Assembly: GCA_036250195.1 (NCBI GenBank)
Contig: JAVHZZ010000004.1
Location: forward strand, 256,308,728-256,372,727
DNA from: Mixophyes australis
Lineage: Eukaryota; Chordata; Amphibia; Anura; Limnodynastidae
Direction: 5' to 3'
DNA length: 64,000 bases
A program made the translations under genes and the position numbers. The notes beneath the pieces are model-generated. The model did no database searches and was not told the DNA's origin. It was given only the letters and a program-made list of their open reading frames with translations. Shown piece by piece: positions 1-64,000 of the stretch. Numbering within the stretch: the stretch's first letter is position 1; every line of letters begins with the position of its first letter.

Positions 1-1130
1 TCCGCATGTACCAAATAAAAAGTTAAAGAAAAAGAAAAAATTAACCCTAGGGAAGCCTGCTCAGGTGATATTCCCCCTATCCGTGGAATTGCCAGAAGCT
101 GGCATCATTCTAGTGCCTGGAGCAGGCACAGTTCTGCCCGCAGTTGGCAGCATGAAAGGGGACAGTTGTCAGTATATGAGGTCACCTACCGGACAGCCAC
201 TGTATTTTCCCCCTAAGAAAATTGATCAGTCTCCCTCAATAGATTGGGAATCAGAGGAGATTGCAAGAACCTCTGCCTCATCCCAGTGTGGGAAATTTAG
301 GGAGATACAGATGGCCAGGATGGCATTAGCGGGGAAAACCCAACAAAATTATACACCATACAGGCAATTCAGAGGTCCAAAAATTTGCACAGCTTGCCTT
401 TAATGCAACAGTCATCAGGGAGCAGGAGTTGGCACTGCGTACCTATACATGGTTACTAGATGTACCAACATTAATTGCCCCCGACATTGAATCAGCTTTA
501 GCCTCTACTGTGGGGGGGGGAGACACAACGTCCCTACAGACCGCACAATAAAAAAGATCCAATACAAAATAGCAGAAGCAGCTGGGCCCCTGCTATTTGA
601 GTTAGACAAGGCAGAGAGTGAAGGGAGTCCGGATGTTCCCTGGATCCTCTAGCAGCATCCAATCTAGTCTTAAAGACATTTGCAGAGCAACTCTTATAAT
701 AGGTAATCATTTAATTACATCACCACTAGATGTAGGTCTAGGCGGCTGTCCAGAGCAGATATGGCAGACCTTGGTCCCAAATCTCTGGAGTTCCTAAATT
801 TGACAGATGCAGACCTTTTTGGGCTTCAGTTTCTAGACTAAGTCAAAACACGCCAAAGCCCATCTCAGACCTTAAGAAAGCGAATGCGCCTTTCAGGAGG
901 CCCTTTCTTCAAGGGGGTCAGATTTCAAGAACCACTGGACCAGCCCGACACTTCCAAGGCACAAGAAGAGCCCAAAGAGGAGGCTTTGTGCACAGATCCC
1001 AAGATACTACCAGAGGATCAGTCACAAATACATGGAGCAGCGCTAAGAGGCCGCAGTTACAGTAAGTTCACCCATATATCCTCTTCAGCAGAAAACTCTG
1101 ACAGTCATCTAAAAGAAAATAAACAGATTT
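1..1130 (+). pseudogene. DIRS-type retrotransposon gag remnant (DIRS-1)
   Basis: Degenerate capsid-like (gag) region of a DIRS tyrosine-recombinase retrotransposon. I recognise it by comparison with the other DIRS copies here: the segment around 755-800 reads MADLGPKSLEFLNLTDADLF, and copies near 17200 and 31675 read ADLAPKSLEFLNLT. The stretches 560-670 (IAEA..PLLFELDKAESE) and 885-1130 (RRPFFKGV..) also recur in those copies. Frames change several times and a stop follows FLD at about 838. A run of ten G at 512-521 lies in a glycine-rich stretch. Only gag is present; no reverse transcriptase, RNase H or recombinase follows before the match is lost near 1130. The copy probably continues to the left of the window. 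DIRS assignment is good; exact ends are uncertain. Confidence 0.75.
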
Positions 1131-2236
1131 GACAGGCACTCCAAACAGATGACACTCATCCTCACCCTGAGGGCAATACACCCAAATTGCTCAATATATA
1201 TCACAAATAAAATACAAAAAAAATGGTGACTGCAAGCGCTTCTGGTTCCACTAATAAACAAACAGATATAGTAATCTAAGGCAGTCTCAATTGGAAAATT
1301 CCTTAAGATAAGAATATTCTTCCAATCCTGGCCACATGTATTTGTACTTACAAGAACATATACCACTGAAAGCAGCACCAATATGAGTTAAAAATGATCT
1401 CCCACATCAACTCCAAATGCACTGGTTATTTCCGAGTAATACAGATCCCTTCCACTGCTTCAATACATAAATTGTCATCAGCGTGTTTCCCTACAGTGTG
1501 TTTATCCAAAAGATACAAGACCGTCCACGGCTTCCACATCGTAATAGGTGTCACGATGTCTCCCCACAGCTTGCTTCTCAAAGGAGCAGGGAATTAGTAA
1601 TACTGTGCAGATGTCACGAGAAAAAAGAAATGAAATACACATAGCATAATACCGTAGGATAAAAGACATAAAACTATTTATTAATGCACTCACAGTAAAA
1701 AAAAAAAAAACGTATAAATGTTTTAACATCAAGACCACATAGAAACTGAAGGTTCGTACCAGATCTTAAAGAGTAGTCAGTGTTCACACCTAACAAATCA
1801 GCTCACAATAGGGATTGAGCCGTATATAGAATGCAATGTTCACTGAATTTAGACCTCACAGTTCATAGGATAGTCCTGCTCTCCCAAATGTTAACACCAA
1901 AGCGTTTCAACTCCTTTGGAGTCTCTCAAGGTGATAGTGGGAGGAACAAACTAATCAGCTTTAAAGACTTTAGATAATCAGTACAATCACAGCTTACATG
2001 TATATCTCAACATTAAACTAAATAAACTTTGTGAATAGCTTTATACTAAAAATATATATATTCAATTATTTATTAAATATAAAACCTTAATAAATATCAT
2101 GATACTGACTTTGGGGCTAATAATAGTGAGTTAATCCGAAAAAATACAATTCTGTCTAGTAAACATTGAATATCCCATATCGAGAGACATATTGTCTCAG
2201 AGTCATGTTTGGGGTGGCGGTGGCAGCAATCGGAGT
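1131..2236. other. Unassigned AT-rich interval with a possible PLE terminal remnant
   Basis: No coding region is supported here; ORFs of 60-90 codons lack any recognisable motif. On the minus strand, 1935 to 1896 reads as a 5-6 bp stem with an AAA loop (ACTCC/GGAGT) followed by GAAACGC. This resembles the stem II plus GAAA part of the hammerhead-like motifs in the other PLEs of the window. The interval may therefore be a decayed, reverse-oriented PLE terminal region between DIRS-1 and family A. A poly-A/T run lies at about 1697-1710. This is inference from a short motif. Confidence 0.3.
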
Positions 2237-3583
2237 AAAAGAAAAGAACTTGGTCCCACTAAAGTCATGTTGGTAATGACAAACAAGACATTTTCTTCAT
2301 GATAAACTTATCAAGACAAAATTATTATTGGTTGCAGTTTACAGGTGATTATTTACATTGAATCAGCAGATTATTTTAGTGCGTATCTATATTTACTACA
2401 GTTTAAGTTAAATCATTTATGTCCATGCAAGTTACTGAACATTTACTATCCCTAAGCAGGGATAACACCCAACCCCCTAAAAATGTATACTGTGTAGGAC
2501 AACCATTTATGAACAATTTAAAAATAAATAAAGATGATGTACTTTTCAGAGATAGCACTCACTGAATTCAAAGTAAAAACATGACATATAATAAAAACGT
2601 CCTTTTTTCATAAGACATTTAAATTAAGTTATACACACTCATAGCACTCACTGAAATTCCAAGTATATGTCCGCAGTAAGAGGAAGAGACTTCACTAAAA
2701 ATATCATATGTAAAGAAATATTCCTTTTATCATAAGAAATTTGAAAGTTATATGTGATTTTCCTTAACTTACATGAAATACAAGTTACTCAGTAAAATAA
2801 CCATTTGGAAGATTGTACAATTTATGTCTTGTCAAAAATCAAGTAGTTTGAAAGATGTGCGCACTTCCTGTTCTACAGATCAAGAATTGTGATTTAAGTT
2901 CACATAAGGCAGCCCAATGGTACAATTATATTGAGCGCACTGTAATGTTAACAGGTGTTTAACTTTGTTTTCAAATGGAGAGAGATGTAAAATACTATTT
3001 GAAAGTACAAAAATCAATATACAAAGCTTTACACTAGTTTTTTTTTTCTCCACAGATCCAAAAGGAGTAGATCTGAATGATAGGAGAGACCTCACTTCGT
3101 ATACCTGCTGCCATCACTAACAAAAAATATGTCCATGATGCGGCCAACTACATCCTTCTCTTTGAATGTCTTTGTGCCACAGTTATTTGTTTGATTTTTA
3201 AGCGCCTAATGCAGTGACGTTAGTCCAGTGGTTGCAAGATGAAGTTCAATGCTTTTTTTTTGGGAACGGTTACAAACTTCCAGAATTACCCAACCATCTA
3301 TTTATGCACGTTATGTAATCTAGCATAAAAGGACAAAGTGACATTGAACATGAAGGATATACACTGGGAAAAACACAACATGAACGGTTTGAAGTTTTGG
3401 ATATGTATCCCTGGCTACATTTACAAATAAAAGTTTATAGTGGTCAGATGAATAGTCTTATAAATAGTCTGCAAAAACATATGAATGGGTATGTGTTATG
3501 AAACCGTAAATGACAGGAAAGGGTTTTTACAGTAAGAGTAGTTTCACTACTAGAGTCTGTTTGTCAGACAGTATGTATTTATT
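2237..3583. repeat. Family A repeat, copy 1, left part
   Basis: Non-coding sequence repeated at 26885-28130 in the same orientation, with long near-identical stretches (for example the 'aagtcatgttggtaatgac' segment at about 2262 and 26915). Copy 1 contains about 240 bp (about 2503-2760) missing from copy 2. The repeat is interrupted at 3583 by PLE-1 and resumes at 9914. No reading frame, terminal repeat or promoter is recognisable, so the family is unidentified; it could be a non-autonomous element, the untranslated end of a larger one, or a segmental duplication. Confidence 0.8.
3571..3583. repeat. PLE-1 target-site duplication, left
   Basis: The 13-bp sequence gtatgtatttatt is repeated exactly at 9914-9926, on the other side of PLE-1. 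In the uninterrupted family A copy the same site occurs once (about 28122-28134), confirming it as a target-site duplication. Confidence 0.9.
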
Positions 3584-3837
3584 ACAATAGTAAAAATAAT
3601 TGCGCTCAATTGTCTTACAATGGGTATGGATGTATCAATCGGTGGAAATATCACAAAATAATATTTAACATTTATTGGGCAACAGTAAAAACAACAGATA
3701 AAATTGAGGGTCCTTAATAAACAATGGCATAGCAGGTGAATCACACAAGCAGGTATCGGAAGTCCAATTATATATAAACAATAGAGGCCACTTCAATTGC
3801 CTATATGAGGATAATGGATCCGTGTCACCAACAAATC
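3584..3837 (-). repeat. PLE-1 5' inverted copy of the terminal repeat
   Basis: Reverse complement of 4186-4440, which is part of the 5' pLTR. The two arms, separated by about 350 bp, could fold into a hairpin at the 5' tip of the element. Inverted 5' additions are characteristic of Penelope-like elements. This is the shortest of three such additions seen in the window. Confidence 0.9.
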
Positions 3838-3954
3838 AAATTGGTATCCAAAATAAGACCCAGAATGCCTTCTGGTGGTTGGTCAGGCCAATGGTAGAAT
3901 TGCACTGACTAGTCTAGGCCAGGATCACAACTCCAAATTTAAGGACTTGATTGG

Positions 3955-4526
3955 TCCTCTGACGTCATCCGGAAGTAGCGTGCGTGCCACTGTGGAACGC
4001 ACGCCATCTCCTTCCTTCTGTCGGCAATACACTATCATTAAGGAGCCACCACGTGAGCGCGGATAGCGCTGTACAACACACGGGGATCCCTGCACCGTAA
4101 GTTAACTAGGAGACACTGCTGGATTCAAATTAATGCTGGATTGTTGAGGTTTAGCTTAACTGTGGATTGGACTTTGTTCTCTTTGTGATTTGTTGGTGAC
4201 AAGGATCCATTATCCTCATATAGGCAATTGAAGTGGCCTCTATTGTTTATATATAATTGGACTTCCGATACCTGCTTGTGTGATTCACCTGCTATGCCAT
4301 TGTTTATTAAGGACCCTCAATTTTATCTGTTGTTTTTACTGTTGCACAACAAATGTATAATTTTATTCTGTGATATTTCCACCGATTGGTACATCCATAC
4401 CCATTGTAAGACAATTGAGCGCAATTATTTTTACTATTGTACTAGATTTTAAAGGGATAGGATATTTCCCTTCAATAATAGCTGCTCTTGTTTTATCGGA
4501 GTTGAGCGCTACCTGCATTTATTATA
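3955..4526 (+). repeat. PLE-1 5' pLTR
   Basis: Direct repeat of about 9285-9909. Both copies share ctgacgtcatccggaagt near the start, the stretch around ccaccacgtgagcgcggata, and the end around gagcgctacctgcatttatt. This copy is shorter because it lacks an internal duplication present in the 3' copy (about 9596-9762). It has an extra segment around 3990-4020 missing from the 3' copy. It starts close to where the hammerhead-like cleavage site would fall in the 3' copy. Confidence 0.85.
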
Positions 4527-4570
4527 TGATCTACAGTTTTATCCAGAGGTGTGCGCTCCTCTTTTTTATC

Positions 4571-5756
4571 ATGTCACTGATTAATTATACAGATCCCTTA
4601 GGGATGAGATCACAGAGATTACTTACCTCAGAGGGGATTTTCCCTAACAGTTTAGAAACGGGTTCCAACCCCTCAAGCATGACTGATTACTGCCATCTCA
4701 TTTTACAGTTTGAAAAGTCTTTATATAAGGAAATGCAGATTTGGTGGGATATTTTCACTGTAGAGAAATATATTAGGGAGAAACTCATTCCAAAGGGATT
4801 GAAAATTAAAAAAGCCCCCACCCATAATATGGATAACTCTGATTTTAGAACACATTGGCAAGTAATTTTAGATTAATGTTCCCTTCAGTTAATGGATCTT
4901 TTAGTCCTCCAACGTAAGAAAGATCTCACATCCATTGAAAATCAGATCAATACATTAAATATCTCACTAGGTTCCTTTGCCAACAATCCTCACTACCTCA
5001 AATTGCTAAGTCTTATTAGGAAGAGACTACACAAAAAAGAACACATTATAATAGAGAAGAAAAAAATCCAAATATATGAGAGACAAATTTGGGATCAAGA
5101 GAAAGTGTGTCAAAACAAACAAACACCCTAAGCCCCCTAATGGAGACAAACCGATCACCCGAAACAAACAACACACCAATAATAAATACACTATAGGTTC
5201 ATCATTGGCTAAGTTACCCTACAAAAAAATGGGTATGACATATCAGCAGTACATGTGTTTTATACACCAGAAACCTCAATCATCTGTAACCGACATCAAT
5301 AGTCATAATTCTATAAATAGCCCACACTCAGATCTTTCATCCTTATCTATATCAATATATGAGGAATCGGATGTAGACTATGACACATTGGCCATACAAT
5401 CATTTGAACAAGGTTGGATTCGCAAAATAACTCAGGAACCACCTAAGTTGGACCAGGATATCCAACTGAATCAGACTCCTTTATCTACATCATTTACACA
5501 CGATAGTACTGTGTATTCCACACCAGCAATTCCCTCTAAACCTCAAAACAATGAAACATCATCTCCTATTAGAACTTTGGAAGGAAATGCAACTAATGAC
5601 AGTGATCCCATTTCCAAAATAGAGCATTTTTTGGGGCTGGGCCCACACTTCATGAATCTACACATAAGACCCAACCAGTTAAACCCCACAAAAAGAAAAC
5701 TAAACGCCTCAGACGAGGAAGAAGAGGAGGCCAGAAAATCAAAACCCATGATATAA
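4571..5756 (+). pseudogene. PLE-1 N-terminal coding region (pre-RT domain)
   Basis: N-terminal part of the PLE polyprotein, in at least three frames (to 4876, 4892-5131, 5076-5756). The upstream part of the first frame (from 4370) lies in the pLTR, so ATG 4571 (MSLINYTD) is a more reasonable start. It contains EKSLYKEMQIWWDI..EKYIREKLIPKGL, matching PLE-2 at about 21480-21570 (EKLLTLEIKQWWEV..LKKYLENKLVPRGL), so this is a conserved domain of the group. It is followed by a charged, coiled-coil-like stretch (4892-5131) and a Ser/Thr/Asn-rich linker ending in a basic/acidic patch (KRKLNASDEEEEEARKSK). Function of the domain is unknown to me. Confidence 0.75.
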
Positions 5757-5767
5757 GACAATCTACC

Positions 5768-7576
5768 TTGACTACACCTACAGGGATTTTTAACCTAAAC
5801 TCACACCCATTATCAGTAGCTGAAACAAGTGTTCTCAACAAAGGATTAAAATATGCCCCCACCAAATCTATGAATAAATTTACCACTTACTTAGACGTAA
5901 AGCGCTTTGTGAGAAAGCTTATCCTCAAGAAATTCTTTGCCAAAACCCCATGGAACGGGCTATTACAAGTGAGCAGTCCACATATAAACATACCAATTTA
6001 AAACCGGAGTCTTTATTTTATCCATGTCAAGTAAAGGGATGTCTAATAGAAAGTTTCGAAACTTTGGTCCTTAATGATATAGACAAAATTAAATAACAGA
6101 AAACTAACAAAGTGAACTTAACCCCCATAGAAATGGATGCACTGAAAGGACTGCAAGGTAACAAGGAAGTTACGATTAAACCAGCAGACAAATGTGGGGG
6201 TATTGTTGTTCTCAATACCACCGACTATATTGCCGAAACGTACAGACTTCTGTCTGATACATCCACATATGGACGTCTACCATCCAATCCTACAAATACA
6301 TATTCTGAGCAATTAAAAACCAATACTAACAGAAGGGAGGGATTTGGGAATTATAACCCTTAACGAATTCAATTGCATACACAATACTCATCCTACCATT
6401 CCTGTTATCTACTATCTACCCAAAATTCATAAAGATTCCATTCATCCCCCAGGAAGACCGATAATTTCAGGAATCGGATCCATTACTGCCAATCTCTCCC
6501 ACTACCTAGATACATATCTGTAGGCACATGTAAGACAACAAAAAGCCTTTTTGAAAGACACTACGCATATTTTACAGCTACTAGATACCGTAACATGGGA
6601 ACCAGACTATTGGCTGGTCACATGCGACGTGACATCCCTATGCACAGTGATTAAACATGATCTGGGTATAATAAGCATTCGGCACTTTCTTGAATAAGAC
6701 CATGATTTAAACCAGAAACAGGTTGAATTCATACTTACAAACATAGAGTTCATTTTAAAGCATAATTACTTTTGGTTCAATGACGAGTTTTATCTACAAC
6801 TGCAAGGGACAGCCATGGGCACTAGGTTTGCCCCCAGCTATGCAAATTTGTATATGAGTTTCTGGGAGAATGAAACAATTTGGTCCAACAATAGCTGGGA
6901 GGCAAACCTAGTGCTCTGGAAGAGATTTATAGATGACATTATTATAATTTGGCGAGGCTCTGAAACGGATTTACTTGAATTCATTTCTCATATAAACACG
7001 AATCAATATGGCTTACAGTTTACAGCAAAACATAGTCAGGTATCTATAGAGTTTTTAGATTTGGACATTTTTATTTCAGATGGTAAGATTGCCACAAAAA
7101 CGTACAAAAAACCTGTGGATGTGAATAGCTATATTCTATCCGATAGTCACCATCACCCCTAATGGCGAAAAGCAATTCTGTTTAGTCAATTTACGAGAAT
7201 CCGACGTAACTGTACTTACCTACAAGACTACATAAAACAAGGCACAGAAATGGTTTCAGACTTCCAAGTTAAAAAGTACGATACGGAATTGATTCTGGAT
7301 GCATTCGACCAACTCAAACACACAGAGCGCAACACACTATTACAATACAGGAACACTAATACTACTGTATCGGCAACAAATCGTGATCAGATCTATTTTA
7401 TTTCTGATTACTCAAGGGGAGCATATAAACTTAAGAACATAATCAAAAAACATTGGCATATCCTGCAGCAAGATAATACCATAGGATCTCTCCTACCGGA
7501 ACATCCTAAAATTCTATTTAGAAAAGCCCCAGATCTGAAGCAAACCCTTGTTAAAAACCATATAAAAAACCAATGA
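5768..7576 (+). pseudogene. PLE-1 reverse transcriptase
   Basis: Penelope-type reverse transcriptase, broken into frames at 5768-6001, 6112-6363, about 6364-6800 (with stops), 6815-7162 and 7250-7576. Visible motifs: KPADKCGGIVVLN near 6178 (usual ADKGGG has one Gly to Cys change), IHPPGRPIISGIGS near 6440, motif A CDVTSLCTVI near 6622, motif B GTAMGTRFAPSYANLYM near 6806, and the catalytic motif FIDD near 6926 (YIDD in PLE-2). EFLDLDIFI near 7048 matches the motif after the catalytic centre. In-frame stops occur at about 6522 and 6695. The catalytic aspartates are still readable, but no continuous protein can be made. The connection domain (to 7576) leads to the endonuclease. Confidence 0.88.
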
Positions 7577-7599
7577 CTCGAAGACAAACTGGCTTAGTA

Positions 7600-8067
7600 T
7601 ATCTAACCGCAAACCCGGTTTTTCCTACTGTGGTAGATGTAGTAATTGTAAGTGTTTAAATCACAGGTCTACTACCAACACTATGGAATTTTATTCCACA
7701 TACAATAAAACTAGGTTTAACATAGGAATTTATCACTTGCGATACGAAAAATGTGATTTATGTACTTGAATGTCCCTGTTCAAAACAATACGTAGGACGA
7801 ACAATTAGGCTTTTGAAAGTTAGAATAGGAGAACATATAAGGAACATCAAAAATGGGTTTGAAAAACATCACCTCTCTAACCATTTTAAATTACAACGTA
7901 ATTGTGATCCCAAAGGTCTTAAGTTTATTGGTATTAAACATGTACAGATGAATTGGAGAGGAGGGAATCATATTAAAAGAATCAATAGGGAAGAGTCAAA
8001 GATGATCCTCCTCCTGAATACTTTATTACCACGAGGACTCAATGCTGAGTTTGACCTCACGATTTGA
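7600..8067 (+). pseudogene. PLE-1 Cys motif and GIY-YIG endonuclease
   Basis: C-terminal part of the PLE protein. A cysteine cluster, CGRCSNCKC (about 7632-7660), is followed after a frameshift by the GIY-YIG domain in the frame ending at 8067. The GIY-YIG core reads NVIYVLECPCSKQYVGRT (about 7747-7800), with a conserved Arg and EHIRNIKNGFEKHHLSNHF downstream. In PLEs this endonuclease nicks the target to prime reverse transcription. The first Gly of the usual GIY motif is replaced by Asn here, whereas PLE-2 reads GIIYLLECPCGKQYIGRT. The frame ends GLNAEFDLTI, matching GLNIDFELSKF of PLE-2, so the C terminus is complete. Confidence 0.88.
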
Positions 8068-8230
8068 TACTTAACAGTCTACTCTCCTCCCCCTCCTTTC
8101 TCTCTTCAGTGACCTAGTCCATAAGTCTGGCTGGCTTGTTGTAATGGACATAGAATACCACTGTCTGTGTACATTTTTGTTCAGTTTACCGTAAAGCTAT
8201 ACCAGCCCCCAAGGTGATATCTCCGTGTAT

Positions 8231-8348
8231 GCTACTACCATAACACCCTGGGAATGCCCAACCTCTGCCAAACTTGGAAGCCAAGCAGAGTGTGCCAGAC
8301 TAGTACCAAGAAGGGAGACCGCTTGGGAATATCTGGTGTAGTAGGTAT
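8231..8348 (+). ncRNA. 5S rRNA-like domain in the PLE-1 3' region
   Basis: About 118 bp aligns end to end with vertebrate 5S rRNA, in the sense direction of the PLE. Best preserved is the internal promoter: ggaagccaagcagagtgtgc (box A region, about 8276-8295) and aagggagaccgcttgggaat (box C region, 8311-8330). The ends 8232-8238 (ctactac) and 8338-8344 (gtagtag) form a perfect 7-bp helix in the place of 5S helix I. Two of its pairs differ from my recollection of the Xenopus sequence by paired changes (G-C to U-A and G-U to A-U). It lies 163 bp after the endonuclease stop. It could be a 5S retropseudogene, the head of a 5S-derived SINE, or a captured element domain. Similarity is clear; function is inferred. 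Confidence 0.85.
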
Positions 8349-9222
8349 ACATGTCTGAGAATAATTATCCCAATTTGGGGATGACTGGTCAATGGTAAAT
8401 ATGTGTACTACTGAACATGATGTGATACATCCACTACGCATGCCTCAGCATTATTTTGTAGGATCATGGACACACCCCAGACATGATTTATGAATCTCTC
8501 GGAGTTATACATACATTTGTTTAATGATTCCTAGGATGTGAAAAGGAATGTATTTATCTAGTCAGGTCACTGATAATTCAAGTTTCATTCATTGTTGATG
8601 GCCATTTTTAATTTTATCCTTAATTTTTAGTTCTAATTTATATTTTTTTCATTATATCTCAATCTACCATTATAGCCACCTACTCCTTTAGTCCGTGGTT
8701 TTATTATATAGATTTTATTCACATATCCTTTAACATGTATGATTATGTTAATTATGCGGATTAATATGGTTATCATTGCTCCTCATGTCTACCACGTACC
8801 CATTATTTATTTATAAGTATCCATCCTTTTTAACTATTCCACTAAGGGTACATCAGATAAGTAATTACAGTAGTTTATATTTATCACAAATGGGGATCAG
8901 AACTTATGTTATAAACATTACCCCCTTTTTTTATCTGTGATCTATGTAACAATTCAATGTTAATTACCAACTAATGCCTGCTTGTGAACTTGACCCGGTT
9001 CATAAATCTGTATGTTTATTTTGCTGACTATATGTATTATGAGACACAATGCATCAATCAGTAAATATTATGCCACAAACTTTGGTATGATATATTCTGT
9101 AATTAATATATTAGCAATTAATGTTTGCCCATTAATGACTCTGCTATATAAAATAGCCATGTTTAATTGCCAACTACACGGATCACCACTAGCTATATAA
9201 GGACACAGATTGATTTGAACCA
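8349..9222 (+). other. PLE-1 AT-rich 3' untranslated region
   Basis: No coding capacity: the only ORF over 60 codons (9012-9200) is AT-rich and resembles nothing. The stretch separates the 5S-like domain from the hammerhead-like motif. I see no second insertion in it. Confidence 0.6.
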
Positions 9223-9270
9223 TTCACCCCTGAAGAAATTCGCAAGAGCGAATGAAACGCGTAAGGGACA
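9223..9270 (+). ncRNA. Hammerhead ribozyme-like motif, PLE-1
   Basis: Reads ctgaaga (9230-9236, fits CUGANGA), an extra A, a perfect 6-bp stem attcgc/gcgaat with an AAGA loop, GAAA (9254-9257), then cgcgta. The ccc before the core and ggg after it could form helix I, with one intervening base. PLEs are known to encode minimal-helix III hammerheads in their pLTRs. The motif sits immediately 5' of the 3' pLTR, where self-cleavage would define the repeat boundary. The extra A between core and stem II departs from the textbook consensus but recurs in PLE-2 and PLE-3. Confidence 0.6.
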
Positions 9271-9284
9271 CGCCCCCACACCTC

Positions 9285-9909
9285 TGACGTCATCCGGAAG
9301 TGGCGTGCGTTCCACAGTCGGCAATACACTATCATCAAGGAGCCACCACGTGAGCGCGGATAGCACTGTACAACACACGGGGATCCCTGCACCGTAAGTT
9401 AACTAGGAGACACTGCTGGATTCAAATTAATGCTGGATTGTTGAGGTTTGGCTTAACTGTGGATTGGACTTTGTTCTCTTTGTGATTTGTTGGTGACAAT
9501 GATCCATTATCCTCATATAGGCAATTGAAGTGGCCTCTATTGTTTATTTATAATTGGACTTCCGATACCTGCTTGTGTGATTCACCTGCTATGCCATTGT
9601 TTATTAAGGACCCTCAATTTTATCTGTTGTTTTTACTGTTGCACAACAAATGTATAATTTTATTCTGTGATATTTCCATTCTATTGTTCAACAAGGACTC
9701 TCAATTTTATCTGTTGTTTTACCTGTTGCCCAATAAATGTTAAATATTATTCTGTGATATTTCCACCGATTGATACATCCATACCCATTATAAGACAATT
9801 GAGCGCAATTATTTTTACTATTGTACTAGATTTTAAAGGGATAGGATATTTCCCTTCAATAATAGCTGCTCTTGTTTTATCGGAGTTGAGCGCTACCTGC
9901 ATTTATTAT
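9285..9909 (+). repeat. PLE-1 3' pLTR
   Basis: Direct repeat of about 3955-4526. It contains a partial tandem duplication of about 85 bp (about 9596-9762): two successive segments each run from a caa(t)tttatctgttgttt core to ctgtgatatttcca, while the 5' copy has one. The ORFs at 9525-9743 and 9667-9936 are only this repeat read through and are not genes. Confidence 0.85.
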
Positions 9910-9913
9910 TTGA

Positions 9914-10195
9914 GTATGTATTTATTGTTTCATTAATCAAACAACATTCTGATTATTGTTTATTATTATTAACAAATAAATGATAATAATAATAATTATT
10001 CTGATTGTAGTATTCTCTTTTCTCCCAAGGATGCATTCCCCCGATTACCACTCTGCAGCATTACTTACGTCTGTAAATTTTAGTAACGAAGCTTACAGGT
10101 AGTGGAGAAAAAAAAAAAAAAAAAGATGAAACCAACAGCATAATTCACTTTATACGTCATTGGACACTCACATATTCAGAACACTTCCCATAGGC
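9914..10195. repeat. Family A repeat, copy 1, right part
   Basis: Begins with the second copy of the 13-bp PLE-1 target duplication (9914-9926) and continues the repeat interrupted at 3583. It matches about 28122-28362 of copy 2, including the paired features tctgtaaatt, the A-run (10098-10115) and tacgtcattggacac. A small AT-rich insertion (about 9948-10000, tattattatt and aataataat) is absent from copy 2. The match ends near 10190. Confidence 0.85.
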
Positions 10196-10606
10196 GCTAG
10201 TGCTTTAATAGGTTGGTATTAAAGTATTTCTATGTGAATATTATCACATAATAGTTGTTAAATTGTTGGTATTATAAGTATATAAAAAAAGTAGACAATA
10301 GCACATGCATGATAATGAATCAAAAAAAGATAGAAGTGAAAATTATCAGCAATTTAGTCCATAGGTCCATAAATAATGTCCCGCAATAATGCTTGAGATG
10401 ACAAATTCTTATGCAACGTCACTGGTCAATTCATATGTGAGTAGGATTTCTTCCTAAACTAAATCCTCTTCATAAGGGTCACCTCAAGGGATATCAGCAC
10501 ACCATATATAATAGAGAGAAATCAAAATTCTCATAGTGCATTATCCTTAAAATGTTTATTAAAAAATAGACAATGAAAACATCCATACTAGGCAACAGTA
10601 TGGATG
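10196..10606. other. Unassigned AT-rich interval before the gypsy element
   Basis: No reading frame or recognisable repeat. A short inverted repeat, catccatact/agtatggatg with a 7-base loop, occurs at about 10578-10605, directly at the broken edge of the left gypsy LTR. Confidence 0.5.
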
Positions 10607-11100
10607 CCTGCGGCTTCCGTCTGAGAGGTCTGTCGGGCGCATGCGCCCTGCCTCGTCCCGTTGCCTAGCAACGGGACGCTACTTTCCCCGCCTCCTGGCT
10701 CCTCCAATCATCATTGTACCTGCCCTATTTAAACCTGGCTCTGGCGCCATTAGGGTGCCAGAGTAACAGGTTCATACCTAGTGTCCTGGTTCTCCTGCTT
10801 CCTTGTTCCCTATTGTGCTTCCATTATTCTGCTCTCCATTGTGACCCGGCTTGGCGACAATCCTTATCTGTGTGACCCATATTGTACTGCGACCTCGGCT
10901 TGTTGACTACCCTCTCGGATTCTCCCTGGTACCGTATATTCCTGATTGGCTCGACCCGGACCGTCTGACCCTTCTACACTACACCGGCAACTGGCTAGTA
11001 GGACCGCGACCTGCGCACCCTGTGCAGCGAAGTCCAAACCTCCTTGCAGGGGTCCCTGGCGAAAACCAGGGGTACGTTAGACTCCGCACCTGCTAGTTCA
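10607..11100 (+). repeat. Gypsy left LTR, truncated at both ends
   Basis: Matches 16462-16946 of the right LTR from ctgcggcttccgtctgagag to cacctgctagttca. It retains the TATA-like tatttaaacc (about 10730) that would position the promoter. It carries an 8-base segment (tggctcct) near 10697 missing from the right LTR. The ORF at 10851-11096 is LTR sequence (a parallel ORF occurs at 16696-16914), not a gene. Confidence 0.9.
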
Positions 11101-11352
11101 TTTAGGGCAGCAAGTGGAACAGCAAGAAGCTAACCAGGCCCAACTCCTGCACTGTATACAAGAGGTGATGTCCCGCCTGGAGGCCCTGAATCTTCCCCAG
11201 GCAGCATCTCCGGCTCCTTCTACTCCTCCTAGCGTGAATGTCGCTACCTCCAGGACTCTACGGACTCCCACTCCCGAAAAATATGACGGTAACCACAAGG
11301 GATGTCGAGGATTCCTCAATCAATGCCGGGAAACTCCACCTCCTAGGCAATA
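11101..11352 (+). pseudogene. Gypsy gag fragment
   Basis: Reads from 11114 as EQQEANQAQLLHCIQEVMSR, then a proline-rich linker, then PEKYDGNHKGCRGFLNQCRE. The pattern of an N-terminal helix, a Pro/Ser linker and the PxKYDG..CRGFLxQC motif is typical of gag of this gypsy group. The sequence then jumps to the protease, so most of capsid and the zinc knuckle are deleted. Confidence 0.8.
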
Positions 11353-11610
11353 AAAGGGAGGTTGTCCTAGGATCCAGTCTCCATACTCCCCACTCCCCTA
11401 AGGATACCAACTTTTTGATGCCAGTCACCCTCAAGATACTTCTCTGGAATGTTCCGCTTTCGTGGATTCTCGATCCGCAGGGCACTTCATCTCCGCCACT
11501 CTGGTGTCCAAGCTTCAGATACCCTCACCTTTTGTCCTCACCGCAGTTGATGGTACCCGAGTCAGCAAGGGCTCCATGTCACTCACCGGACTTTGAGTGC
11601 TACTTCTCGT
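11353..11610 (+). pseudogene. Gypsy aspartic protease fragment
   Basis: The frame around 11422-11600 reads LMPVTLKI, then CSAFVDSRSAGHFISATLVS, then LTAVDGTRVSKGSM. FVDS(G)SAG is the retropepsin active-site motif. Here the Gly after Asp-Ser is Arg (ggatctcga context near 11466), which should inactivate the enzyme. Processing of gag-pol is the known role of this domain. The fragment ends near 11605, where the inserted segment begins. Confidence 0.78.
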
Positions 11611-11848
11611 GTGTTTAGGAACCGTGGCCGTCCACCATCCTGAGGGTCTGCGCATGTGCAGCCCTTTCAAACCTTCAGTACATGTTCCTTTTAGTTAATT
11701 GGCTGATCAGGCAACACTCCCTATTTAAAGCACCTGAGGTCAATACCTCGTTGCCTGATCTTGGAGTCTCATTCCCCATGAGCCTCTGAAGGTGTTCCTG
11801 TTTCCTCGTGTATTCAGCCCCTGCTGATTCCTGTTGTTCGTTTGTGGT

Positions 11849-12168
11849 TTCCAAACCACTTCAACTCTCCTGTGTTTCATCGTGACTGCACCAGCTGATT
11901 CCTATCCGCTGCCTCCGTGCTTCTACAGTTTCCAAACCACTTCAACTCTCCTGTGTTTCATCGTGACTGCACCAGCTGATTCCTATCCGCTGCCTCCGTG
12001 CTTCTACAGTTTCCAAACCACTTCAACTCTCCTGTGTTTCATCGTGACTGCACCAGCTGATTCCTTTCCGCTGCCTCCGTGCTTCTAGTTTCCAGACCAC
12101 TTCAACTCTCCCGTATTTCATCGTGACTGCTCAGCTGATTCCTATCCACTGCCTCCGGGTTTCTGCAG
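11849..12168 (+). repeat. 81-bp tandem repeat, about four units
   Basis: Units begin at ccaaaccacttcaac near 11851, 11932, 12013 and (diverged) 12092, giving periods of 81, 81 and 79. The first three are nearly identical. As 81 is divisible by three, a repeating reading frame stays open, but the codons do not resemble a protein. Confidence 0.93.
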
Positions 12169-12790
12169 TATCCTGCTCATCGCAACTCTCCAGTGCTCAT
12201 CGTCTCTGCAGCCAGCCAATCCGCTGTCTCCGTGTTCTACAGTGTTCCTGCTTGTGTCATCTCGCCTGTCTGCATTGGATCAACGCCCCGCTGCTTTCAT
12301 CTCAGCTAGACCGCCTCAACTCTCCCGTGTTCTCCAGGTGTCCAGTTCTATATACTACTGCTTCCTGAGTATTGTTTCATTCCACGCTGGTCTACCTACC
12401 GTGTGCTGCACCTACTTGATTACCGCTTCCACCCTCCTGGGACTTCGCATTCCTGCCGGCCTCCAGCCGTTCAGGTATCCCTGCACCTCTCTCTGACAGC
12501 CTGCTCTCCTGAACCACGGTATGCATACTTCTCATTGACTGTGCTGGTGTATTGCATATCTTGCGGGACTGAGTTGTTCTCCTCCGGAGTTTCCTATCCA
12601 CTGAGACTATTGCCATCATTTGACTGTGTTCCCTTTCAGCGTGGATAGTTGTTGTGACTTTGTATATTTGTGCAGTGCTGCTCAGTTATTACTATTTTGT
12701 GCATATCATCGTGGGATCAAGTTCAGTGTGCCCGTGTATACTCTGCATTGCATCTATCTCCCCGTGCTCCTCCTCACTTATATATTTCAA

Positions 12791-13130
12791 TGGTACAACT
12801 TGCTAGAGGCAGACCACTGATTCCTGTTTCCTGTGTCACCTGTTTCCAGTATCCTTCCACATAGCAGTGGTACAACTTGCTAGAGGCAGACCATTGTTCC
12901 CTGTTCCCTGAGTCACCTGTTTCCAGTATCCTTTCACATAGCAGTGGTACAACTTGCTAACGCAGACCACTGACTCCCCGGATACCTTCATCTGGATTCC
13001 ATTCCTGCACCCAGACAGCGGTACAACTTGCTATACGCAGACCGCTGACTCTCATCACCTCCTTGTTACTTCTGGACATTCCTTCACTATAGCAGTGGTA
13101 CAACTTGCTATCCGCAGACCACTGACTACC
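12791..13130 (+). repeat. 77-bp tandem repeat with a covarying stem, five units
   Basis: Units carry ggtacaacttgcta at about 12791, 12868, 12945, 13019 and 13096 (periods near 77). Each has a short stem, cagtggt...accactg, around this motif. In the fourth unit both sides changed together to cagcggt...accgctg, keeping the pairing. The second unit keeps pairing through a G-T wobble. Confidence 0.9.
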
Positions 13131-13374
13131 CTCACGTTTCCTTGTCCATCCAGTTCCTCGTGTACAGTTATCCTCCTATTACCTGTGCTGCTAGTCATAG
13201 ACTTTCCTCGAGCATACTCTTACCATCTGCTGTCTCCTGTTCCGTGATCACCCCGCTACCAGAGTACCATTATACCAACTATACTGCTCTGGTAAGTCCA
13301 TCATCTGGTGATACCTGGGTAAAGACTCCTAGTGCCCGTGACACTCCATCACCTGTATCACATACCCAGTTTGG

Positions 13375-14640
13375 TTGCAGGTAGGGGTACTTCACCACAA
13401 GTGGATCGAGTTCCTGGTCATTCCGCAGTCCGTCAATTCCATCATCTTGGGTTTACCCTGGCTCAGAACGCATTCTCCACAGTTCGACTGGCTTCATGCC
13501 CAAGTATCCTCCTGGGGCTCTTCTTGTTTCAACAAGTGTATCTCTAAGGTCCACCCACCTAACCACTTACATGGTCTTTCTATTGCCTCTCAAAGCAAGC
13601 TCCCAGTACCGTACTTAGAATTTCTGGATGTTTTCAGCAAGTCCGCCGCTGAGAGTCTACCTCCACATCGTGCGTGGGATTGTCCCATCAAACTTTTACC
13701 TGGGAAGACCATCCCTAAGGGTAGAGTCTACCCGCTCTCTCTACCTGAAACCCAAGCTATGTCTCAGTATATCTCTGACAATTTTCAGCGGGGATTCATC
13801 AGGAAGTCTTCCTCCCCCGCAGGGACTGGATTCTTTTTTGTTAAAAAGATAGATGGCTCATTAAGACCCTGTATAGACTACTGTCGCCTGAAAGCAATCA
13901 CCATCAAAAACAGCTATCCTCTTCCTCTTATTACAGAACTTTTCGACCGCATCCAGGGGGCCAAGATTTTTTCTAAATTGAATCTTAGAGGAGCTTATAA
14001 TTTTATACGCATTCGGAAAGGCGATGAATGGAAAACTGCATTCAACACCCGCGACAGGCATTACGAGTACCTAGTGATGCCCTTCGGGCTCTGTAATACT
14101 CCAGCAGTTTTTCAAGATCTCGTCAATGAGATCTTCAGGGATCTTCTCTACCAATCCGTAATTGTCTACTTGGACGATATTCTAGTATTCTCATCTGATC
14201 TATGTTCTCATCGTTTCCATGTCAAGACAGTTCTCTCTCGTCTCAGGAAGCATTCCCTGTATTGCAAGCTCGAGAAATGCCTCTTTGAATGTTCCCAGGT
14301 GCCTTTCCTTTGTTATCTAGTATCTGGCACTGGTCTCCAAATGGACCCAGAGAAAGTAGATGCCATCAACTGGCCATTACCCGCTAGCCTGAAAGCTACA
14401 CAACGCTTCATCGGGTTTGCCAACTATTACCGTCAATTTATTAAAGGTTTCTCTTCCATCATCGCTCCTATTACGGCCTTGACCCGCAAGGGGGTCTGCT
14501 GCAGATCATGGCCTGCTGAGGCGATAACAGCCTTCAAGACAGGAAAGCCTTCAAGAAAGAAGCCTTCATTGTGGCTCCCATCCTTAAACAGCCAGACCAA
14601 GGGAGACCTTTCATGCTCGAGGTTGACGCTTCTTCGGTAG
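13375..14640 (+). pseudogene. Gypsy reverse transcriptase (421-codon frame)
   Basis: Reverse transcriptase of the gypsy element. The frame starts in the protease-RT linker (SIILGLPWLRTHSPQFDW) and contains GSLRPCIDYCRLKAITIKNSYPLP (RT motifs 2-3), motif 4 region IFSKLNLRGAYNFIRI (usual KLDLRGAYN, so the catalytic Asp is Asn here), motif B EYLVMPFGLCNTPAVFQ and the catalytic motif VYLDDILVFS (about 14164-14193). Thumb and connection follow (FIGFANYYRQFIKGFS). A frameshift near 14510 separates it from RNase H. It makes cDNA from the element RNA in active relatives. This copy is disabled by the Asp to Asn change and the frameshift. Confidence 0.93.
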
Positions 14641-14924
14641 GAATTGGGGCTGTCTCTTTGGAGACGTGCAGATTTCTGTCTAAAAAAAATTCCAGCTGCG
14701 AATTAAATTATGGGATCGGAGATAAGGAGCTCCTAGCCATTAAAATAGCTTTGGAAGAATGGCGCTACCTTCTCGAAGGGGCATTACATCCTGCGACTGT
14801 AATGACTGATCACAAGAATCTTAGGAGGCTCAGTGTCTCAAACTCTGCCAGGCTCGCTGGTCTCTTTTTTTTTTTCTTGATTCCAAATCATCCTGAACTT
14901 TCGCCCTGGTTCCAAAAATTGTAA
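14571..14924 (+). pseudogene. Gypsy RNase H
   Basis: Reads [20 protein letters not shown], then GIGAVS, then [20 protein letters not shown] and VMTDHKNL. These fit the gypsy RNase H motifs with catalytic D (EVDAS), E (DKELLAI) and D (TDHKNL). It overlaps the preceding frame because of the frameshift near 14510. A T-run near 14863 marks another slip, after which [11 protein letters not shown] is out of register. It degrades the RNA strand during cDNA synthesis in active elements. Confidence 0.88.
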
Positions 14925-15029
14925 AGCCGATGCATTATCCAGATCATTCGATAATACGGACTCCTTGGTCTCAGAGGATAACAAAACCATCCTTAACCCC
15001 ATTCAAGTGGTGGCAATCATCAACTCCTC

Positions 15030-16346
15030 TTCCGTCTCTCCTCCTCCTGGACGCTCCTTTGTAGACCCACATCTCCGGCCCAAACTTTTGTGCTGGGCAC
15101 AAGATTCTAAAAATTTGCAGGTCATGCTGGTTACAAGAGGACTAAGGAATTCCTTTCCAGATACTATTGGTGGCCTTCCCTAGGTTCTGATGTTCAGAAG
15201 TTTGTGTCAGCATACTGTATAGGTGCACGACACAAGACTCCTAGGCAAAGTCCTCCTGGTCTTCTACTTCCGCTTCCCATTCCTGACTCTCCGTGGATCA
15301 GTATTATGATGTATTTCATCACCGACCTTCCTCGGAGTCACGACTATAATACCATCTGGGTCGTGGTAGACCGCTTCTCAAAGATGTCTCACTTCATCCC
15401 ATGTAAAGGTCTTCCTTCAGCTCCTGAGCTCGCAAATCTGTTTTTAAAGAATGTATTCCGTCTCCACGGGTGTCCTCAAAAGATCATCTCCGATAGGGGA
15501 GTACAGTTTGTGGCTAAATTCTGGAGAGCCTTTTGCACCAAGATTGGAGTCAAACTCAAATTCTCTTCCGGCTACCACCCTCAAACTAATGGACAAACGG
15601 AAAGAGCAAACCAGGATCTGGAGTGTTTTCTATGATGCTTCACTTCGGAGAATCAAGCTTCTTGGAGTGACCTCCTTTATTGGACCGAATTTGCCCATAA
15701 TAATCTCTTACATTCTTCCTCTGGTTATTCTCCTTTTTTCGTGATCTATGGTAGACATCCTACTCCTCCTTTCCTATCCGAGACTCCAGCATCTCCTGTG
15801 CCTGCTGCTGACTCCCTCATTCACGATTTATCACAAATCTGGACCAAAGCCAAGGCAACACTTTCTACTTCAGTGCAACGACATAAGATTGTTGCTGACC
15901 GCCGTCGAAAGAATCTTCTGGTACTGAAAGTGGGAGATCGTGTATGGCTGGCAACTCGCAACCTCCGGCTCAGAGTTCCGTTGATGAAATTGGCTCCCCG
16001 GTTTATAGGTCCTTTTACTATCTCTCAAGTCATCAACCCCGTTTCTTACAAACTCTCATTACCTCCTTCCCTCAGAATCCATGACACCTTCCATATCTCC
16101 CTGCTAAAACCTCTAGTCCTCAACGAATTCTTCAAAGAACCTGTCTCTCCTCCACCCGTCAAGACCTCTCTGGGGGACGAATTCGAAGTAGAGAGAATTC
16201 TGAAGTTTTATTTTGTTCGAGGTAATCCCCAGTATCTTGTGCATTGGAAGGGCTATGGCCCTGAGGAGAGATCCTGGATCCCGGAGGCTGATCTTCATGC
16301 TCCTCGTCTCCTTGACAAATTCCTGGAGAGGATGACCCTTCTTTGA
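15030..16346 (+). pseudogene. Gypsy integrase with C-terminal chromodomain
   Basis: The zinc-binding region (about 15060-15240) is frameshifted, and its CxxC has become CIGARHK. From 15204 one frame runs to 16346 with a single TGA at about 15633 (likely CGA to TGA). Core motifs: IMMYFITDLPRS (usual MDFI, so the first catalytic Asp is Tyr), IISDRGVQF (second Asp kept) and GYHPQTNGQTERANQDLE (Glu kept). A GPF module follows (RFIGPFTISQVINPVSYKL). A chromodomain ends the protein (FEVERIL, YLVHWKGYGPEERSWIPEADL), which in chromoviruses directs integration to modified chromatin. The chromodomain looks intact; the catalytic centre is not. Confidence 0.92.
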
Positions 16347-16370
16347 GGGAGAGGAAGAGGGGGGGGGGTA
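16343..16370 (+). promoter_or_regulatory. Gypsy polypurine tract
   Basis: gagggagaggaagagg followed by a G-run directly precedes the right LTR. This is the usual primer for plus-strand DNA synthesis. It follows the integrase stop within a few bases. Confidence 0.88.
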
Positions 16371-16371
16371 C

Positions 16372-17008
16372 TGTCAGGCACCATCCCCGCAGATATCGTC
16401 AGTCGGGGACGGATGCCTTCCTTCCGGCCGCAGCGCTCTGTTGCTAGGCAACAGTCGCACTGCGGCTTCCGTCTGAGAGGTCTGTCAGGCGCATGCGCCC
16501 AGCCTCATCCCACTGCCTAGTAACGGGACGCTACTTTCCCCGCCTCCACCAATCATCATTGTACCTGCCCTATTTAAACCTGGCTCTGGCGCCATTAGGG
16601 TGCCAGAGTAAGCGGTTCATACCTAGTGTCCTGGTTCTCCCGCTTCCTTGTTCCCTATCGTGCTTCCATTTTTCTGCTCTCCGTTGTGACCCGGCTTGGC
16701 GACCATCCTTATCTGTGTGACCCATATTGTACTGCGACCTCGGCTTCTTGACTACCCTCTCGGATTCTCCCTGGTACCGTATATTCCTGATTGGCTCGAC
16801 CCGGACCGTCTGACCCTTCTACACTACACAGGCAACTGGCTAGTAGGACCGCGTCCTGCGTACCCTGTGCAGCGAAGTCCAAATCTCCTTGCGGGGGTCC
16901 CTGGCGACAACTAGTGGTACGTTAGACTCTGCACCTGCTAGTTCAGTAGCGCCAATTCCAGTTAGTGTTCAGTTCCATTATACTCCTCAGAAGGCCTGCG
17001 GCCTGACA
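16372..17008 (+). repeat. Gypsy right LTR, complete
   Basis: 637 bp from tgtcaggc to gcctgaca, with perfect 8-bp terminal inverted repeats. It shares its interior with the left LTR (10607-11100), including the TATA-like tatttaaacc near 16571. It is followed directly by DIRS gag sequence (agaagcagctgagaccctg). Confidence 0.93.
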
Positions 17009-17262
17009 AGAAGCAGCTGAGACCCTGCTATTTGTGTTAGACAAGGCAGAGAGAAGGGGAGTTAGAATGTTCCCTGGATCCTCTAGCGGCATCTAATCTA
17101 GCCCTACTTAAATCCGTTAGCAGAGCGACTCTTCTAATAGGCCAATCATTTAATTACATAACCAATACACGGAGGTCTAAGTGGCTGACCAGAGCTGGTA
17201 TGGCAGACCTTGCTCCCAAATCTCTTGAGTTCCTAAATCTGACAGAAGCAGACAAAGGAGAA
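17009..17262 (+). pseudogene. DIRS-2 gag fragment, left
   Basis: DIRS gag reading LDKAER-like and MADLAPKSLEFLNLTEAD, matching DIRS-1 (560-800) and DIRS-3 (31500-31720). It is bounded on the left by the gypsy right LTR and on the right by PLE-4. Part of the same gag interval occurs again at 19620-19795, so this and the right fragment are either two copies or a duplicated one. Confidence 0.8.
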
Positions 17263-19484
17263 CTCAGAGAATGGGAGAGCAACCCACAGAAACAACGCAG
17301 AAGACAAAAATATTAGAAAAACAAAATGATTGTCTTCGAATGATTAATCTGTCTGATAAAAATTTAACCCAAACTCAGATCAATATCTTAACAAGAGGAC
17401 TGTCTTTTTCTCCAACAATGGATATCAATCGATTTGAAATCGAGAAAGATTTATATTTTTTGGGGAGAAGACTAGAACGACATCCCCTTAAGAAATGTTG
17501 AAACTGATGTAAACCCCCTTGCTATAACAGAGTTAGAGGAGGTTCAATCTACTTCTCTTGAATCTCAGGACTTACTACTGATTAATATATTAGAACTACA
17601 AACAGGAATCTGGACATAGATCTATGCCAGTGCAGGATCCTGATAAATTCTCTTGAAGAAGAAATCTACATTTTGTCCTAATTCTATGATATGTCCTCCG
17701 GTTTCTGTTTTTTTTTTAAATTAGTCTCTAATGATTGGATGATTTGATGTCTAAGTTCAATGTCAAAAACTCCAATATTACTGCAGAGGAAAGAAAAGCC
17801 TTAAAATAAATTAGTCAATGGGAGGATGTGATCATAAAACCTTCGGACAATGGAGGAAATATAGTCCTTAGGTCTACAAAGGACTATAGGATGGAAGTAT
17901 TAAATAAACTTCACAATAGAAATTGTTATCATAAGTCGACATGAAATCCCACTACTTCTTATCTGGAAATATACCATTAGCTGATTAATCGTGCTTTAGA
18001 AGAAGGAGTGATAACTAAGGGAAACCATGACTTTTTATGGCTTGAAAATCCCAGAATATCTACCTTTTATGTGTTACCAAAGTTCCACAAAAACGAGAAG
18101 AAACCACCAGGCAGACCCATTGTCTCAAGCATTGGGAATTTGACCGAGAAAGCTAGCATTTATGTGGATGCCCACTTGAGAGCATTTGTTTATACACTAC
18201 TGTCATATATGAGGGATACCCTTGATGTTCTGTGAAAAATTCAGAACATATCAGTTAAGGATGACACATGTTTATGTACATGTGACATAGAAGCACTCTA
18301 TACGAGTATTGAACATAAGAAAGGCCTCTATGAGTCAAACAATTTCTTGATACTAAAGTTAAAAATAACCACAATGACTATCCTTAACCTATTAGAATTT
18401 ATACTATCCAAAAATTATTTTATTTTTGACGGCCAATTCTTTTTGCAAATGAGAGGTACAGCGATGGGCACAACGTGTGCCCCCACATATGCAAATATTT
18501 AATTGGGATGATGGGAGCGGGAAATGGTGTTTTCAACTGAGAAATATACACAATTTGTCACTGTCTGGTTATGATTCATAGACAATATTTTTATTACAAG
18601 GGGATGTACAAATCCTTAAAGAATTCATAAACCATCTGAACATTAATCAAATGAATCTTAAATTAACTTATGTTAGCTCCACACAAGTAACATTTTTGGA
18701 TCCGACTATCAGTTACTGAATACAGAGAACTAAGTACGGATATGTTCAGGAAAAAGACAGCGACAAATAGCATTCTACACGCCTCAAGCTCTCATCTCCC
18801 AGCAACGATCAAGAGTATCCCTCAAAGAGAATATCTACGTAAAAAACGTAACTGTAGTGATCAAATAACTTTCCAGAAACGAGTGGATGAACTACGCACA
18901 AGACTTCTTAAAAGAGGCTATAGCAAAAATCTGATAAAGAAATCTTATAATGAAACAAAGTAGCAAGAGAAAAATTGTTTTTCCTAGAAAGGCTTGAGAT
19001 GCAAAAATAAGATTAATCAGTACATTTAATAAACAATGGAGTGGAATTCAATCTATATTAAAAAAACATATAGGTGTTCTGCAATCAGATTGCGATTTAC
19101 AAGAAGTGGTGGGAGACAGAATCCCCACGAGTTGGAAAAGATCTAAAAACCTTAGAGACATTCTGGTACATAGTCATTATCAATCTCAAATAAATACCAT
19201 GACAGGAATCCTTAATAAAACTATTGGCTTCTTTCCCTATGGTAGGTGCAAAGCTTGCAAGTTCACAAGAAAAACGAAAATATTTAAAGATAGATTTAAT
19301 AGAGAACATACTATCCAAAGCTTTATCAATTGTGACACTCAAGGAGTGATATATTGCCTGACTTGTTCTTGCGGTTTAAGTTATATCGGAATGACCAGTA
19401 GACCCCTTAAACAAAGGTTACTGGAGCACATTGGTAATATCCATAATGCAGAACAAGATGTGAAAAGGTTTAGAACATTAACTA
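17263..19484 (+). pseudogene. Degenerate Penelope-like element PLE-4
   Basis: Heavily mutated PLE coding region of a lineage close to PLE-3. Readable parts: N-terminal segment (17271-17501), IIKPSDNGGNIVLRSTKDY near 17830, PPGRPIVSSIGNLTEKAS near 18108, motif A CDIEALYTSIEH near 18280, motif B MRGTAMGTTCAPTYANI near 18450, motif C FIDNIF near 18577 (last catalytic Asp is Asn), RKKTATNSILHASSSHLP near 18748, and the GIY-YIG endonuclease GVIYCLTCSCGLSYIGMTSR near 19345. Stops and shifts are frequent. The endonuclease is cut off at about 19484, inside the segment that PLE-3 reads as TNMKPLTTVAK. No terminal repeat is visible on either side, so the element lacks its ends. Confidence 0.85.
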
Positions 19485-19573
19485 AAGTGGTAGTTAATGT
19501 TCTAAATGAATCAATGCCAGGGGCAAGTAATGTCGGTACAGATGTACCGACATTACTTTCCCCTGGCATTGAT
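19469..19573. repeat. Double hairpin at the PLE-4/DIRS junction
   Basis: Two adjacent inverted repeats. The first has perfect 16-bp arms (19469-19484 and 19491-19506) with a 6-bp loop; the second has 30-bp arms with one mismatch (19510-19539 and 19544-19573) and a 4-bp loop. The outer left arm is PLE coding sequence and the outer right arm is DIRS gag sequence. The two inner arms together are the reverse complement of a DIRS-to-PLE joint. Confidence 0.92.
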
Positions 19574-20354
19574 CCATCTTTAGCCTCTATAGTGGGGGAA
19601 AAGAGACACAATGTCCCCGCACATTAAGGAAGATCCAATACAAAATAGCAGAGGCAGCTAGACCCCTGCTATTTGTGTTATACAAGGCAGAGAGAGAAGG
19701 GGAGTCAGAATGTTCCCTGCATCCTCTAGCGGCATCTAATCCAGCCCTACTTAAATCCGCTAGCAGAGCAACTCTTATAATAGGCCAATCATTTTGGACT
19801 TCAGTTTATAGAAGAGGCCAAGGCACGCCAAAAAGCCTGAAAATCCTTCTCAGACTTCAAGAAAGCGAATGAGCCTTTCAGGAGGCCCTTTCCACTAGGG
19901 GGTCAGATTTCGAGAACCACTGGTCCAGCCCAACACTTCCAAGGCACAAGAAGAGCCCAAAGAGGAGGCTTTGTGCACAGATCACATGATGCTACCAGAG
20001 GATCAGTCATAAATACATCGATCAACTCTATCAGAGGCCGCAGATACGGTAGGTTTACCCATTTATCCTTTTTTTTCTTCATTAGAAAACTCACAGAGAG
20101 TCATATTTGGAGTGGCAGCAGTTTACCACAGACAGGTGGTTGTTAAAAATAATCCAGTCCGGGATAAAACACCCTAAATTTGTTTCCCGCACCAGGAATT
20201 TCATATTCCTTGTACAAGGAATTGCAGTCCTCAGTTAAATGAAGTACTGGCACTGCCTCTACGGCAAATAAAATTATAGTTGTCGGATCCAACTGCCAAA
20301 GGCTGGACCAGGCACTTATTTCCTATAAGAAAGCAAGGCAGTTCTATAAGACCA
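19544..20354 (+). pseudogene. DIRS-2 gag to RT fragment, right
   Basis: DIRS sequence: end of a gag segment (DPSLASIVGEKRHNVP), RQREKG-type stretch, then a deletion joining the ANHF position to GLQFIEEAKARQ with a short T-run at the joint. Next come KKANEPFRRPF, QISRTTGPAQHFQGTRRAQRGG and the start of RT (FPIRKQGSSIRP) at 20320-20354. Frames are broken. It is interrupted at 20354 by PLE-2 and resumes with VQNVKA at 26326, matching 32250-32280 of DIRS-3. Confidence 0.82.
20339..20354. repeat. PLE-2 target-site duplication, left
   Basis: cagttctataagacca is repeated exactly at 26310-26325. DIRS-3 has the uninterrupted site once (about 32249-32264, with one base difference). Confidence 0.92.
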
Positions 20355-21182
20355 TATACTGGAGATTCCCGTGGCGCCAAAAATAACATATAAAGTATAG
20401 GTGTAGCAAAACCACTTTATTAGTACAAGTGGGTTAGAAGGTCCAGTACCACAAATAGCAGACAGTGTTATAAATATAAAAGCAATCGGGTACTGCTATT
20501 CAGCTGGATGGCGGCAGTAATCCTATACCAATGATATGACAGATAGGTACATAAATGAACTCTGATAATAAAGAGTTCAATCGCAACAAAATTTCCCTGA
20601 AGTCAAAATGTACAACGATGGATGCAAAATGCATGTAAGTGCTCAGTGGCAAAATAACAGACTGTAGTTCAGTATGCAAAGTAGACAGGGTGCAAATATA
20701 TACCTGTTGACTGGCATAGATCAGACGTCAATGCTGGTGTCAATGGATATAGATCAATATGTGGTCTCTAATAGTAAAGAGTTCAATCATCACATATGAT
20801 ACAAATATGAAGTATATTGGACATCTGTATAAAGATATGAGGTCCCAATAAGAAGGAGTCAGTGTTCACAGTTTATTGGACCGGTTAGTATTCTTCCATA
20901 TGGGCCTCGTGAGTATGCACAATATAGTCCCTGGTAGGTACAGATATTGCTGTGACCGACGAACCTACCCAAACTGTAGTTGAATGTAAAGTATGAATGA
21001 TCATATGTTGAAGTACTGCACAGACAATAGTGTCAGTGTGATAGTGAAGCAATCTTGCATTTGTTTAAAAAATCACTGGGTGTGATAACCATAGGTATAT
21101 CCTGCGTAGACTGACCCAAATGTTAATAGCGAGGGCATGATGTACTGCAGTGATGCAGTTATCGATAGACTCCAAATGGAAT
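20355..21182 (-). repeat. PLE-2 5' inverted copy of its 3' region
   Basis: About 826 bp forming the reverse complement of about 25374-26203. For example, the tip tatactggagattcccgtgg pairs with the stretch ending at 26203, and tcgatagactccaaatgga at 21162 pairs with the one at 25375. It is followed directly by the 121-bp direct terminal repeat. Confidence 0.93.
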
Positions 21183-21299
21183 CTCCAGTATATCCCATTA
21201 CGTTATTTAGAGGGTGGAAGCCTACCCATCAATCCTCTCGAGGCAGCCTATCACCTCCACATACCCAAAGGAAGCGCAGGCCCCAACCCACCTCCATAC
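21178..21299 (+). repeat. PLE-2 5' direct terminal repeat
   Basis: Matches 26189-26309 from ggaatctccagtatatccc to cccacctccatac with one visible mismatch. It marks the true 3' terminus of the element sequence carried over to the 5' end. The long ORFs across it (both strands) begin in this repeat. Confidence 0.92.
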
Positions 21300-21360
21300 T
21301 AATCTATTAGTAGGCTTCGTGGGACCTTGCAGCATCCTACACACATCTCCCCCCCTAGAT

Positions 21361-22250
21361 ATGCTCCAATTTTTAAGGAAAGATAGATTATCTAGGGTAG
21401 GGGACATTTTCTCGAAAAGAGATAGAGTAATAGAAACTAAAGTGAGCGAGGACACCTTCTGCGCCCACTTCCTAAGATATGAAAAACTACTCACCCTTGA
21501 GATTAAGCAATGGTGGGAGGTCACTACTTTGAAAAAATATTTAGAGAATAAATTGGTCCCAAGAGGCCTCAGAAACTTTAAACGCCCCACCTTAAACCTT
21601 GAGAACCCAAAATTCATGGAAGCATGGAACCTCATACTAGAGACATGCTCCAATGAACTCATGCAACATATCATTAGAGATACCTCCCTACAAAGAATAG
21701 AGGAGGAAATCGTCTTATTACAAGAAAAACAGTCCTCTCAATGATTTAGAGGATTATATTAAACTAGAAGAACTAACCAAGAACAAACTTAGAAATATTG
21801 AGGATACCCTCATTAAGAACAAAGAAAAAATTTCTGAGGGACGTTAAAGATTATGAACTTAACGTACAATTTCAACCACAAGACATTCATGAGACATCTC
21901 ACACTTTAAAAGGAACACATCGTTCTACACAACGTATAAATAAAAATACAGAAACAGTCCAACCACCGCATATTCTGGTAACCATCAGAACTCCTATACT
22001 AATAATCAACACCCTCTATCTAGGGAACGACCTAGATCTCCCCTTATCAAAAAGATCCCTACACAGAGAGCATCAAATAGAAACTATCCACCACTTAATC
22101 CTAGAAAAATAGGGACCCCTACCAGATGGGGAAGCCCACAAAATCAAAAGAGACACCATATAAACATATCTCCAACAAAGCAAACTACTTATCTTGCACT
22201 CACCAGTTACAGGAAGGGTAGAAAATCCTCATATAAAGAAACTTTGGAAA
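21361..22250 (+). pseudogene. PLE-2 N-terminal coding region
   Basis: Frame 21214-21744 starts in the terminal repeat; ATG 21361 (MLQFLRKDRLSRVGDIFSKR) is a more credible start. It contains EKLLTLEIKQWWEVTTLKKY and ENKLVPRGLRNFKRP, the conserved pre-RT domain also seen in PLE-1 (about 4715-4810). Then come a helical, charged stretch (RIEEEIVLLQEK; NDLEDYIKLEEL after a shift near 21742) and a second frame at 21798-22112. A stop and shifts break it before the RT frame. The domain has no function known to me; coiled-coil multimerisation is possible from composition. Confidence 0.78.
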
Positions 22251-22293
22251 CACAGAAAATCTTCCTGAACAGATTAGGAGTCCAAAAAGAACC

Positions 22294-23904
22294 ATGCACT
22301 GGATTAAGATCCTGGGATCAGGACCCAGATGCAAATATAAACCTTTTTTTAGAACTAGCACAGGGATCACGCCTACAACCAGATCCACAGAACCTTTCAG
22401 ACAACAGTCGTCCGCAACTATTGAGTGTGCGGAAAAAGAAAAAACGACAAGAACTGTCAGAGGAAAGCGAGGAAGAGGGATCACAAGAAAGGGGAGCCAG
22501 ACCCAAAATTCGCAAGTAAGGAACGATCAAGGAGGCATATATAATCTCAGCAATACCACACTCTCCACTCCCCAAAAAAACACCCTAGCGAAAGGCCTCA
22601 AATTTGCGCCAAACAAACCATTGAATAAATTCGAGACCTTTATAGATCTCCATAAATTCATTCGGAAAATCACCCTCAAAAATTTTTTCTCCCGTAACCC
22701 GATCAGTTCCCAGCCCAATATGACCTACAAAGAAATGCAAACAGAATCCCTTGATAAATACACACATACCAACTTCAAAGAGAAATCCTCATTTTATCCC
22801 CAACACATGAAAGGGCCCTTCATCACTACCTTTCAGAAATTGGTTGAAGAAAGAGACCTGGACCAATTCAATATAAGAAAAAAACCATTACACCCCAATC
22901 TAACTAAAAAAGAAAGAGAGGCGGTTTTAGACCTGGAACAGAACAAAGAGATAGTGATCAAGCCAGCCGATAAAGGCGGAGGCATCACAATTCTAAACAC
23001 ATCTGATTATAATACAGAACTAGACAGACAACTGAGCGATGTGACTACCTATGAACATCTCCCAGGCAACCCTGTCATTAGGTATCAGAAGGATCTGAAT
23101 ATTTTATTAAGCAAGGCAGCCACAGAAGGGATTCTCAACAAATCAGAATTGAAGTTCCTGTCCATCAATCACCCTAGACTGCCAGTACTATATCAATTAC
23201 CAAAAATCCATAAATCACTGACCAATCCGCCCGGCAGGCCCATAGTCTCTGGTATCAACTCACTCACCACTAACTTATCCAGTTACATCGACTTTTTCCT
23301 GCAACCGATAGTGGCTAAACAGAAAAGCTATCTCAGGAACACAAGCCACACCTTAGAGGTCCTTCGCAGAGTAAACTGGAAGGAAAATTTATTTTTTATG
23401 ACCTGTGACGTCACGTCACTAAACACCATAATAGATCATGAAGCAGGATGCAAACATGTACAATGTATCCTCTCTAACCAATCAGAACTACCCACACAGC
23501 AAATAGAATTTTTGTTGGATAGCATCCGATTCATTCTAGAACATAATTACTTCTGGGCCCCCAGTGGATACCATAGGCAGATTCGCGGGACCGCGATGGG
23601 TACGAAGTTCGCACCAAGTTACGCGAATCTGTTTATGGCCCACTGGGAAAATGAATATATATGGGCAAACCCTTATTCAGATTATGTCCATCTATGGCAA
23701 AGGTACATAGACGACGTCCTCTGTATTTGGACAGGCACAAGAGAAGAACTCGACTCCTTTCTCCAGCACATTAATAATAATAACCTTAACATCCGATTCA
23801 CAGCCAATATCAGTCAAAATAGAGTTAAATTTTTAGATTTAGATATCCACATTAAGGACAATAGAATCGAGACAAAAACCTTCCTAAAAGGAAGTAGACT
23901 GTAA
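22294..23904 (+). pseudogene. PLE-2 reverse transcriptase, 536-codon frame
   Basis: Longest protein-like frame in the window. After a low-complexity lead (residues 1-75), it contains LAKGLKFAPNKPLNKFETFI (about 97-117), IVIKPADKGGGITILNTSDY (about 220-240), NPPGRPIVSGINSLTTNLSS (about 310-330), motif A CDVTSLNTIIDHEAG (about 371-385), motif B GTAMGTKFAPSYANLFMAHW (about 432-451), the catalytic motif RYIDDVLCIWTG (about 470-481) and VKFLDLDIHI near the end. All three catalytic aspartates are present. A one-base frameshift near 23890 ends the frame; the continuation (VDCNSFIPYTSNHHNNW) is in the next frame. In PLEs this enzyme is related to telomerase reverse transcriptase. Confidence 0.93.
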
Positions 23905-24394
23905 CTCCTTTATCCCGTACACAAGTAACCACCATAATAACTGGCTTAGAAACATCCCAAAAGGGCAATTTATACGACTGAGAAGAAATTGCTCGACCAT
24001 TGAGCAATATGATGCACAGGCTTCAGTCTTGAGGGATAGGTTTCTAGAAAGAGACTACGATCCAAACCTTGTTATACAGGCCTATTTGGAGATTAGGGAA
24101 ACCAATAGAGAGGCCCTACTAGTGAAGAAAAACAAACGTCCCGACACCATTGCCAATAAAATCCCTTTCATCACCCGCTTCAGCAACGATTCTAAACAAT
24201 TTGAGATCATTAGAAAAAATTGGCATGTTCTGTTAGGAGATGAGGACCTTAAAGAAATATTACCTGCCAAACCCTCTTTCACTTACAAACGGGCAGACAA
24301 TCTGAAACAGAAACTAGTCAAGAGTGGCATACAACCCAACACACAGGAGCAAATGAGCACGTGGCTTAAAGATAATGAAAATGGCTTCTACTAG
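23895..24394 (+). pseudogene. PLE-2 RT thumb/connection domain
   Basis: Continuation after the frameshift near 23890: VDCNSFIPYTSNHHNNWLRN, then GQFIRLRRNCSTIEQYD, and the frame from 24029 (RDRFLERDYDPNLVIQAY; RKNWHVLLGDEDLKEILPAK; DNLKQKLVKSG). The same blocks occur in PLE-1 (7166-7576), PLE-3 and PLE-4, for example KHWHILQQD and LKQTLVK. The frame ends in NENGFY before a second frameshift into the endonuclease frame near 24385. Confidence 0.85.
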
Positions 24395-24836
24395 AAGATG
24401 CCAAGCGTGCAAAACATGCCAAAAGAAAGATACAAAACCGATTAAATCATTCAAGTCTTACTCTACAGGAGAAGTACATAAAGTGAGAAACAAATTGACC
24501 TGCGACACCAGGGGCATTATTTATCTGCTTGAATGCCCATGTGGAAAACAATATATTGGAAGGACTGGGAGAAACTTACACACAAGAATATCAGAACATC
24601 TCCGGAACATTAAAAAAGGATTTGAAGCACATAGTGTTTCAGATCATTTCTCTAAACATCACAAGAAGGACCCCACACTACTAACCTTTATGGGGATATG
24701 TAAAGTACCACCAGCATGGAGAGGTGGGGACTACACAGAACGTATATCCAGAGAAGAATCGAAATGGATCTATCTTCTGAAAACACTCAAACCGCATGGT
24801 CTCAATATTGACTTTGAGTTGTCCAAATTCCTTTAA
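24375..24836 (+). pseudogene. PLE-2 Cys motif and GIY-YIG endonuclease
   Basis: Reads RRCQACKTCQ (cysteine-rich motif, about 24393-24422), then LTCDTRGIIYLLECPCGKQY, IGRTGRNLHTRISEHLRNI and the C-terminal part ISREESKWIYLLKTLKPHGL. The GIY and YIG elements, the Arg of HTRISEH and a downstream Glu are present, so the domain itself looks intact. It only lost its link to the RT through a frameshift. In PLEs it cuts the target to prime reverse transcription. Confidence 0.92.
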
Positions 24837-25073
24837 TTTTTATTTTGATGCTTTACTCAGTTTTCTGTATAATTATCCTGCATTCAACATCTTCGCTAGC
24901 ACACCTTTCAATCCAAGTGCCCTATACAAACACACATGGCACAACAACAGTTTTAACTATCCATGGCTATGATTGGTGGATAGATTCCAGCCCACCGTTA
25001 TGGGACCAATCATATTTGACATACACGCCCACTGACTGCTATATAGGGATACTTCCCCATAGGCGATCTAACT

Positions 25074-25112
25074 ATCCCTGAGGAAGTCATCATTGGCGAA
25101 ACGCGTAGGGTA
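25074..25112 (+). ncRNA. Hammerhead ribozyme-like motif, PLE-2
   Basis: ctgagga (25078-25084, fits CUGANGA), an extra A, a 3-bp stem gtc/ggc around a 6-base loop, GAAA (25098-25101), then cgcgta (25102-25107). Helix I could form from tatcc (25073-25077) and gggta (25108-25112), including one G-U pair. The potential cleavage site follows gta at 25107. Helix III would be only about two pairs, as described for PLE hammerheads. Confidence 0.62.
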
Positions 25113-26309
25113 CCAGCACAGTCATACCTTTGTCTTCACATGCTGTCACATCAGAGTGGAGATTACATTCTCTTCATTTAGCCGCATGCGCGGATCGACA
25201 TTGGAAGTTCACCCAGCTGCGGCCGCGGCTTGACATCACTTCCACCGACACACTATCGCCTCACCGGGAGTATCTCATCACTGCGAGACATTCAAGATAG
25301 GAGAGAGTCCACCACTTCACCTGGGATCGGGTAAGTCCGCTCTCATCCGGCATCCATTGGAAGTGGAAAACTATTCCATTTGGAGTCTATCGATAACTGC
25401 ATCACTGCAGTACATCATGTCCTCGCTATTAACATTTGGGTCAGTCTACGCAGGATATACCTATGGTTATCACACCCAGTGATTTTTTAAACAAATGCAA
25501 GATTGCTTCACTATCACACTGACACTATTGTCTGTGCAGACTTCAACATATGATCATTCATACTTTACATTCAACTACAGTTTGGGTAGGTTCGTCGGTC
25601 ACAGCAATATCTGTACCTACCAGGGACTATATTGTGCATACTCACGAGGCCCATATGGAAGAATACTAACCGGTCCAATAAACTGTGAACACTGACTCCT
25701 TCTTATTGGGACCTCATATCTTTATACAGATTGATGTCCAATATACTTCATATTTGTATCATATGTGATGATTGAACTCTTTACTATTAGAGACCACATA
25801 TTGATCTATATCCATTGGCACCAGCATTGACGTCTGATCTATGCCAGTCAACAGGTATATATTTGCACCCTGTCTACTTTGCATACTGAACTACAGTCTG
25901 TTATTTTGCCACTGAACACTTACATGAATTTTGCATCCATCGTTGTACATTTTGACTTCAGGGAAATTTTGTGTCGATTGAACTCTTTATTATCAGAGTT
26001 CATTTATGTACCTATCTGTCATATCATTGGTATAGGATTACTGCCGCCATCCAGCTGAATAGTAGTACCAGATTGCTTTTATATTTATAACACTGTCTGC
26101 TATTTGTGGTACTGGACCTTCTAACCCACTTGTACTAATAAAGTGTTTTTGCTACACCTATACTTTATATGTTATTTTTGGCGCCACGGGAATCTCCAGT
26201 ATATCCCATTACGTTATTTAGAGGGTGGAAGCCTACCCCTCAATCCTCTCGAGGCAGCCTATCACCTCCACATACCCAAAGGAAGCGCAGGCCCCAACCC
26301 ACCTCCATA

Positions 26310-26735
26310 CAGTTCTATAAGACCAGTTCAGAATGTCAAAGCGCACCCATCCCTGGGTGCAGCTTTGGAATGTCCCCATGATAAGTAGTACCCCAAATGA
26401 AAATGAATGAGATGAGGACTTTGTACTCACCATAAAATCCATTTGGGGGACACTGCGCTCCCACTCTTATGTTCTGTTGGCTTTGGTTCTATGGTTCTTG
26501 TTTGAATGTTACTTTAGTCCTAGCCTTAGGGATGTGTTCGTTCATAACTGAAGGACCTCCGTACAGGGGGCATAGAGGGAATGGAGCAGGCCAGACAAGC
26601 TGTTTTTTAGCGTCTTACGCCCATCTCACCACAGCACCCTCTGTGCCCCATGGTAAGCAGTGTCCCCTAAATGGATTCAGAGAAATGGATTTTACAGTGA
26701 GAACAAAATCCTCTTTTTGGGTTACTATATATCTA
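26310..26735. mobile_element. DIRS-2 right remainder with terminal repeats
   Basis: Begins with the second copy of the PLE-2 target duplication (26310-26325), continues DIRS RT sequence for about 15 bases, then jumps to non-coding terminal sequence. 26395-26460 (gactttgtactcaccataaa, tttgggggacactg) and 26665-26725 (gtgtcccctaaatgg, ggattttacagtgagaac) are inverted copies of one terminal sequence. A related copy lies at 60680-60715. They fit the inverted terminal or internal complementary repeats by which DIRS elements replicate. Confidence 0.72.
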
Positions 26736-26884
26736 GGTACTTACAGCTATAGCATACCTTACATTCTCAATTTCACACCTCTTACAAATATTCCCAGTCA
26801 TTCCCTCTATTCAACGTCAATTTGCTTAATTGGATGTTACTCTAATCGGATTAGGAAGCAGCCCCACTTACATCAGTTAGAGTC
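26736..26884. other. Short unassigned interval
   Basis: No feature recognised between the DIRS terminal repeat and the second family A copy. Confidence 0.5.
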
Positions 26885-28362
26885 AATTGGGAAAAATAAC
26901 TTGGCCCCATTGAAGTCATGTTGGTAATGACAAACAAGACATTTTGTTCATAAGTTTATCAAGACAAAGTTATTATTGCTTGCTGTCTACAGGCAATTAT
27001 TACATTGAATCAGCAACTTATTTTAGTGTGTATCTGTATTGACTAAAGCTTCTAAAGTTAAATCATTTATTTCCATGCAAGTCACTGAACATTTACTAAC
27101 ACTAAGCAGGGAAGACAGCCAACCCCCTAAAAATATACACTATGTAGGACAACGATTTTCCTTAACTTACTTAAAACCCAAGAAAAATACATTTGAAAGA
27201 CTCTAAAATGTGTAGGTCTTGTCAAAAATCAAATAGTTTAAATATATTTTAAAAGATGTGTGCACTTCTGTTCTACAGATCAATAATTGATTTAAGTTCA
27301 CATAAGGCAGTGCAATGGTACAATTATATCAAACGTACTGTAATTTTACCAGAGGTGTTTAACTTTGTTTTCAAGTGGAGAGAGATATAAAATACTATTT
27401 GAAAGTACAAAAATCAATATATAAAGCTTTACACTAGATTTTTTTTTTTGTCCACAGAGCCAAAAGGAGTAGAACTAAATGAAAGTAGACCTCCCTTCGT
27501 GGGCCTGCTGCCATCACTAACAAAAAATATGTCCATGATGCTGCCAACTACATCCTTCTGTTGGACCGTCTTTCTGCCACAGTTTTATTTATTTGATTTT
27601 TAAGCGTCTAGGGCAGTGAAGTTTGTCCAGTGGTTGCAAGATGAATTTCAATGCCTCTTTTTAGGTAACTGTTACAAACTTCCAGATATGCTCAACAATC
27701 TATTTATGCACGTTATGTAATATGGCATAAATGAACAAAGTGAAATAGAACATGAAGGATATACACTGGGAAAAACACAACATAAACAGTTTTAGGTTTT
27801 GGATCTAATTCCCTGGCTACATTTACAAATAAAAAACTTTGCAGTGGTCACACAAATTCTTATAACACTCTGCAAAAACGTATGATTGGGTATGTGCAGG
27901 GCCGCCATCAGGGGGGTACTGTTGTACCGGGCCCGGGCTCACCAGGGGTATGTAAGTATGTGTTGCTGTTGCTCATGGGGAAGGGGGGGCCGGGGGACAC
28001 GTTCTGGGCCCCATGATTGCTGAAGGCGGCCCTGGGTATGTGTAATGAAACTGTAAATGACAGGAAAGGGTTCTTTACAGTAAGAGCAGTTGTTTCACTA
28101 AAACAGTCTGCTTGTCAGACAGTATGTATTTATTGTTTCCTTTTTCAAACAACATTCTGATTGTAGTATTTTCTTTTGTCCCAAGTATTCATTACCCCCT
28201 GATTACTAAACTGCTGCATTACTTACCAACGTCTGTAAATTGTAGTAGCAAAGCTTACAGGTAGTGGACAAAAAGAAAAAGAAAAAGAAAAAAAAAAAAA
28301 AAAAAGATGAAAACACCAGCATTATTCACTTAATATACGTCATTGGACACTTACATTAGGCC
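26885..28362. repeat. Family A repeat, copy 2 (without PLE)
   Basis: Collinear with 2237-3583 plus 9914-10195. It lacks PLE-1 and has the PLE-1 target sequence once (about 28122-28134), so it shows the pre-insertion state. It lacks about 240 bp present in copy 1 and carries a 138-bp MITE (27897-28034). An A/G-rich tract lies at about 28269-28305. Its right end is cut by the Tc1 remnant. The family is not identified. Confidence 0.85.
27897..28034. mobile_element. hAT-type MITE, 138 bp
   Basis: Terminal inverted repeats cagggccgccatcag and ctgaaggcggccctg (one mismatch) and a perfect 8-bp target duplication ggtatgtg (27889-27896 and 28035-28042). The other family A copy has ggtatgtg once (about 3488-3495) with no insertion. 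CAGGG termini plus an 8-bp duplication are typical of hAT elements. It has no coding capacity and must have moved in trans. Confidence 0.94.
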
Positions 28363-29400
28363 ATACATGGCCCTTATTCGCAGAGACATGGGGTCTCATG
28401 GACCACCATTATACCATAAGAAACGTAGTCAGGCAACACCTGGTTGTCAGTGCTGGAAAGCTCTGTCTCAGGTGTTGTTCCAGAATATTCCATAAATGCT
28501 CAATTGGGTTCAGTTCTGGTAACTGAGGTGGCCAGGACATATCAATAACATTGTGTCATGCACATCAACCAATGGGCGACCACATGGGCTCTGTGGACAG
28601 AGCATTGTCATCCTTGAAGACACAGCTCCCCCACCCAGGAATAAATTCTGCAACACAAATTAAAGATGATCACAGAGTACCATTAAGTAGTAGTTAGCAT
28701 TGACACTGCCTACTGTGGGAATGACTGCTCCCAAACCATGCAATGAAAATGCATCCTAAAACACTATGAAACCCTTCACTGATGAAAGCAAACACTCAAG
28801 GCTATAGATTACGAAGGTTGGCAGCTGTACATTTGTCCAAATAATGAAGGATGGTTCATCTGTCTTTATCGCTTTCCTCCACTGCTCAGTAATCAACTGC
28901 TGGTGCTCTATGCATCACTGAAGAGGTAAATGTGCATGACCAGAAGTAATGAGGCATTTATGCGCCGCAACTGGACTATGATATCCTTCTCTATGGTAGA
29001 CTTGCTAGATTTTTTTTTTTAAATTTACAAATCAGTTAGTCGCCTCTTTTGCCTTGCACGTCTAAGTAATGCATGAATTTCCTGATCCTGGAGTATGCAC
29101 TTCTGTCTTGTTGTACTTTACTAATGATGTGTTTCCCTCTGAGTTTCATAGTGATTTCAACTTAGAATCCATGTCTTGTAAAACATTAGCAGGTTGATAT
29201 GTTTTGGTCAGTGATTTTCCTGCCAAAAATTACCCCTCAGTCACTGAGAACTCCTCCTGCAGTCAGGCTAGCCATAATTCTAGGCAACCAGGGCAGTTCA
29301 GCACGGCCCAAACTATACTGGGATGTCATTTAACACATAAGCCACACCTGTGAAGAAGATCCTACTTTCATTGTGCTTGGTGACCCTCCTTTACCCAGTA
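28363..29400 (-). pseudogene. Tc1/mariner transposase remnant
   Basis: On the minus strand, about 28640 to 28480 reads VFKDDNALSTEPMW, then a segment ending VIDMSWPPQLPELNPIEHLW and NILEQHLRQSFPAL. These match the Tc1 catalytic motifs (Q)QDNAP and WPxxSPDLNPIEHLW. Further upstream (28900-29280) are decayed pieces of the DNA-binding part. Many stops are present. The left edge (28363) is where the family A match ends. The right edge near 29400 is estimated. Confidence 0.8.
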
Positions 29401-29689
29401 GTTTATTTTTTTTTTTGTCCATTTACTGTATATTACATATCCTATCTATTTGAACATCCTTATAAACGTGCATTATTGTGAAAATATTCAGAATTGTATA
29501 AATTACAGCAATTACCAGTTACCATCATCATCATCATCATCATTTACCTTGGATACTATTTGCCAAAACCACATGTTCTTTTCTGAATACCATCTTTAAA
29601 TATATATATATTCCAAGAGAGGAAAGGGGTCTGGGATATTATTCACACATCTTCCTTGTACAAAAGACAGATTAGTCTTTCTGACCTAT
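29401..29689. other. Unassigned interval with an ATC microsatellite
   Basis: No gene. A short (ATC)n run lies at 29525-29543 and a short AT run at 29602-29611. Confidence 0.6.
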
Positions 29690-31245
29690 TCTCAATCTCA
29701 AAGATCTCAACACTCACTTGACGCCAAGTTTTTGGATGGAGTCCATTCATTCAGTCAAACTCTATGAAGAGAGACAAGTGTTTGGAGTCCTTCAAAATGA
29801 AGGACAAGTACTTCATGTCTTGATATGACCAGGTCACCACAAGCTTCTCAGGTTTGCAGTGGATCAAGATCACTTTCAGTTCCAGGCACTTCCATCCGGT
29901 TTAGCCATGGCGCTGAGTCTCTTTATCGCTGCCATGACTGCCATTACCTTGGTACTTTGTTTACAAGGGGTAACGATCTCTTATGTAGACCAGTTTGAAT
30001 TCAGTCAGTCAACGCCATGGCTGTAGCTTACATAAATCATCAGGACTGAACCAGAAGTTCCCTGTCGATGAAAGAAGTCTTAAAAACGGAGGTGGATGGA
30101 ATGGTGGGTTCCAGCCATTTTTGCAGCCTTCATCCCAGGAGTAGACAATTGGGAGGCATACTACTCGAGTTGCCATGCCATTCATCATCCTTATTTCATT
30201 TATATAATGCCACTAATTCTGCAGCGCTGTACAGAGAACACACTCACATCAGTCCCTGCCTAATTTGAGCTTACAGCCTAATTACCTAACACACACACAA
30301 ACTAGGGTCAATTTTATAGGAGCCAATTAATTTATTAGTACGTTTTTGGATTGTGGGAGGAAACCAGAGGAATAGTCACTTCACCGGTACGTGTTTGCAC
30401 AGCTGGTCCACAGGTGGGGTCATCTAGAAATAGACCTGATGTCTTCCCGATGGAACAACAAGGTGGTCAAATATTGCTTAAGGACACAAGACCCGAAAGC
30501 ATTTTTGACAGATGCCGTGACAGTTACATGGAATTCAGGTTGGTATACATCTTTCCTCCACTCCTGACGTTACCACAAGTGTTAAAAAAGGTAAGATGCA
30601 AAAAAAGTTGCATTCATTCTTTTGTCTCCATATTGGCCAAGAAGGTCTTAGTTACTAAGACTTAGTAGATGGACCTTCTCGCCATGTCCATGGATCCCCT
30701 TTGGCGACTGCTACACAAGGAGGACTTGGTAAGTCAGGGTCCCTTCTTTCATCAGGACCTCGATTGGTTAGCTTTAATGACGTGGAAGTGAAACCCTGAT
30801 TTTTAAAGAGGAAGGGTCTCTCTGACAATGTGATTCAGAATATGCTTCAAGCTAGAAATCCTTTATCTTCCAGTAATTACCATCGCATATGGATATCCTA
30901 CATTCGATGGTGGGAAACACATACATTTTCCACCTTTTCCTTTCCTTTGGATAGAGTATTGGTATTTCTTCAGGATAGTTTGAAGAAGGGTTTGCGTCTA
31001 GCATCCCTTAAGGTGCAGGTTTCGGCCTTGTCTGTGTACTTTCAGAGACGTTTGGCTCTATTGCATGAAGTACAATACTTTTTACAAGGCGTTTTACACG
31101 TCCAACCACCGTTTACTCCTCTGGTAGCACCATGAGATCTCAATTTAGTTTTTTTTAGGCATTGCAGGAATCACCGTTTCAGCCTTTGGAGTCAATTTTC
31201 TTGAAACTACTTACTTGGAAGGTTTCCTTTTTGTTGGCTATCACA
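29690..31245 (+). pseudogene. DIRS-3, 3' part: RT end, RNase H, tyrosine recombinase
   Basis: RT end: FAVDQDHFQFQALPSGLAMA near 29852. RNase H: VAYINHQD near 30023, then a stop in place of Gly, then TRSSLSMKEVLK, and HPRSRQLGGILLELP near 30135. A SINE fragment interrupts (30187-30362). Then LTRKGLSDNVIQNMLQAR (about 30805-30850), SYIRWWETHTF near 30895, LKKGLRLASLKVQVSALSVY (about 30980-31040) and FLKLLTWKVSFLLAIT (31195-31245), which is the recombinase N-terminal and early catalytic region of DIRS elements. The recombinase is cut before its R..HxxR..Y catalytic residues and joined to gag. DIRS elements use this recombinase to integrate a circular intermediate. Confidence 0.85.
30187..30362 (-). 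mobile_element. SINE fragment (3' part) inside DIRS-3
   Basis: Minus-strand 3' part of the SINE seen whole at 63381-63740: ctgcagcgctgtacagagaa, the gtcagtccctgcc stretch, acacacacaaactaggg and tttttggattgtgggaggaa all recur. It ends with the L2-like tail near 30187. The tRNA-related head is missing. It interrupts the RNase H/recombinase region of DIRS-3. Confidence 0.85.
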
Positions 31246-32860
31246 CTGGGCCCTACAATGCGATTCAGATGTCCAAAAGTTTGCACAGCTGGCCTTTTGA
31301 GCACCACTCATCAGGGAGGACCAGTTGGTACTGCATACCTATACAGGGTTACCAGATGTATCAGCATTATTTGCCCCCGACATTGATCCAGCTATAGGGG
31401 GTGGGAAACCCCCCCCCCCCCAAAAAAAAAACAAAACAACAACACACAATGATCCTAAAGACCGTTCACTACGAAAGATGCAATACAAAATAGCAGATGC
31501 AAATGGGTCCCTGCTATTTGTGCTAGAAAATGCAGAGAAGGGGAGTCCAGATGTTCCCTGGATCCTCTGGTGGTGTCCAATCTAGCCCTACTTAATACCA
31601 TTAGCAAAGAAGCTCTAGGCCAATCATTTAAAGTACAATACACATAGGTCTAAGTGGCTAACCAGAGCTGGTATGGCAGACCTTGCTCCCAAATCTCTCG
31701 AGTTTCTAAATCTGACAAATGCAGACCTTTTTGGGCTTCAGATTATAGAAGGACGCCAAGCACGCCAAAAACTACGAAAATTCTTCTCAGACCTCAAGAA
31801 AGCGAATGAGCCTTTCAGGAGGCCCTTTATTCAAGGGGGTCAGATTTTGAGAGCCTCTGGTCCAGCCCGACACTTCCAAGGCACAAGAGCCCAAAGATGA
31901 GGCTTTGAGCACAGATCCCATGATGCTACCAGAGGATCAGTCAAAAATAAATGAATCAACGCCAAGAGGCCGTAGTTACCGTAAGTTTACCCATACATCC
32001 TCTTCATCAGAAAACTCTCAGAGTCACATTTGGAGTGGCAACAGATTACCACAGACAGGTGGTCATTGAAAACTATTCAGTTAGGGGTAAAACTTTAATT
32101 TGTTTCCCACTCCAGGCATATCATATTCCTTGTACAAGGAATTGCAGTCTTCAGTTAGATGAAGTACTAGCACTAGTAAAATTATAGTTGTCGGATCCAA
32201 CTGCCAAAAGCTTGACCAGCCACTTATTTCCTATAAGAAAGCAAGGCGGTTCTATAAGACCAATTCAGAATGTCAAAGCTTTGAATCAATATTTGAAACT
32301 GAAGAGGTTTCGAATGGAAGGTATCCCAGACATTTCTTACCGTCTCACAAGGGATTGCTTCTGTATAAAAATAGATCTAAAAGAAGCTTTCCACACCATA
32401 TTGATTCACCTGAATTGCCTTCTTTCAGTGGACAATTATGCTTTTTGGCCTGTATCGCCCCTTACCCTTTTACAAGAGTCACAAAAGCAATGATGTCACA
32501 TTTGTTAGCAGACGGTCCCAATATATCATTTACCTGGACTACATGCTATTAGTACATTGATACCTTTTTGAGAGACAAGGATTTAACACTTTCCTCTTCG
32601 TAAACCTGGGATTCATTGTGAACATCCCAAAGTCGGTACTTTCACATCTCCATCACGTTTCTAGGGTTCGACCTAAATAACCATTCTTTTTCTCTAGCGG
32701 TACCACCAGGAAAATGGCTAGACACAAAGGAATGCATTCTAAAAATTCAAAGTGCAGAATGTCTCTCTGCAATAATCTTCCCAACAATTCATGCTAAGGT
32801 GCAATGTCCACTGGTATTCAACACATACCCCTGTTATACAGAGAGTTGCAAGGTCTCCTG
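31246..32860 (+). pseudogene. DIRS-3, 5' part: gag and start of RT
   Basis: Begins within gag (YNAIQMSKSLHSWPF near 31254, the counterpart of 345-405 in DIRS-1), then KMQYKIADANGSLLFVLENA (31470-31530), MADLAPKSLEFLNLTNADLF (31673-31732), LKKANEPFRRPF (31790) and the glycine-rich end. RT starts near 32220: RKQGGSIRPIQNVKALNQYL, then CIKIDLKEAFHTILIH near 32360, YIIYLDYMLL near 32520 (second catalytic Asp changed to Tyr) and a decayed LGFIVNIPKSVL stretch to about 32860. gag and RT should precede the RNase H and recombinase, but lie after them here. Confidence 0.82.
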
Positions 32861-33639
32861 AGAATTTTGATTTAATTTAAATTTTGCCTGTTAATACCTA
32901 GGGTGTGTATTAATGTGCACAAATATATTTAAAATCAGATGCGGGTGTGTATTGTGCCAGTAGCTTTACTTGCACTTTGAAAAATGTCTATTTTAACTAT
33001 CATACGGCTTAACTTGTATTTGTATAAAAAAAAAAAAAATTAGAATGTTCTTAACAGTCAGAACAATTAATGAAGTAATAGGTCCAAACCCCTTCCTTTC
33101 TTCCAGATGATCTGATAAATTGTGGCAATAAGATTGGGAGGACACCCAAGTCTTAAATAAATGGTTCCACTCAATGCCCAGTGTAAAGAGACAGTCCAGG
33201 CTCCAGTACTTAAGTGATTTATTTGTATAATTCCATGTTTGTACCCAAGGAGTTCATATGCAGAGCATAAAACCCTATTCTATACTGTACAGATCTCAGC
33301 ACAAGTCTGTCAAAGCATTCACTCAGAAGGCTGCCATGTAAATGCATAACCCAGAAGTCCATGCTTCAGTAATTGTAAGACATATATAGAAATACATGAG
33401 TAATATACACCTTTGTTCACAGTTATCATTCAAACCATTTCCTTGAGCAAATTACTGGCCAATGTCTCTTAAAATCACCTTTCAACCTTTATTTTATGGA
33501 TCCTTCATTAGAGGACACTAAAGAGTCAACCCCTGCCCCATCTATGAAATGGACAGGATTACTCATTTATTAAACCCCCTTTTAAATGACCTTCTCTGTG
33601 TCTATTATTCCTAAGTTTCCTTCCAGTGGATTACAACAT
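32861..33639. other. Unassigned interval
   Basis: No coding sequence or repeat recognised. A short A-run lies near 33027-33039. Confidence 0.5.
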
Positions 33640-33862
33640 TTAGGGGCATATTCAATTGTCCGCGGGATTGCCGAAAATCCTGCGGTCCGCGCAGGATTAG
33701 TTATTACGGTAATCCTGCGCGAAAAAACCATTAATACTGTAATTTACTCGCTGGATTTCAGCTCGCAGCTCAGGGAGCTGCGAGCTGAAATCCAGCGAGA
33801 GATTACCGTATTAACGGTAATAGTTTTTCCGCTCTCGAACCCACGGACAATTGAATAAAGAC
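33640..33862. mobile_element. Foldback MITE with a 25-bp near-perfect palindrome
   Basis: Ends attcaattgtccg (about 33650) and cggacaattgaat (about 33844-33856) are inverted repeats. The centre has arms of 25 bp each, perfect, at 33747-33771 and 33775-33799 around a 3-base loop. Flanking arms (gcgaaaaaacc.. and ..gtttttccgc) extend the fold. The left arm has about 50 extra bases with its own internal repeat (aatcctgcg/cgcaggatt). No coding capacity; the ORF 33586-33858 is read-through of the palindrome. The superfamily is not certain. Confidence 0.82.
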
Positions 33863-35929
33863 ATCCTATAATCAATCCAAAGATATCTAAAGATACCAAG
33901 CATGACATCTCTTCAGTTAGCTCAGGTGGATGGTGATAATCAGACTTTTCATTACTGGTTGGAACTTTATTCAGGGAGGAGAACTAACTAAAGGGGACTT
34001 CTGTTTCAAGGAACCTAAGTCTGTGGATCATTCTAAATTTAATTTGGAAAACTCATGTGAAATGCTTTCATATTAGACAAAGAGAAGAGTCTATAACTTT
34101 TTGTACTGTCATTTGAAATAAATTATGGATTTATGTTAAAAGATCCAAAAAGACACAAACATAACACAATCTTGAAGAGTGCAAACATGTTGGTGGGAAC
34201 TGCATGTTTCCTGCCCATTGCATTTACAAAACTAGCCAGGGTATTGGCTATAACTAAAAATCTTGTTCAATGATGGAACAAAAACTTTCCAATTCTGCAG
34301 TGTGTATGCACGCACGATCAGGATCTCCATAGAGCTTACAGAGTCACGATCTTTTCAGCCAATGGTTATTACAGATGAAGAGCACAAATCTGAAGGTAAA
34401 TCTTGTAAAACATGTATAGTGTGTTCACATGAATCCGCATGCTGATCAGGGCTTTTTTTTTGTCAGTCAGTAATTTTGTAAAATCATTATAGATAACACA
34501 TTGGGAGAACATTTCTATAGTGTGTATCCAGCCTAATTCTGAAGTCTCTTTTCTTGACAGCTAGGTTCTCAAAGTAAACAATAGACTAGAAACAAACCTT
34601 TAAAAAATCAACAATGGACAGTAACTTACTACTGCATTTGCTTCTACTAGCTACACATTCTAGGTTCAACAGAATAATAGGCCTGCTTCATTTGATCTTA
34701 CATTGTCTTGAAAGACAGATCATGCCAATATTCTAAGATTCCAGAAATATATTTCAGAAATTCGTGATTTATAATTAAGTGTGCACAAAACTTAAATTGG
34801 GTATCAATTGTTTCAACTGTAATATTTATGCTGTCGAGATTAAATGCAATTTGTTTGTGTCAAAACCCAAAAGGTTAAAAGATCTAAACACTTAACATAA
34901 AGTGTGTGCATTTGAACGAAAAACAAAAACACATTGGATTCTGCAAAGGCTTTTCATTTCTTCAAGGCTAACCAAAGAGTTGAACAAGATACACACGCTA
35001 ATTTAGAGAAAAGAAACAAAAAAGAGGAGACCAGTCTATAGAATAAACTACAAGTCCCTTATATGTGTAAACCTAAAAACATATATACCTAAAATAATAT
35101 TTTTAAATAAATGACTCATGCAAATGAGTAAAAAGAAACCCACACCGTTTATCAATATATTACATCAAATGTAGCAGGTGTACATCAATATAATATATTA
35201 TTATTATATATAATTAAAACAGAGGATATTAAACAGACTTGTAAATTTGGAAAGAGTATGCACATACAAACATGTTAAGATAAGTGGTAATAACACAGAA
35301 CTGTTGACTCAAACTTAAAGGTTTGAAAATGATATTAGATGGTCATTTATATATATGTCAATAAGTGAATAGATACCACCTGCATATCAGTATATGATGC
35401 TATAAGTTAGCAATATTTTATATATAGAACACACAATGTAATACAGAAACTAAGCGCGTGAAGCAGGTGTAGAGGTGCTCAAAAATTGGAAACTTATTGT
35501 TGTAAGAGGATATTAATTTAAGAAACTCAATTGAATACCTTGCATCCAGTGGTGAGCATGCTGCGAGAGCTGGAGATGGTTAAATACCTTATGTGTAGTA
35601 GCACACTCTGGAGCCAAATCCATATAAAAAGAATAACTTATGAGGTGCGGATTGAACAGACCACACTGTAAGGATGGACTCTGCTTGTTCCATTCTGAAG
35701 AAAGCCCACTGCCCGGTCCCCAAGACAATAGAACTGCTGGCATACTGACATAGGGAGACACAAAAGGGGAGATTACTATGGAACAAGCACTGTAGTTGCC
35801 AGGTACCAGTGTAACTTAGTTCTAAAATCTAAGAAGAGTGGGACTACATATAACATTCATTGTACGAAGATAGACAGTTATTCAAGGGATAAATATTAGA
35901 AAAAAATGCAATCAGGCGGAAGCCATATT
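33863..35929. other. Long AT-rich interval without recognisable features
   Basis: ORFs here are short and resemble nothing. AT-rich stretches such as ttattattatatataatt near 35199 occur. I see no exon, RNA gene or terminal repeat. Confidence 0.5.
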
Positions 35930-36149
35930 CATTATTATGTGTGCATAGAATGCTCATACACCCAGATCAGGTTGGTTTTGTTCGCCAGGACCTCTTGACC
36001 TGATCCATCATATCAATATATCCAAATCACCTTATTGATTTGGCATTAGATGCTGAGAAGGTGTTCATTCTCATCAGCTGACTCATGATAACAACTTTAT
36101 CAGCCTGTCTCCCACAGAAAAGTTTTAGCTGGGATTGAACAATTATATC

Positions 36150-36320
36150 AAAACCCTTCAGCTTTTGTAGTGGAGATATTGCCTATAGCAACCAATCAGA
36201 TTCTAGTTATTTATTTAGTACACTACAAAATGACAGGTACATTCTGATTGGAGATGGTGGCTATAGCAACCACATTTCATACCTGCCAGAAACTCGCGGC
36301 TTGATACATCGACCCCCTAG
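36150..36320. mobile_element. MITE copy, partial
   Basis: Shares gcctatagcaaccaatcaga, the tagttatttatttagta core, and the end ctcgcggcttgatacatcga with the neighbouring MITE at 36415-36600. The left end is degraded. Its two halves are partly inverted copies of each other. Confidence 0.72.
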
Positions 36321-36414
36321 AGCTCAACTTTCCTTTAAAGTGACAGTATGGAGAATCTCCATATGAAGATAGCTTCTCTTCTTTACTTGCCTTTGTTAAG
36401 AGACAAGGACTCCT

Positions 36415-36602
36415 GGGGATAAATGTATCATGCTGAGAGTTTCCGGCAGGTTTGAAAAGTTAAGATGTTGCCTATAGCAACCAACCAGATTCTAGCTGTC
36501 ATTTTGTAGAATGTACTAAATAAATGACAGCTAGAATCTTATTGGTTGCTGTAGGCAACCTATCCACTTTTCAAACACACAGGTTGATACATTTACCCCT
36601 TA
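36415..36602. mobile_element. MITE with long inverted repeats
   Basis: Ends ggggataaatgtatcatgct and ggttgatacatttacccctt are inverted. The interior (gcctatagcaaccaaccaga against ttattggttgctgtaggca; tagctgtcattttgt against gacagctagaat) continues the fold. No coding capacity. It inserted in the L1 fragment close to a second, older copy. Confidence 0.85.
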
Positions 36603-37510
36603 GAATCAAATGCTCATCTCCTGGATGAATATTCTGCCATGATTGTTGTAACTTTCAGAATCTACCCCTCAAAATACCCCCTAAGACCTCTTCTTTTCTG
36701 CAAAAAATGACTATGCGATTTGTTTTATCTGGGGAAAAAGCCCAGAGTTAACACCCAAATCCTATGAAACCTGGTGTATTTGTAGTTCTCAACTTTGCAT
36801 ATATTACAAGTCTCGACCAGTTCAGTGTATTCATTTGCATTCTCACCCTAGATGAGGGTGTTGATAGACAGACAACCTTATCTACTACTGTCCCTTATGC
36901 AAAGGTACGCATCAGCCTGTGCGCATCCTATAATTCTCGCTGACCATTGAGGCCCATTGCAACAGAATATAGAAGTTGGCATTGGCCCCCTCCTCTTATT
37001 CCCATGTGGACAATCTGGACTTTTTCCCCTGGGCTTTCTTCATGCTCAACCTTGACTTGGTTAAAATCAAACCTTAGGCTCTTGAATGATTTCATGAGAC
37101 TGGGAACATTTTTATCCTATTCTAACCTACATATCTCCCATGGTATCTGCATGGCACCATTCCACCAGAACCTGGAGAATAGCCACTTTTTCTATACAAC
37201 TTGGAATCGCCTCCCTCACTTATACAATGCTTCCCTGGTGCTGCAGATCACCTCTAAAGAATCTTTAACTCCAGTGGGAAGCTGACATCAGTGTCGTTGG
37301 AGTTAGAAGCATGATCAGACATATGGAGAACAGAATCCAAATCCTCAATAAATGTACACAGAGAATGACTACTTTGATGGTACTAAGGCTATGCAATTTG
37401 TCTCCTAATACAGTCCTTACTGCACTACTTCACTGTTGGCAGTGTCCGGTGGAGGGTGCGGATTCAAGTGTTACTGAGAGCTGGGTGTTGGCTCCTTTCT
37501 GTGTGTAGTG

Positions 37511-38789
37511 TTGGTCAGTGCGGTGTGGACCAAGACACCTCAATAGGCAATTTAACACTGTAACAACCCCTCTTGCACCTCTGGATTTTGTTGTGCTTGG
37601 TGCCAGAAAACTGCACAGTGCTACGCTGCTGGAAAGGGTGACAAGGAATTTCTGGGCTGTGACTTTGAAGTCACAGTTGGCAAGTTGAAAGTGGTGCAGA
37701 GGAGACTAAATGTCTCGATGGTCGCAATCTGGCCTCAACTATTCAGGTTTTATATTAATCCACTGCAACTGGGCTATAGTGTCCTAACTGATTTTTTTCT
37801 ACTCACCTTTGACTACATCTTCAATATACAGGATCTTCAGAGTCAACGTCTTCAGTTGTATATTTAATTATCTATACCTCTCAACATTGCATCTCACAGC
37901 CATCTGGTGGTCACATTTCTGCCTTCCAACAGATGACAATTCTCTTAATAATTCAGCAAACTGGTCAACATTGTACCCCGCTGCCACTTGGTGGTACCTA
38001 CTGAAACAGGACTATTATTTGTATATTCTGTTTATATTTAGATGATTGCAGTACTTTCTTACATCATCAACATTTATATAGTGCCAGCAAATTCCATATT
38101 GCTTTCCAATTGGGTACAAAAACAGTAATAAAACAAAACTGGGTAATACATACAGACAGAGATAAGAGGGCCCTGCTCGCAAGCTTACAATCTATGGGGC
38201 ATACAGATAGCCCTTGTGACTGTCTAGACTCCTAGGTTTGCCTCAGATTCTATATTCTGCCTAAGATTCTATATACTTATCTGAATATTTGACCTGTATA
38301 TGTGCATTGTATTATGAATTACCATCATCTCGAAGACTTCGATACATGACAATAATATCCACCAGTTGATATTCAAGATTTTACACCTGCATTGTTTTAT
38401 TGTGCTTCATTTTAGCACCCATTATAACGGTCTTTAGAAAAGTTAAATCTGTGTATTGATACATAGCTCTTCATCTCACTAGTGCGAGAACCACATTGGG
38501 TTTTCCTGCTACTGTCACTATAATTATTTTTTGAAGAGTTAATTTGTATCTAAACACAAAACTTTGCTTCCCGTGAAGTGAGAAGTCTGTTCTAGGTTTT
38601 GCGATTTAGTTCTGCACTATCCATTTTACCACCTGACCCAAAATATAGACAGGTTTCAGTGATTTAGATTATAGTGAACCGCTTTTGACTAAAATGCAAC
38701 TTTTCTTCTCCAGTGGGGAGTCATTTTGAGATCTCTTTAGAGATTTAGTTTACAAGTGACACCTCCTGACATTAATTTCGGGTGACTAC
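37511..38789. other. Interval between L1 fragments
   Basis: Contains an L2-type tail (38063-38205). The rest has no recognisable gene; 37800-38020 is pyrimidine-rich and could be a decayed LTR, but I cannot support it. Confidence 0.45.
38063..38205 (-). mobile_element. L2/CR1-type LINE 3' tail
   Basis: On the minus strand it reads gattgtaagcttgcgagcag, an intervening segment, then tatggaatttgctggcacta and tataaatgttgatgatg. This matches the pattern of L2/CR1 tails (gtaagc..gcaggg..., ggaatttg.tggc.ctatataaa, short tandem end). A related tail ends the L2 at 49968 and the SINEs here. Only the 3' end is present. Confidence 0.75.
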
Positions 38790-39119
38790 TTCTCAGACCA
38801 GATGCTTCCAGCATGTAATGGATATATTTCTCGACAAGAACACCACTTCCAAGAACACAACACACTCTACCCCATTGAAAATGGGGAGAGCTAAATAAAC
38901 CACCATCAGATCACTACATTCTTCACAACTTCCTGCAGTTGACAAAAATTCCCAAATATCGCACCAGGAAGAAGTAGTGGTGCTGGCCCCCAAATCTATT
39001 GTCGAGGTGGTCTAGGCGATCTTTCTAGCCTAGATCATCATAGTAGTGACTTGAAAGACTAAGCCCACCCCCTCCAAGCAACAATAGACTCTTATGCCAG
39101 GTCTCTCCAGTAGCTAACT

Positions 39120-39609
39120 GAAAAAATGGAAGATCTTGAGAATAGAAAAAGAAGGAGCAACTTAAGATTTGTGGTAATACCAGGGTCTATCGGGCAACAC
39201 CTTTTGAGCTACGCAAGTCTCGCCTTAACCAAGGTCTTAGACATTCACTCAGATTCAGATCAAAAGGGCACATGGACTAAGCCCTGAACGACAAGATACT
39301 ACTTATCCACGTTTGACTTCAGAGCCAAGAAACGGATACTAATGGCCTACAGAAAATCATCAAAGCTATTAAATGATAAGTATTTCTATCTCTATTCCTA
39401 TCTTTCAAGACCTTTCTGCATTGGTGGCCCAGAAGAGAAAGGAGTTCTCAACAGTAGGCCAAAACCTGATGGACAATAATCAAATGCTTGCATTCCTATA
39501 TCCAATAAAATTTTGTTTAGGCCAAACATGCTTTTTTATGGATGCAGACAAGGCCAAGACTCATGTTCTTCACACTCGCTCCCCACCAGTCACCCAATCG
39601 CCATCCTGA
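39120..39609 (+). pseudogene. L1 ORF1 (nucleic-acid chaperone) remnant
   Basis: Reads MEDLENRKRRSNLRFVVIPG at about 39126 (matches the conserved LEnRsRRnNLRf.GiPE motif), then RILMAYRKSSKLLNDK, and in frame from 39373 FQDLSALVAQKRKEFSTVGQ, MLAFLYPIKFCL and FFMDADKAKTHVL. This is the C-terminal half of L1 ORF1, which binds the LINE RNA. Frames shift near 39370; the coiled coil upstream is not readable. Confidence 0.82.
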
Positions 39610-40119
39610 TCTTTTTAAAGTATTTTACAAATTGTCACAGATTTTTTAAAATTCACTTTCCATGGAGTTACTTTATAACCATGATCTGTTACCAACTCCC
39701 CCACACTTAGAGTGATGTAGATATGAATTTTCTAAAATCCCACACTCACCTCTGTTTTTGATATGTTTATTGGTATTGTTGCTCCACTTGTTTTATGCAC
39801 CACTTTTTCTTTTTTCCAACCAAATATACATGTATGGTGCAAACAATGAATACGTTTTTGGATTCAAAGCATTTGTCTCAATGGTTATTAAATGTTTTGT
39901 TTCATTCTATTTTCTTAGGTCCTTTATCCTTAATTCAAGAGTGTACTGGTGCTTGCTGCATGGGGACTTGCCTTAGCACAGACTCCATTGATGGCCGAGA
40001 CAAAGGGGTCACTCAGTTTCAGATGTCCACTTTTCTCGATAACGGACCAACCAAAGGGGTAGGATAGGCTCAACTTCTCCTACACACACTATCACACAAA
40101 AGGGCAATGACCTATCTTT

Positions 40120-40950
40120 TAAGCTGACATCTTAGAACGTTGGTAGTTTAAATTCACCAATGAAACGAAAGGATCACTTTGTTTTTAAAATCACATCCCG
40201 ATATTGTATTCCTACAGTACACAAATTGGAGGGTCTGAGATTATTCCTCTCAAAGATAATTGGATAGGCGATTGTATTTCTGCTTCTCACAAAACTAAAT
40301 AAAGGGTTGTGGAAATCCTCCTGGGTCGCAATGTTCACTATAAATTATTAGATAAAGTGTCTAGATCCGGGGGACCTCTTTATCCTCCAGGATACTTCTA
40401 TTCAAAACTCTACATTTACTCCATTAAATGTAACTGCCCCATAAACTGTATCGCTGGATTCTTCCAAGACATATCGTACTTGATCACACGAAGATATTCC
40501 TAACCTGATCCTGGGTGGGGATTTTAATACGGTTCACAATCCACTCCTAAATAAAGCTCCGTGTGCACTACGCCCAAAGTCTTCTCGGTGGCAACAAATC
40601 CAAAGGCTAAAATCTTCACATCAAATCACAGACCCCTGGCATCTTTTTAATTCAACATATCTTCTACCCACATCTTTGCAGTACATAAATCACTGTCTAG
40701 GATACATTATATTTTGATAGTGGATGTCCTCGTGCCACAGATACAATCCACACTATTAGGAGACATTAATTTCATACCATGTCCTAGTTCATATAATGAT
40801 TTATCATGCATCTCCATCCTCTTTCACAAGTCTCTGAGGAGGAGAGATACGATTGGAAGTGCCAGAGGACTTCCGAGGTTTTCTTAATGATAAATGGCTG
40901 AATTATGTAATGACAACATAGAACACTGACAAAACCCGTTCTTATTTTGA
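40120..40950 (+). pseudogene. L1 ORF2 endonuclease remnant
   Basis: Pieces of an apurinic-type endonuclease: NVGSLNSPMKRK near 40138 (usual WNVRGLNSPxKR), DNWIGDCISASHKTK near 40255, RVVEILLGRNVHYKLLDKVS (40305-40360), FFQDISYLI near 40460 and LILGGDFNTVHNPLL near 40505 (catalytic GDFN motif kept). Frameshifts separate the pieces. The enzyme nicks target DNA to prime reverse transcription in active LINEs. Confidence 0.8.
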
Positions 40951-41449
40951 GAGGCGTCCAAAGCATTTATGCGAGGTCAAATCATCAACTATGTATCCAA
41001 ACTTAACCATGAAACACATGCTAACTACCGCTTGCTTCAGCACTTATGTAGACCATCTGAGAGGCGACTCCTTTGACAAACAAACAATCCCGACAATTAC
41101 TTGAGACATCTCTTCTTTCCCAGTCACAATGTTATCAGGACTATACTAAAAAAAAATTTAGATGGGGGTGAGCAAACCTGGCACAGTCCTAGCCAATATG
41201 ACAGTGGAAGAGGAAGAGCTTTATTACAGCCATTAAAGATTCTTTTTTGTGACATTTGCATACTAAATCTACTGCTATTGCAGATCAATTCCATAAATAC
41301 TATGAAGACATCTACCAATCATGTCCAACTGACCCTCTCCTACAAGAATACTTAATGGAAGAAGGCCGCCTATCAAAATGAATCCCAGCCCAAAAGGATA
41401 ACCTTGATATGAACATAACTAAAGCACATTAACACAACTATAAAGCTTC

Positions 41450-41645
41450 TGCAGTCCCATAAGGTCCCAGGGCCAGATGGCCTCACTTGCCAATACAATA
41501 AAAGACAGGTTGAGATGTACTCAGCACCAGGCTATAAACCCCTTGTATATCAATAGGTATAATTATTTACTCAATATATCATGGGGAGGTGCTCCAGTAC
41601 TCATTTGGAACATTAATGCAATAAGGAAGAAAGAATAGTACTGAT
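41450..41645 (+). pseudogene. L1 ORF2 RT start
   Basis: KVPGPDGLTCQY at 41461-41496 is the RT motif (S/K)xPGPDG. It is followed by LLNISWGGAPVLIWNINAIR near 41560-41620, the counterpart of LNxxLxGGxxPxxMLxAxI. It is interrupted at about 41647 by PLE-3. Confidence 0.78.
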
Positions 41646-41647
41646 AC

Positions 41648-43916
41648 GATGATTGGTGTGAATTGAACCTGAGTATTCTTCAGTTAAAAGGTAGAAACTA
41701 CCCCCACTGGCCTGATGCTAAGTGTACTCCCTCTATTGCTATTGGAAGATATTCGGGAAATATGGGGGTGATATAGGATTAGGGGCTGTAATGAACCTAT
41801 ATGGTAGGTCCACCTAAAGGCAGGCTGAAAACCACCTTCTGGAATTAATTAATTAGTCCACACTTATCGTTAGTTCCACTGAATTATTAATGAACATAAT
41901 GATTCATTAATCTAATACATATTCCCTGTCAGAGTGGTGCTTGTCACCATACTCTGATCATAGGGATGAAATATTTGTACTGATGTACTGCTGGTTTGAT
42001 CTCTGGAGGACCACCGTGTATTTGGCTTAATAGCTAATGGACCCCCGTTATCCCTAGCTAGCTATATGGAGTGTTGATTTCTCCCTAATTAGTTCTATCA
42101 TCTATTACTAGCATGAGGACCTGATATCCAGCTCCGTACATCGTACACACTGTCAGTGGACCATGGATTGTTATCCCCTAAGCCTAATTCATTTGTTACT
42201 AGAAATCTATTAAAGTCCCCTATATTTCACCACCATGCGTATATCGTTATATTTATGAGGACATAGCTATCAGGCTCAGCGTGAACGCCGACGCGCATTT
42301 CGCTTATGAGCTTTAACGAGGCAACCAGACTGACGATTCCAGTGAGCCTTATAAAGGGAGAAACCCGCCCACATTGTGACGTGCATGTGTCAGCTGTGGC
42401 TAGGAACTATGCGTTCCCCGTTATTCACATGCATTGATAGGTTGTTAGACATCACATGACACTGTCATATGTTCAGTGATGTGGTTTGTTGATATTATGA
42501 TTCCAAACGGGAGGCCCGTCATAGAGCAAGTAATATGATTGGTCCCCTGTCGCATAACAGGAGGATAACAGAATTGAATTGGTGTTACCATATTTTGGTA
42601 AGTATAAATCTTTTACCTTACCTATGATAGGTGGAGACTGAATGCATGATAATTATTAGGAGAATTTATCGTTCTTTAGTATACCTATTTATTATTGTTC
42701 CGTTAAAACTATATATAATTAATAAATTTGCAATCACCCATTAAAAATGTGGACTTTCTGAACGATGTAAAACCTGAAGTATCTTATGATAAATAAAGTA
42801 GGTTATAGCTCCCTTTTACAAAAATCAAATGTTCTAACATGTTTCAAAATGAAATATATACCTCTCACCACAGTAGCCTATTATAAAAATGAACGTGTAT
42901 TGATACAAAGAAAGGTATTAAGCATTCTCTGATATGTCTCTTTCATATCATATCAAATAGAATTATACTTTTTGATTCGACATTCATTAGTAATTTTTAA
43001 TGTGATCTAGTATTATAATTGTAAACTTCCCAACCACTATTAAAAAAGTGTATATAAAATTTACTGTAGGTCATAACTCCCTCTAAATATTTTAGGGTAA
43101 TTTCCATACAACATGGTGCCAATATTAAATTGCAATCAATATGTGCAACTATATTCATAAATATGTGACTGAAACTATATTGCTAATGATCTCTGTTGGC
43201 AAGGGCATCACCTATATTCGGTGTACAACAAATTTTACTTAAAAGCATATGTTAGCCTGAAATTAGGTGCTGACTCATAATGCCATTTAAGCAATTTATG
43301 GTAGTGATAATGTGAACATTTTGAATCTACATAATTATTAAAAAAGTAAAACGTGATATATTAACTAGTTAGGGTAAGCTCACAACGCTTACCAATTATT
43401 GAAAAATAGTTGATTCTGTGTTACCAATTGTGCCAAGTGTCTTTTACAATGTGTCAATATTACTGATTATCAGTATACCTCCTGTTCAAATTAGGGTTCT
43501 GATTAAAAATTGTGGCATTAATATTTAGTATTTTGTGGGGTAATGAATTTTATAGTTCTATATTGTCATATGGCAAAACAGAAAAGGGAGATGATATACA
43601 TAGCTCCAAATTGATCTAATTAGGAGCAGAGTTACTACTTTAGATTAGGAAAACACCATATAATTACTGTTATCATTAAGGCCTTTGGGGATGAGGCTTC
43701 CAATCAAAAAGATTTTTTTAGTCTCATGTTTCAGGAGCTCAGTTTTTATATCTCCTCCCCTTAAACCTAACGTGACTTGTTCCATCGCGTATGCTTTCAG
43801 ATGTTTAGGATCATTATTATGATGGGTTAGAAAATGCTTTGCCACTGTAGTCAGTGGTTTCATATTGGTTCTATCCCTGATGCCATTGCGTATATTCCCA
43901 GCATGTTCCAGGATTC
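41648..43916 (-). repeat. PLE-3 left arm (3' end of element)
   Basis: Contains the endonuclease C terminus (43645-43941), a long AT-rich 3' region and a hammerhead-like motif (minus strand, about 42325-42283). It pairs with 45340-47611. The arm ends at ggattc (43911-43916), where the coding sequence continues only on this side. Confidence 0.93.
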
Positions 43917-44310
43917 TTTTCTTAAGCGGTCTGCTGGTCATTCATATATAATTCAGCTGGCAAGGGCAAGTTAAACAGTATATTGTGTTGGGAGTATTAC
44001 AATTAAGAAACTGATCTATAACCCATTTCTGATGGAATCTGTCTACATACTCCTTGGTTGGGGTTGCATATTGACATGCTCCACAAGTTCTACATCGAAA
44101 AAAGCCTTTAGGCCTAGTTGACAGCTGTTTACAAGGTGACTGAAGTGAACTGTGCACTAGTTGATCCTTGAGGTTTCTGGAACGTCTCCACGTGATTTGT
44201 ACCTTATCTCTTAGGGTTCGATTAAGATCTTCATCTGTCATGAGTACATGCCAATGACTTTGGAAGATAGATAAAATATCCTTCCATTCTGTACAGTAGG
44301 TACCTATCAT
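43645..44310 (-). pseudogene. PLE-3 connection domain, Cys motif and GIY-YIG endonuclease
   Basis: Minus-strand frame 44310-43942 reads QSHWHVLMTDEDLNRTLRDK, then WRRSRNLKDQLVHSSLQS, the Cys motif GFFRCRTCGACQYATP and NTIYCLTCPCQLNYI. The frame is then cut by a TGA where Gly of the YIG element is expected (YI-stop-MTSRPLKKR). It continues in the same frame to 43645 (RILEHAGNIRNGIRDRTNM; SLIPKGLNDNSNYMVFS). A single GGA to TGA change therefore stops the protein at the catalytic YIG motif. PLE-4 keeps YIGMTSR at this place. Confidence 0.9.
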
Positions 44311-44320
44311 TCTGATGTCA

Positions 44321-45353
44321 TCATTTTTTGTTTTTCTTCTTATTGTTGGGAGAAGGATATAGAAGAGATTCTCTGTTTCTCACCTTGACCGCTTGTTCTG
44401 CTTGTCTGATAATGTTTTTACTATATCCCCGATCAAGGAATCTTTGTTTCACTTCATTAGCTCGTATTGTAAATGTTGCTTCATCCGAGCAATTTCTTTT
44501 CACTCTTAATAGTTCCCCCTTTGGGACCCCTTTGATGACCGGGGGAAAATGTGAACTTGTAAAGTGAAGAAGACTGTTCATGGCCGTCTTTTTACGGTAT
44601 ATATCAGTATTTAATCTTCCATCTGAGGTTTTGGTAATCGTCAGATCCAGAAAATTATTTGTTTCGTTGATTTCAGAGGGTAACTTCAGGTTTATGTCAT
44701 TGGTGTTTAATACTGTTACAAATTCATAAAATAGTGAATCCTGACCATCCCATAGTATTAACACGTCATCTATATACCGTAACCAGACTTATGTGGTTCG
44801 TATATTTTTCATGTTGAGAATTGAATACATGTTCCCTCTCCCACCATCCTAGTAAGAGGTTGGCATACGTGGGAGCACATGCAGTCCCCATCGCATTCCG
44901 CGTATTTGTAGGAAGAATTTATCTTCAAATATAAAGTAACAGTGGTATAAGAAAATTGTTGATACTGCTCTGTTTTTCCATATTGAGAAAGTATCGTACT
45001 GCATTAATGCCTTGATGATGAGGTATATTATTATATAGAGATTCCACATCCAGGGATGCCAATTTTGTGGAGTTGTTAACTGTCACGTTGTTTAATTTGG
45101 CTAAGATATCCAGGGTATCTTTAACGTATGAGTCTAAACTCATTACATGTTTGCGTAGCTGAAGATCTAAGTATCTGCTCGCCTTCTCTGTAAGACATCC
45201 TACCCCCGATACTATGGGTCTTCCCGGGGGGTTTAACTCATTTTTGTGTACTTTGGGGATCAAATATATTGTGGCTATTTTGGGGTTATGTACCTCAAGA
45301 TATTCGTAGTCACCTTTCAATATTGTTCCCCCCTTGTACGAATCCTGGAACAT
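44321..45353 (-). pseudogene. PLE-3 reverse transcriptase (partial)
   Basis: Frame 45353-44925 reads NPKIATIYLIPKVHKNELNP, PGRPIVSGVGCLTEKASRYL and motif A KLASLDVESLYNNIPHHQG. A shift follows near 44925; motif B is then readable as RG-AMGT-CAPTYANLLLGWWE in mixed frames (44900-44830). Motif C is RYIDDVLILWDG (about 44785-44745). Frame 44764-44321 continues with NNFLDLTITKTSDGR and RKKTAMNSLLHFTSSHFPP. The start lies exactly at the palindrome junction (MFQDS is antisense to the copied endonuclease), so the N-terminal RT part is missing. It is closer to PLE-4 than to PLE-1/2. Confidence 0.88.
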
Positions 45354-47611
45354 GCTGGGAATATACGCAATGGCATCAGGGATAGAACCAATATGAAACC
45401 ACTGACTACAGTGGCAAAGAATTTTCTAACCCATCATAATAATGATCCTAAACATCTGAAAGCATATGCAATGGAACAAGTCACGTTAGGTTTAAGGGGA
45501 GCAGATATAAAAACTGAGCTCCTGAAACATGAGACTAAAAAAATCTTTTTGATTGGAAGCCTCATCCCCAAAGGCCTTAATGATAACAGTAATTATATGG
45601 TGTTTTCCTAATTAAAAGTAGTAACTCTGCTCCTAATTAGATCAATTTGGAGCTATGTATATCATCTCCCTTTTCTGTTTTGCCATATGACAATATAGAA
45701 CTATAAAATTCATTACCCCACATAATACTAAATATTAATGCCACAATTTTTAATCAGAACCCTAATTTGAACAGGAGGTATACTGATAATCAGTAATATT
45801 GACACATTGTAAAAGACACTTGGCACAATTGGTAACACAGAATCAATTATTTTTCACTTATTGGTAAGCGTTGTGCGCTTACCCTAACTAGTTAATATAT
45901 CACGTTTTACTTTTTTAATAATTATGTAGATTCAAAATGTTCACATTATCACTACCATAAATTGCTTAAATGGCATTATGAGTCAGCACCTAATTTCAGG
46001 CTAACATATGCTTTTAAGTAAAATTTGTTGTACACCGAATATAGGTGATGCCCTTGCCAACAGAGATCATTAGCAATATAGTTTCAGTCACATATTTATG
46101 AATATAGTTGCACATATTGATTGCAATTTAATATTGGCACCATGTTGTATGGAAATTACCCTAAAATATTTAGAGGGAGTTATGACCTACAGTAAATTTT
46201 ATATACACTTTTTTAATAGTGGTTGGGAAGTTTACAATTATAATACTAGATCACATTAAAAATTACTAATGAATGTCGAATCAATAAGTATAATTCTATT
46301 TGATATGATATGAAAGAGACATATCAGAGAACGATTAATACCTTTCTTTGTATCAATACACGTTCATTTTTATAATAGGCTACTGTGGTGAGAGGTATAT
46401 ATTTCATTTTGAAACATGTTAGAACATTAGATTTTTGTAAAAGGGAGCTATAACCTACTTTATTTATCATAAGATACTTCAGGTTTTACATCGTTCAGAA
46501 AGTCCACATTTTTAATGGGTTATTGCAAATTTATTAATTATATATAGTTTTAACGGAACAATAATAAATAGGTATACTAAAGAATGATAAATTCTCCTCC
46601 TAATAATTATCATGCATTCAGTCTTCACCTATCATAGGTAAGGTAAAAGATTTATACTTACCAAAATATGGTAACACCAATTCAATTCTGTTATCCTCCT
46701 GTTATGCGACAGGGGACCAATCATATTACTTGCTCTATGACGGGCCTCCCGTTTGGAATCATACTATCAACAAACCACATCACTGAACATATGACAGTGT
46801 CATGTGATGTCTAACAACCTATCAATGCATGTGAATAACGGGGAACGCATAGTTCCTAGCCACAGCTGACACATGCACGTCACAATGTGGGCGGGTTTCT
46901 CCCTTTATAAGGCTCACTGGAATCGTCAGTCTGGTTGCCTCGTTAAAGCTCATAAGCGAAATGCGCGTCGGCGTTCACGCTGAGCCTGATAGCTATGTCC
47001 TCATAAATATAACGATATACGCATGGTGGTGAAATATAGGGGACTTTAATAGATTTCTAGTAACAAATGAATTAGGCTTAGGCGATAACAATCCATGGTC
47101 CACTGACAGTGTGTACGATGTACGGAGCTGGATATCAGGTCCTCACGCTAGTAATAGATGATAGAACTAATTAGGGAGAAATCAACACTCCATATAGCTA
47201 GCTAGGGATAACGGGGGTCCATTAGCTATTAAGCCAAATACACGGTGGTCCTCCAGAGATCAAACCAGCAGTACATCAGTACAAATATTTCATCCCTATG
47301 ATCAGAGTATGGTGACAAGCACCACTCTGACAGGGAATATGTATTAGATTAATGAATCATTATGTTCATTAATAATTCAGTGGAACTAACGATAAGTGTG
47401 GACTAATTAATTAATTCCAGAAGGTGGTTTTCAGCCTGCCTTTAGGTGGACCTACCATATAGGTTCATTACAGCCCCTAATCCTATATCACCCCCATATT
47501 TCCCGAATATCTTCCAATAGTAATAGAGGGAGTACACTTAGCATCAGGCCAGTGGGGGTAGTTTCTACCTTTTAACTGAAGAATACTCAGGTTCAATTCA
47601 CACCAATCATC
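45340..47611 (+). repeat. PLE-3 right arm (inverted 5' copy)
   Basis: Reverse complement of 41648-43916. It carries a plus-strand copy of the endonuclease C terminus (in frame to 45611, RILEHAGNIRNG to YMVFS) without the GIY part. A hammerhead-like motif lies at about 46930-46976. Ends at catc, 47611. Confidence 0.93.
46930..46976 (+). ncRNA. Hammerhead-like motif, PLE-3 (degenerate)
   Basis: tcgttaa (46940-46946) stands in the place of CUGANGA and matches it poorly. It is followed by the extra A, stem gct/agc around a CATA loop, GAAA (46958-46961), then tgcgcgtc. ggttgcc before and ggcg after could form helix I. The same sequence lies inverted in the left arm (about 42283-42325). Architecture matches PLE-1 and PLE-2; the core looks inactive. 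Confidence 0.45.
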
Positions 47612-47859
47612 ATATTTTAATATTTCGCTTACTCATTTTAAATTTACCAATAAAGGTTGTTCATTTTAAAGTATAAATTGATAATATACCATTATCTGTT
47701 CAAAAGAGTGCTCCTTTCAGTACTATTCTTTCTTCCTTATTGCATCAATACTATAAAATGCCGTCTCTTCTCGAATGTACCAAGTAATCCACAAAAAAAC
47801 ACCACTCTACCACACTTAATGAAGCACACACAATTTTCTTTTGAAAATCTAATGAGGCT

Positions 47860-48560
47860 CCCCAGAAGGTGTCCTCATACAGACCTATTACACTTTTAAA
47901 TGTAAATTTTCAAATCTTAGCAAAAATAATGGCCACTAGACTACAATCACTCCTACCTACCCTGTTCTCAGGTCACCAGCTGGGGGTCCCCACTCGGTTA
48001 ATGCTATCAGAGCAATTTTAGCAGCCATGATTGCGTCTTATAATCCAAATTCACAAGCAATGCTAATTAGCCTTGATGCTAACAAAGCATTAAACATACT
48101 TTTATGGCCACACTTATATGAGGTCTTGTCATGTAGGCCAGTCAGAGACACTTTTCTTGGTCTCATCTGAGAACACACCATATACCACATTTGTTTTAAA
48201 TGTCTGTGTGGGAATAGGGTGGAAAGGTTTAGGGGTACATGTCAAGGTTGTCCTCTTCATTCTCTGTTATTCAATTTATCCCTAGAACCCCTCTTGCAAC
48301 ACACACAAGAATTTAAACGCATTCGGTTTGGACATCGCCAAGTTAAGATCACAGCCTTCGTTGATGATATTTTGCTCTCTCTGTCCAACCCAACTTCCTC
48401 TGTACGATTAACATTAAATAAAATTGAAGAATTCAAATCTATATCCGGGCTCTCCATCAACACAGAAAAATCTACACTTATGTACCTTAAGCCAGGAGTC
48501 ATCTTTCCATCATGGGGCAAACCCCATTTACCTGGGCGACAAAAAAGCTTTACCTAATTA
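47860..48560 (+). pseudogene. L1 ORF2 RT, downstream part
   Basis: Reads FLNVNFQILAKIMATRLQSL near 47895, SGHQLGVPTRLML near 47970, LISLDANKALNILLWPHLYE near 48065 (motif A, usual SLDAEKAFD; last Asp is Asn), then frame 48219-48557: RFRGTCQGCPLHSLLFNLSL (motif B), KITAFVDDILLSL (catalytic FVDD, usual FADD) and SGLSINTEKS. A TGA lies near 48169. This is the continuation of the RT interrupted at 41647. Confidence 0.85.
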
Positions 48561-48996
48561 GGTGACCAAATTAGTAAAAATCCCTCTTCTCTATACCAAC
48601 TGAATATTTCCAATGCCGTCTCCTCTATAACTAGGGAGATAGAGCGATAGTGTCCAATCCAGCTCTCCTATTTAAGAAGGGCGAATTTGATTAAAATTAT
48701 TTCTTTCTTGAAACTCATGTATCTTTTACAATGCCAACCACTCCTCCTCACCCAAAAGGATACCAAACTTCTCAATTCACTGTTTAGGAACATTATATGG
48801 AACAATAAAAGACCAAGGACTAGCTAAATCAAATTACAACAACCTACAACTAATCGTGGGACCAATTTTCCAAACATTACAACCATTCAGCTCTGCTCAG
48901 ACATCTCAGAGATTGGCTACATAACACAGAAATATACACCCCTTGGAGAGTAATTTTCTCCCAAACATGAATTTAGTATCTGTTCTCCATTTAGAC

Positions 48997-49143
48997 CAGT
49001 GTTGGCTAACCTGTGACACTCAAGGTGTTGTGAAACTACAAGTCCCAGCATGCTTCGCCAATATATAGCAGCTTATTGCTGGAAGGGTATGCTGGGACTT
49101 GTAGTTTCACAACACCTGGAGTGTCACAGGTTAGCCAATACTG
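48997..49143. mobile_element. hAT-type MITE, 147 bp
   Basis: Ends cagtgttggctaacctgtga and tcacaggttagccaatactg are inverted repeats with one mismatch. The interior (aactacaagtcccagcatgc and gctgggacttgtagttt) also folds back. An 8-bp target duplication, atttagac, flanks it (48989-48996 and 49144-49151). It inserted in the L1. No coding capacity. Confidence 0.94.
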
Positions 49144-49151
49144 ATTTAGAC

Positions 49152-49690
49152 AATAAAGAAATATCCCAAGACATAAAGAACAATCCTCTCTGTGGAATAT
49201 ACGCAAGGTTTGGCATATCCTAAAGTTAAAAAACTCACTTAAATTCACATAAATCTATATTTCAATAACTCACGACCTTGAATTTCAGGACAGCTCATCT
49301 TCCTTTCACTTCGCGGCCTGGAAAGAAAGAGGCATGGCCAAAATAGGTTGCTTACTTGGCATTTCAAATAGACGCCCTCTCACACATACATAAGCAATAG
49401 GGCAATTCAATTTTTTTTTTAGTTCCTTCCCTTTTCCATTTTAAAGTGCAACATGCTATCAGCAACATAGTTAAAAGGCTTCTCTAATCTAGATTGGCAG
49501 AATCCTCTTGATGCACTATCATTTCATTAGTGACCGAATGGATTACGGGTTTTCCACAATCCTTCTCAAAAGTTTGTATAACTCTAGTCGCCTAATCCCG
49601 GCGAGTATGTACACTGAATTATTCGAATAGAGAGGTAGATCTCCTGCACTCTCCCAAAAGTATAGGAGTTTGCTGCATGTTTGGTGAAGT
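49152..49690 (+). pseudogene. L1 ORF2 C-terminal remnant
   Basis: Continues L1 reading after the MITE (EISQDIKNNPLCGIYARFG near 49160), with later decayed parts (49380-49690). No in-frame length over 60 codons remains. Assignment rests on position and weak similarity to L1 C-terminal regions. Confidence 0.5.
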
Positions 49691-49967
49691 GGAATAAAGG
49701 AGGGTCCTACCCTCTTAGCAGAATGACCAAACTCACAATCCAGAAGATTAATGTCCTAGACAAAGGCCTCAAGTTTGCCCCAGAAAGGAAATTAAACAAA
49801 TTTGAAACTTTTATAGATCTACATAAGTTTATAAGAAAACATAAAAAAAAAAAAAAAAGTACTTTATAACCCTTCTAAAACAGTGACACACCAACACCAC
49901 CCAACGAAGAACAGGTAGAAGATTTTAAACAAACAGATCTATCAAATAAATCCACATTTATAATATC

Positions 49968-52295
49968 TATTTGTAAGGCACTAAGATTCCGTAGTGCCGG
50001 ATACAGAAGCAACTAACAAATAGATGATGTAATACATGTCAGCAGCACAGATGAGTGTGAGTAATGCTATGGGGACTCTCACAGAGTGCAGCAAAAGATG
50101 TGACAGGACGTACGAGGAACAGGAGACAGACGCGGGACAACAGGTAAAGAGGAACCTGCCCACGAGGGCTTACATTCTAAAGGGAGGGGTGTTGAGAGAC
50201 AGTAGGAACTGGTTGAAAAAATTTAGATGGGAGACGAGCAAGAAGAGATGATTGATATAATGGTTAGGAGGTGGTAGGTTAGGCGAGTTTGTAAAAGGTA
50301 AGTTTTGATTGAGGAGTGAGCGTTTAAACGACTGAAGGTTGGTGGGGGGGGGAAGGGGGGAGTCAAGTCAGACGGGGTAGGGGAGTTCCAAAGATTGGGG
50401 GCAGTATGGCAGTAGTCTTGGAGGCGAGCATGGGAGAAGGCAAGGAGGGTTGAATTGAGGTGGAGGTCAGAGGTGGAGTGGAATGGATGGGTAGGTATGT
50501 ACCTCGAGACAAGGTCAGAAATGTATGGGTGAGATGTATGTGGGAGAAGTGTTGGTAGGGGCTTTGTAAGTGAGGGTAAGGAGCTTGAACTGCATTCTGA
50601 AATGGATATGAAGCCAATGAAGGAATTTACGCAGAGGAGAAGCGGAAAAGGTGCAGTGGGAGAGGAAGATAAGCCTAGCCACAACATTATGTATGGATTA
50701 AAGAAGTGCAAGAGTGAGGAAGACCAGTGAGAAGGAGGTTGCAATAAAGTGCAGGATTTGGTGAGGGACTGGCTACGAGGGGTAAAGCGGAGGGCTGAAT
50801 CAAGGGTGACTCCAAGGCAGTGGGCTTGGGTGAAAGGAGAACCAAGAGTGGTGGGTGTAGAGAGAAGATCAGAGGGCCAAGGACAGAACCTTGTGGGACT
50901 CCAATAGATAGGGGAAGAAGAGGGGAGGAAGAGCCAGAAGCACAAACACTAAAAGAGCGCAAGAGAGGTAGGAGGCAAACCAGGAGAGTGCGGTTTCACT
51001 AAGACCTATGGAGTGAAAGGTGGTGAGAAGAGAATGATCAATGGTGTCAATAGCAGCAGAGAGGTCAAGAAGTACGAGAAGGGAGAAGTGACCATTGGAC
51101 TTAGCTGAGAGCAAGTCATTTGTTACTCTAGTGAGGGCAGTTTCAGCTGAGTGAAGGGGAAGAAAGCCAGACTGGAGAAGGTCAAAAAGAGTGGGAAGAG
51201 AGAAAGTGAGTCAGACGATTGAAGACAAGTCATTCGAGAATTTTAGAAGCAAAGGGAGGCAGAGATATGGGGAGAGAGAGGCTGGGTCAAGGGAAGGTTT
51301 CTTGAGAATAGGAGAGATGAGAACATGCTTGAAGGCCGAGGGGAAGATACTAGTGGAGAGACAGAGGTTAAAAAGGTGAGCAAGGTGACAACACGCATTG
51401 GAAGAGAAGGAGTGGAGGAACTTGGAGGGGACAAGTTGCAGGAGAGAAGAGAGGAACTCAAGCACAGTAACAGGTGATTAGGAGCCAAGTCTGATGAGAA
51501 CAGATATTGTGTATGGAGTCAATTTTGCCTTTGAAGTAGGTGGTCAAGACCGGTGATGGACGAGGAGGGAGGAAGTGGGGAAGGATACAGTAGAGAATTA
51601 ATGATAGCAAAGAGACGTCTGGATTTATTGGACAGGAAGGAGATGAGGGATATGAAATAGGTTTGTTTGGCAAGAGAGAGGGCAAAATAGTAGGAAGAAA
51701 GGATGAATTTATAGTGGGTGAAGTCAGCAATGAAGCGGGATTTCCTCCATTGGCGTTCAGAGGAGCGGGAGCACTTTTGGAGGAGACAAGAGGGTAGTGC
51801 AAGGGTTGGGGTTTAGATTGACGGGGATGATGGGGGATGGCAGGGGCTGCAATATCAAGGGCAACAGACTGTGGTGTTGTAAGGAGAGACAGCTGCTTTG
51901 GGACATGATAGGGAAGAAATGGGAGTAGAAAGGGTTCGAGAGGACACAAAGATGATGGGGTCAATGCTGTTGATGGGACGCAACGTACGAGCAACTTTGG
52001 GAGGGAGAGGTGGGGCAAGGGTTAAAGAGAGGGTAAAGGAAAGGAGATTGTGGTCAGAGATGGGGAAGACAGAATTGGAGAGTTGGAGATGTCACAGAGG
52101 TAGAACACCACTAGGTTCCAGGGAGTGACCATCACAGTGGGTGGCAGAATGTGTCCATTGGGAGAGGCCATGGGAGGAAGTGAAAGTGAAGAATTTAGAG
52201 CCAGCAGTAGTAATAGGAGAGTCGGTGGGGATGTTAAAATCCCCAATAAGAAGAGAGGAAAATGGAAAGCCAGGCGGTAAAATTATCAAGAAATT
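49968..52295 (-). pseudogene. L2/CR1-type LINE, 5'-truncated
   Basis: Minus-strand LINE. From 52290 downward: endonuclease end (LLIGDFNIPTDSPITTAGSK, about 52265-52200), linker, RT start (about 51470-51380), [19 protein letters not shown] near 51080 (motif A; usual AAFDTIDH), [19 protein letters not shown] near 50900 (motif B), a frame 50945-50223 with [22 protein letters not shown] and NLWNSPTPSDLTPPF (C-terminal L2 motifs). The 3' untranslated end (50220-49968) contains gtaagccctcgtgggcaggt and ggaatcttagtgccttacaa on the minus strand. Frameshifts are many; the catalytic double Asp (YADD) is not readable. It inserted in PLE-5. Confidence 0.88.
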
Positions 52296-52392
52296 GAGAG
52301 GATGGGCCAGGGGGACTTTACAAAAAAGGAAGCAAAAGCATTAAAAGAACTAGCAAACAATAAAGACCTGGTATTAAAACCAGCTGACAAGG

Positions 52393-52394
<2 letters not shown>

Positions 52395-52429
<35 letters not shown>

Positions 52430-52430
52430 G
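52395..52430. repeat. (TG)n microsatellite inside PLE-5 RT
   Basis: About 16 TG units, followed by tgtttgtttggggggaggg. It replaces the glycine codons after PADKG in the RT motif PADKGGG. Confidence 0.95.
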
Positions 52431-53150
52431 TGTTTGTTTGGGGGGAGGGAAAAATCACAATCCTCAATAATGAAGACTATCTAGATGAATTGGACAAACA
52501 GTTGAAAGATACTACAACATGTGTAAAACTAAAGTGGGACCCGACAAAAAGTACCAAAGAGCTGAACAGATTACTTAGCAAAGCTTTTTTTCCTTAGAGA
52601 TTCTTAATAAAACGGAGCACGCCTTCCTGTCAACTAAACACCCAAGACTCCCAGTAACATACCAGTTATCAAAGATACATAAATCATTAGTAGATCCACC
52701 AGGGCAATTGTCTCGGGAATTGGATCCCTTACTAGTAAATTATTAAGCTATATAGATAGATCAATATATCCAGCTCACTGTAGTCAAGCAAAAAACTTTA
52801 GGGGCACAGGGCATGTTCTCAACATCCTTAAAGATGTTGAATGGAAAAAGCACTACATCCTGATGACGAGTCTATACACCATCATCGACCACCAGGCAGG
52901 ATGCAAACATATAAGGGCTGTATTTAAAAAGGAATCAGTCCTTCGGCTACACAAATCAACTTTCTTCTGCTTTTATATTAGAGCATAACTACTTTTGGTT
53001 CAGTGGGAACGGCAATGAGCATGAGATTCGCACCCAGTTACGCAAACCTGTTTATGGCCCACTGGGAGGAGTCATTCATTTGGAACAACCACCTTTTCTT
53101 GTACAAGATCTACAAATTAAGATCAAGAAAAAAGCACTGGTATGAATAGG

Positions 53151-56100
53151 TGCAGTGGATCTTGTTTACTGCCAAATGGAAACAATCGTAAAAGCCCCTA
53201 TAAATTGATAAAACTTGAACTCTATTAATTACAACTAAAATAGTTGGATGTTAAAAACAGCAAAATATAAATAAGTGAATGTAAAATGTGACAAATGTGA
53301 AATATAACTGAATTAAAAAAGTGTGTATTTCCTTATTATCCTGCATTTAATTACTCTTAGCACTTTTAATTGATCATTCTATGAAGACTGATATAAATTG
53401 ATATAAAAAGGAGTCCAGAGTGATATCTTCTGATTATGAACTCTGTTCAATATATACAATAGACCAATCAGCAACTACGGAATAGTCAATTAGCCCCTTC
53501 AAAGTTCTCAGAATGTATTGAGAGTATACGGCAGTATAAGAAGAAAAAAACAGCTGGGATGTAAAGAGGACTGTGCATGTGCGCACACACTGAAAGAGGA
53601 CACAGACTCCAAGGCAGATAGACAAGCCGACCACGCACCGATGGACAGGATTGAGACTGTAAACAAGCCTGAACAGTGTTCTACATATACTGTAAAGTTA
53701 AGCATTTATTTACCACTCCTGGATCATTCACTTATTTTGCAACAATCATGCATTTTCTATGAAACACAAATAACCAAACTGTTTTTGGAACAAAGTTACA
53801 TCTAGGTATACACAACATACCATTAAGCCGTACTGTTCTGAGTTTCGTGCGTAAACATCTCTGCAATTCTGGAATCCACTTTATATTTGGCATGTGAGAG
53901 GAACCGTTCAGAGACTTACTCTATGAGCTTTATTAGATCAGTCTAAATATTTGATCCATGGACTTGGATTTATTGATGTTTTCACAACATGTTTTGACAT
54001 TTGACATGATAGCTATGCTCATTTTTTAGTTATCCTTTGTTGAAGGTATATCATTGGTTTACGTGATTTTATTGTAATTTCTGTGACATAATGTTCTGAC
54101 CAGAACTGTAAAACTACTGTATCTTACCATATGGCTTATTGTTTGTTATACATTAACTATTAAACGCAAACGTTTATCTCTTTCAACATTTCTACTACCT
54201 TACGGAACTTGCAACTTACCATTTCCAGCATTTATATTGTACCCAGGTTAACTATTTTATAGGTACACTGCATTGTTTATAAATACATATCACAGAGTCT
54301 ATTTATCCCCCTATCGTAGTTTTTCCTCTTTTTATTACAGCCCAATGTCAGGAGAAGCAGATATTTAATTGCCTTTGGTTAAAAGGCAATTGGCAAGTAT
54401 TAAGTCTACTAGTAAAAGCTTTTTCGCCAATCAGAACCTTTGATTTGGACAAACTAGTGAACCACCTCCCATTCACACGAGTCTGGACCATCCTGGGTGT
54501 CCTTCTCCAGGGCCCATTGGGCATCGAGGGGTATCAAAAGACTCCTTCTGACCCTCAGTGTAGTGGAGAAAAAAACAAACAAAAACATTTTATAAATGTG
54601 CAAATTGTTCCCCTGTTCAACTTTTTTAAAAGACAAATTATTTTACATATTTAAAATTGATTGTTTAGCCAATGGATCACTCGCCAAATAATTTATCAAA
54701 ACATTTTTTGAAATGTGGGAGTTACATTGCCTAACTTCAACCTGAAATGAAGTCACAAATTTACTGATGCTTCTCATCAATGTCATGGTACGAATTAAGA
54801 GTCATTACTGATGACCCTCCCTCTATTGGAGAGGACGGGGGGGAACTTTCTCCAGTGGAATCACCAGATTTCGTCTCTCTCATTTTGACATACTAACCAT
54901 GTTCTCTGTAAGTGAGCAAACTGTTTAGTGACCAAGAGTTTCAAGCCCGGGGTTCCTCCAGAGGTATAGGACTGTGGTCTGGTCCTCATTGTACACATTC
55001 CTAAGGTATTACAAGGTGGATTTCCAGTCATCAGTCCAGGCAAATTTTAGTCAAAGTATTTCAGGTCACCGGTTATCCTTTTTTTTTTTTTTTTAAATTA
55101 AACTGCAGATTTCATCTTTTTCTATTTGGTGCCCAGGCACAAAGAAAATAACATTTTATCATAATTGTCTTTTTCTAGGCTTGATCATGGCAGTTTGGCA
55201 CATGTTGGGACACCCCTCAAGAGTGCTCTCTCCCTTCAACACTTGGACTATTGAGGAGAATGGGCAATAGGTGGTGTTCATAATTAAATCCTATCATTTC
55301 AACTGGGCAGCCATTATCACTTTTGTGCTTATTATCATCGTCCGACCAAAGAAAAAAATAAATCAGTTTTCTCCAAACTGCCATTTTCTAGCTGACAACA
55401 CACAAATATCTTACGATGGAACTCAATTTGTGGGCCAAAAGCAAGTCTCATCAGCTGTTGTGATGTCCCCTCCATTTCAGATCTTTCCCTTTGCCACAGC
55501 AAGTATTGCAGGTCGTGGATACTGGCTGAAAGAGCCAAAGACCCAAGTGCCATGTGTTCTCTTTAAATCTCATGACTGGAACAGACTTCCCAATTTCTTC
55601 TGCTAGAGTGATTCTGGCTAGAGGTTGGTTTCAGCAGATGATTCGCTTTGCCCAAATCAGGAAGAAACTACGTTATTTGCAAATAAAATCATAAAAATTC
55701 TACTCTCCGATATGCGTACAAGTTTCTGAAAGTCTGGGTCCCTTTACAATGTTCTCAGGGTAATTCAGTAGGGTATTTCTCTCCATAGCTTATTAAATTT
55801 TAACAAAGTTATTTATGCTCATTAGTATTCTTTCTTTCCATTATCATTTATAATTAAACAGCTGTAAGCTGTTAGACCCTGATGGCTAAACTTACCTGTG
55901 CATATTTCTGCAGTAGTTAGGCTTGCAAGGCAAGAAAACCCCCCCAGAAAAATAGAAATGTTACCATAGTTCATACATTGTTCTTACATGACAGCAGCTG
56001 AACTGTTTTAAACCGTATGTTGACTGCAGTGTTATTTGCAACAAAAAAACACTAGTAAAAATGCAAATCCATGGAGGTCACTGTAGGCTTCTCCAATGTG

Positions 56101-57999
56101 TTTAACCGGCAGTAAAAGCATCAAACAGAACAAGATGTGTTCAGAAACATCAACACAAAGTCCCAGGAAGTAGGTAAAAATGATAGTTGTATGGAAATTG
56201 GAATCAATGGGCTAGATTTTCAGACTTAAAACCTTAAGAAAGTTCATTTAGTTTTAGGATACCAGTAGGTGAACCTATTTTCAATCCACTTCATCAAGGC
56301 TTTAGAGTTTCCCCCGGTAATTCATGTGATATTTGTTTTTGTTTATGCAATTGAATACATTTTTTTGTAAAATAAGGCTAAATCCTTATTGTTAATGAAT
56401 TTTGTAAAACTAAAATATTAATTGGAGTGAGTGCCAGAAGTTTTCTTAGTCCAGATGTACATGATTATAAAACATTGCAATGTGAGAATGGAGGCAAGCA
56501 TAAAGTCAGTTAGAAAGTTGGAAAAAGCAAGGTACCACAGCAGAAAGAAAATGGTAAAGGTTTCTTTTAAATTGATGAATATTCTTCCGCATAGAGGTGC
56601 AACAGACACCACAAAAGTTCATGCTAGTCATCGATATGCACAGGAAAATGCAGATCTGGCTGGAAAATGTCATTTTAAATATTCTTTGTTACTCTATGTT
56701 ATTACCTATGCATACAGCCTAAGATTCCGCTAACAAACATAGTCCCTGAGTACTATTCCTGAAAAAACAGTTTGAAAGCATTGCCATGCATTATTTAATA
56801 TTGGGGAGGGAGCTTGAATTATTCCAGTATTAATAGGACAGACAAGAGGGCATTAGCTATAGATATGCTTTTAGATTCCTGGGGTTGCTAAAGTATGAAT
56901 TTGAAAGATGCAGTTTGGGATAATTCTATTATTCAAAGCATATTTTTTCAGGCTGCTCCTTGAATTGTACGAGATGCTCCTTCTATCCTTTGAGTGAGCA
57001 GGAAGTGTGTGCTTTGGTAAGATTAATACCTTAGGACCATTTCTTCACAACAAACTTTGAAACTGCCTTTATGGTGAAGTCGTAATTCCTGTCATGCATG
57101 CACTTATGTATCAGTTACATGGCTTGAAGAGCATAAGCAGTTACAGAAAGTTGCAAAGCCCTGCTGAAAGGTCTTCAGACAAAGCCCAGATGAAGAGGGG
57201 AATGTTGAGGTTGAGTGACCTAAAGTTTAACCAGATCAGCGACAAAATATCTATTTTCTGGAACAACCAGATCAGCACAAGGACCTGAAATATTTAACTG
57301 GATGAGAGGGAGGTCTTTTCTGGGTCCAGGCATCAATCGATTATTAACTTTTATATGCCAGCTGTCTAACCTCAGAATGTAGATAATAAAATGGTTAAAA
57401 CAAAATGCTAACTACAGTGAGAATGTGTGTAAATGCTTCTCCTGGTGGCTCAGATAAGCCACTACTGTGACACTGAGCTCTGAAAGCCCAGCCTGTGATG
57501 AGCGACGTTAGATGGCTCACAGCCAAATTGATGGCCGCAAGTGCAACAATATTGATAGACAAAATGGATCCTTGAAAAGACCAAGTACCATGGGCGCTGT
57601 GAAAACCACTATCAATCACAGGAGACTGGTGTGCATAGGGAATACATGCCAAAGCAGCATGTAGACTGGTTTATCTACTGTCAGCTAGAAGAAAGCTTTC
57701 CTCGACCTCAATAAGACAATGACTCTGCTGTAATAGATGAATTGGGCACTCAAGATGCCCGAGAACGGAAAAATGAATTTTGAATACAGCACATGTGGAA
57801 ATACAGGCATGGCTTAAAGGGTTGAAAAACAAGTCTCCACCACCCTTACAGAAAGCAGATGGTACTACTGCTGCATGGAGAAATTACCATTGTGCAAGTC
57901 AACTATTGTATTACTCATCTGCTGTAGCTAAAGAATGTTGTGTATTATGCTAAAGTCAGTAAAGATAGTTAATAAGATGCTAGCTTGACAACTTTTATC
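53151..57999. other. Long interval without recognisable features
   Basis: 4.8 kb of AT-rich sequence. ORFs reach 111 codons (55271-55606) but show no motif, repeat copy elsewhere in the window, or splice-like organisation that I can support. A T-run lies at 55080-55094. This is the best candidate region for single-copy host DNA in the window. Confidence 0.5.
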
Positions 58000-60715
58000 A
58001 ATCATCCATGGGGGACAATGGAACAATGGGGTATAGAGTGCATTGATACACACTCTGGCAAACACTCAGACTCCTCTCCCTCTATACCACCCATTGATGG
58101 GGGTATCTCATAGCTGCCTCACACAAAGCACAGGGAGTATAAGGGCATCCTTAAGTTCTGGGCACTGGGTGGAGGTAATACACCTTATCCTTGGTGGTGG
58201 TGGGTTTTCCAGTAGACAAGCCTATCAGAAGAGAAAACAGCCAGCGTCAGAGAAGCCAAAAAGCATCAGGTCGATTTCCTCCCGTTTGCCTTCTCAGCTA
58301 CAGAAAAAGTAATGGTGAGTTTTATTGGGTGCTGGGTTTCTGTGGGACCTTCCATTTCCTCAGGCCTGTGGCTTTTGCAAATCCACATTCTCCTGGATTG
58401 TACAACTGCACCAGTCCTCTCTTTCTTCCCTCATTTTTTTCTATGTCTGGGAAGGGGAGTATTTCCAAGACCAAGCCTGGAGGTGGGGCAGTGGCAAAGA
58501 TTCTATTGTCTGCTCCAGATGTCACTCCAAATTGCCTCGCACCCAGTCTGCAGCAGATGCTCTGGACATGGCATATGTGGCAGAATACCAGCAGCCGCGC
58601 TCACCTACGAGTGCACCCTTTGAGACATTGGAGCTGGTCTCTGGACCAGGCTATTCCAGAGAGGATGCAGCTTGTTGCACGCCCTAGGGAGCAGAGCAAT
58701 GATGCAGCAGACTCGAGAAGCGCAATCGTCTCCCTTGAGCCTTGCTCCCAAGATCCTTTGGATTCTGCTTTACCCAACAAGCCGACAGGAATACTCTTCC
58801 CTTAGAGAGGATTCGGATGACCATTACCTCTAGACAACTAAAGTATCAGCTTCTCTGGACTGTCTAGACTTTGCGAGAGTCTGAATCTGAGATTTTTTCC
58901 CCAGGAGGAAGATGAAGTGGCAGAAAACTCAAGACTGAGGCTTCCTTGGGACAAGGATCCCTATAGGAAACAGGGAGTGGACAAACTAGTGTGTTGAGTC
59001 AGGCAGACATTACAGAGGAATCATTCTAGAAAGCTCGACATTCAAAAGGAGACATACGATTTCCTTTCCCTCATCAGCCCAGTTGGAGGGCATGCTTAGA
59101 GAAGTATGACCAATTGCAGGTTTTAGTTCCCACTCAATGCTCACAAGCCCTCTGACAAGAAGTCAGCAAAAGAATGGTCTCAACTGCTCATGCATTCAGC
59201 AGGCCTGTTTTTGGAAGTGGGATGTGTTGTGGGCACCTGAGCCTTTTAAGACCAAAGATTGTCCTCCTTCATGGAAGTCAATTTCATAGAGAAGTGTTCT
59301 AAACACATTTTACGCTCTCCCAGAAAGGAGACTTTGATCATACGTGAGTACCACTTTCTTGAATTTATACCTTTTATTTCTGTAAGAAAATATTGCACAA
59401 TATTTTTTGATTGTCACTTTCATTAATCGTTTTAGTATTGTGGCTTTATTTTCCATATTAAACAGCACTTAATAAGTTTATCTCTCTGTTCTTATGAGAT
59501 GGTATTAAATAACACAACATTTCCGAGAGAGATCATTTGGTTTATGATAACTAAGTTGTGAGAGATTGTTTGAGATAAGAGAATCAGCTCTTGAAACAAA
59601 CTTTGGTGGTAGCAAGACTGGTAAGGCAAGTAGTTTGCAAGATCAGCAGGGGAGTTTTAATCATTTTTAAAAGAACCAGGTAGTAATTTATTAACAGTTT
59701 GTCAGGCGAGTCCTGAATTATGACATGTTCGAGAGATGGCCCAGACTTTGGAAGCTCAATTCAACCTGGCTCCTTCCTTGTGGATGACTTTTCAGGGACT
59801 TTTGTTCAACACAAATCAGCAGAGTTCTTAACAGAGGCCAAAATCCTCTTTATACAGGGGCTGTGAAGTCCCATTTTAGTATGGTATCCATGGAAAAATG
59901 GTTTCCATATTAGAGGTGGTACAAGTTGCACAGTTCCATACCAAACAGATTTTGAAGTGGAACAAGTCTTACTATAAACATGATCAAACTTTCAAGCTGT
60001 GTACAAAGGTCGAAGCTGTCTGCCCTCTGGTCGCCCATTCACTGTCTGCGACTGGACATCGTTGCCAATCGTTGAGAATGGTGGTCGTTGTGCTTCAGCA
60101 CCAATTCCTGGTCTGTGGACTCGGAGAGTCAAAGCTTCCAATAACAGTTCTGAAATTCAGGGTGATTCTCAACATTCTAGTCACAGGGAAGCAGTTCTTG
60201 CCAGGAAGGCCCATCAAGATCCGATCGGATAATGCCACAATGGTGGCTTACCTAAATCATCATCATTCGCTATTTATGTAGCACCACAGCCAGCACTGTA
60301 CAGAGAACTCACGTCAGTCCCTGTATCACTGGAGCATAGTGTCTATTTCTATGTGTGTTCGGAAATTTAGAGAGACACTGTGGTAAATTTGATAGCAGAC
60401 AAATAACCTACTAGTATGTTTTTTGGAATGTGGGAGAAAATCTGAGCTTCCAGAGGAAACCCAGGCAAACACGGGGAGTACATATAAACTGTGTGTGTGT
60501 GTATGTTGGAGGATTTTAGATTGTAAGCTCCAACAGGGCAGGGATTGATATGAACGAGTTCTCTGTACAGCGCTGCGGAATTAGTGGCGCTATATAAATA
60601 GATGATGATGATGTTGATGCCACTTAGGCGGCTACCTGATCTTTGGAGCAATCTATACCCCAGTGTTCCAGTGTCTCCCATTGGATTTAAGAGAAAAGGA
60701 TTTAACTTAAGTACA
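58000..60715 (+). pseudogene. DIRS-4, gag, RNase H and right terminal repeat
   Basis: A DIRS copy with internal deletions. 58005-58140 resembles a DIRS leader (gggggacaatgg). gag starts at ATG 58443 (MSGKGSISKTKPGGGAVAK); after a shift, IVCSRCHSKLPRTQSAADAL (CxxC motif), QQPRSPTSAPFETLE, and in another frame QLVARPREQSNDAADSRS. At 58980-59340 gag C-terminal pieces remain. RT is mostly lost. RNase H: TGKQFLPGRPIKIRSDNATM, VAYLNHH (about 60185-60257) is cut by SINE sequence. The right terminal repeat is 60670-60715 (cagtgtctcccattgga, gattaaga..ggatttaac). The ORFs at 58191 and 58325 are this gag and not a host gene. Confidence 0.75.
60258..60620. mobile_element. Two facing SINE tails inside DIRS-4 RNase H
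   Basis: 60258-60490 is a minus-strand SINE fragment (tatttatgtagcaccacagc, ctgtacagagaactcacg, tgtgggagaaaatctgagc, aaacccaggcaaacacgggg). 60520-60615 is a plus-strand SINE tail (gattgtaagctccaacaggg, ctctgtacagcgctgcggaa, gcgctatataaatagatgat). The two tail ends form a large inverted repeat. Either two SINEs inserted head to head with loss of the heads, or one insertion was partly inverted. Confidence 0.82.
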
Positions 60716-61126
60716 AAACTTCCATTTTACCAGTGTACATGGTCTACATCTAAATAATAACATTTAGTTTTCCTAATCAAATATGTAACATTTTATGGAG
60801 TCTACAGTTCTACATGTAATGTTCTTTTATATTATACTGGAAGTCTTTTAGACAATACAAGAATATATACAGATAGAACACTCCCACTCCCCCTTTACCC
60901 AGCATAAGATGGATTATTACGACTAAATCCTGATGGTCTGGGAACTACATTTGTAGATTCACCTATAACTTAAATTTTTATTTTTTTAAATAGGCACCAA
61001 CGCAGTCCTTTGAAATTCGTTAATGAAGGTACTGGCAGAGAACCAAAAGCTGTAATACATATTCAAAAACCCAGCTATAATACAATTTAAACATGCAATA
61101 GACCTTGATTTCAAATTGTGTATCTA
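60716..61126. other. Unassigned interval before Tc1
   Basis: No gene or repeat recognised. The TA at 61125-61126 is the left target dinucleotide of the Tc1 element. Confidence 0.5.
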
Positions 61127-61469
61127 CAGCGGGTGAAATCACATCAACATTTCTCAGTAAATATATATTTAATGTGGCTATTGTAATGAAATTTACACCA
61201 AATGCCATCAACAACCCTTGCAATCCACACATGCAAAGAAATAAAACCATAGATGTCCATAATTTAAGTTTTGTATAATAATGTGAAATGACACAGGGAA
61301 AAAAGTATTGAACACATGACGAAAGGGAGGTGCAAAAAGGCATGGAAAGCCAAGACCCCAGCTGAAAGCTATCAGTAATTAGAAAGCCATCCTGCCAGCT
61401 GGTTCAGCCACAACTGATGGCCTATAAAAAGGTGTCTCATTACGAAGGCGTCATACAAGAAACATCTTA

Positions 61470-62655
61470 TGATGGGTAAAAGAGCTCTCTCCAGACCTTT
61501 GCTACCTTATTATTGCAAAACATACTGATGGCATTGGTTACAGAAGGATCTCTAAACTGCTTAATGTTCCAGTGAGCATTGTTTGGGCCATAATTCGGAA
61601 GCGGAAAGAACATCATTTCACAATAAACCGGCCACGACCAGGTGCAACCCGCAAGATTTCTGACAAATGAGTGAAAAAAATCAGAAGAGTTGTCCAAGAA
61701 CAAAGGACTACTTGTGGAGAACTTAAGACATGGAATTAGCAGGTACAATTGTTTCAAAGAAAATAATTAATGCACTCAACCACCATGGCCTGTATGCACG
61801 CTCACCAAGCAAGACTCCTTTGCTGAAGAAACGTGTTGAAGCTCGTTTAAAATTTGCTGCAAAACATTTGGACAAGTCTGTGAAATACTGGGACAATATA
61901 GTGTGGTCAGATGAGAGCAAAATTGAACTCTTTGGATGCCATATTACACACCATGTTTGGAGGAGAAATGGCACTGCACATCATCCCAAAAACACCATAT
62001 CAACAGTGAAGTTTTGGAGGTGAGAATATCATGGTATGGGGCTGATTTTCTGCAAACGGTAGTGGCATACTGCATATGACTGCAGAAAGGATGAATGGAA
62101 AAATGTACTGACACACTTAATAAAAATCTGCTGCCATCTACCAGGATACTGAAGATGAAACGAGGATAAACATTTCAGCAAGACAATGATCCCAAACACA
62201 CAGCCAAGAACACTCTCAATTGGTTTCAGAGAAAGAAAGTAAAGCTGCTAGAATGACCCAGCCAATGACCTGACTTTATTATTAATTTTTATTTATAGGG
62301 CGCCACTAGGCGTCCGTAGCGCCGTCCAGGGACAAAGTTACAATACAAGGTGAGACAGCACAGTACAGTAAACAATAAGCACAGTAACTCGGTGAGCTCA
62401 AAGCACAGCTAGAGGGGCGGGGGAGGGGAGAGGGGAAGGTCCTGCATACGGCTGAGCCCGAGAGGGAGGGCCCGGATGACAGGGAAACCAGGGATGACTT
62501 GAATCCAATTGAAGATCTACTGAAAGAACTAAAGATCAGAGTGCATAGAAGAAGCCCATGGAACCTTCAAGATTTGAAGACTATTTGCGTTGAAGAATGG
62601 GGCAAAATCACACCTGAAGCTGTCATTACCAACAAAAGTGTTTGTACAAAGTATT
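61470..62655 (+). pseudogene. Tc1 transposase, broken
   Basis: Readable pieces: DNA-binding part GYRRISKLLNVPVSIVWAII (about 61535-61595, with shifts), INRPRPGATRKIS (61620), then frame 61730-62023 with KKIINALNHHGLYARSPSKT, LKFAAKHLDKSVKYWDNIVW, SDESKIELFG (first catalytic Asp) and HHVWRRNGTAHHPKNT. Later QQDNDPKHTAKNTL (second Asp, about 62175-62215) and P-D-L / [15 protein letters not shown] (third acidic motif, split by the L2 tail at 62278-62494). All three acidic residues are still encoded, but stops after FWR and further shifts destroy the frame. Confidence 0.9.
62278..62494 (-). mobile_element. L2/CR1-type tail inserted in Tc1
   Basis: Minus strand reads caccttgtattgtaactttg, tccctggacggcgctacgga and cgcctagtggcgccctataaat. 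This is the pattern of an L2-like 3' end with a short A/T-rich terminus (62278-62295). tgactt occurs on both sides (about 62271-62276 and 62493-62498), consistent with a short target duplication inside the LNPIE motif of the transposase. 5'-truncated and non-coding. Confidence 0.8.
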
Positions 62656-62894
62656 AAATAAATTTCAGGAAGCTTGTTCAATACTAAACCCCCCCCCCCC
62701 CCCCCCCACCCCCGTGTCATTTCACATTATTACACAAAATTTAAAATTATGGAAATCTATGGTTTGATTTCTTTGCATGTGTGGATTGCAAGGGTTGTTG
62801 CTGACATTTGGTGTAAATTCCATTACAATAGCCACATTAAATATAGATTTACTGAGAAAAATGTTGGTGTGTTCAATACTTATTTCACCCGCTG

Positions 62895-63356
62895 TATACC
62901 TCTAAAATCAGACGGATTATGGTAATCTGTTGAGACATAGTACTAAATTTTGCAAAATTTAATTTGTGCTTCCTGGTTTGTTGAACAAGATCCTAGTATG
63001 TCGCAATACATTAGAATTTTTTTTTTGCTTAAAATAATGTACCGCAACAGGAAACTACTGGGGAGCTTAACAAAACTGCGAGCATGGAATTTAGACTCTT
63101 TCCAAATTATTTAAAAACCACATATTTATGAGATTTAGAAAATGTTCTTTCATATAGGATTATCTTCAGTAATCTGCCATAAAATGTTTTTACTGCTTAT
63201 TTGTGTACACTGCAGTCATGACAACCTGACCGGGGCAAAGACTACATATTGTACATGGAATCAGATCTGTAACGAGCATATCCAAAAAAAAACAGCAGCG
63301 CAAATTCCTCCAGGGAGTATAGCTACATTTATGTATAAAGGGGGTCTCCCTCTCTC

Positions 63357-63357
<1 letters not shown>
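62895..63357. other. Unassigned interval
   Basis: No recognisable feature. The ORF 63142-63360 has no motif and runs into the microsatellite. Confidence 0.5.

Positions 63358-63395
<38 letters not shown>
63358..63395. repeat. (TA)n microsatellite at the SINE 3' end
   Basis: About 18 TA units followed by tttattaccatttatttata. It adjoins the 3' end of the minus-strand SINE and may derive from its short tandem tail. Confidence 0.95.
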
Positions 63396-63399
<4 letters not shown>

Positions 63400-63740
63400 T
63401 ACCATTTATTTATATAGCACCACTAATTCCGCATCGCTGTACAGAGAACACACTCACATCAGTCCCTGCCCCCATTGAAACTTACAGTCTAAATTCCCTA
63501 ACACACACACAGACAGACTGAGACAGACAAACACACACAGACTAGGGTCAATTTTTATAGCACCCAATTAACCTACCAGTATGTTTTTGGAGTGTGGGAG
63601 GAAACCAGAGCACCCGGAGGAAACCCAAGCAAACACAGAGAGAACATACAAACTCCACACAGATAAGGCCATGGTCGGGAATTGAACTCATGACCCCAGT
63701 GCAAGGCAGAAGTGCTATCCACTTAGCCACCGTGCTCCCC
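63381..63740 (-). mobile_element. tRNA-derived SINE with L2-like tail, full length
   Basis: Read on the minus strand from 63740: gggagcacggtggctaagtg contains an A box (TGGCTAAGTGG, 63729-63719), and gagttcaattcccgac contains a B box (AGTTCAATTCC, 63688-63678). These two are the RNA polymerase III promoter. A central body (gtttgcttgggtttcctccg; cactccaaaaacatactggt) and a tail (ctgtacagcgatgcggaatt, tagtggtgctatataaataa) follow. The tail resembles the L2 tails in this window, suggesting L2 enzymes mobilise it. Truncated copies: 30187-30362 and 60258-60620. Confidence 0.9.
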
Positions 63741-64000
63741 CTCCTAGTCATGCTTACTATATTGGCCAGCAATGCTTCCTACATATCAATCACAGATAAA
63801 AAGCAAAAGGCCATTTAATCTATAATATATATTACATATAGTATTGTATACAAAGTCTTAACACAAATAGAATACCAGTTATAGGGACCTAAGAGATGTT
63901 AACTCCTGTGCTACTAAAATGGGATTACAAACAATGCTGCAGCTGGAGTTTTCTATAGAAGGTAGTAAGGCAAATATATATATATATATATATATATATA
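63741..64000. other. Right edge, AT-rich, ending in (TA)n
   Basis: No gene recognised. A TA run begins near 63975 and continues beyond the window. Confidence 0.7.

Follow-up and report, generated by a model that had tools for sequence, protein, structure and literature searches.

A clade of autonomous Penelope-like elements (PLEs) carries in its 3' untranslated region (UTR) a full-length 5S rRNA-like domain which, to judge by the sequences compared, is an RNA-level mimic of 5S rRNA and not a pseudogene or the relic of a SINE. This reading is preferred over that of a relic, or of a domain serving chiefly as a promoter, because the 5S fold covaries, loop E is kept, the promoter boxes drift and a conserved terminator is missing.

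The 5S rRNA-like domain of PLE-1

The window, i.e. the whole 64-kb stretch analysed (G000:C4:256308728-256372727, in a genome of 3.126 Gb), harbours at about 4-10 kb on the + strand a degraded PLE, PLE-1 (Table 1). It combines a reverse transcriptase (RT) and a GIY-YIG endonuclease (EN) in one element and possesses pseudo-LTRs, and is on these grounds a PLE. The endonuclease matches PF01541 at 7741-8067 with 24.3 bits (cut-off 22.6), and the RT pieces are homologous to L022, a relative with an intact 769-aa RT-EN ORF that was used as protein query, and to PLE-2, a second element of the window. The RT of PLE-2 reaches 26.3 bits against RVT_1, below the cut-off of 29.6, and a Pfam search with the ORFs of L022 (E up to 0.1) gave no match. 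The CTGAAGA...GAAAC sequence near the 3' pseudo-LTR resembles a hammerhead motif by eye and may be one; no Rfam hammerhead match was obtained in 8950-9500 at E up to 10.

Table 1. Features of PLE-1, numbered from the first base of the window
Feature	Position	Strand	Evidence or remark
5' pseudo-LTR	3956..4529	+	repeated at 9281-9913, in stretches of 362 nt (98.6%), 231 nt (93.9%) and 38 nt (92%)
Degraded reverse transcriptase region	5777..7724	+	tblastn pieces with L022 RT-EN protein, 49-76% identity
GIY-YIG endonuclease	7726..8067	+	stop codon 8065-8067; 80.5% identity to L022, 113 aa
Outer stem, left arm, prolonging helix I	8206..8229	+	kept in PLE-1 subclade with 8348-8379
5S rRNA-like domain, full length	8230..8347	+	RF00001, 65.2 bits, 1-120 of 120
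Box A position (host 5S 50-64, limits assumed)	8279..8292	+	72.1% mean identity to host, 28 copies
Loop E, 5' strand, AGTA	8302..8305	+	with 8327-8331: 96.8% mean identity to host, 28 copies
Box C position (host 5S 80-97, limits assumed), overlapping helix IV	8308..8325	+	76.0% mean identity to host, 28 copies
Loop E, 3' strand, GAATA	8327..8331	+	identity to host, 28 copies
Outer stem, right arm	8348..8379	+	fold and alignment of copies
Hammerhead-like motif CTGAAGA...GAAAC	9230..9262	+	by eye
3' pseudo-LTR	9281..9913	+	repeat of 3956-4529

The first-pass annotation had described, after the endonuclease of PLE-1, a stretch resembling 5S rRNA from end to end in the sense direction. This is borne out by the full-length RF00001 match (cut-off 38, E 1.9e-11), the sole 5S match in the 64 kb (Rfam, E up to 1), and by locally aligning 8001-8600 with a Xenopus 5S sequence, which gives a score of 83 against 27 for the best of 300 shuffles; chance similarity to 5S is thereby ruled out. 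The site had been given correctly, as 8231-8348, with limits off by one base. The domain begins 162 nt past the endonuclease stop. In the PLE-1 subclade, the conserved unit is wider than the 5S domain itself (about 8206-8379), since a flanking stem prolongs helix I; on this unit our own model R1 scores 203.6 bits, the window copy being among the sequences from which R1 was built. Two double changes in helix I, noticed earlier against Xenopus, hold against the genome's own 5S too: where the host has G-U at pair 7/112 and G-C at pair 8/111, the window copy has U-A and A-U, respectively.

Distribution and origin of the domain

Searched at the DNA level with 7800-8600, the genome returned 63 matches (best 40 of 466 candidates scored), and many divergent copies match just in the endonuclease and in 8206-8379. 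All 28 loci fetched hold the 5S module, but they had been chosen largely for matching it; the module match follows the end of the endonuclease match by 70-152 nt in 28 same-strand pairs. With the module alone as query, 41 matches were obtained (the best 40 of 424 candidates being scored); the endonuclease lies directly upstream in 26 of the 30 module loci cut out, the other four being PLE copies internally deleted or rearranged.

A sample free of this bias came from a protein search with the RT-EN of L022, which yielded 58 matches (58 of 38,760 candidates scored). The clade has recently been active, since 51 of these 58 lack an internal stop. From groups at 69, 65-67 and 60% identity, 14 of them were sampled at the 3' end, the 5S being disregarded in the choice, and each of the 14 lineages has a full-length 5S domain (65.0-86.8 bits) 81-109 nt past the stop codon. 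The same-place check that had been proposed for other copies thus gave a positive answer, the domain following the endonuclease there as well.

PLE-2 and eight PLE-2-type families (L060-L067, 56-67% identical to PLE-2) matched neither Rfam 5S nor our own model (0 of 9), and neither did PLE-3, PLE-4 and PLE-5 of the window; the idea that every PLE of this genome carries the domain is thereby ruled out. PLE-2-type elements differ in this respect from the PLE-1 clade and, as a neighbouring clade in the same genome without the domain, provide a built-in control. In a tree of RT-EN proteins with 31 rows, of which the outermost, PLE-3 and PLE-4, are long branches, the 20 module bearers lie on one side of a branch (support 98/96), with one state change. 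Given this single change and the pattern of presence and absence, one old acquisition by one clade is the simplest account: the 5S rRNA sequence was probably acquired once by a PLE clade and kept ever since, in a sampling that covers part of the many PLE lineages of one genome.

The 5S genes of the host form an array at C5:1.576-1.700 Mb with TTTT at the gene end (47 of 96,138 candidates scored); the PLE domains are dispersed, and do not form a tandem array with a terminator directly after the gene. Scans with exact 20-base motifs gave no match in viral contigs and none in genome contigs, and of 7 stretches of viral contigs fitting the pattern in an RT-EN search none was confirmed.

Selection on the domain

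The module is under strong purifying selection. In the 249 of 378 copy pairs whose endonuclease identity is below 0.80, mean identity is 0.870 for the module and 0.758 for the endonuclease, with 0.511 at third and 0.903 at second codon positions; the module is the more conserved of the two in 249 of 249 such pairs, figures to be read as description and not as a p-value, because the copies are related. Identity between PLE domains and a host 5S is about 64-73%, part of these figures counting up to two shared gap columns; the range is 0.647-0.723 without the basal lineages. The same counting of up to two shared gap columns applies to all 28-copy identities to host, by which the host scores 1.017 against itself.

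Fold and covariation

The whole 5S fold is upheld by compensatory changes in the transcript strand. When the commonest pair in 34 modules is compared with the host at each of 34 canonical pairs, 11 differ: seven by pair-keeping double changes, two by mismatches turned into pairs, one by a pair-keeping single change, and one (18/60) by being broken. Pair 18/60 is mostly broken; 7/112 and 9/110, two polymorphic members of the seven, often are, the former being U-A in 19 modules and unpaired in 15, the latter U-A in 11, C-G in nine and unpaired in 14. By per-column majority there are six double changes and 32 of 34 pairs are kept. With the changes scattered over the helices, at least six doubles arose in 1 of 100,000 draws and at least 32 pairs in none; redrawing the letters at fixed positions gave 1,007 and 43 of 100,000, respectively.

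Along the same line, in the A2 alignment (34 modules and the host) 94.9% of cells pair and nine of 45 pairs show double changes, against 4.2 after shuffling (none of 500 as high) and 2-3 in slid structures; further pair types did not exceed shuffles there (25 vs 23.9; 125 of 500). Shuffling ignores kinship among the copies, and sliding the structure keeps it. With the basal lineages added (29 sequences, 28 distinct), doubles occur in 16 of 34 pairs, against 8.9 when shuffled (0 of 500 as high) and 2-6 when slid. The cells with double changes number 80 (26.7 shuffled, 3-13 slid), the covariation is 0.240 (0.143 shuffled, 0.056-0.108 slid), and 91.3% of cells are paired. The 28 closer copies by themselves show weak covariation, with a double change in one of 48 predicted pairs. 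The expectation that pairing is maintained, first raised from helix I of a single copy, is thus upheld over the fold. Helix IV pairs 78/98, 80/96, 81/95 and 85/92 change on both sides, and most of their letters also belong to Pol III box C.

The alignment of 28 copies yields the canonical three-way 5S fold with an outer stem. Folded as a single sequence, 8218-8361 is more stable than all of 200 shuffles (z -4.35), and the flanking stem prolongs helix I. None of 200 shuffles was as stable either for L079, L022 or the window copy when each was folded alone; two were for L081 and 21 for L071, whose fold is scarcely more stable than shuffles (z -1.38). The single-sequence minimum-energy folds of L071, L081 and the window copy depart in part from that of 5S. 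In the PLE-1 subclade, the outer stem (A2 columns 10-25 with 145-167) has 97.5-100% of cells paired. L078 and L080 have a flanking stem of unrelated letters (duplex p 0.052 and 0.011), and none is evident in L069, L079 and L081. The flank-pairing test is mixed (p 0.011-0.819 over 20 PLE copies; 0.657 for host 5S), and the stem is regarded as accessory because it is kept in the PLE-1 subclade but uneven in other lineages.

These results bear on the idea, put forward in the first-pass annotation, that the domain is what remains of a 5S-derived SINE, and on that of a 5S pseudogene which the element has taken along. SINEs headed by 5S do exist, SINE3 being an example in the portion of PMC10886601 consulted. 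Yet every tested lineage of a deep clade has the domain in one and the same position, it shows purifying selection and covariation, and 30 of 30 module loci lie within PLE copies and none outside (best 40 of 424 candidates scored), so that no short, stand-alone, 5S-headed form was encountered and the domain belongs to the PLE, its tested bearers forming one PLE clade. The relic is counted as refuted by the 14 of 14 lineages and the covariation, and is almost certainly wrong. An insertion or pseudogene peculiar to the window copy is ruled out by the other copies, by selection and by the same 14 lineages.

Loops and promoter boxes

The part of the domain closest to the host is loop E, whose nine positions are 96.8% identical over the 28 copies; nine unpaired positions drawn at random equalled this in 301 of 100,000 draws. 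Over the same copies, identity to host is 72% in box A, 57% in IE and 76% in box C, 83% in loop B and 75% in loop A 10-13. The majority sequence keeps seven of 12 host letters in loop C; together with the figure for loop A 10-13, this means that the surfaces by which 5S contacts proteins are not all kept. Unpaired letters equal to the host in 28 of 28 copies are C10, A11, A25, A42, C44, A49, A50, A54, A55, G56, A74, G75, U76, A77, A90, G99, A100, A101 and A103. The zinc fingers of TFIIIA touch 5S RNA at loops E and A, and helix III with its bulged adenines is the RPL5 side of 5S; the letters kept would fit either contact.

Another use suggested was that of a Pol III promoter; lying inside the element, with boxes A, IE and C, it would give a short RNA or an extra transcript of the element. 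The sequence is a complete sense 5S in which every box position is present, and Cassandra, and probably Ajax, make this use of 5S, according to the parts of PMC10853983 and PMC10886601 consulted. That suggestion is weakened in several respects: the boxes have diverged from the host more than loop E; among PLE domains, the stretches outside the promoter are about as conserved as the promoter itself (0.841 and 0.862 vs 0.873, in 274 pairs below 90% identity); and a transcript would begin downstream of the ORF. Moreover, a conserved Pol III terminator was found neither in 30 module loci, in which the first TTTT comes 37-372 nt after the module, nor in 14 further lineages, where it comes 12-290 nt past the domain in 12 and is absent from the fetched stretch in two. 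The domain is probably not chiefly a promoter, and we hold this use to be decidedly unlikely as its explanation; a Pol III role may exist alongside an RNA role.

A possible role in the transcript of the element

A protein-binding role, one of the uses suggested at first, is judged the most likely. The domain would act as RNA, being part of the PLE transcript directly 3' of the RT-EN ORF, and a host 5S-binding protein would dock on it, the candidate partners being TFIIIA and its relatives in the oocyte, as well as uL18/RPL5 of the 5S particle. The docked protein might help the RNA to enter or stay in the nucleus, or to be stored in oocytes, and the RNA might thereby reach the chromosome, where reverse transcription is primed. 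A TFIIIA-like contact is favoured among these possibilities, because loop E is nearly unchanged and C10 and A11 of loop A are kept. We give an even chance to such mimicry of 5S in the transcript, with docking of a host protein leading to nuclear access or oocyte storage.

The broader proposal is that a PLE clade with a working 5S mimic enters the 5S ribonucleoprotein traffic of the host (the TFIIIA/RPL5 route) for nuclear delivery or oocyte storage, which would be a new kind of retroelement cis-RNA and the 5S counterpart of viral tRNA-like structures; it is advanced tentatively, at slightly less than even chances. In plant RNA viruses with tRNA-like structures, a mobile RNA imitates a structural RNA of the host in its 3' region so as to meet its partners. 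The two cases differ in the RNA that is copied (tRNA vs 5S) and in the bearer (virus vs retrotransposon), and the partner of the PLE is a putative one. A mimic of a host RNA would offer a testable handle on how PLE RNA reaches its target, of which little is known so far.

The main rival to mimicry for a host protein is self-recognition: the element's own RT-EN (or ORF1) protein would recognise the domain in cis, either in assembling the RNP or in target-primed reverse transcription, and the 5S origin of the domain would be no more than a handy scaffold. The place of the domain beside the RT-EN ORF is fixed, also in internally deleted copies, and structured 3' regions guide other target-primed elements, both points in favour of such an arrangement. 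Self-recognition has no need, however, for near-identity of loop E to host 5S, and neighbouring PLEs manage without the domain. Mildly against it is also Poseidon of Anolis, the sole PLE assayed in vitro according to the parts of PMC11167929 consulted, for which the needed RNA lay at the start of the ORF, within its first 172 nt. We regard self-recognition as unlikely, if the strongest competitor of host-protein mimicry.

The domain could also set the fate of the mRNA with no 5S-specific partner, e.g. as a roadblock to 3' exonucleases or as a regulator of translation or 3' end formation. A compact fold in a 3' UTR would suit this role, which leaves loop E and the other host-identical loop letters unexplained, and is considered highly improbable.

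Relation to known elements

In the parts of the open-access literature consulted, including PMC10085705, PMC5911963, PMC7229834 and PMC8869645, no PLE with a 5S domain was found, and on the strength of this literature, without preprints, the 5S-bearing PLE is claimed as new. Poseidon, a canonical PLE, shares with PLE-1 an RT, a GIY-YIG endonuclease, pseudo-LTRs and, possibly, a hammerhead-like motif; it belongs to another PLE group, and the portions of PMC11167929 consulted mention no 5S domain in it.

The 5S sequences of other mobile elements have been read, in the source portions consulted, as Pol III promoters, whereas in the PLE clade the RNA fold is selected, in a 3' UTR and in many lineages. 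The plant TRIM Cassandra resembles the clade in having a long 5S-derived sequence, long kept, which can fold like 5S; it is non-autonomous, bears the 5S in its LTRs as a Pol III promoter and follows the box mutations of the host (parts of PMC10853983). In the PLE clade, by contrast, an autonomous element bears the domain in its 3' UTR, with fold and loop E kept while the boxes drift. Unlike Cassandra and TRIMp3, the clade has an RT-EN ORF, intact in relatives of PLE-1, the domain of PLE-1 lies outside the pseudo-LTR repeats, and boxes 57-76% identical to host occur with no conserved terminator. Ajax and Helenus (TRIMp3) are likewise retroelements that captured a sequence derived from a small RNA, but Ajax keeps the promoter part alone, without the 5S fold (parts of PMC10886601), whereas the whole fold covaries in the PLE clade. 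SINE3, another mobile element with 5S-derived sequence, is short and non-coding with the 5S at its head as promoter (parts of the same paper), unlike the autonomous PLEs with 5S after the RT-EN ORF.

Other elements in the window and the genome

The genome is rich in PLEs with long open frames (58 of 38,760 RT-EN candidates scored; 81 RT matches of 22,956 candidates). Besides PLE-1, the window contains four further PLEs or fragments, at 17295-19441 (+), 21214-26321 (+), 45329-43675 (-) and 52314-53089 (+), all of lineages 30-50% identical in RT to relatives of PLE-1 and none with a 5S match. PLE-2 is bracketed by long inverted repeats (20354-21182 / 25373-26204, with blocks 98-100% complementary) and by a 133-bp direct repeat (21178-21310 / 26189-26321). 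Elsewhere, L018, L022, L023, L024, L025 and L026 are head-to-head inverted PLE dimers whose arms are almost the same in sequence, with endonuclease, 5S module and the start of a pseudo-LTR at the end of each; the second module of L024 lies just beyond the fetched stretch. L058 (C184:145535-145680) and C6:170990335-170990480 match the query over one and the same stretch (40-184); L058 has the beginning of the RT region fused directly to the 5S module, possibly the sign of a non-autonomous deletion family.

A unit resembling an LTR retrotransposon extends over 10608-16838, with direct repeats at 10608-10993 / 16460-16838 (93-96%), an ORF at 13375-14640 that is Gypsy-like by eye, and 77-81-bp tandem repeats near its 5' end. 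Finally, two palindromes, at 49013-49127 and 36466-36560, with sub-cut-off matches to microRNAs (mir-5408, mir-1805, mir-3927), are probably small inverted-repeat transposons.
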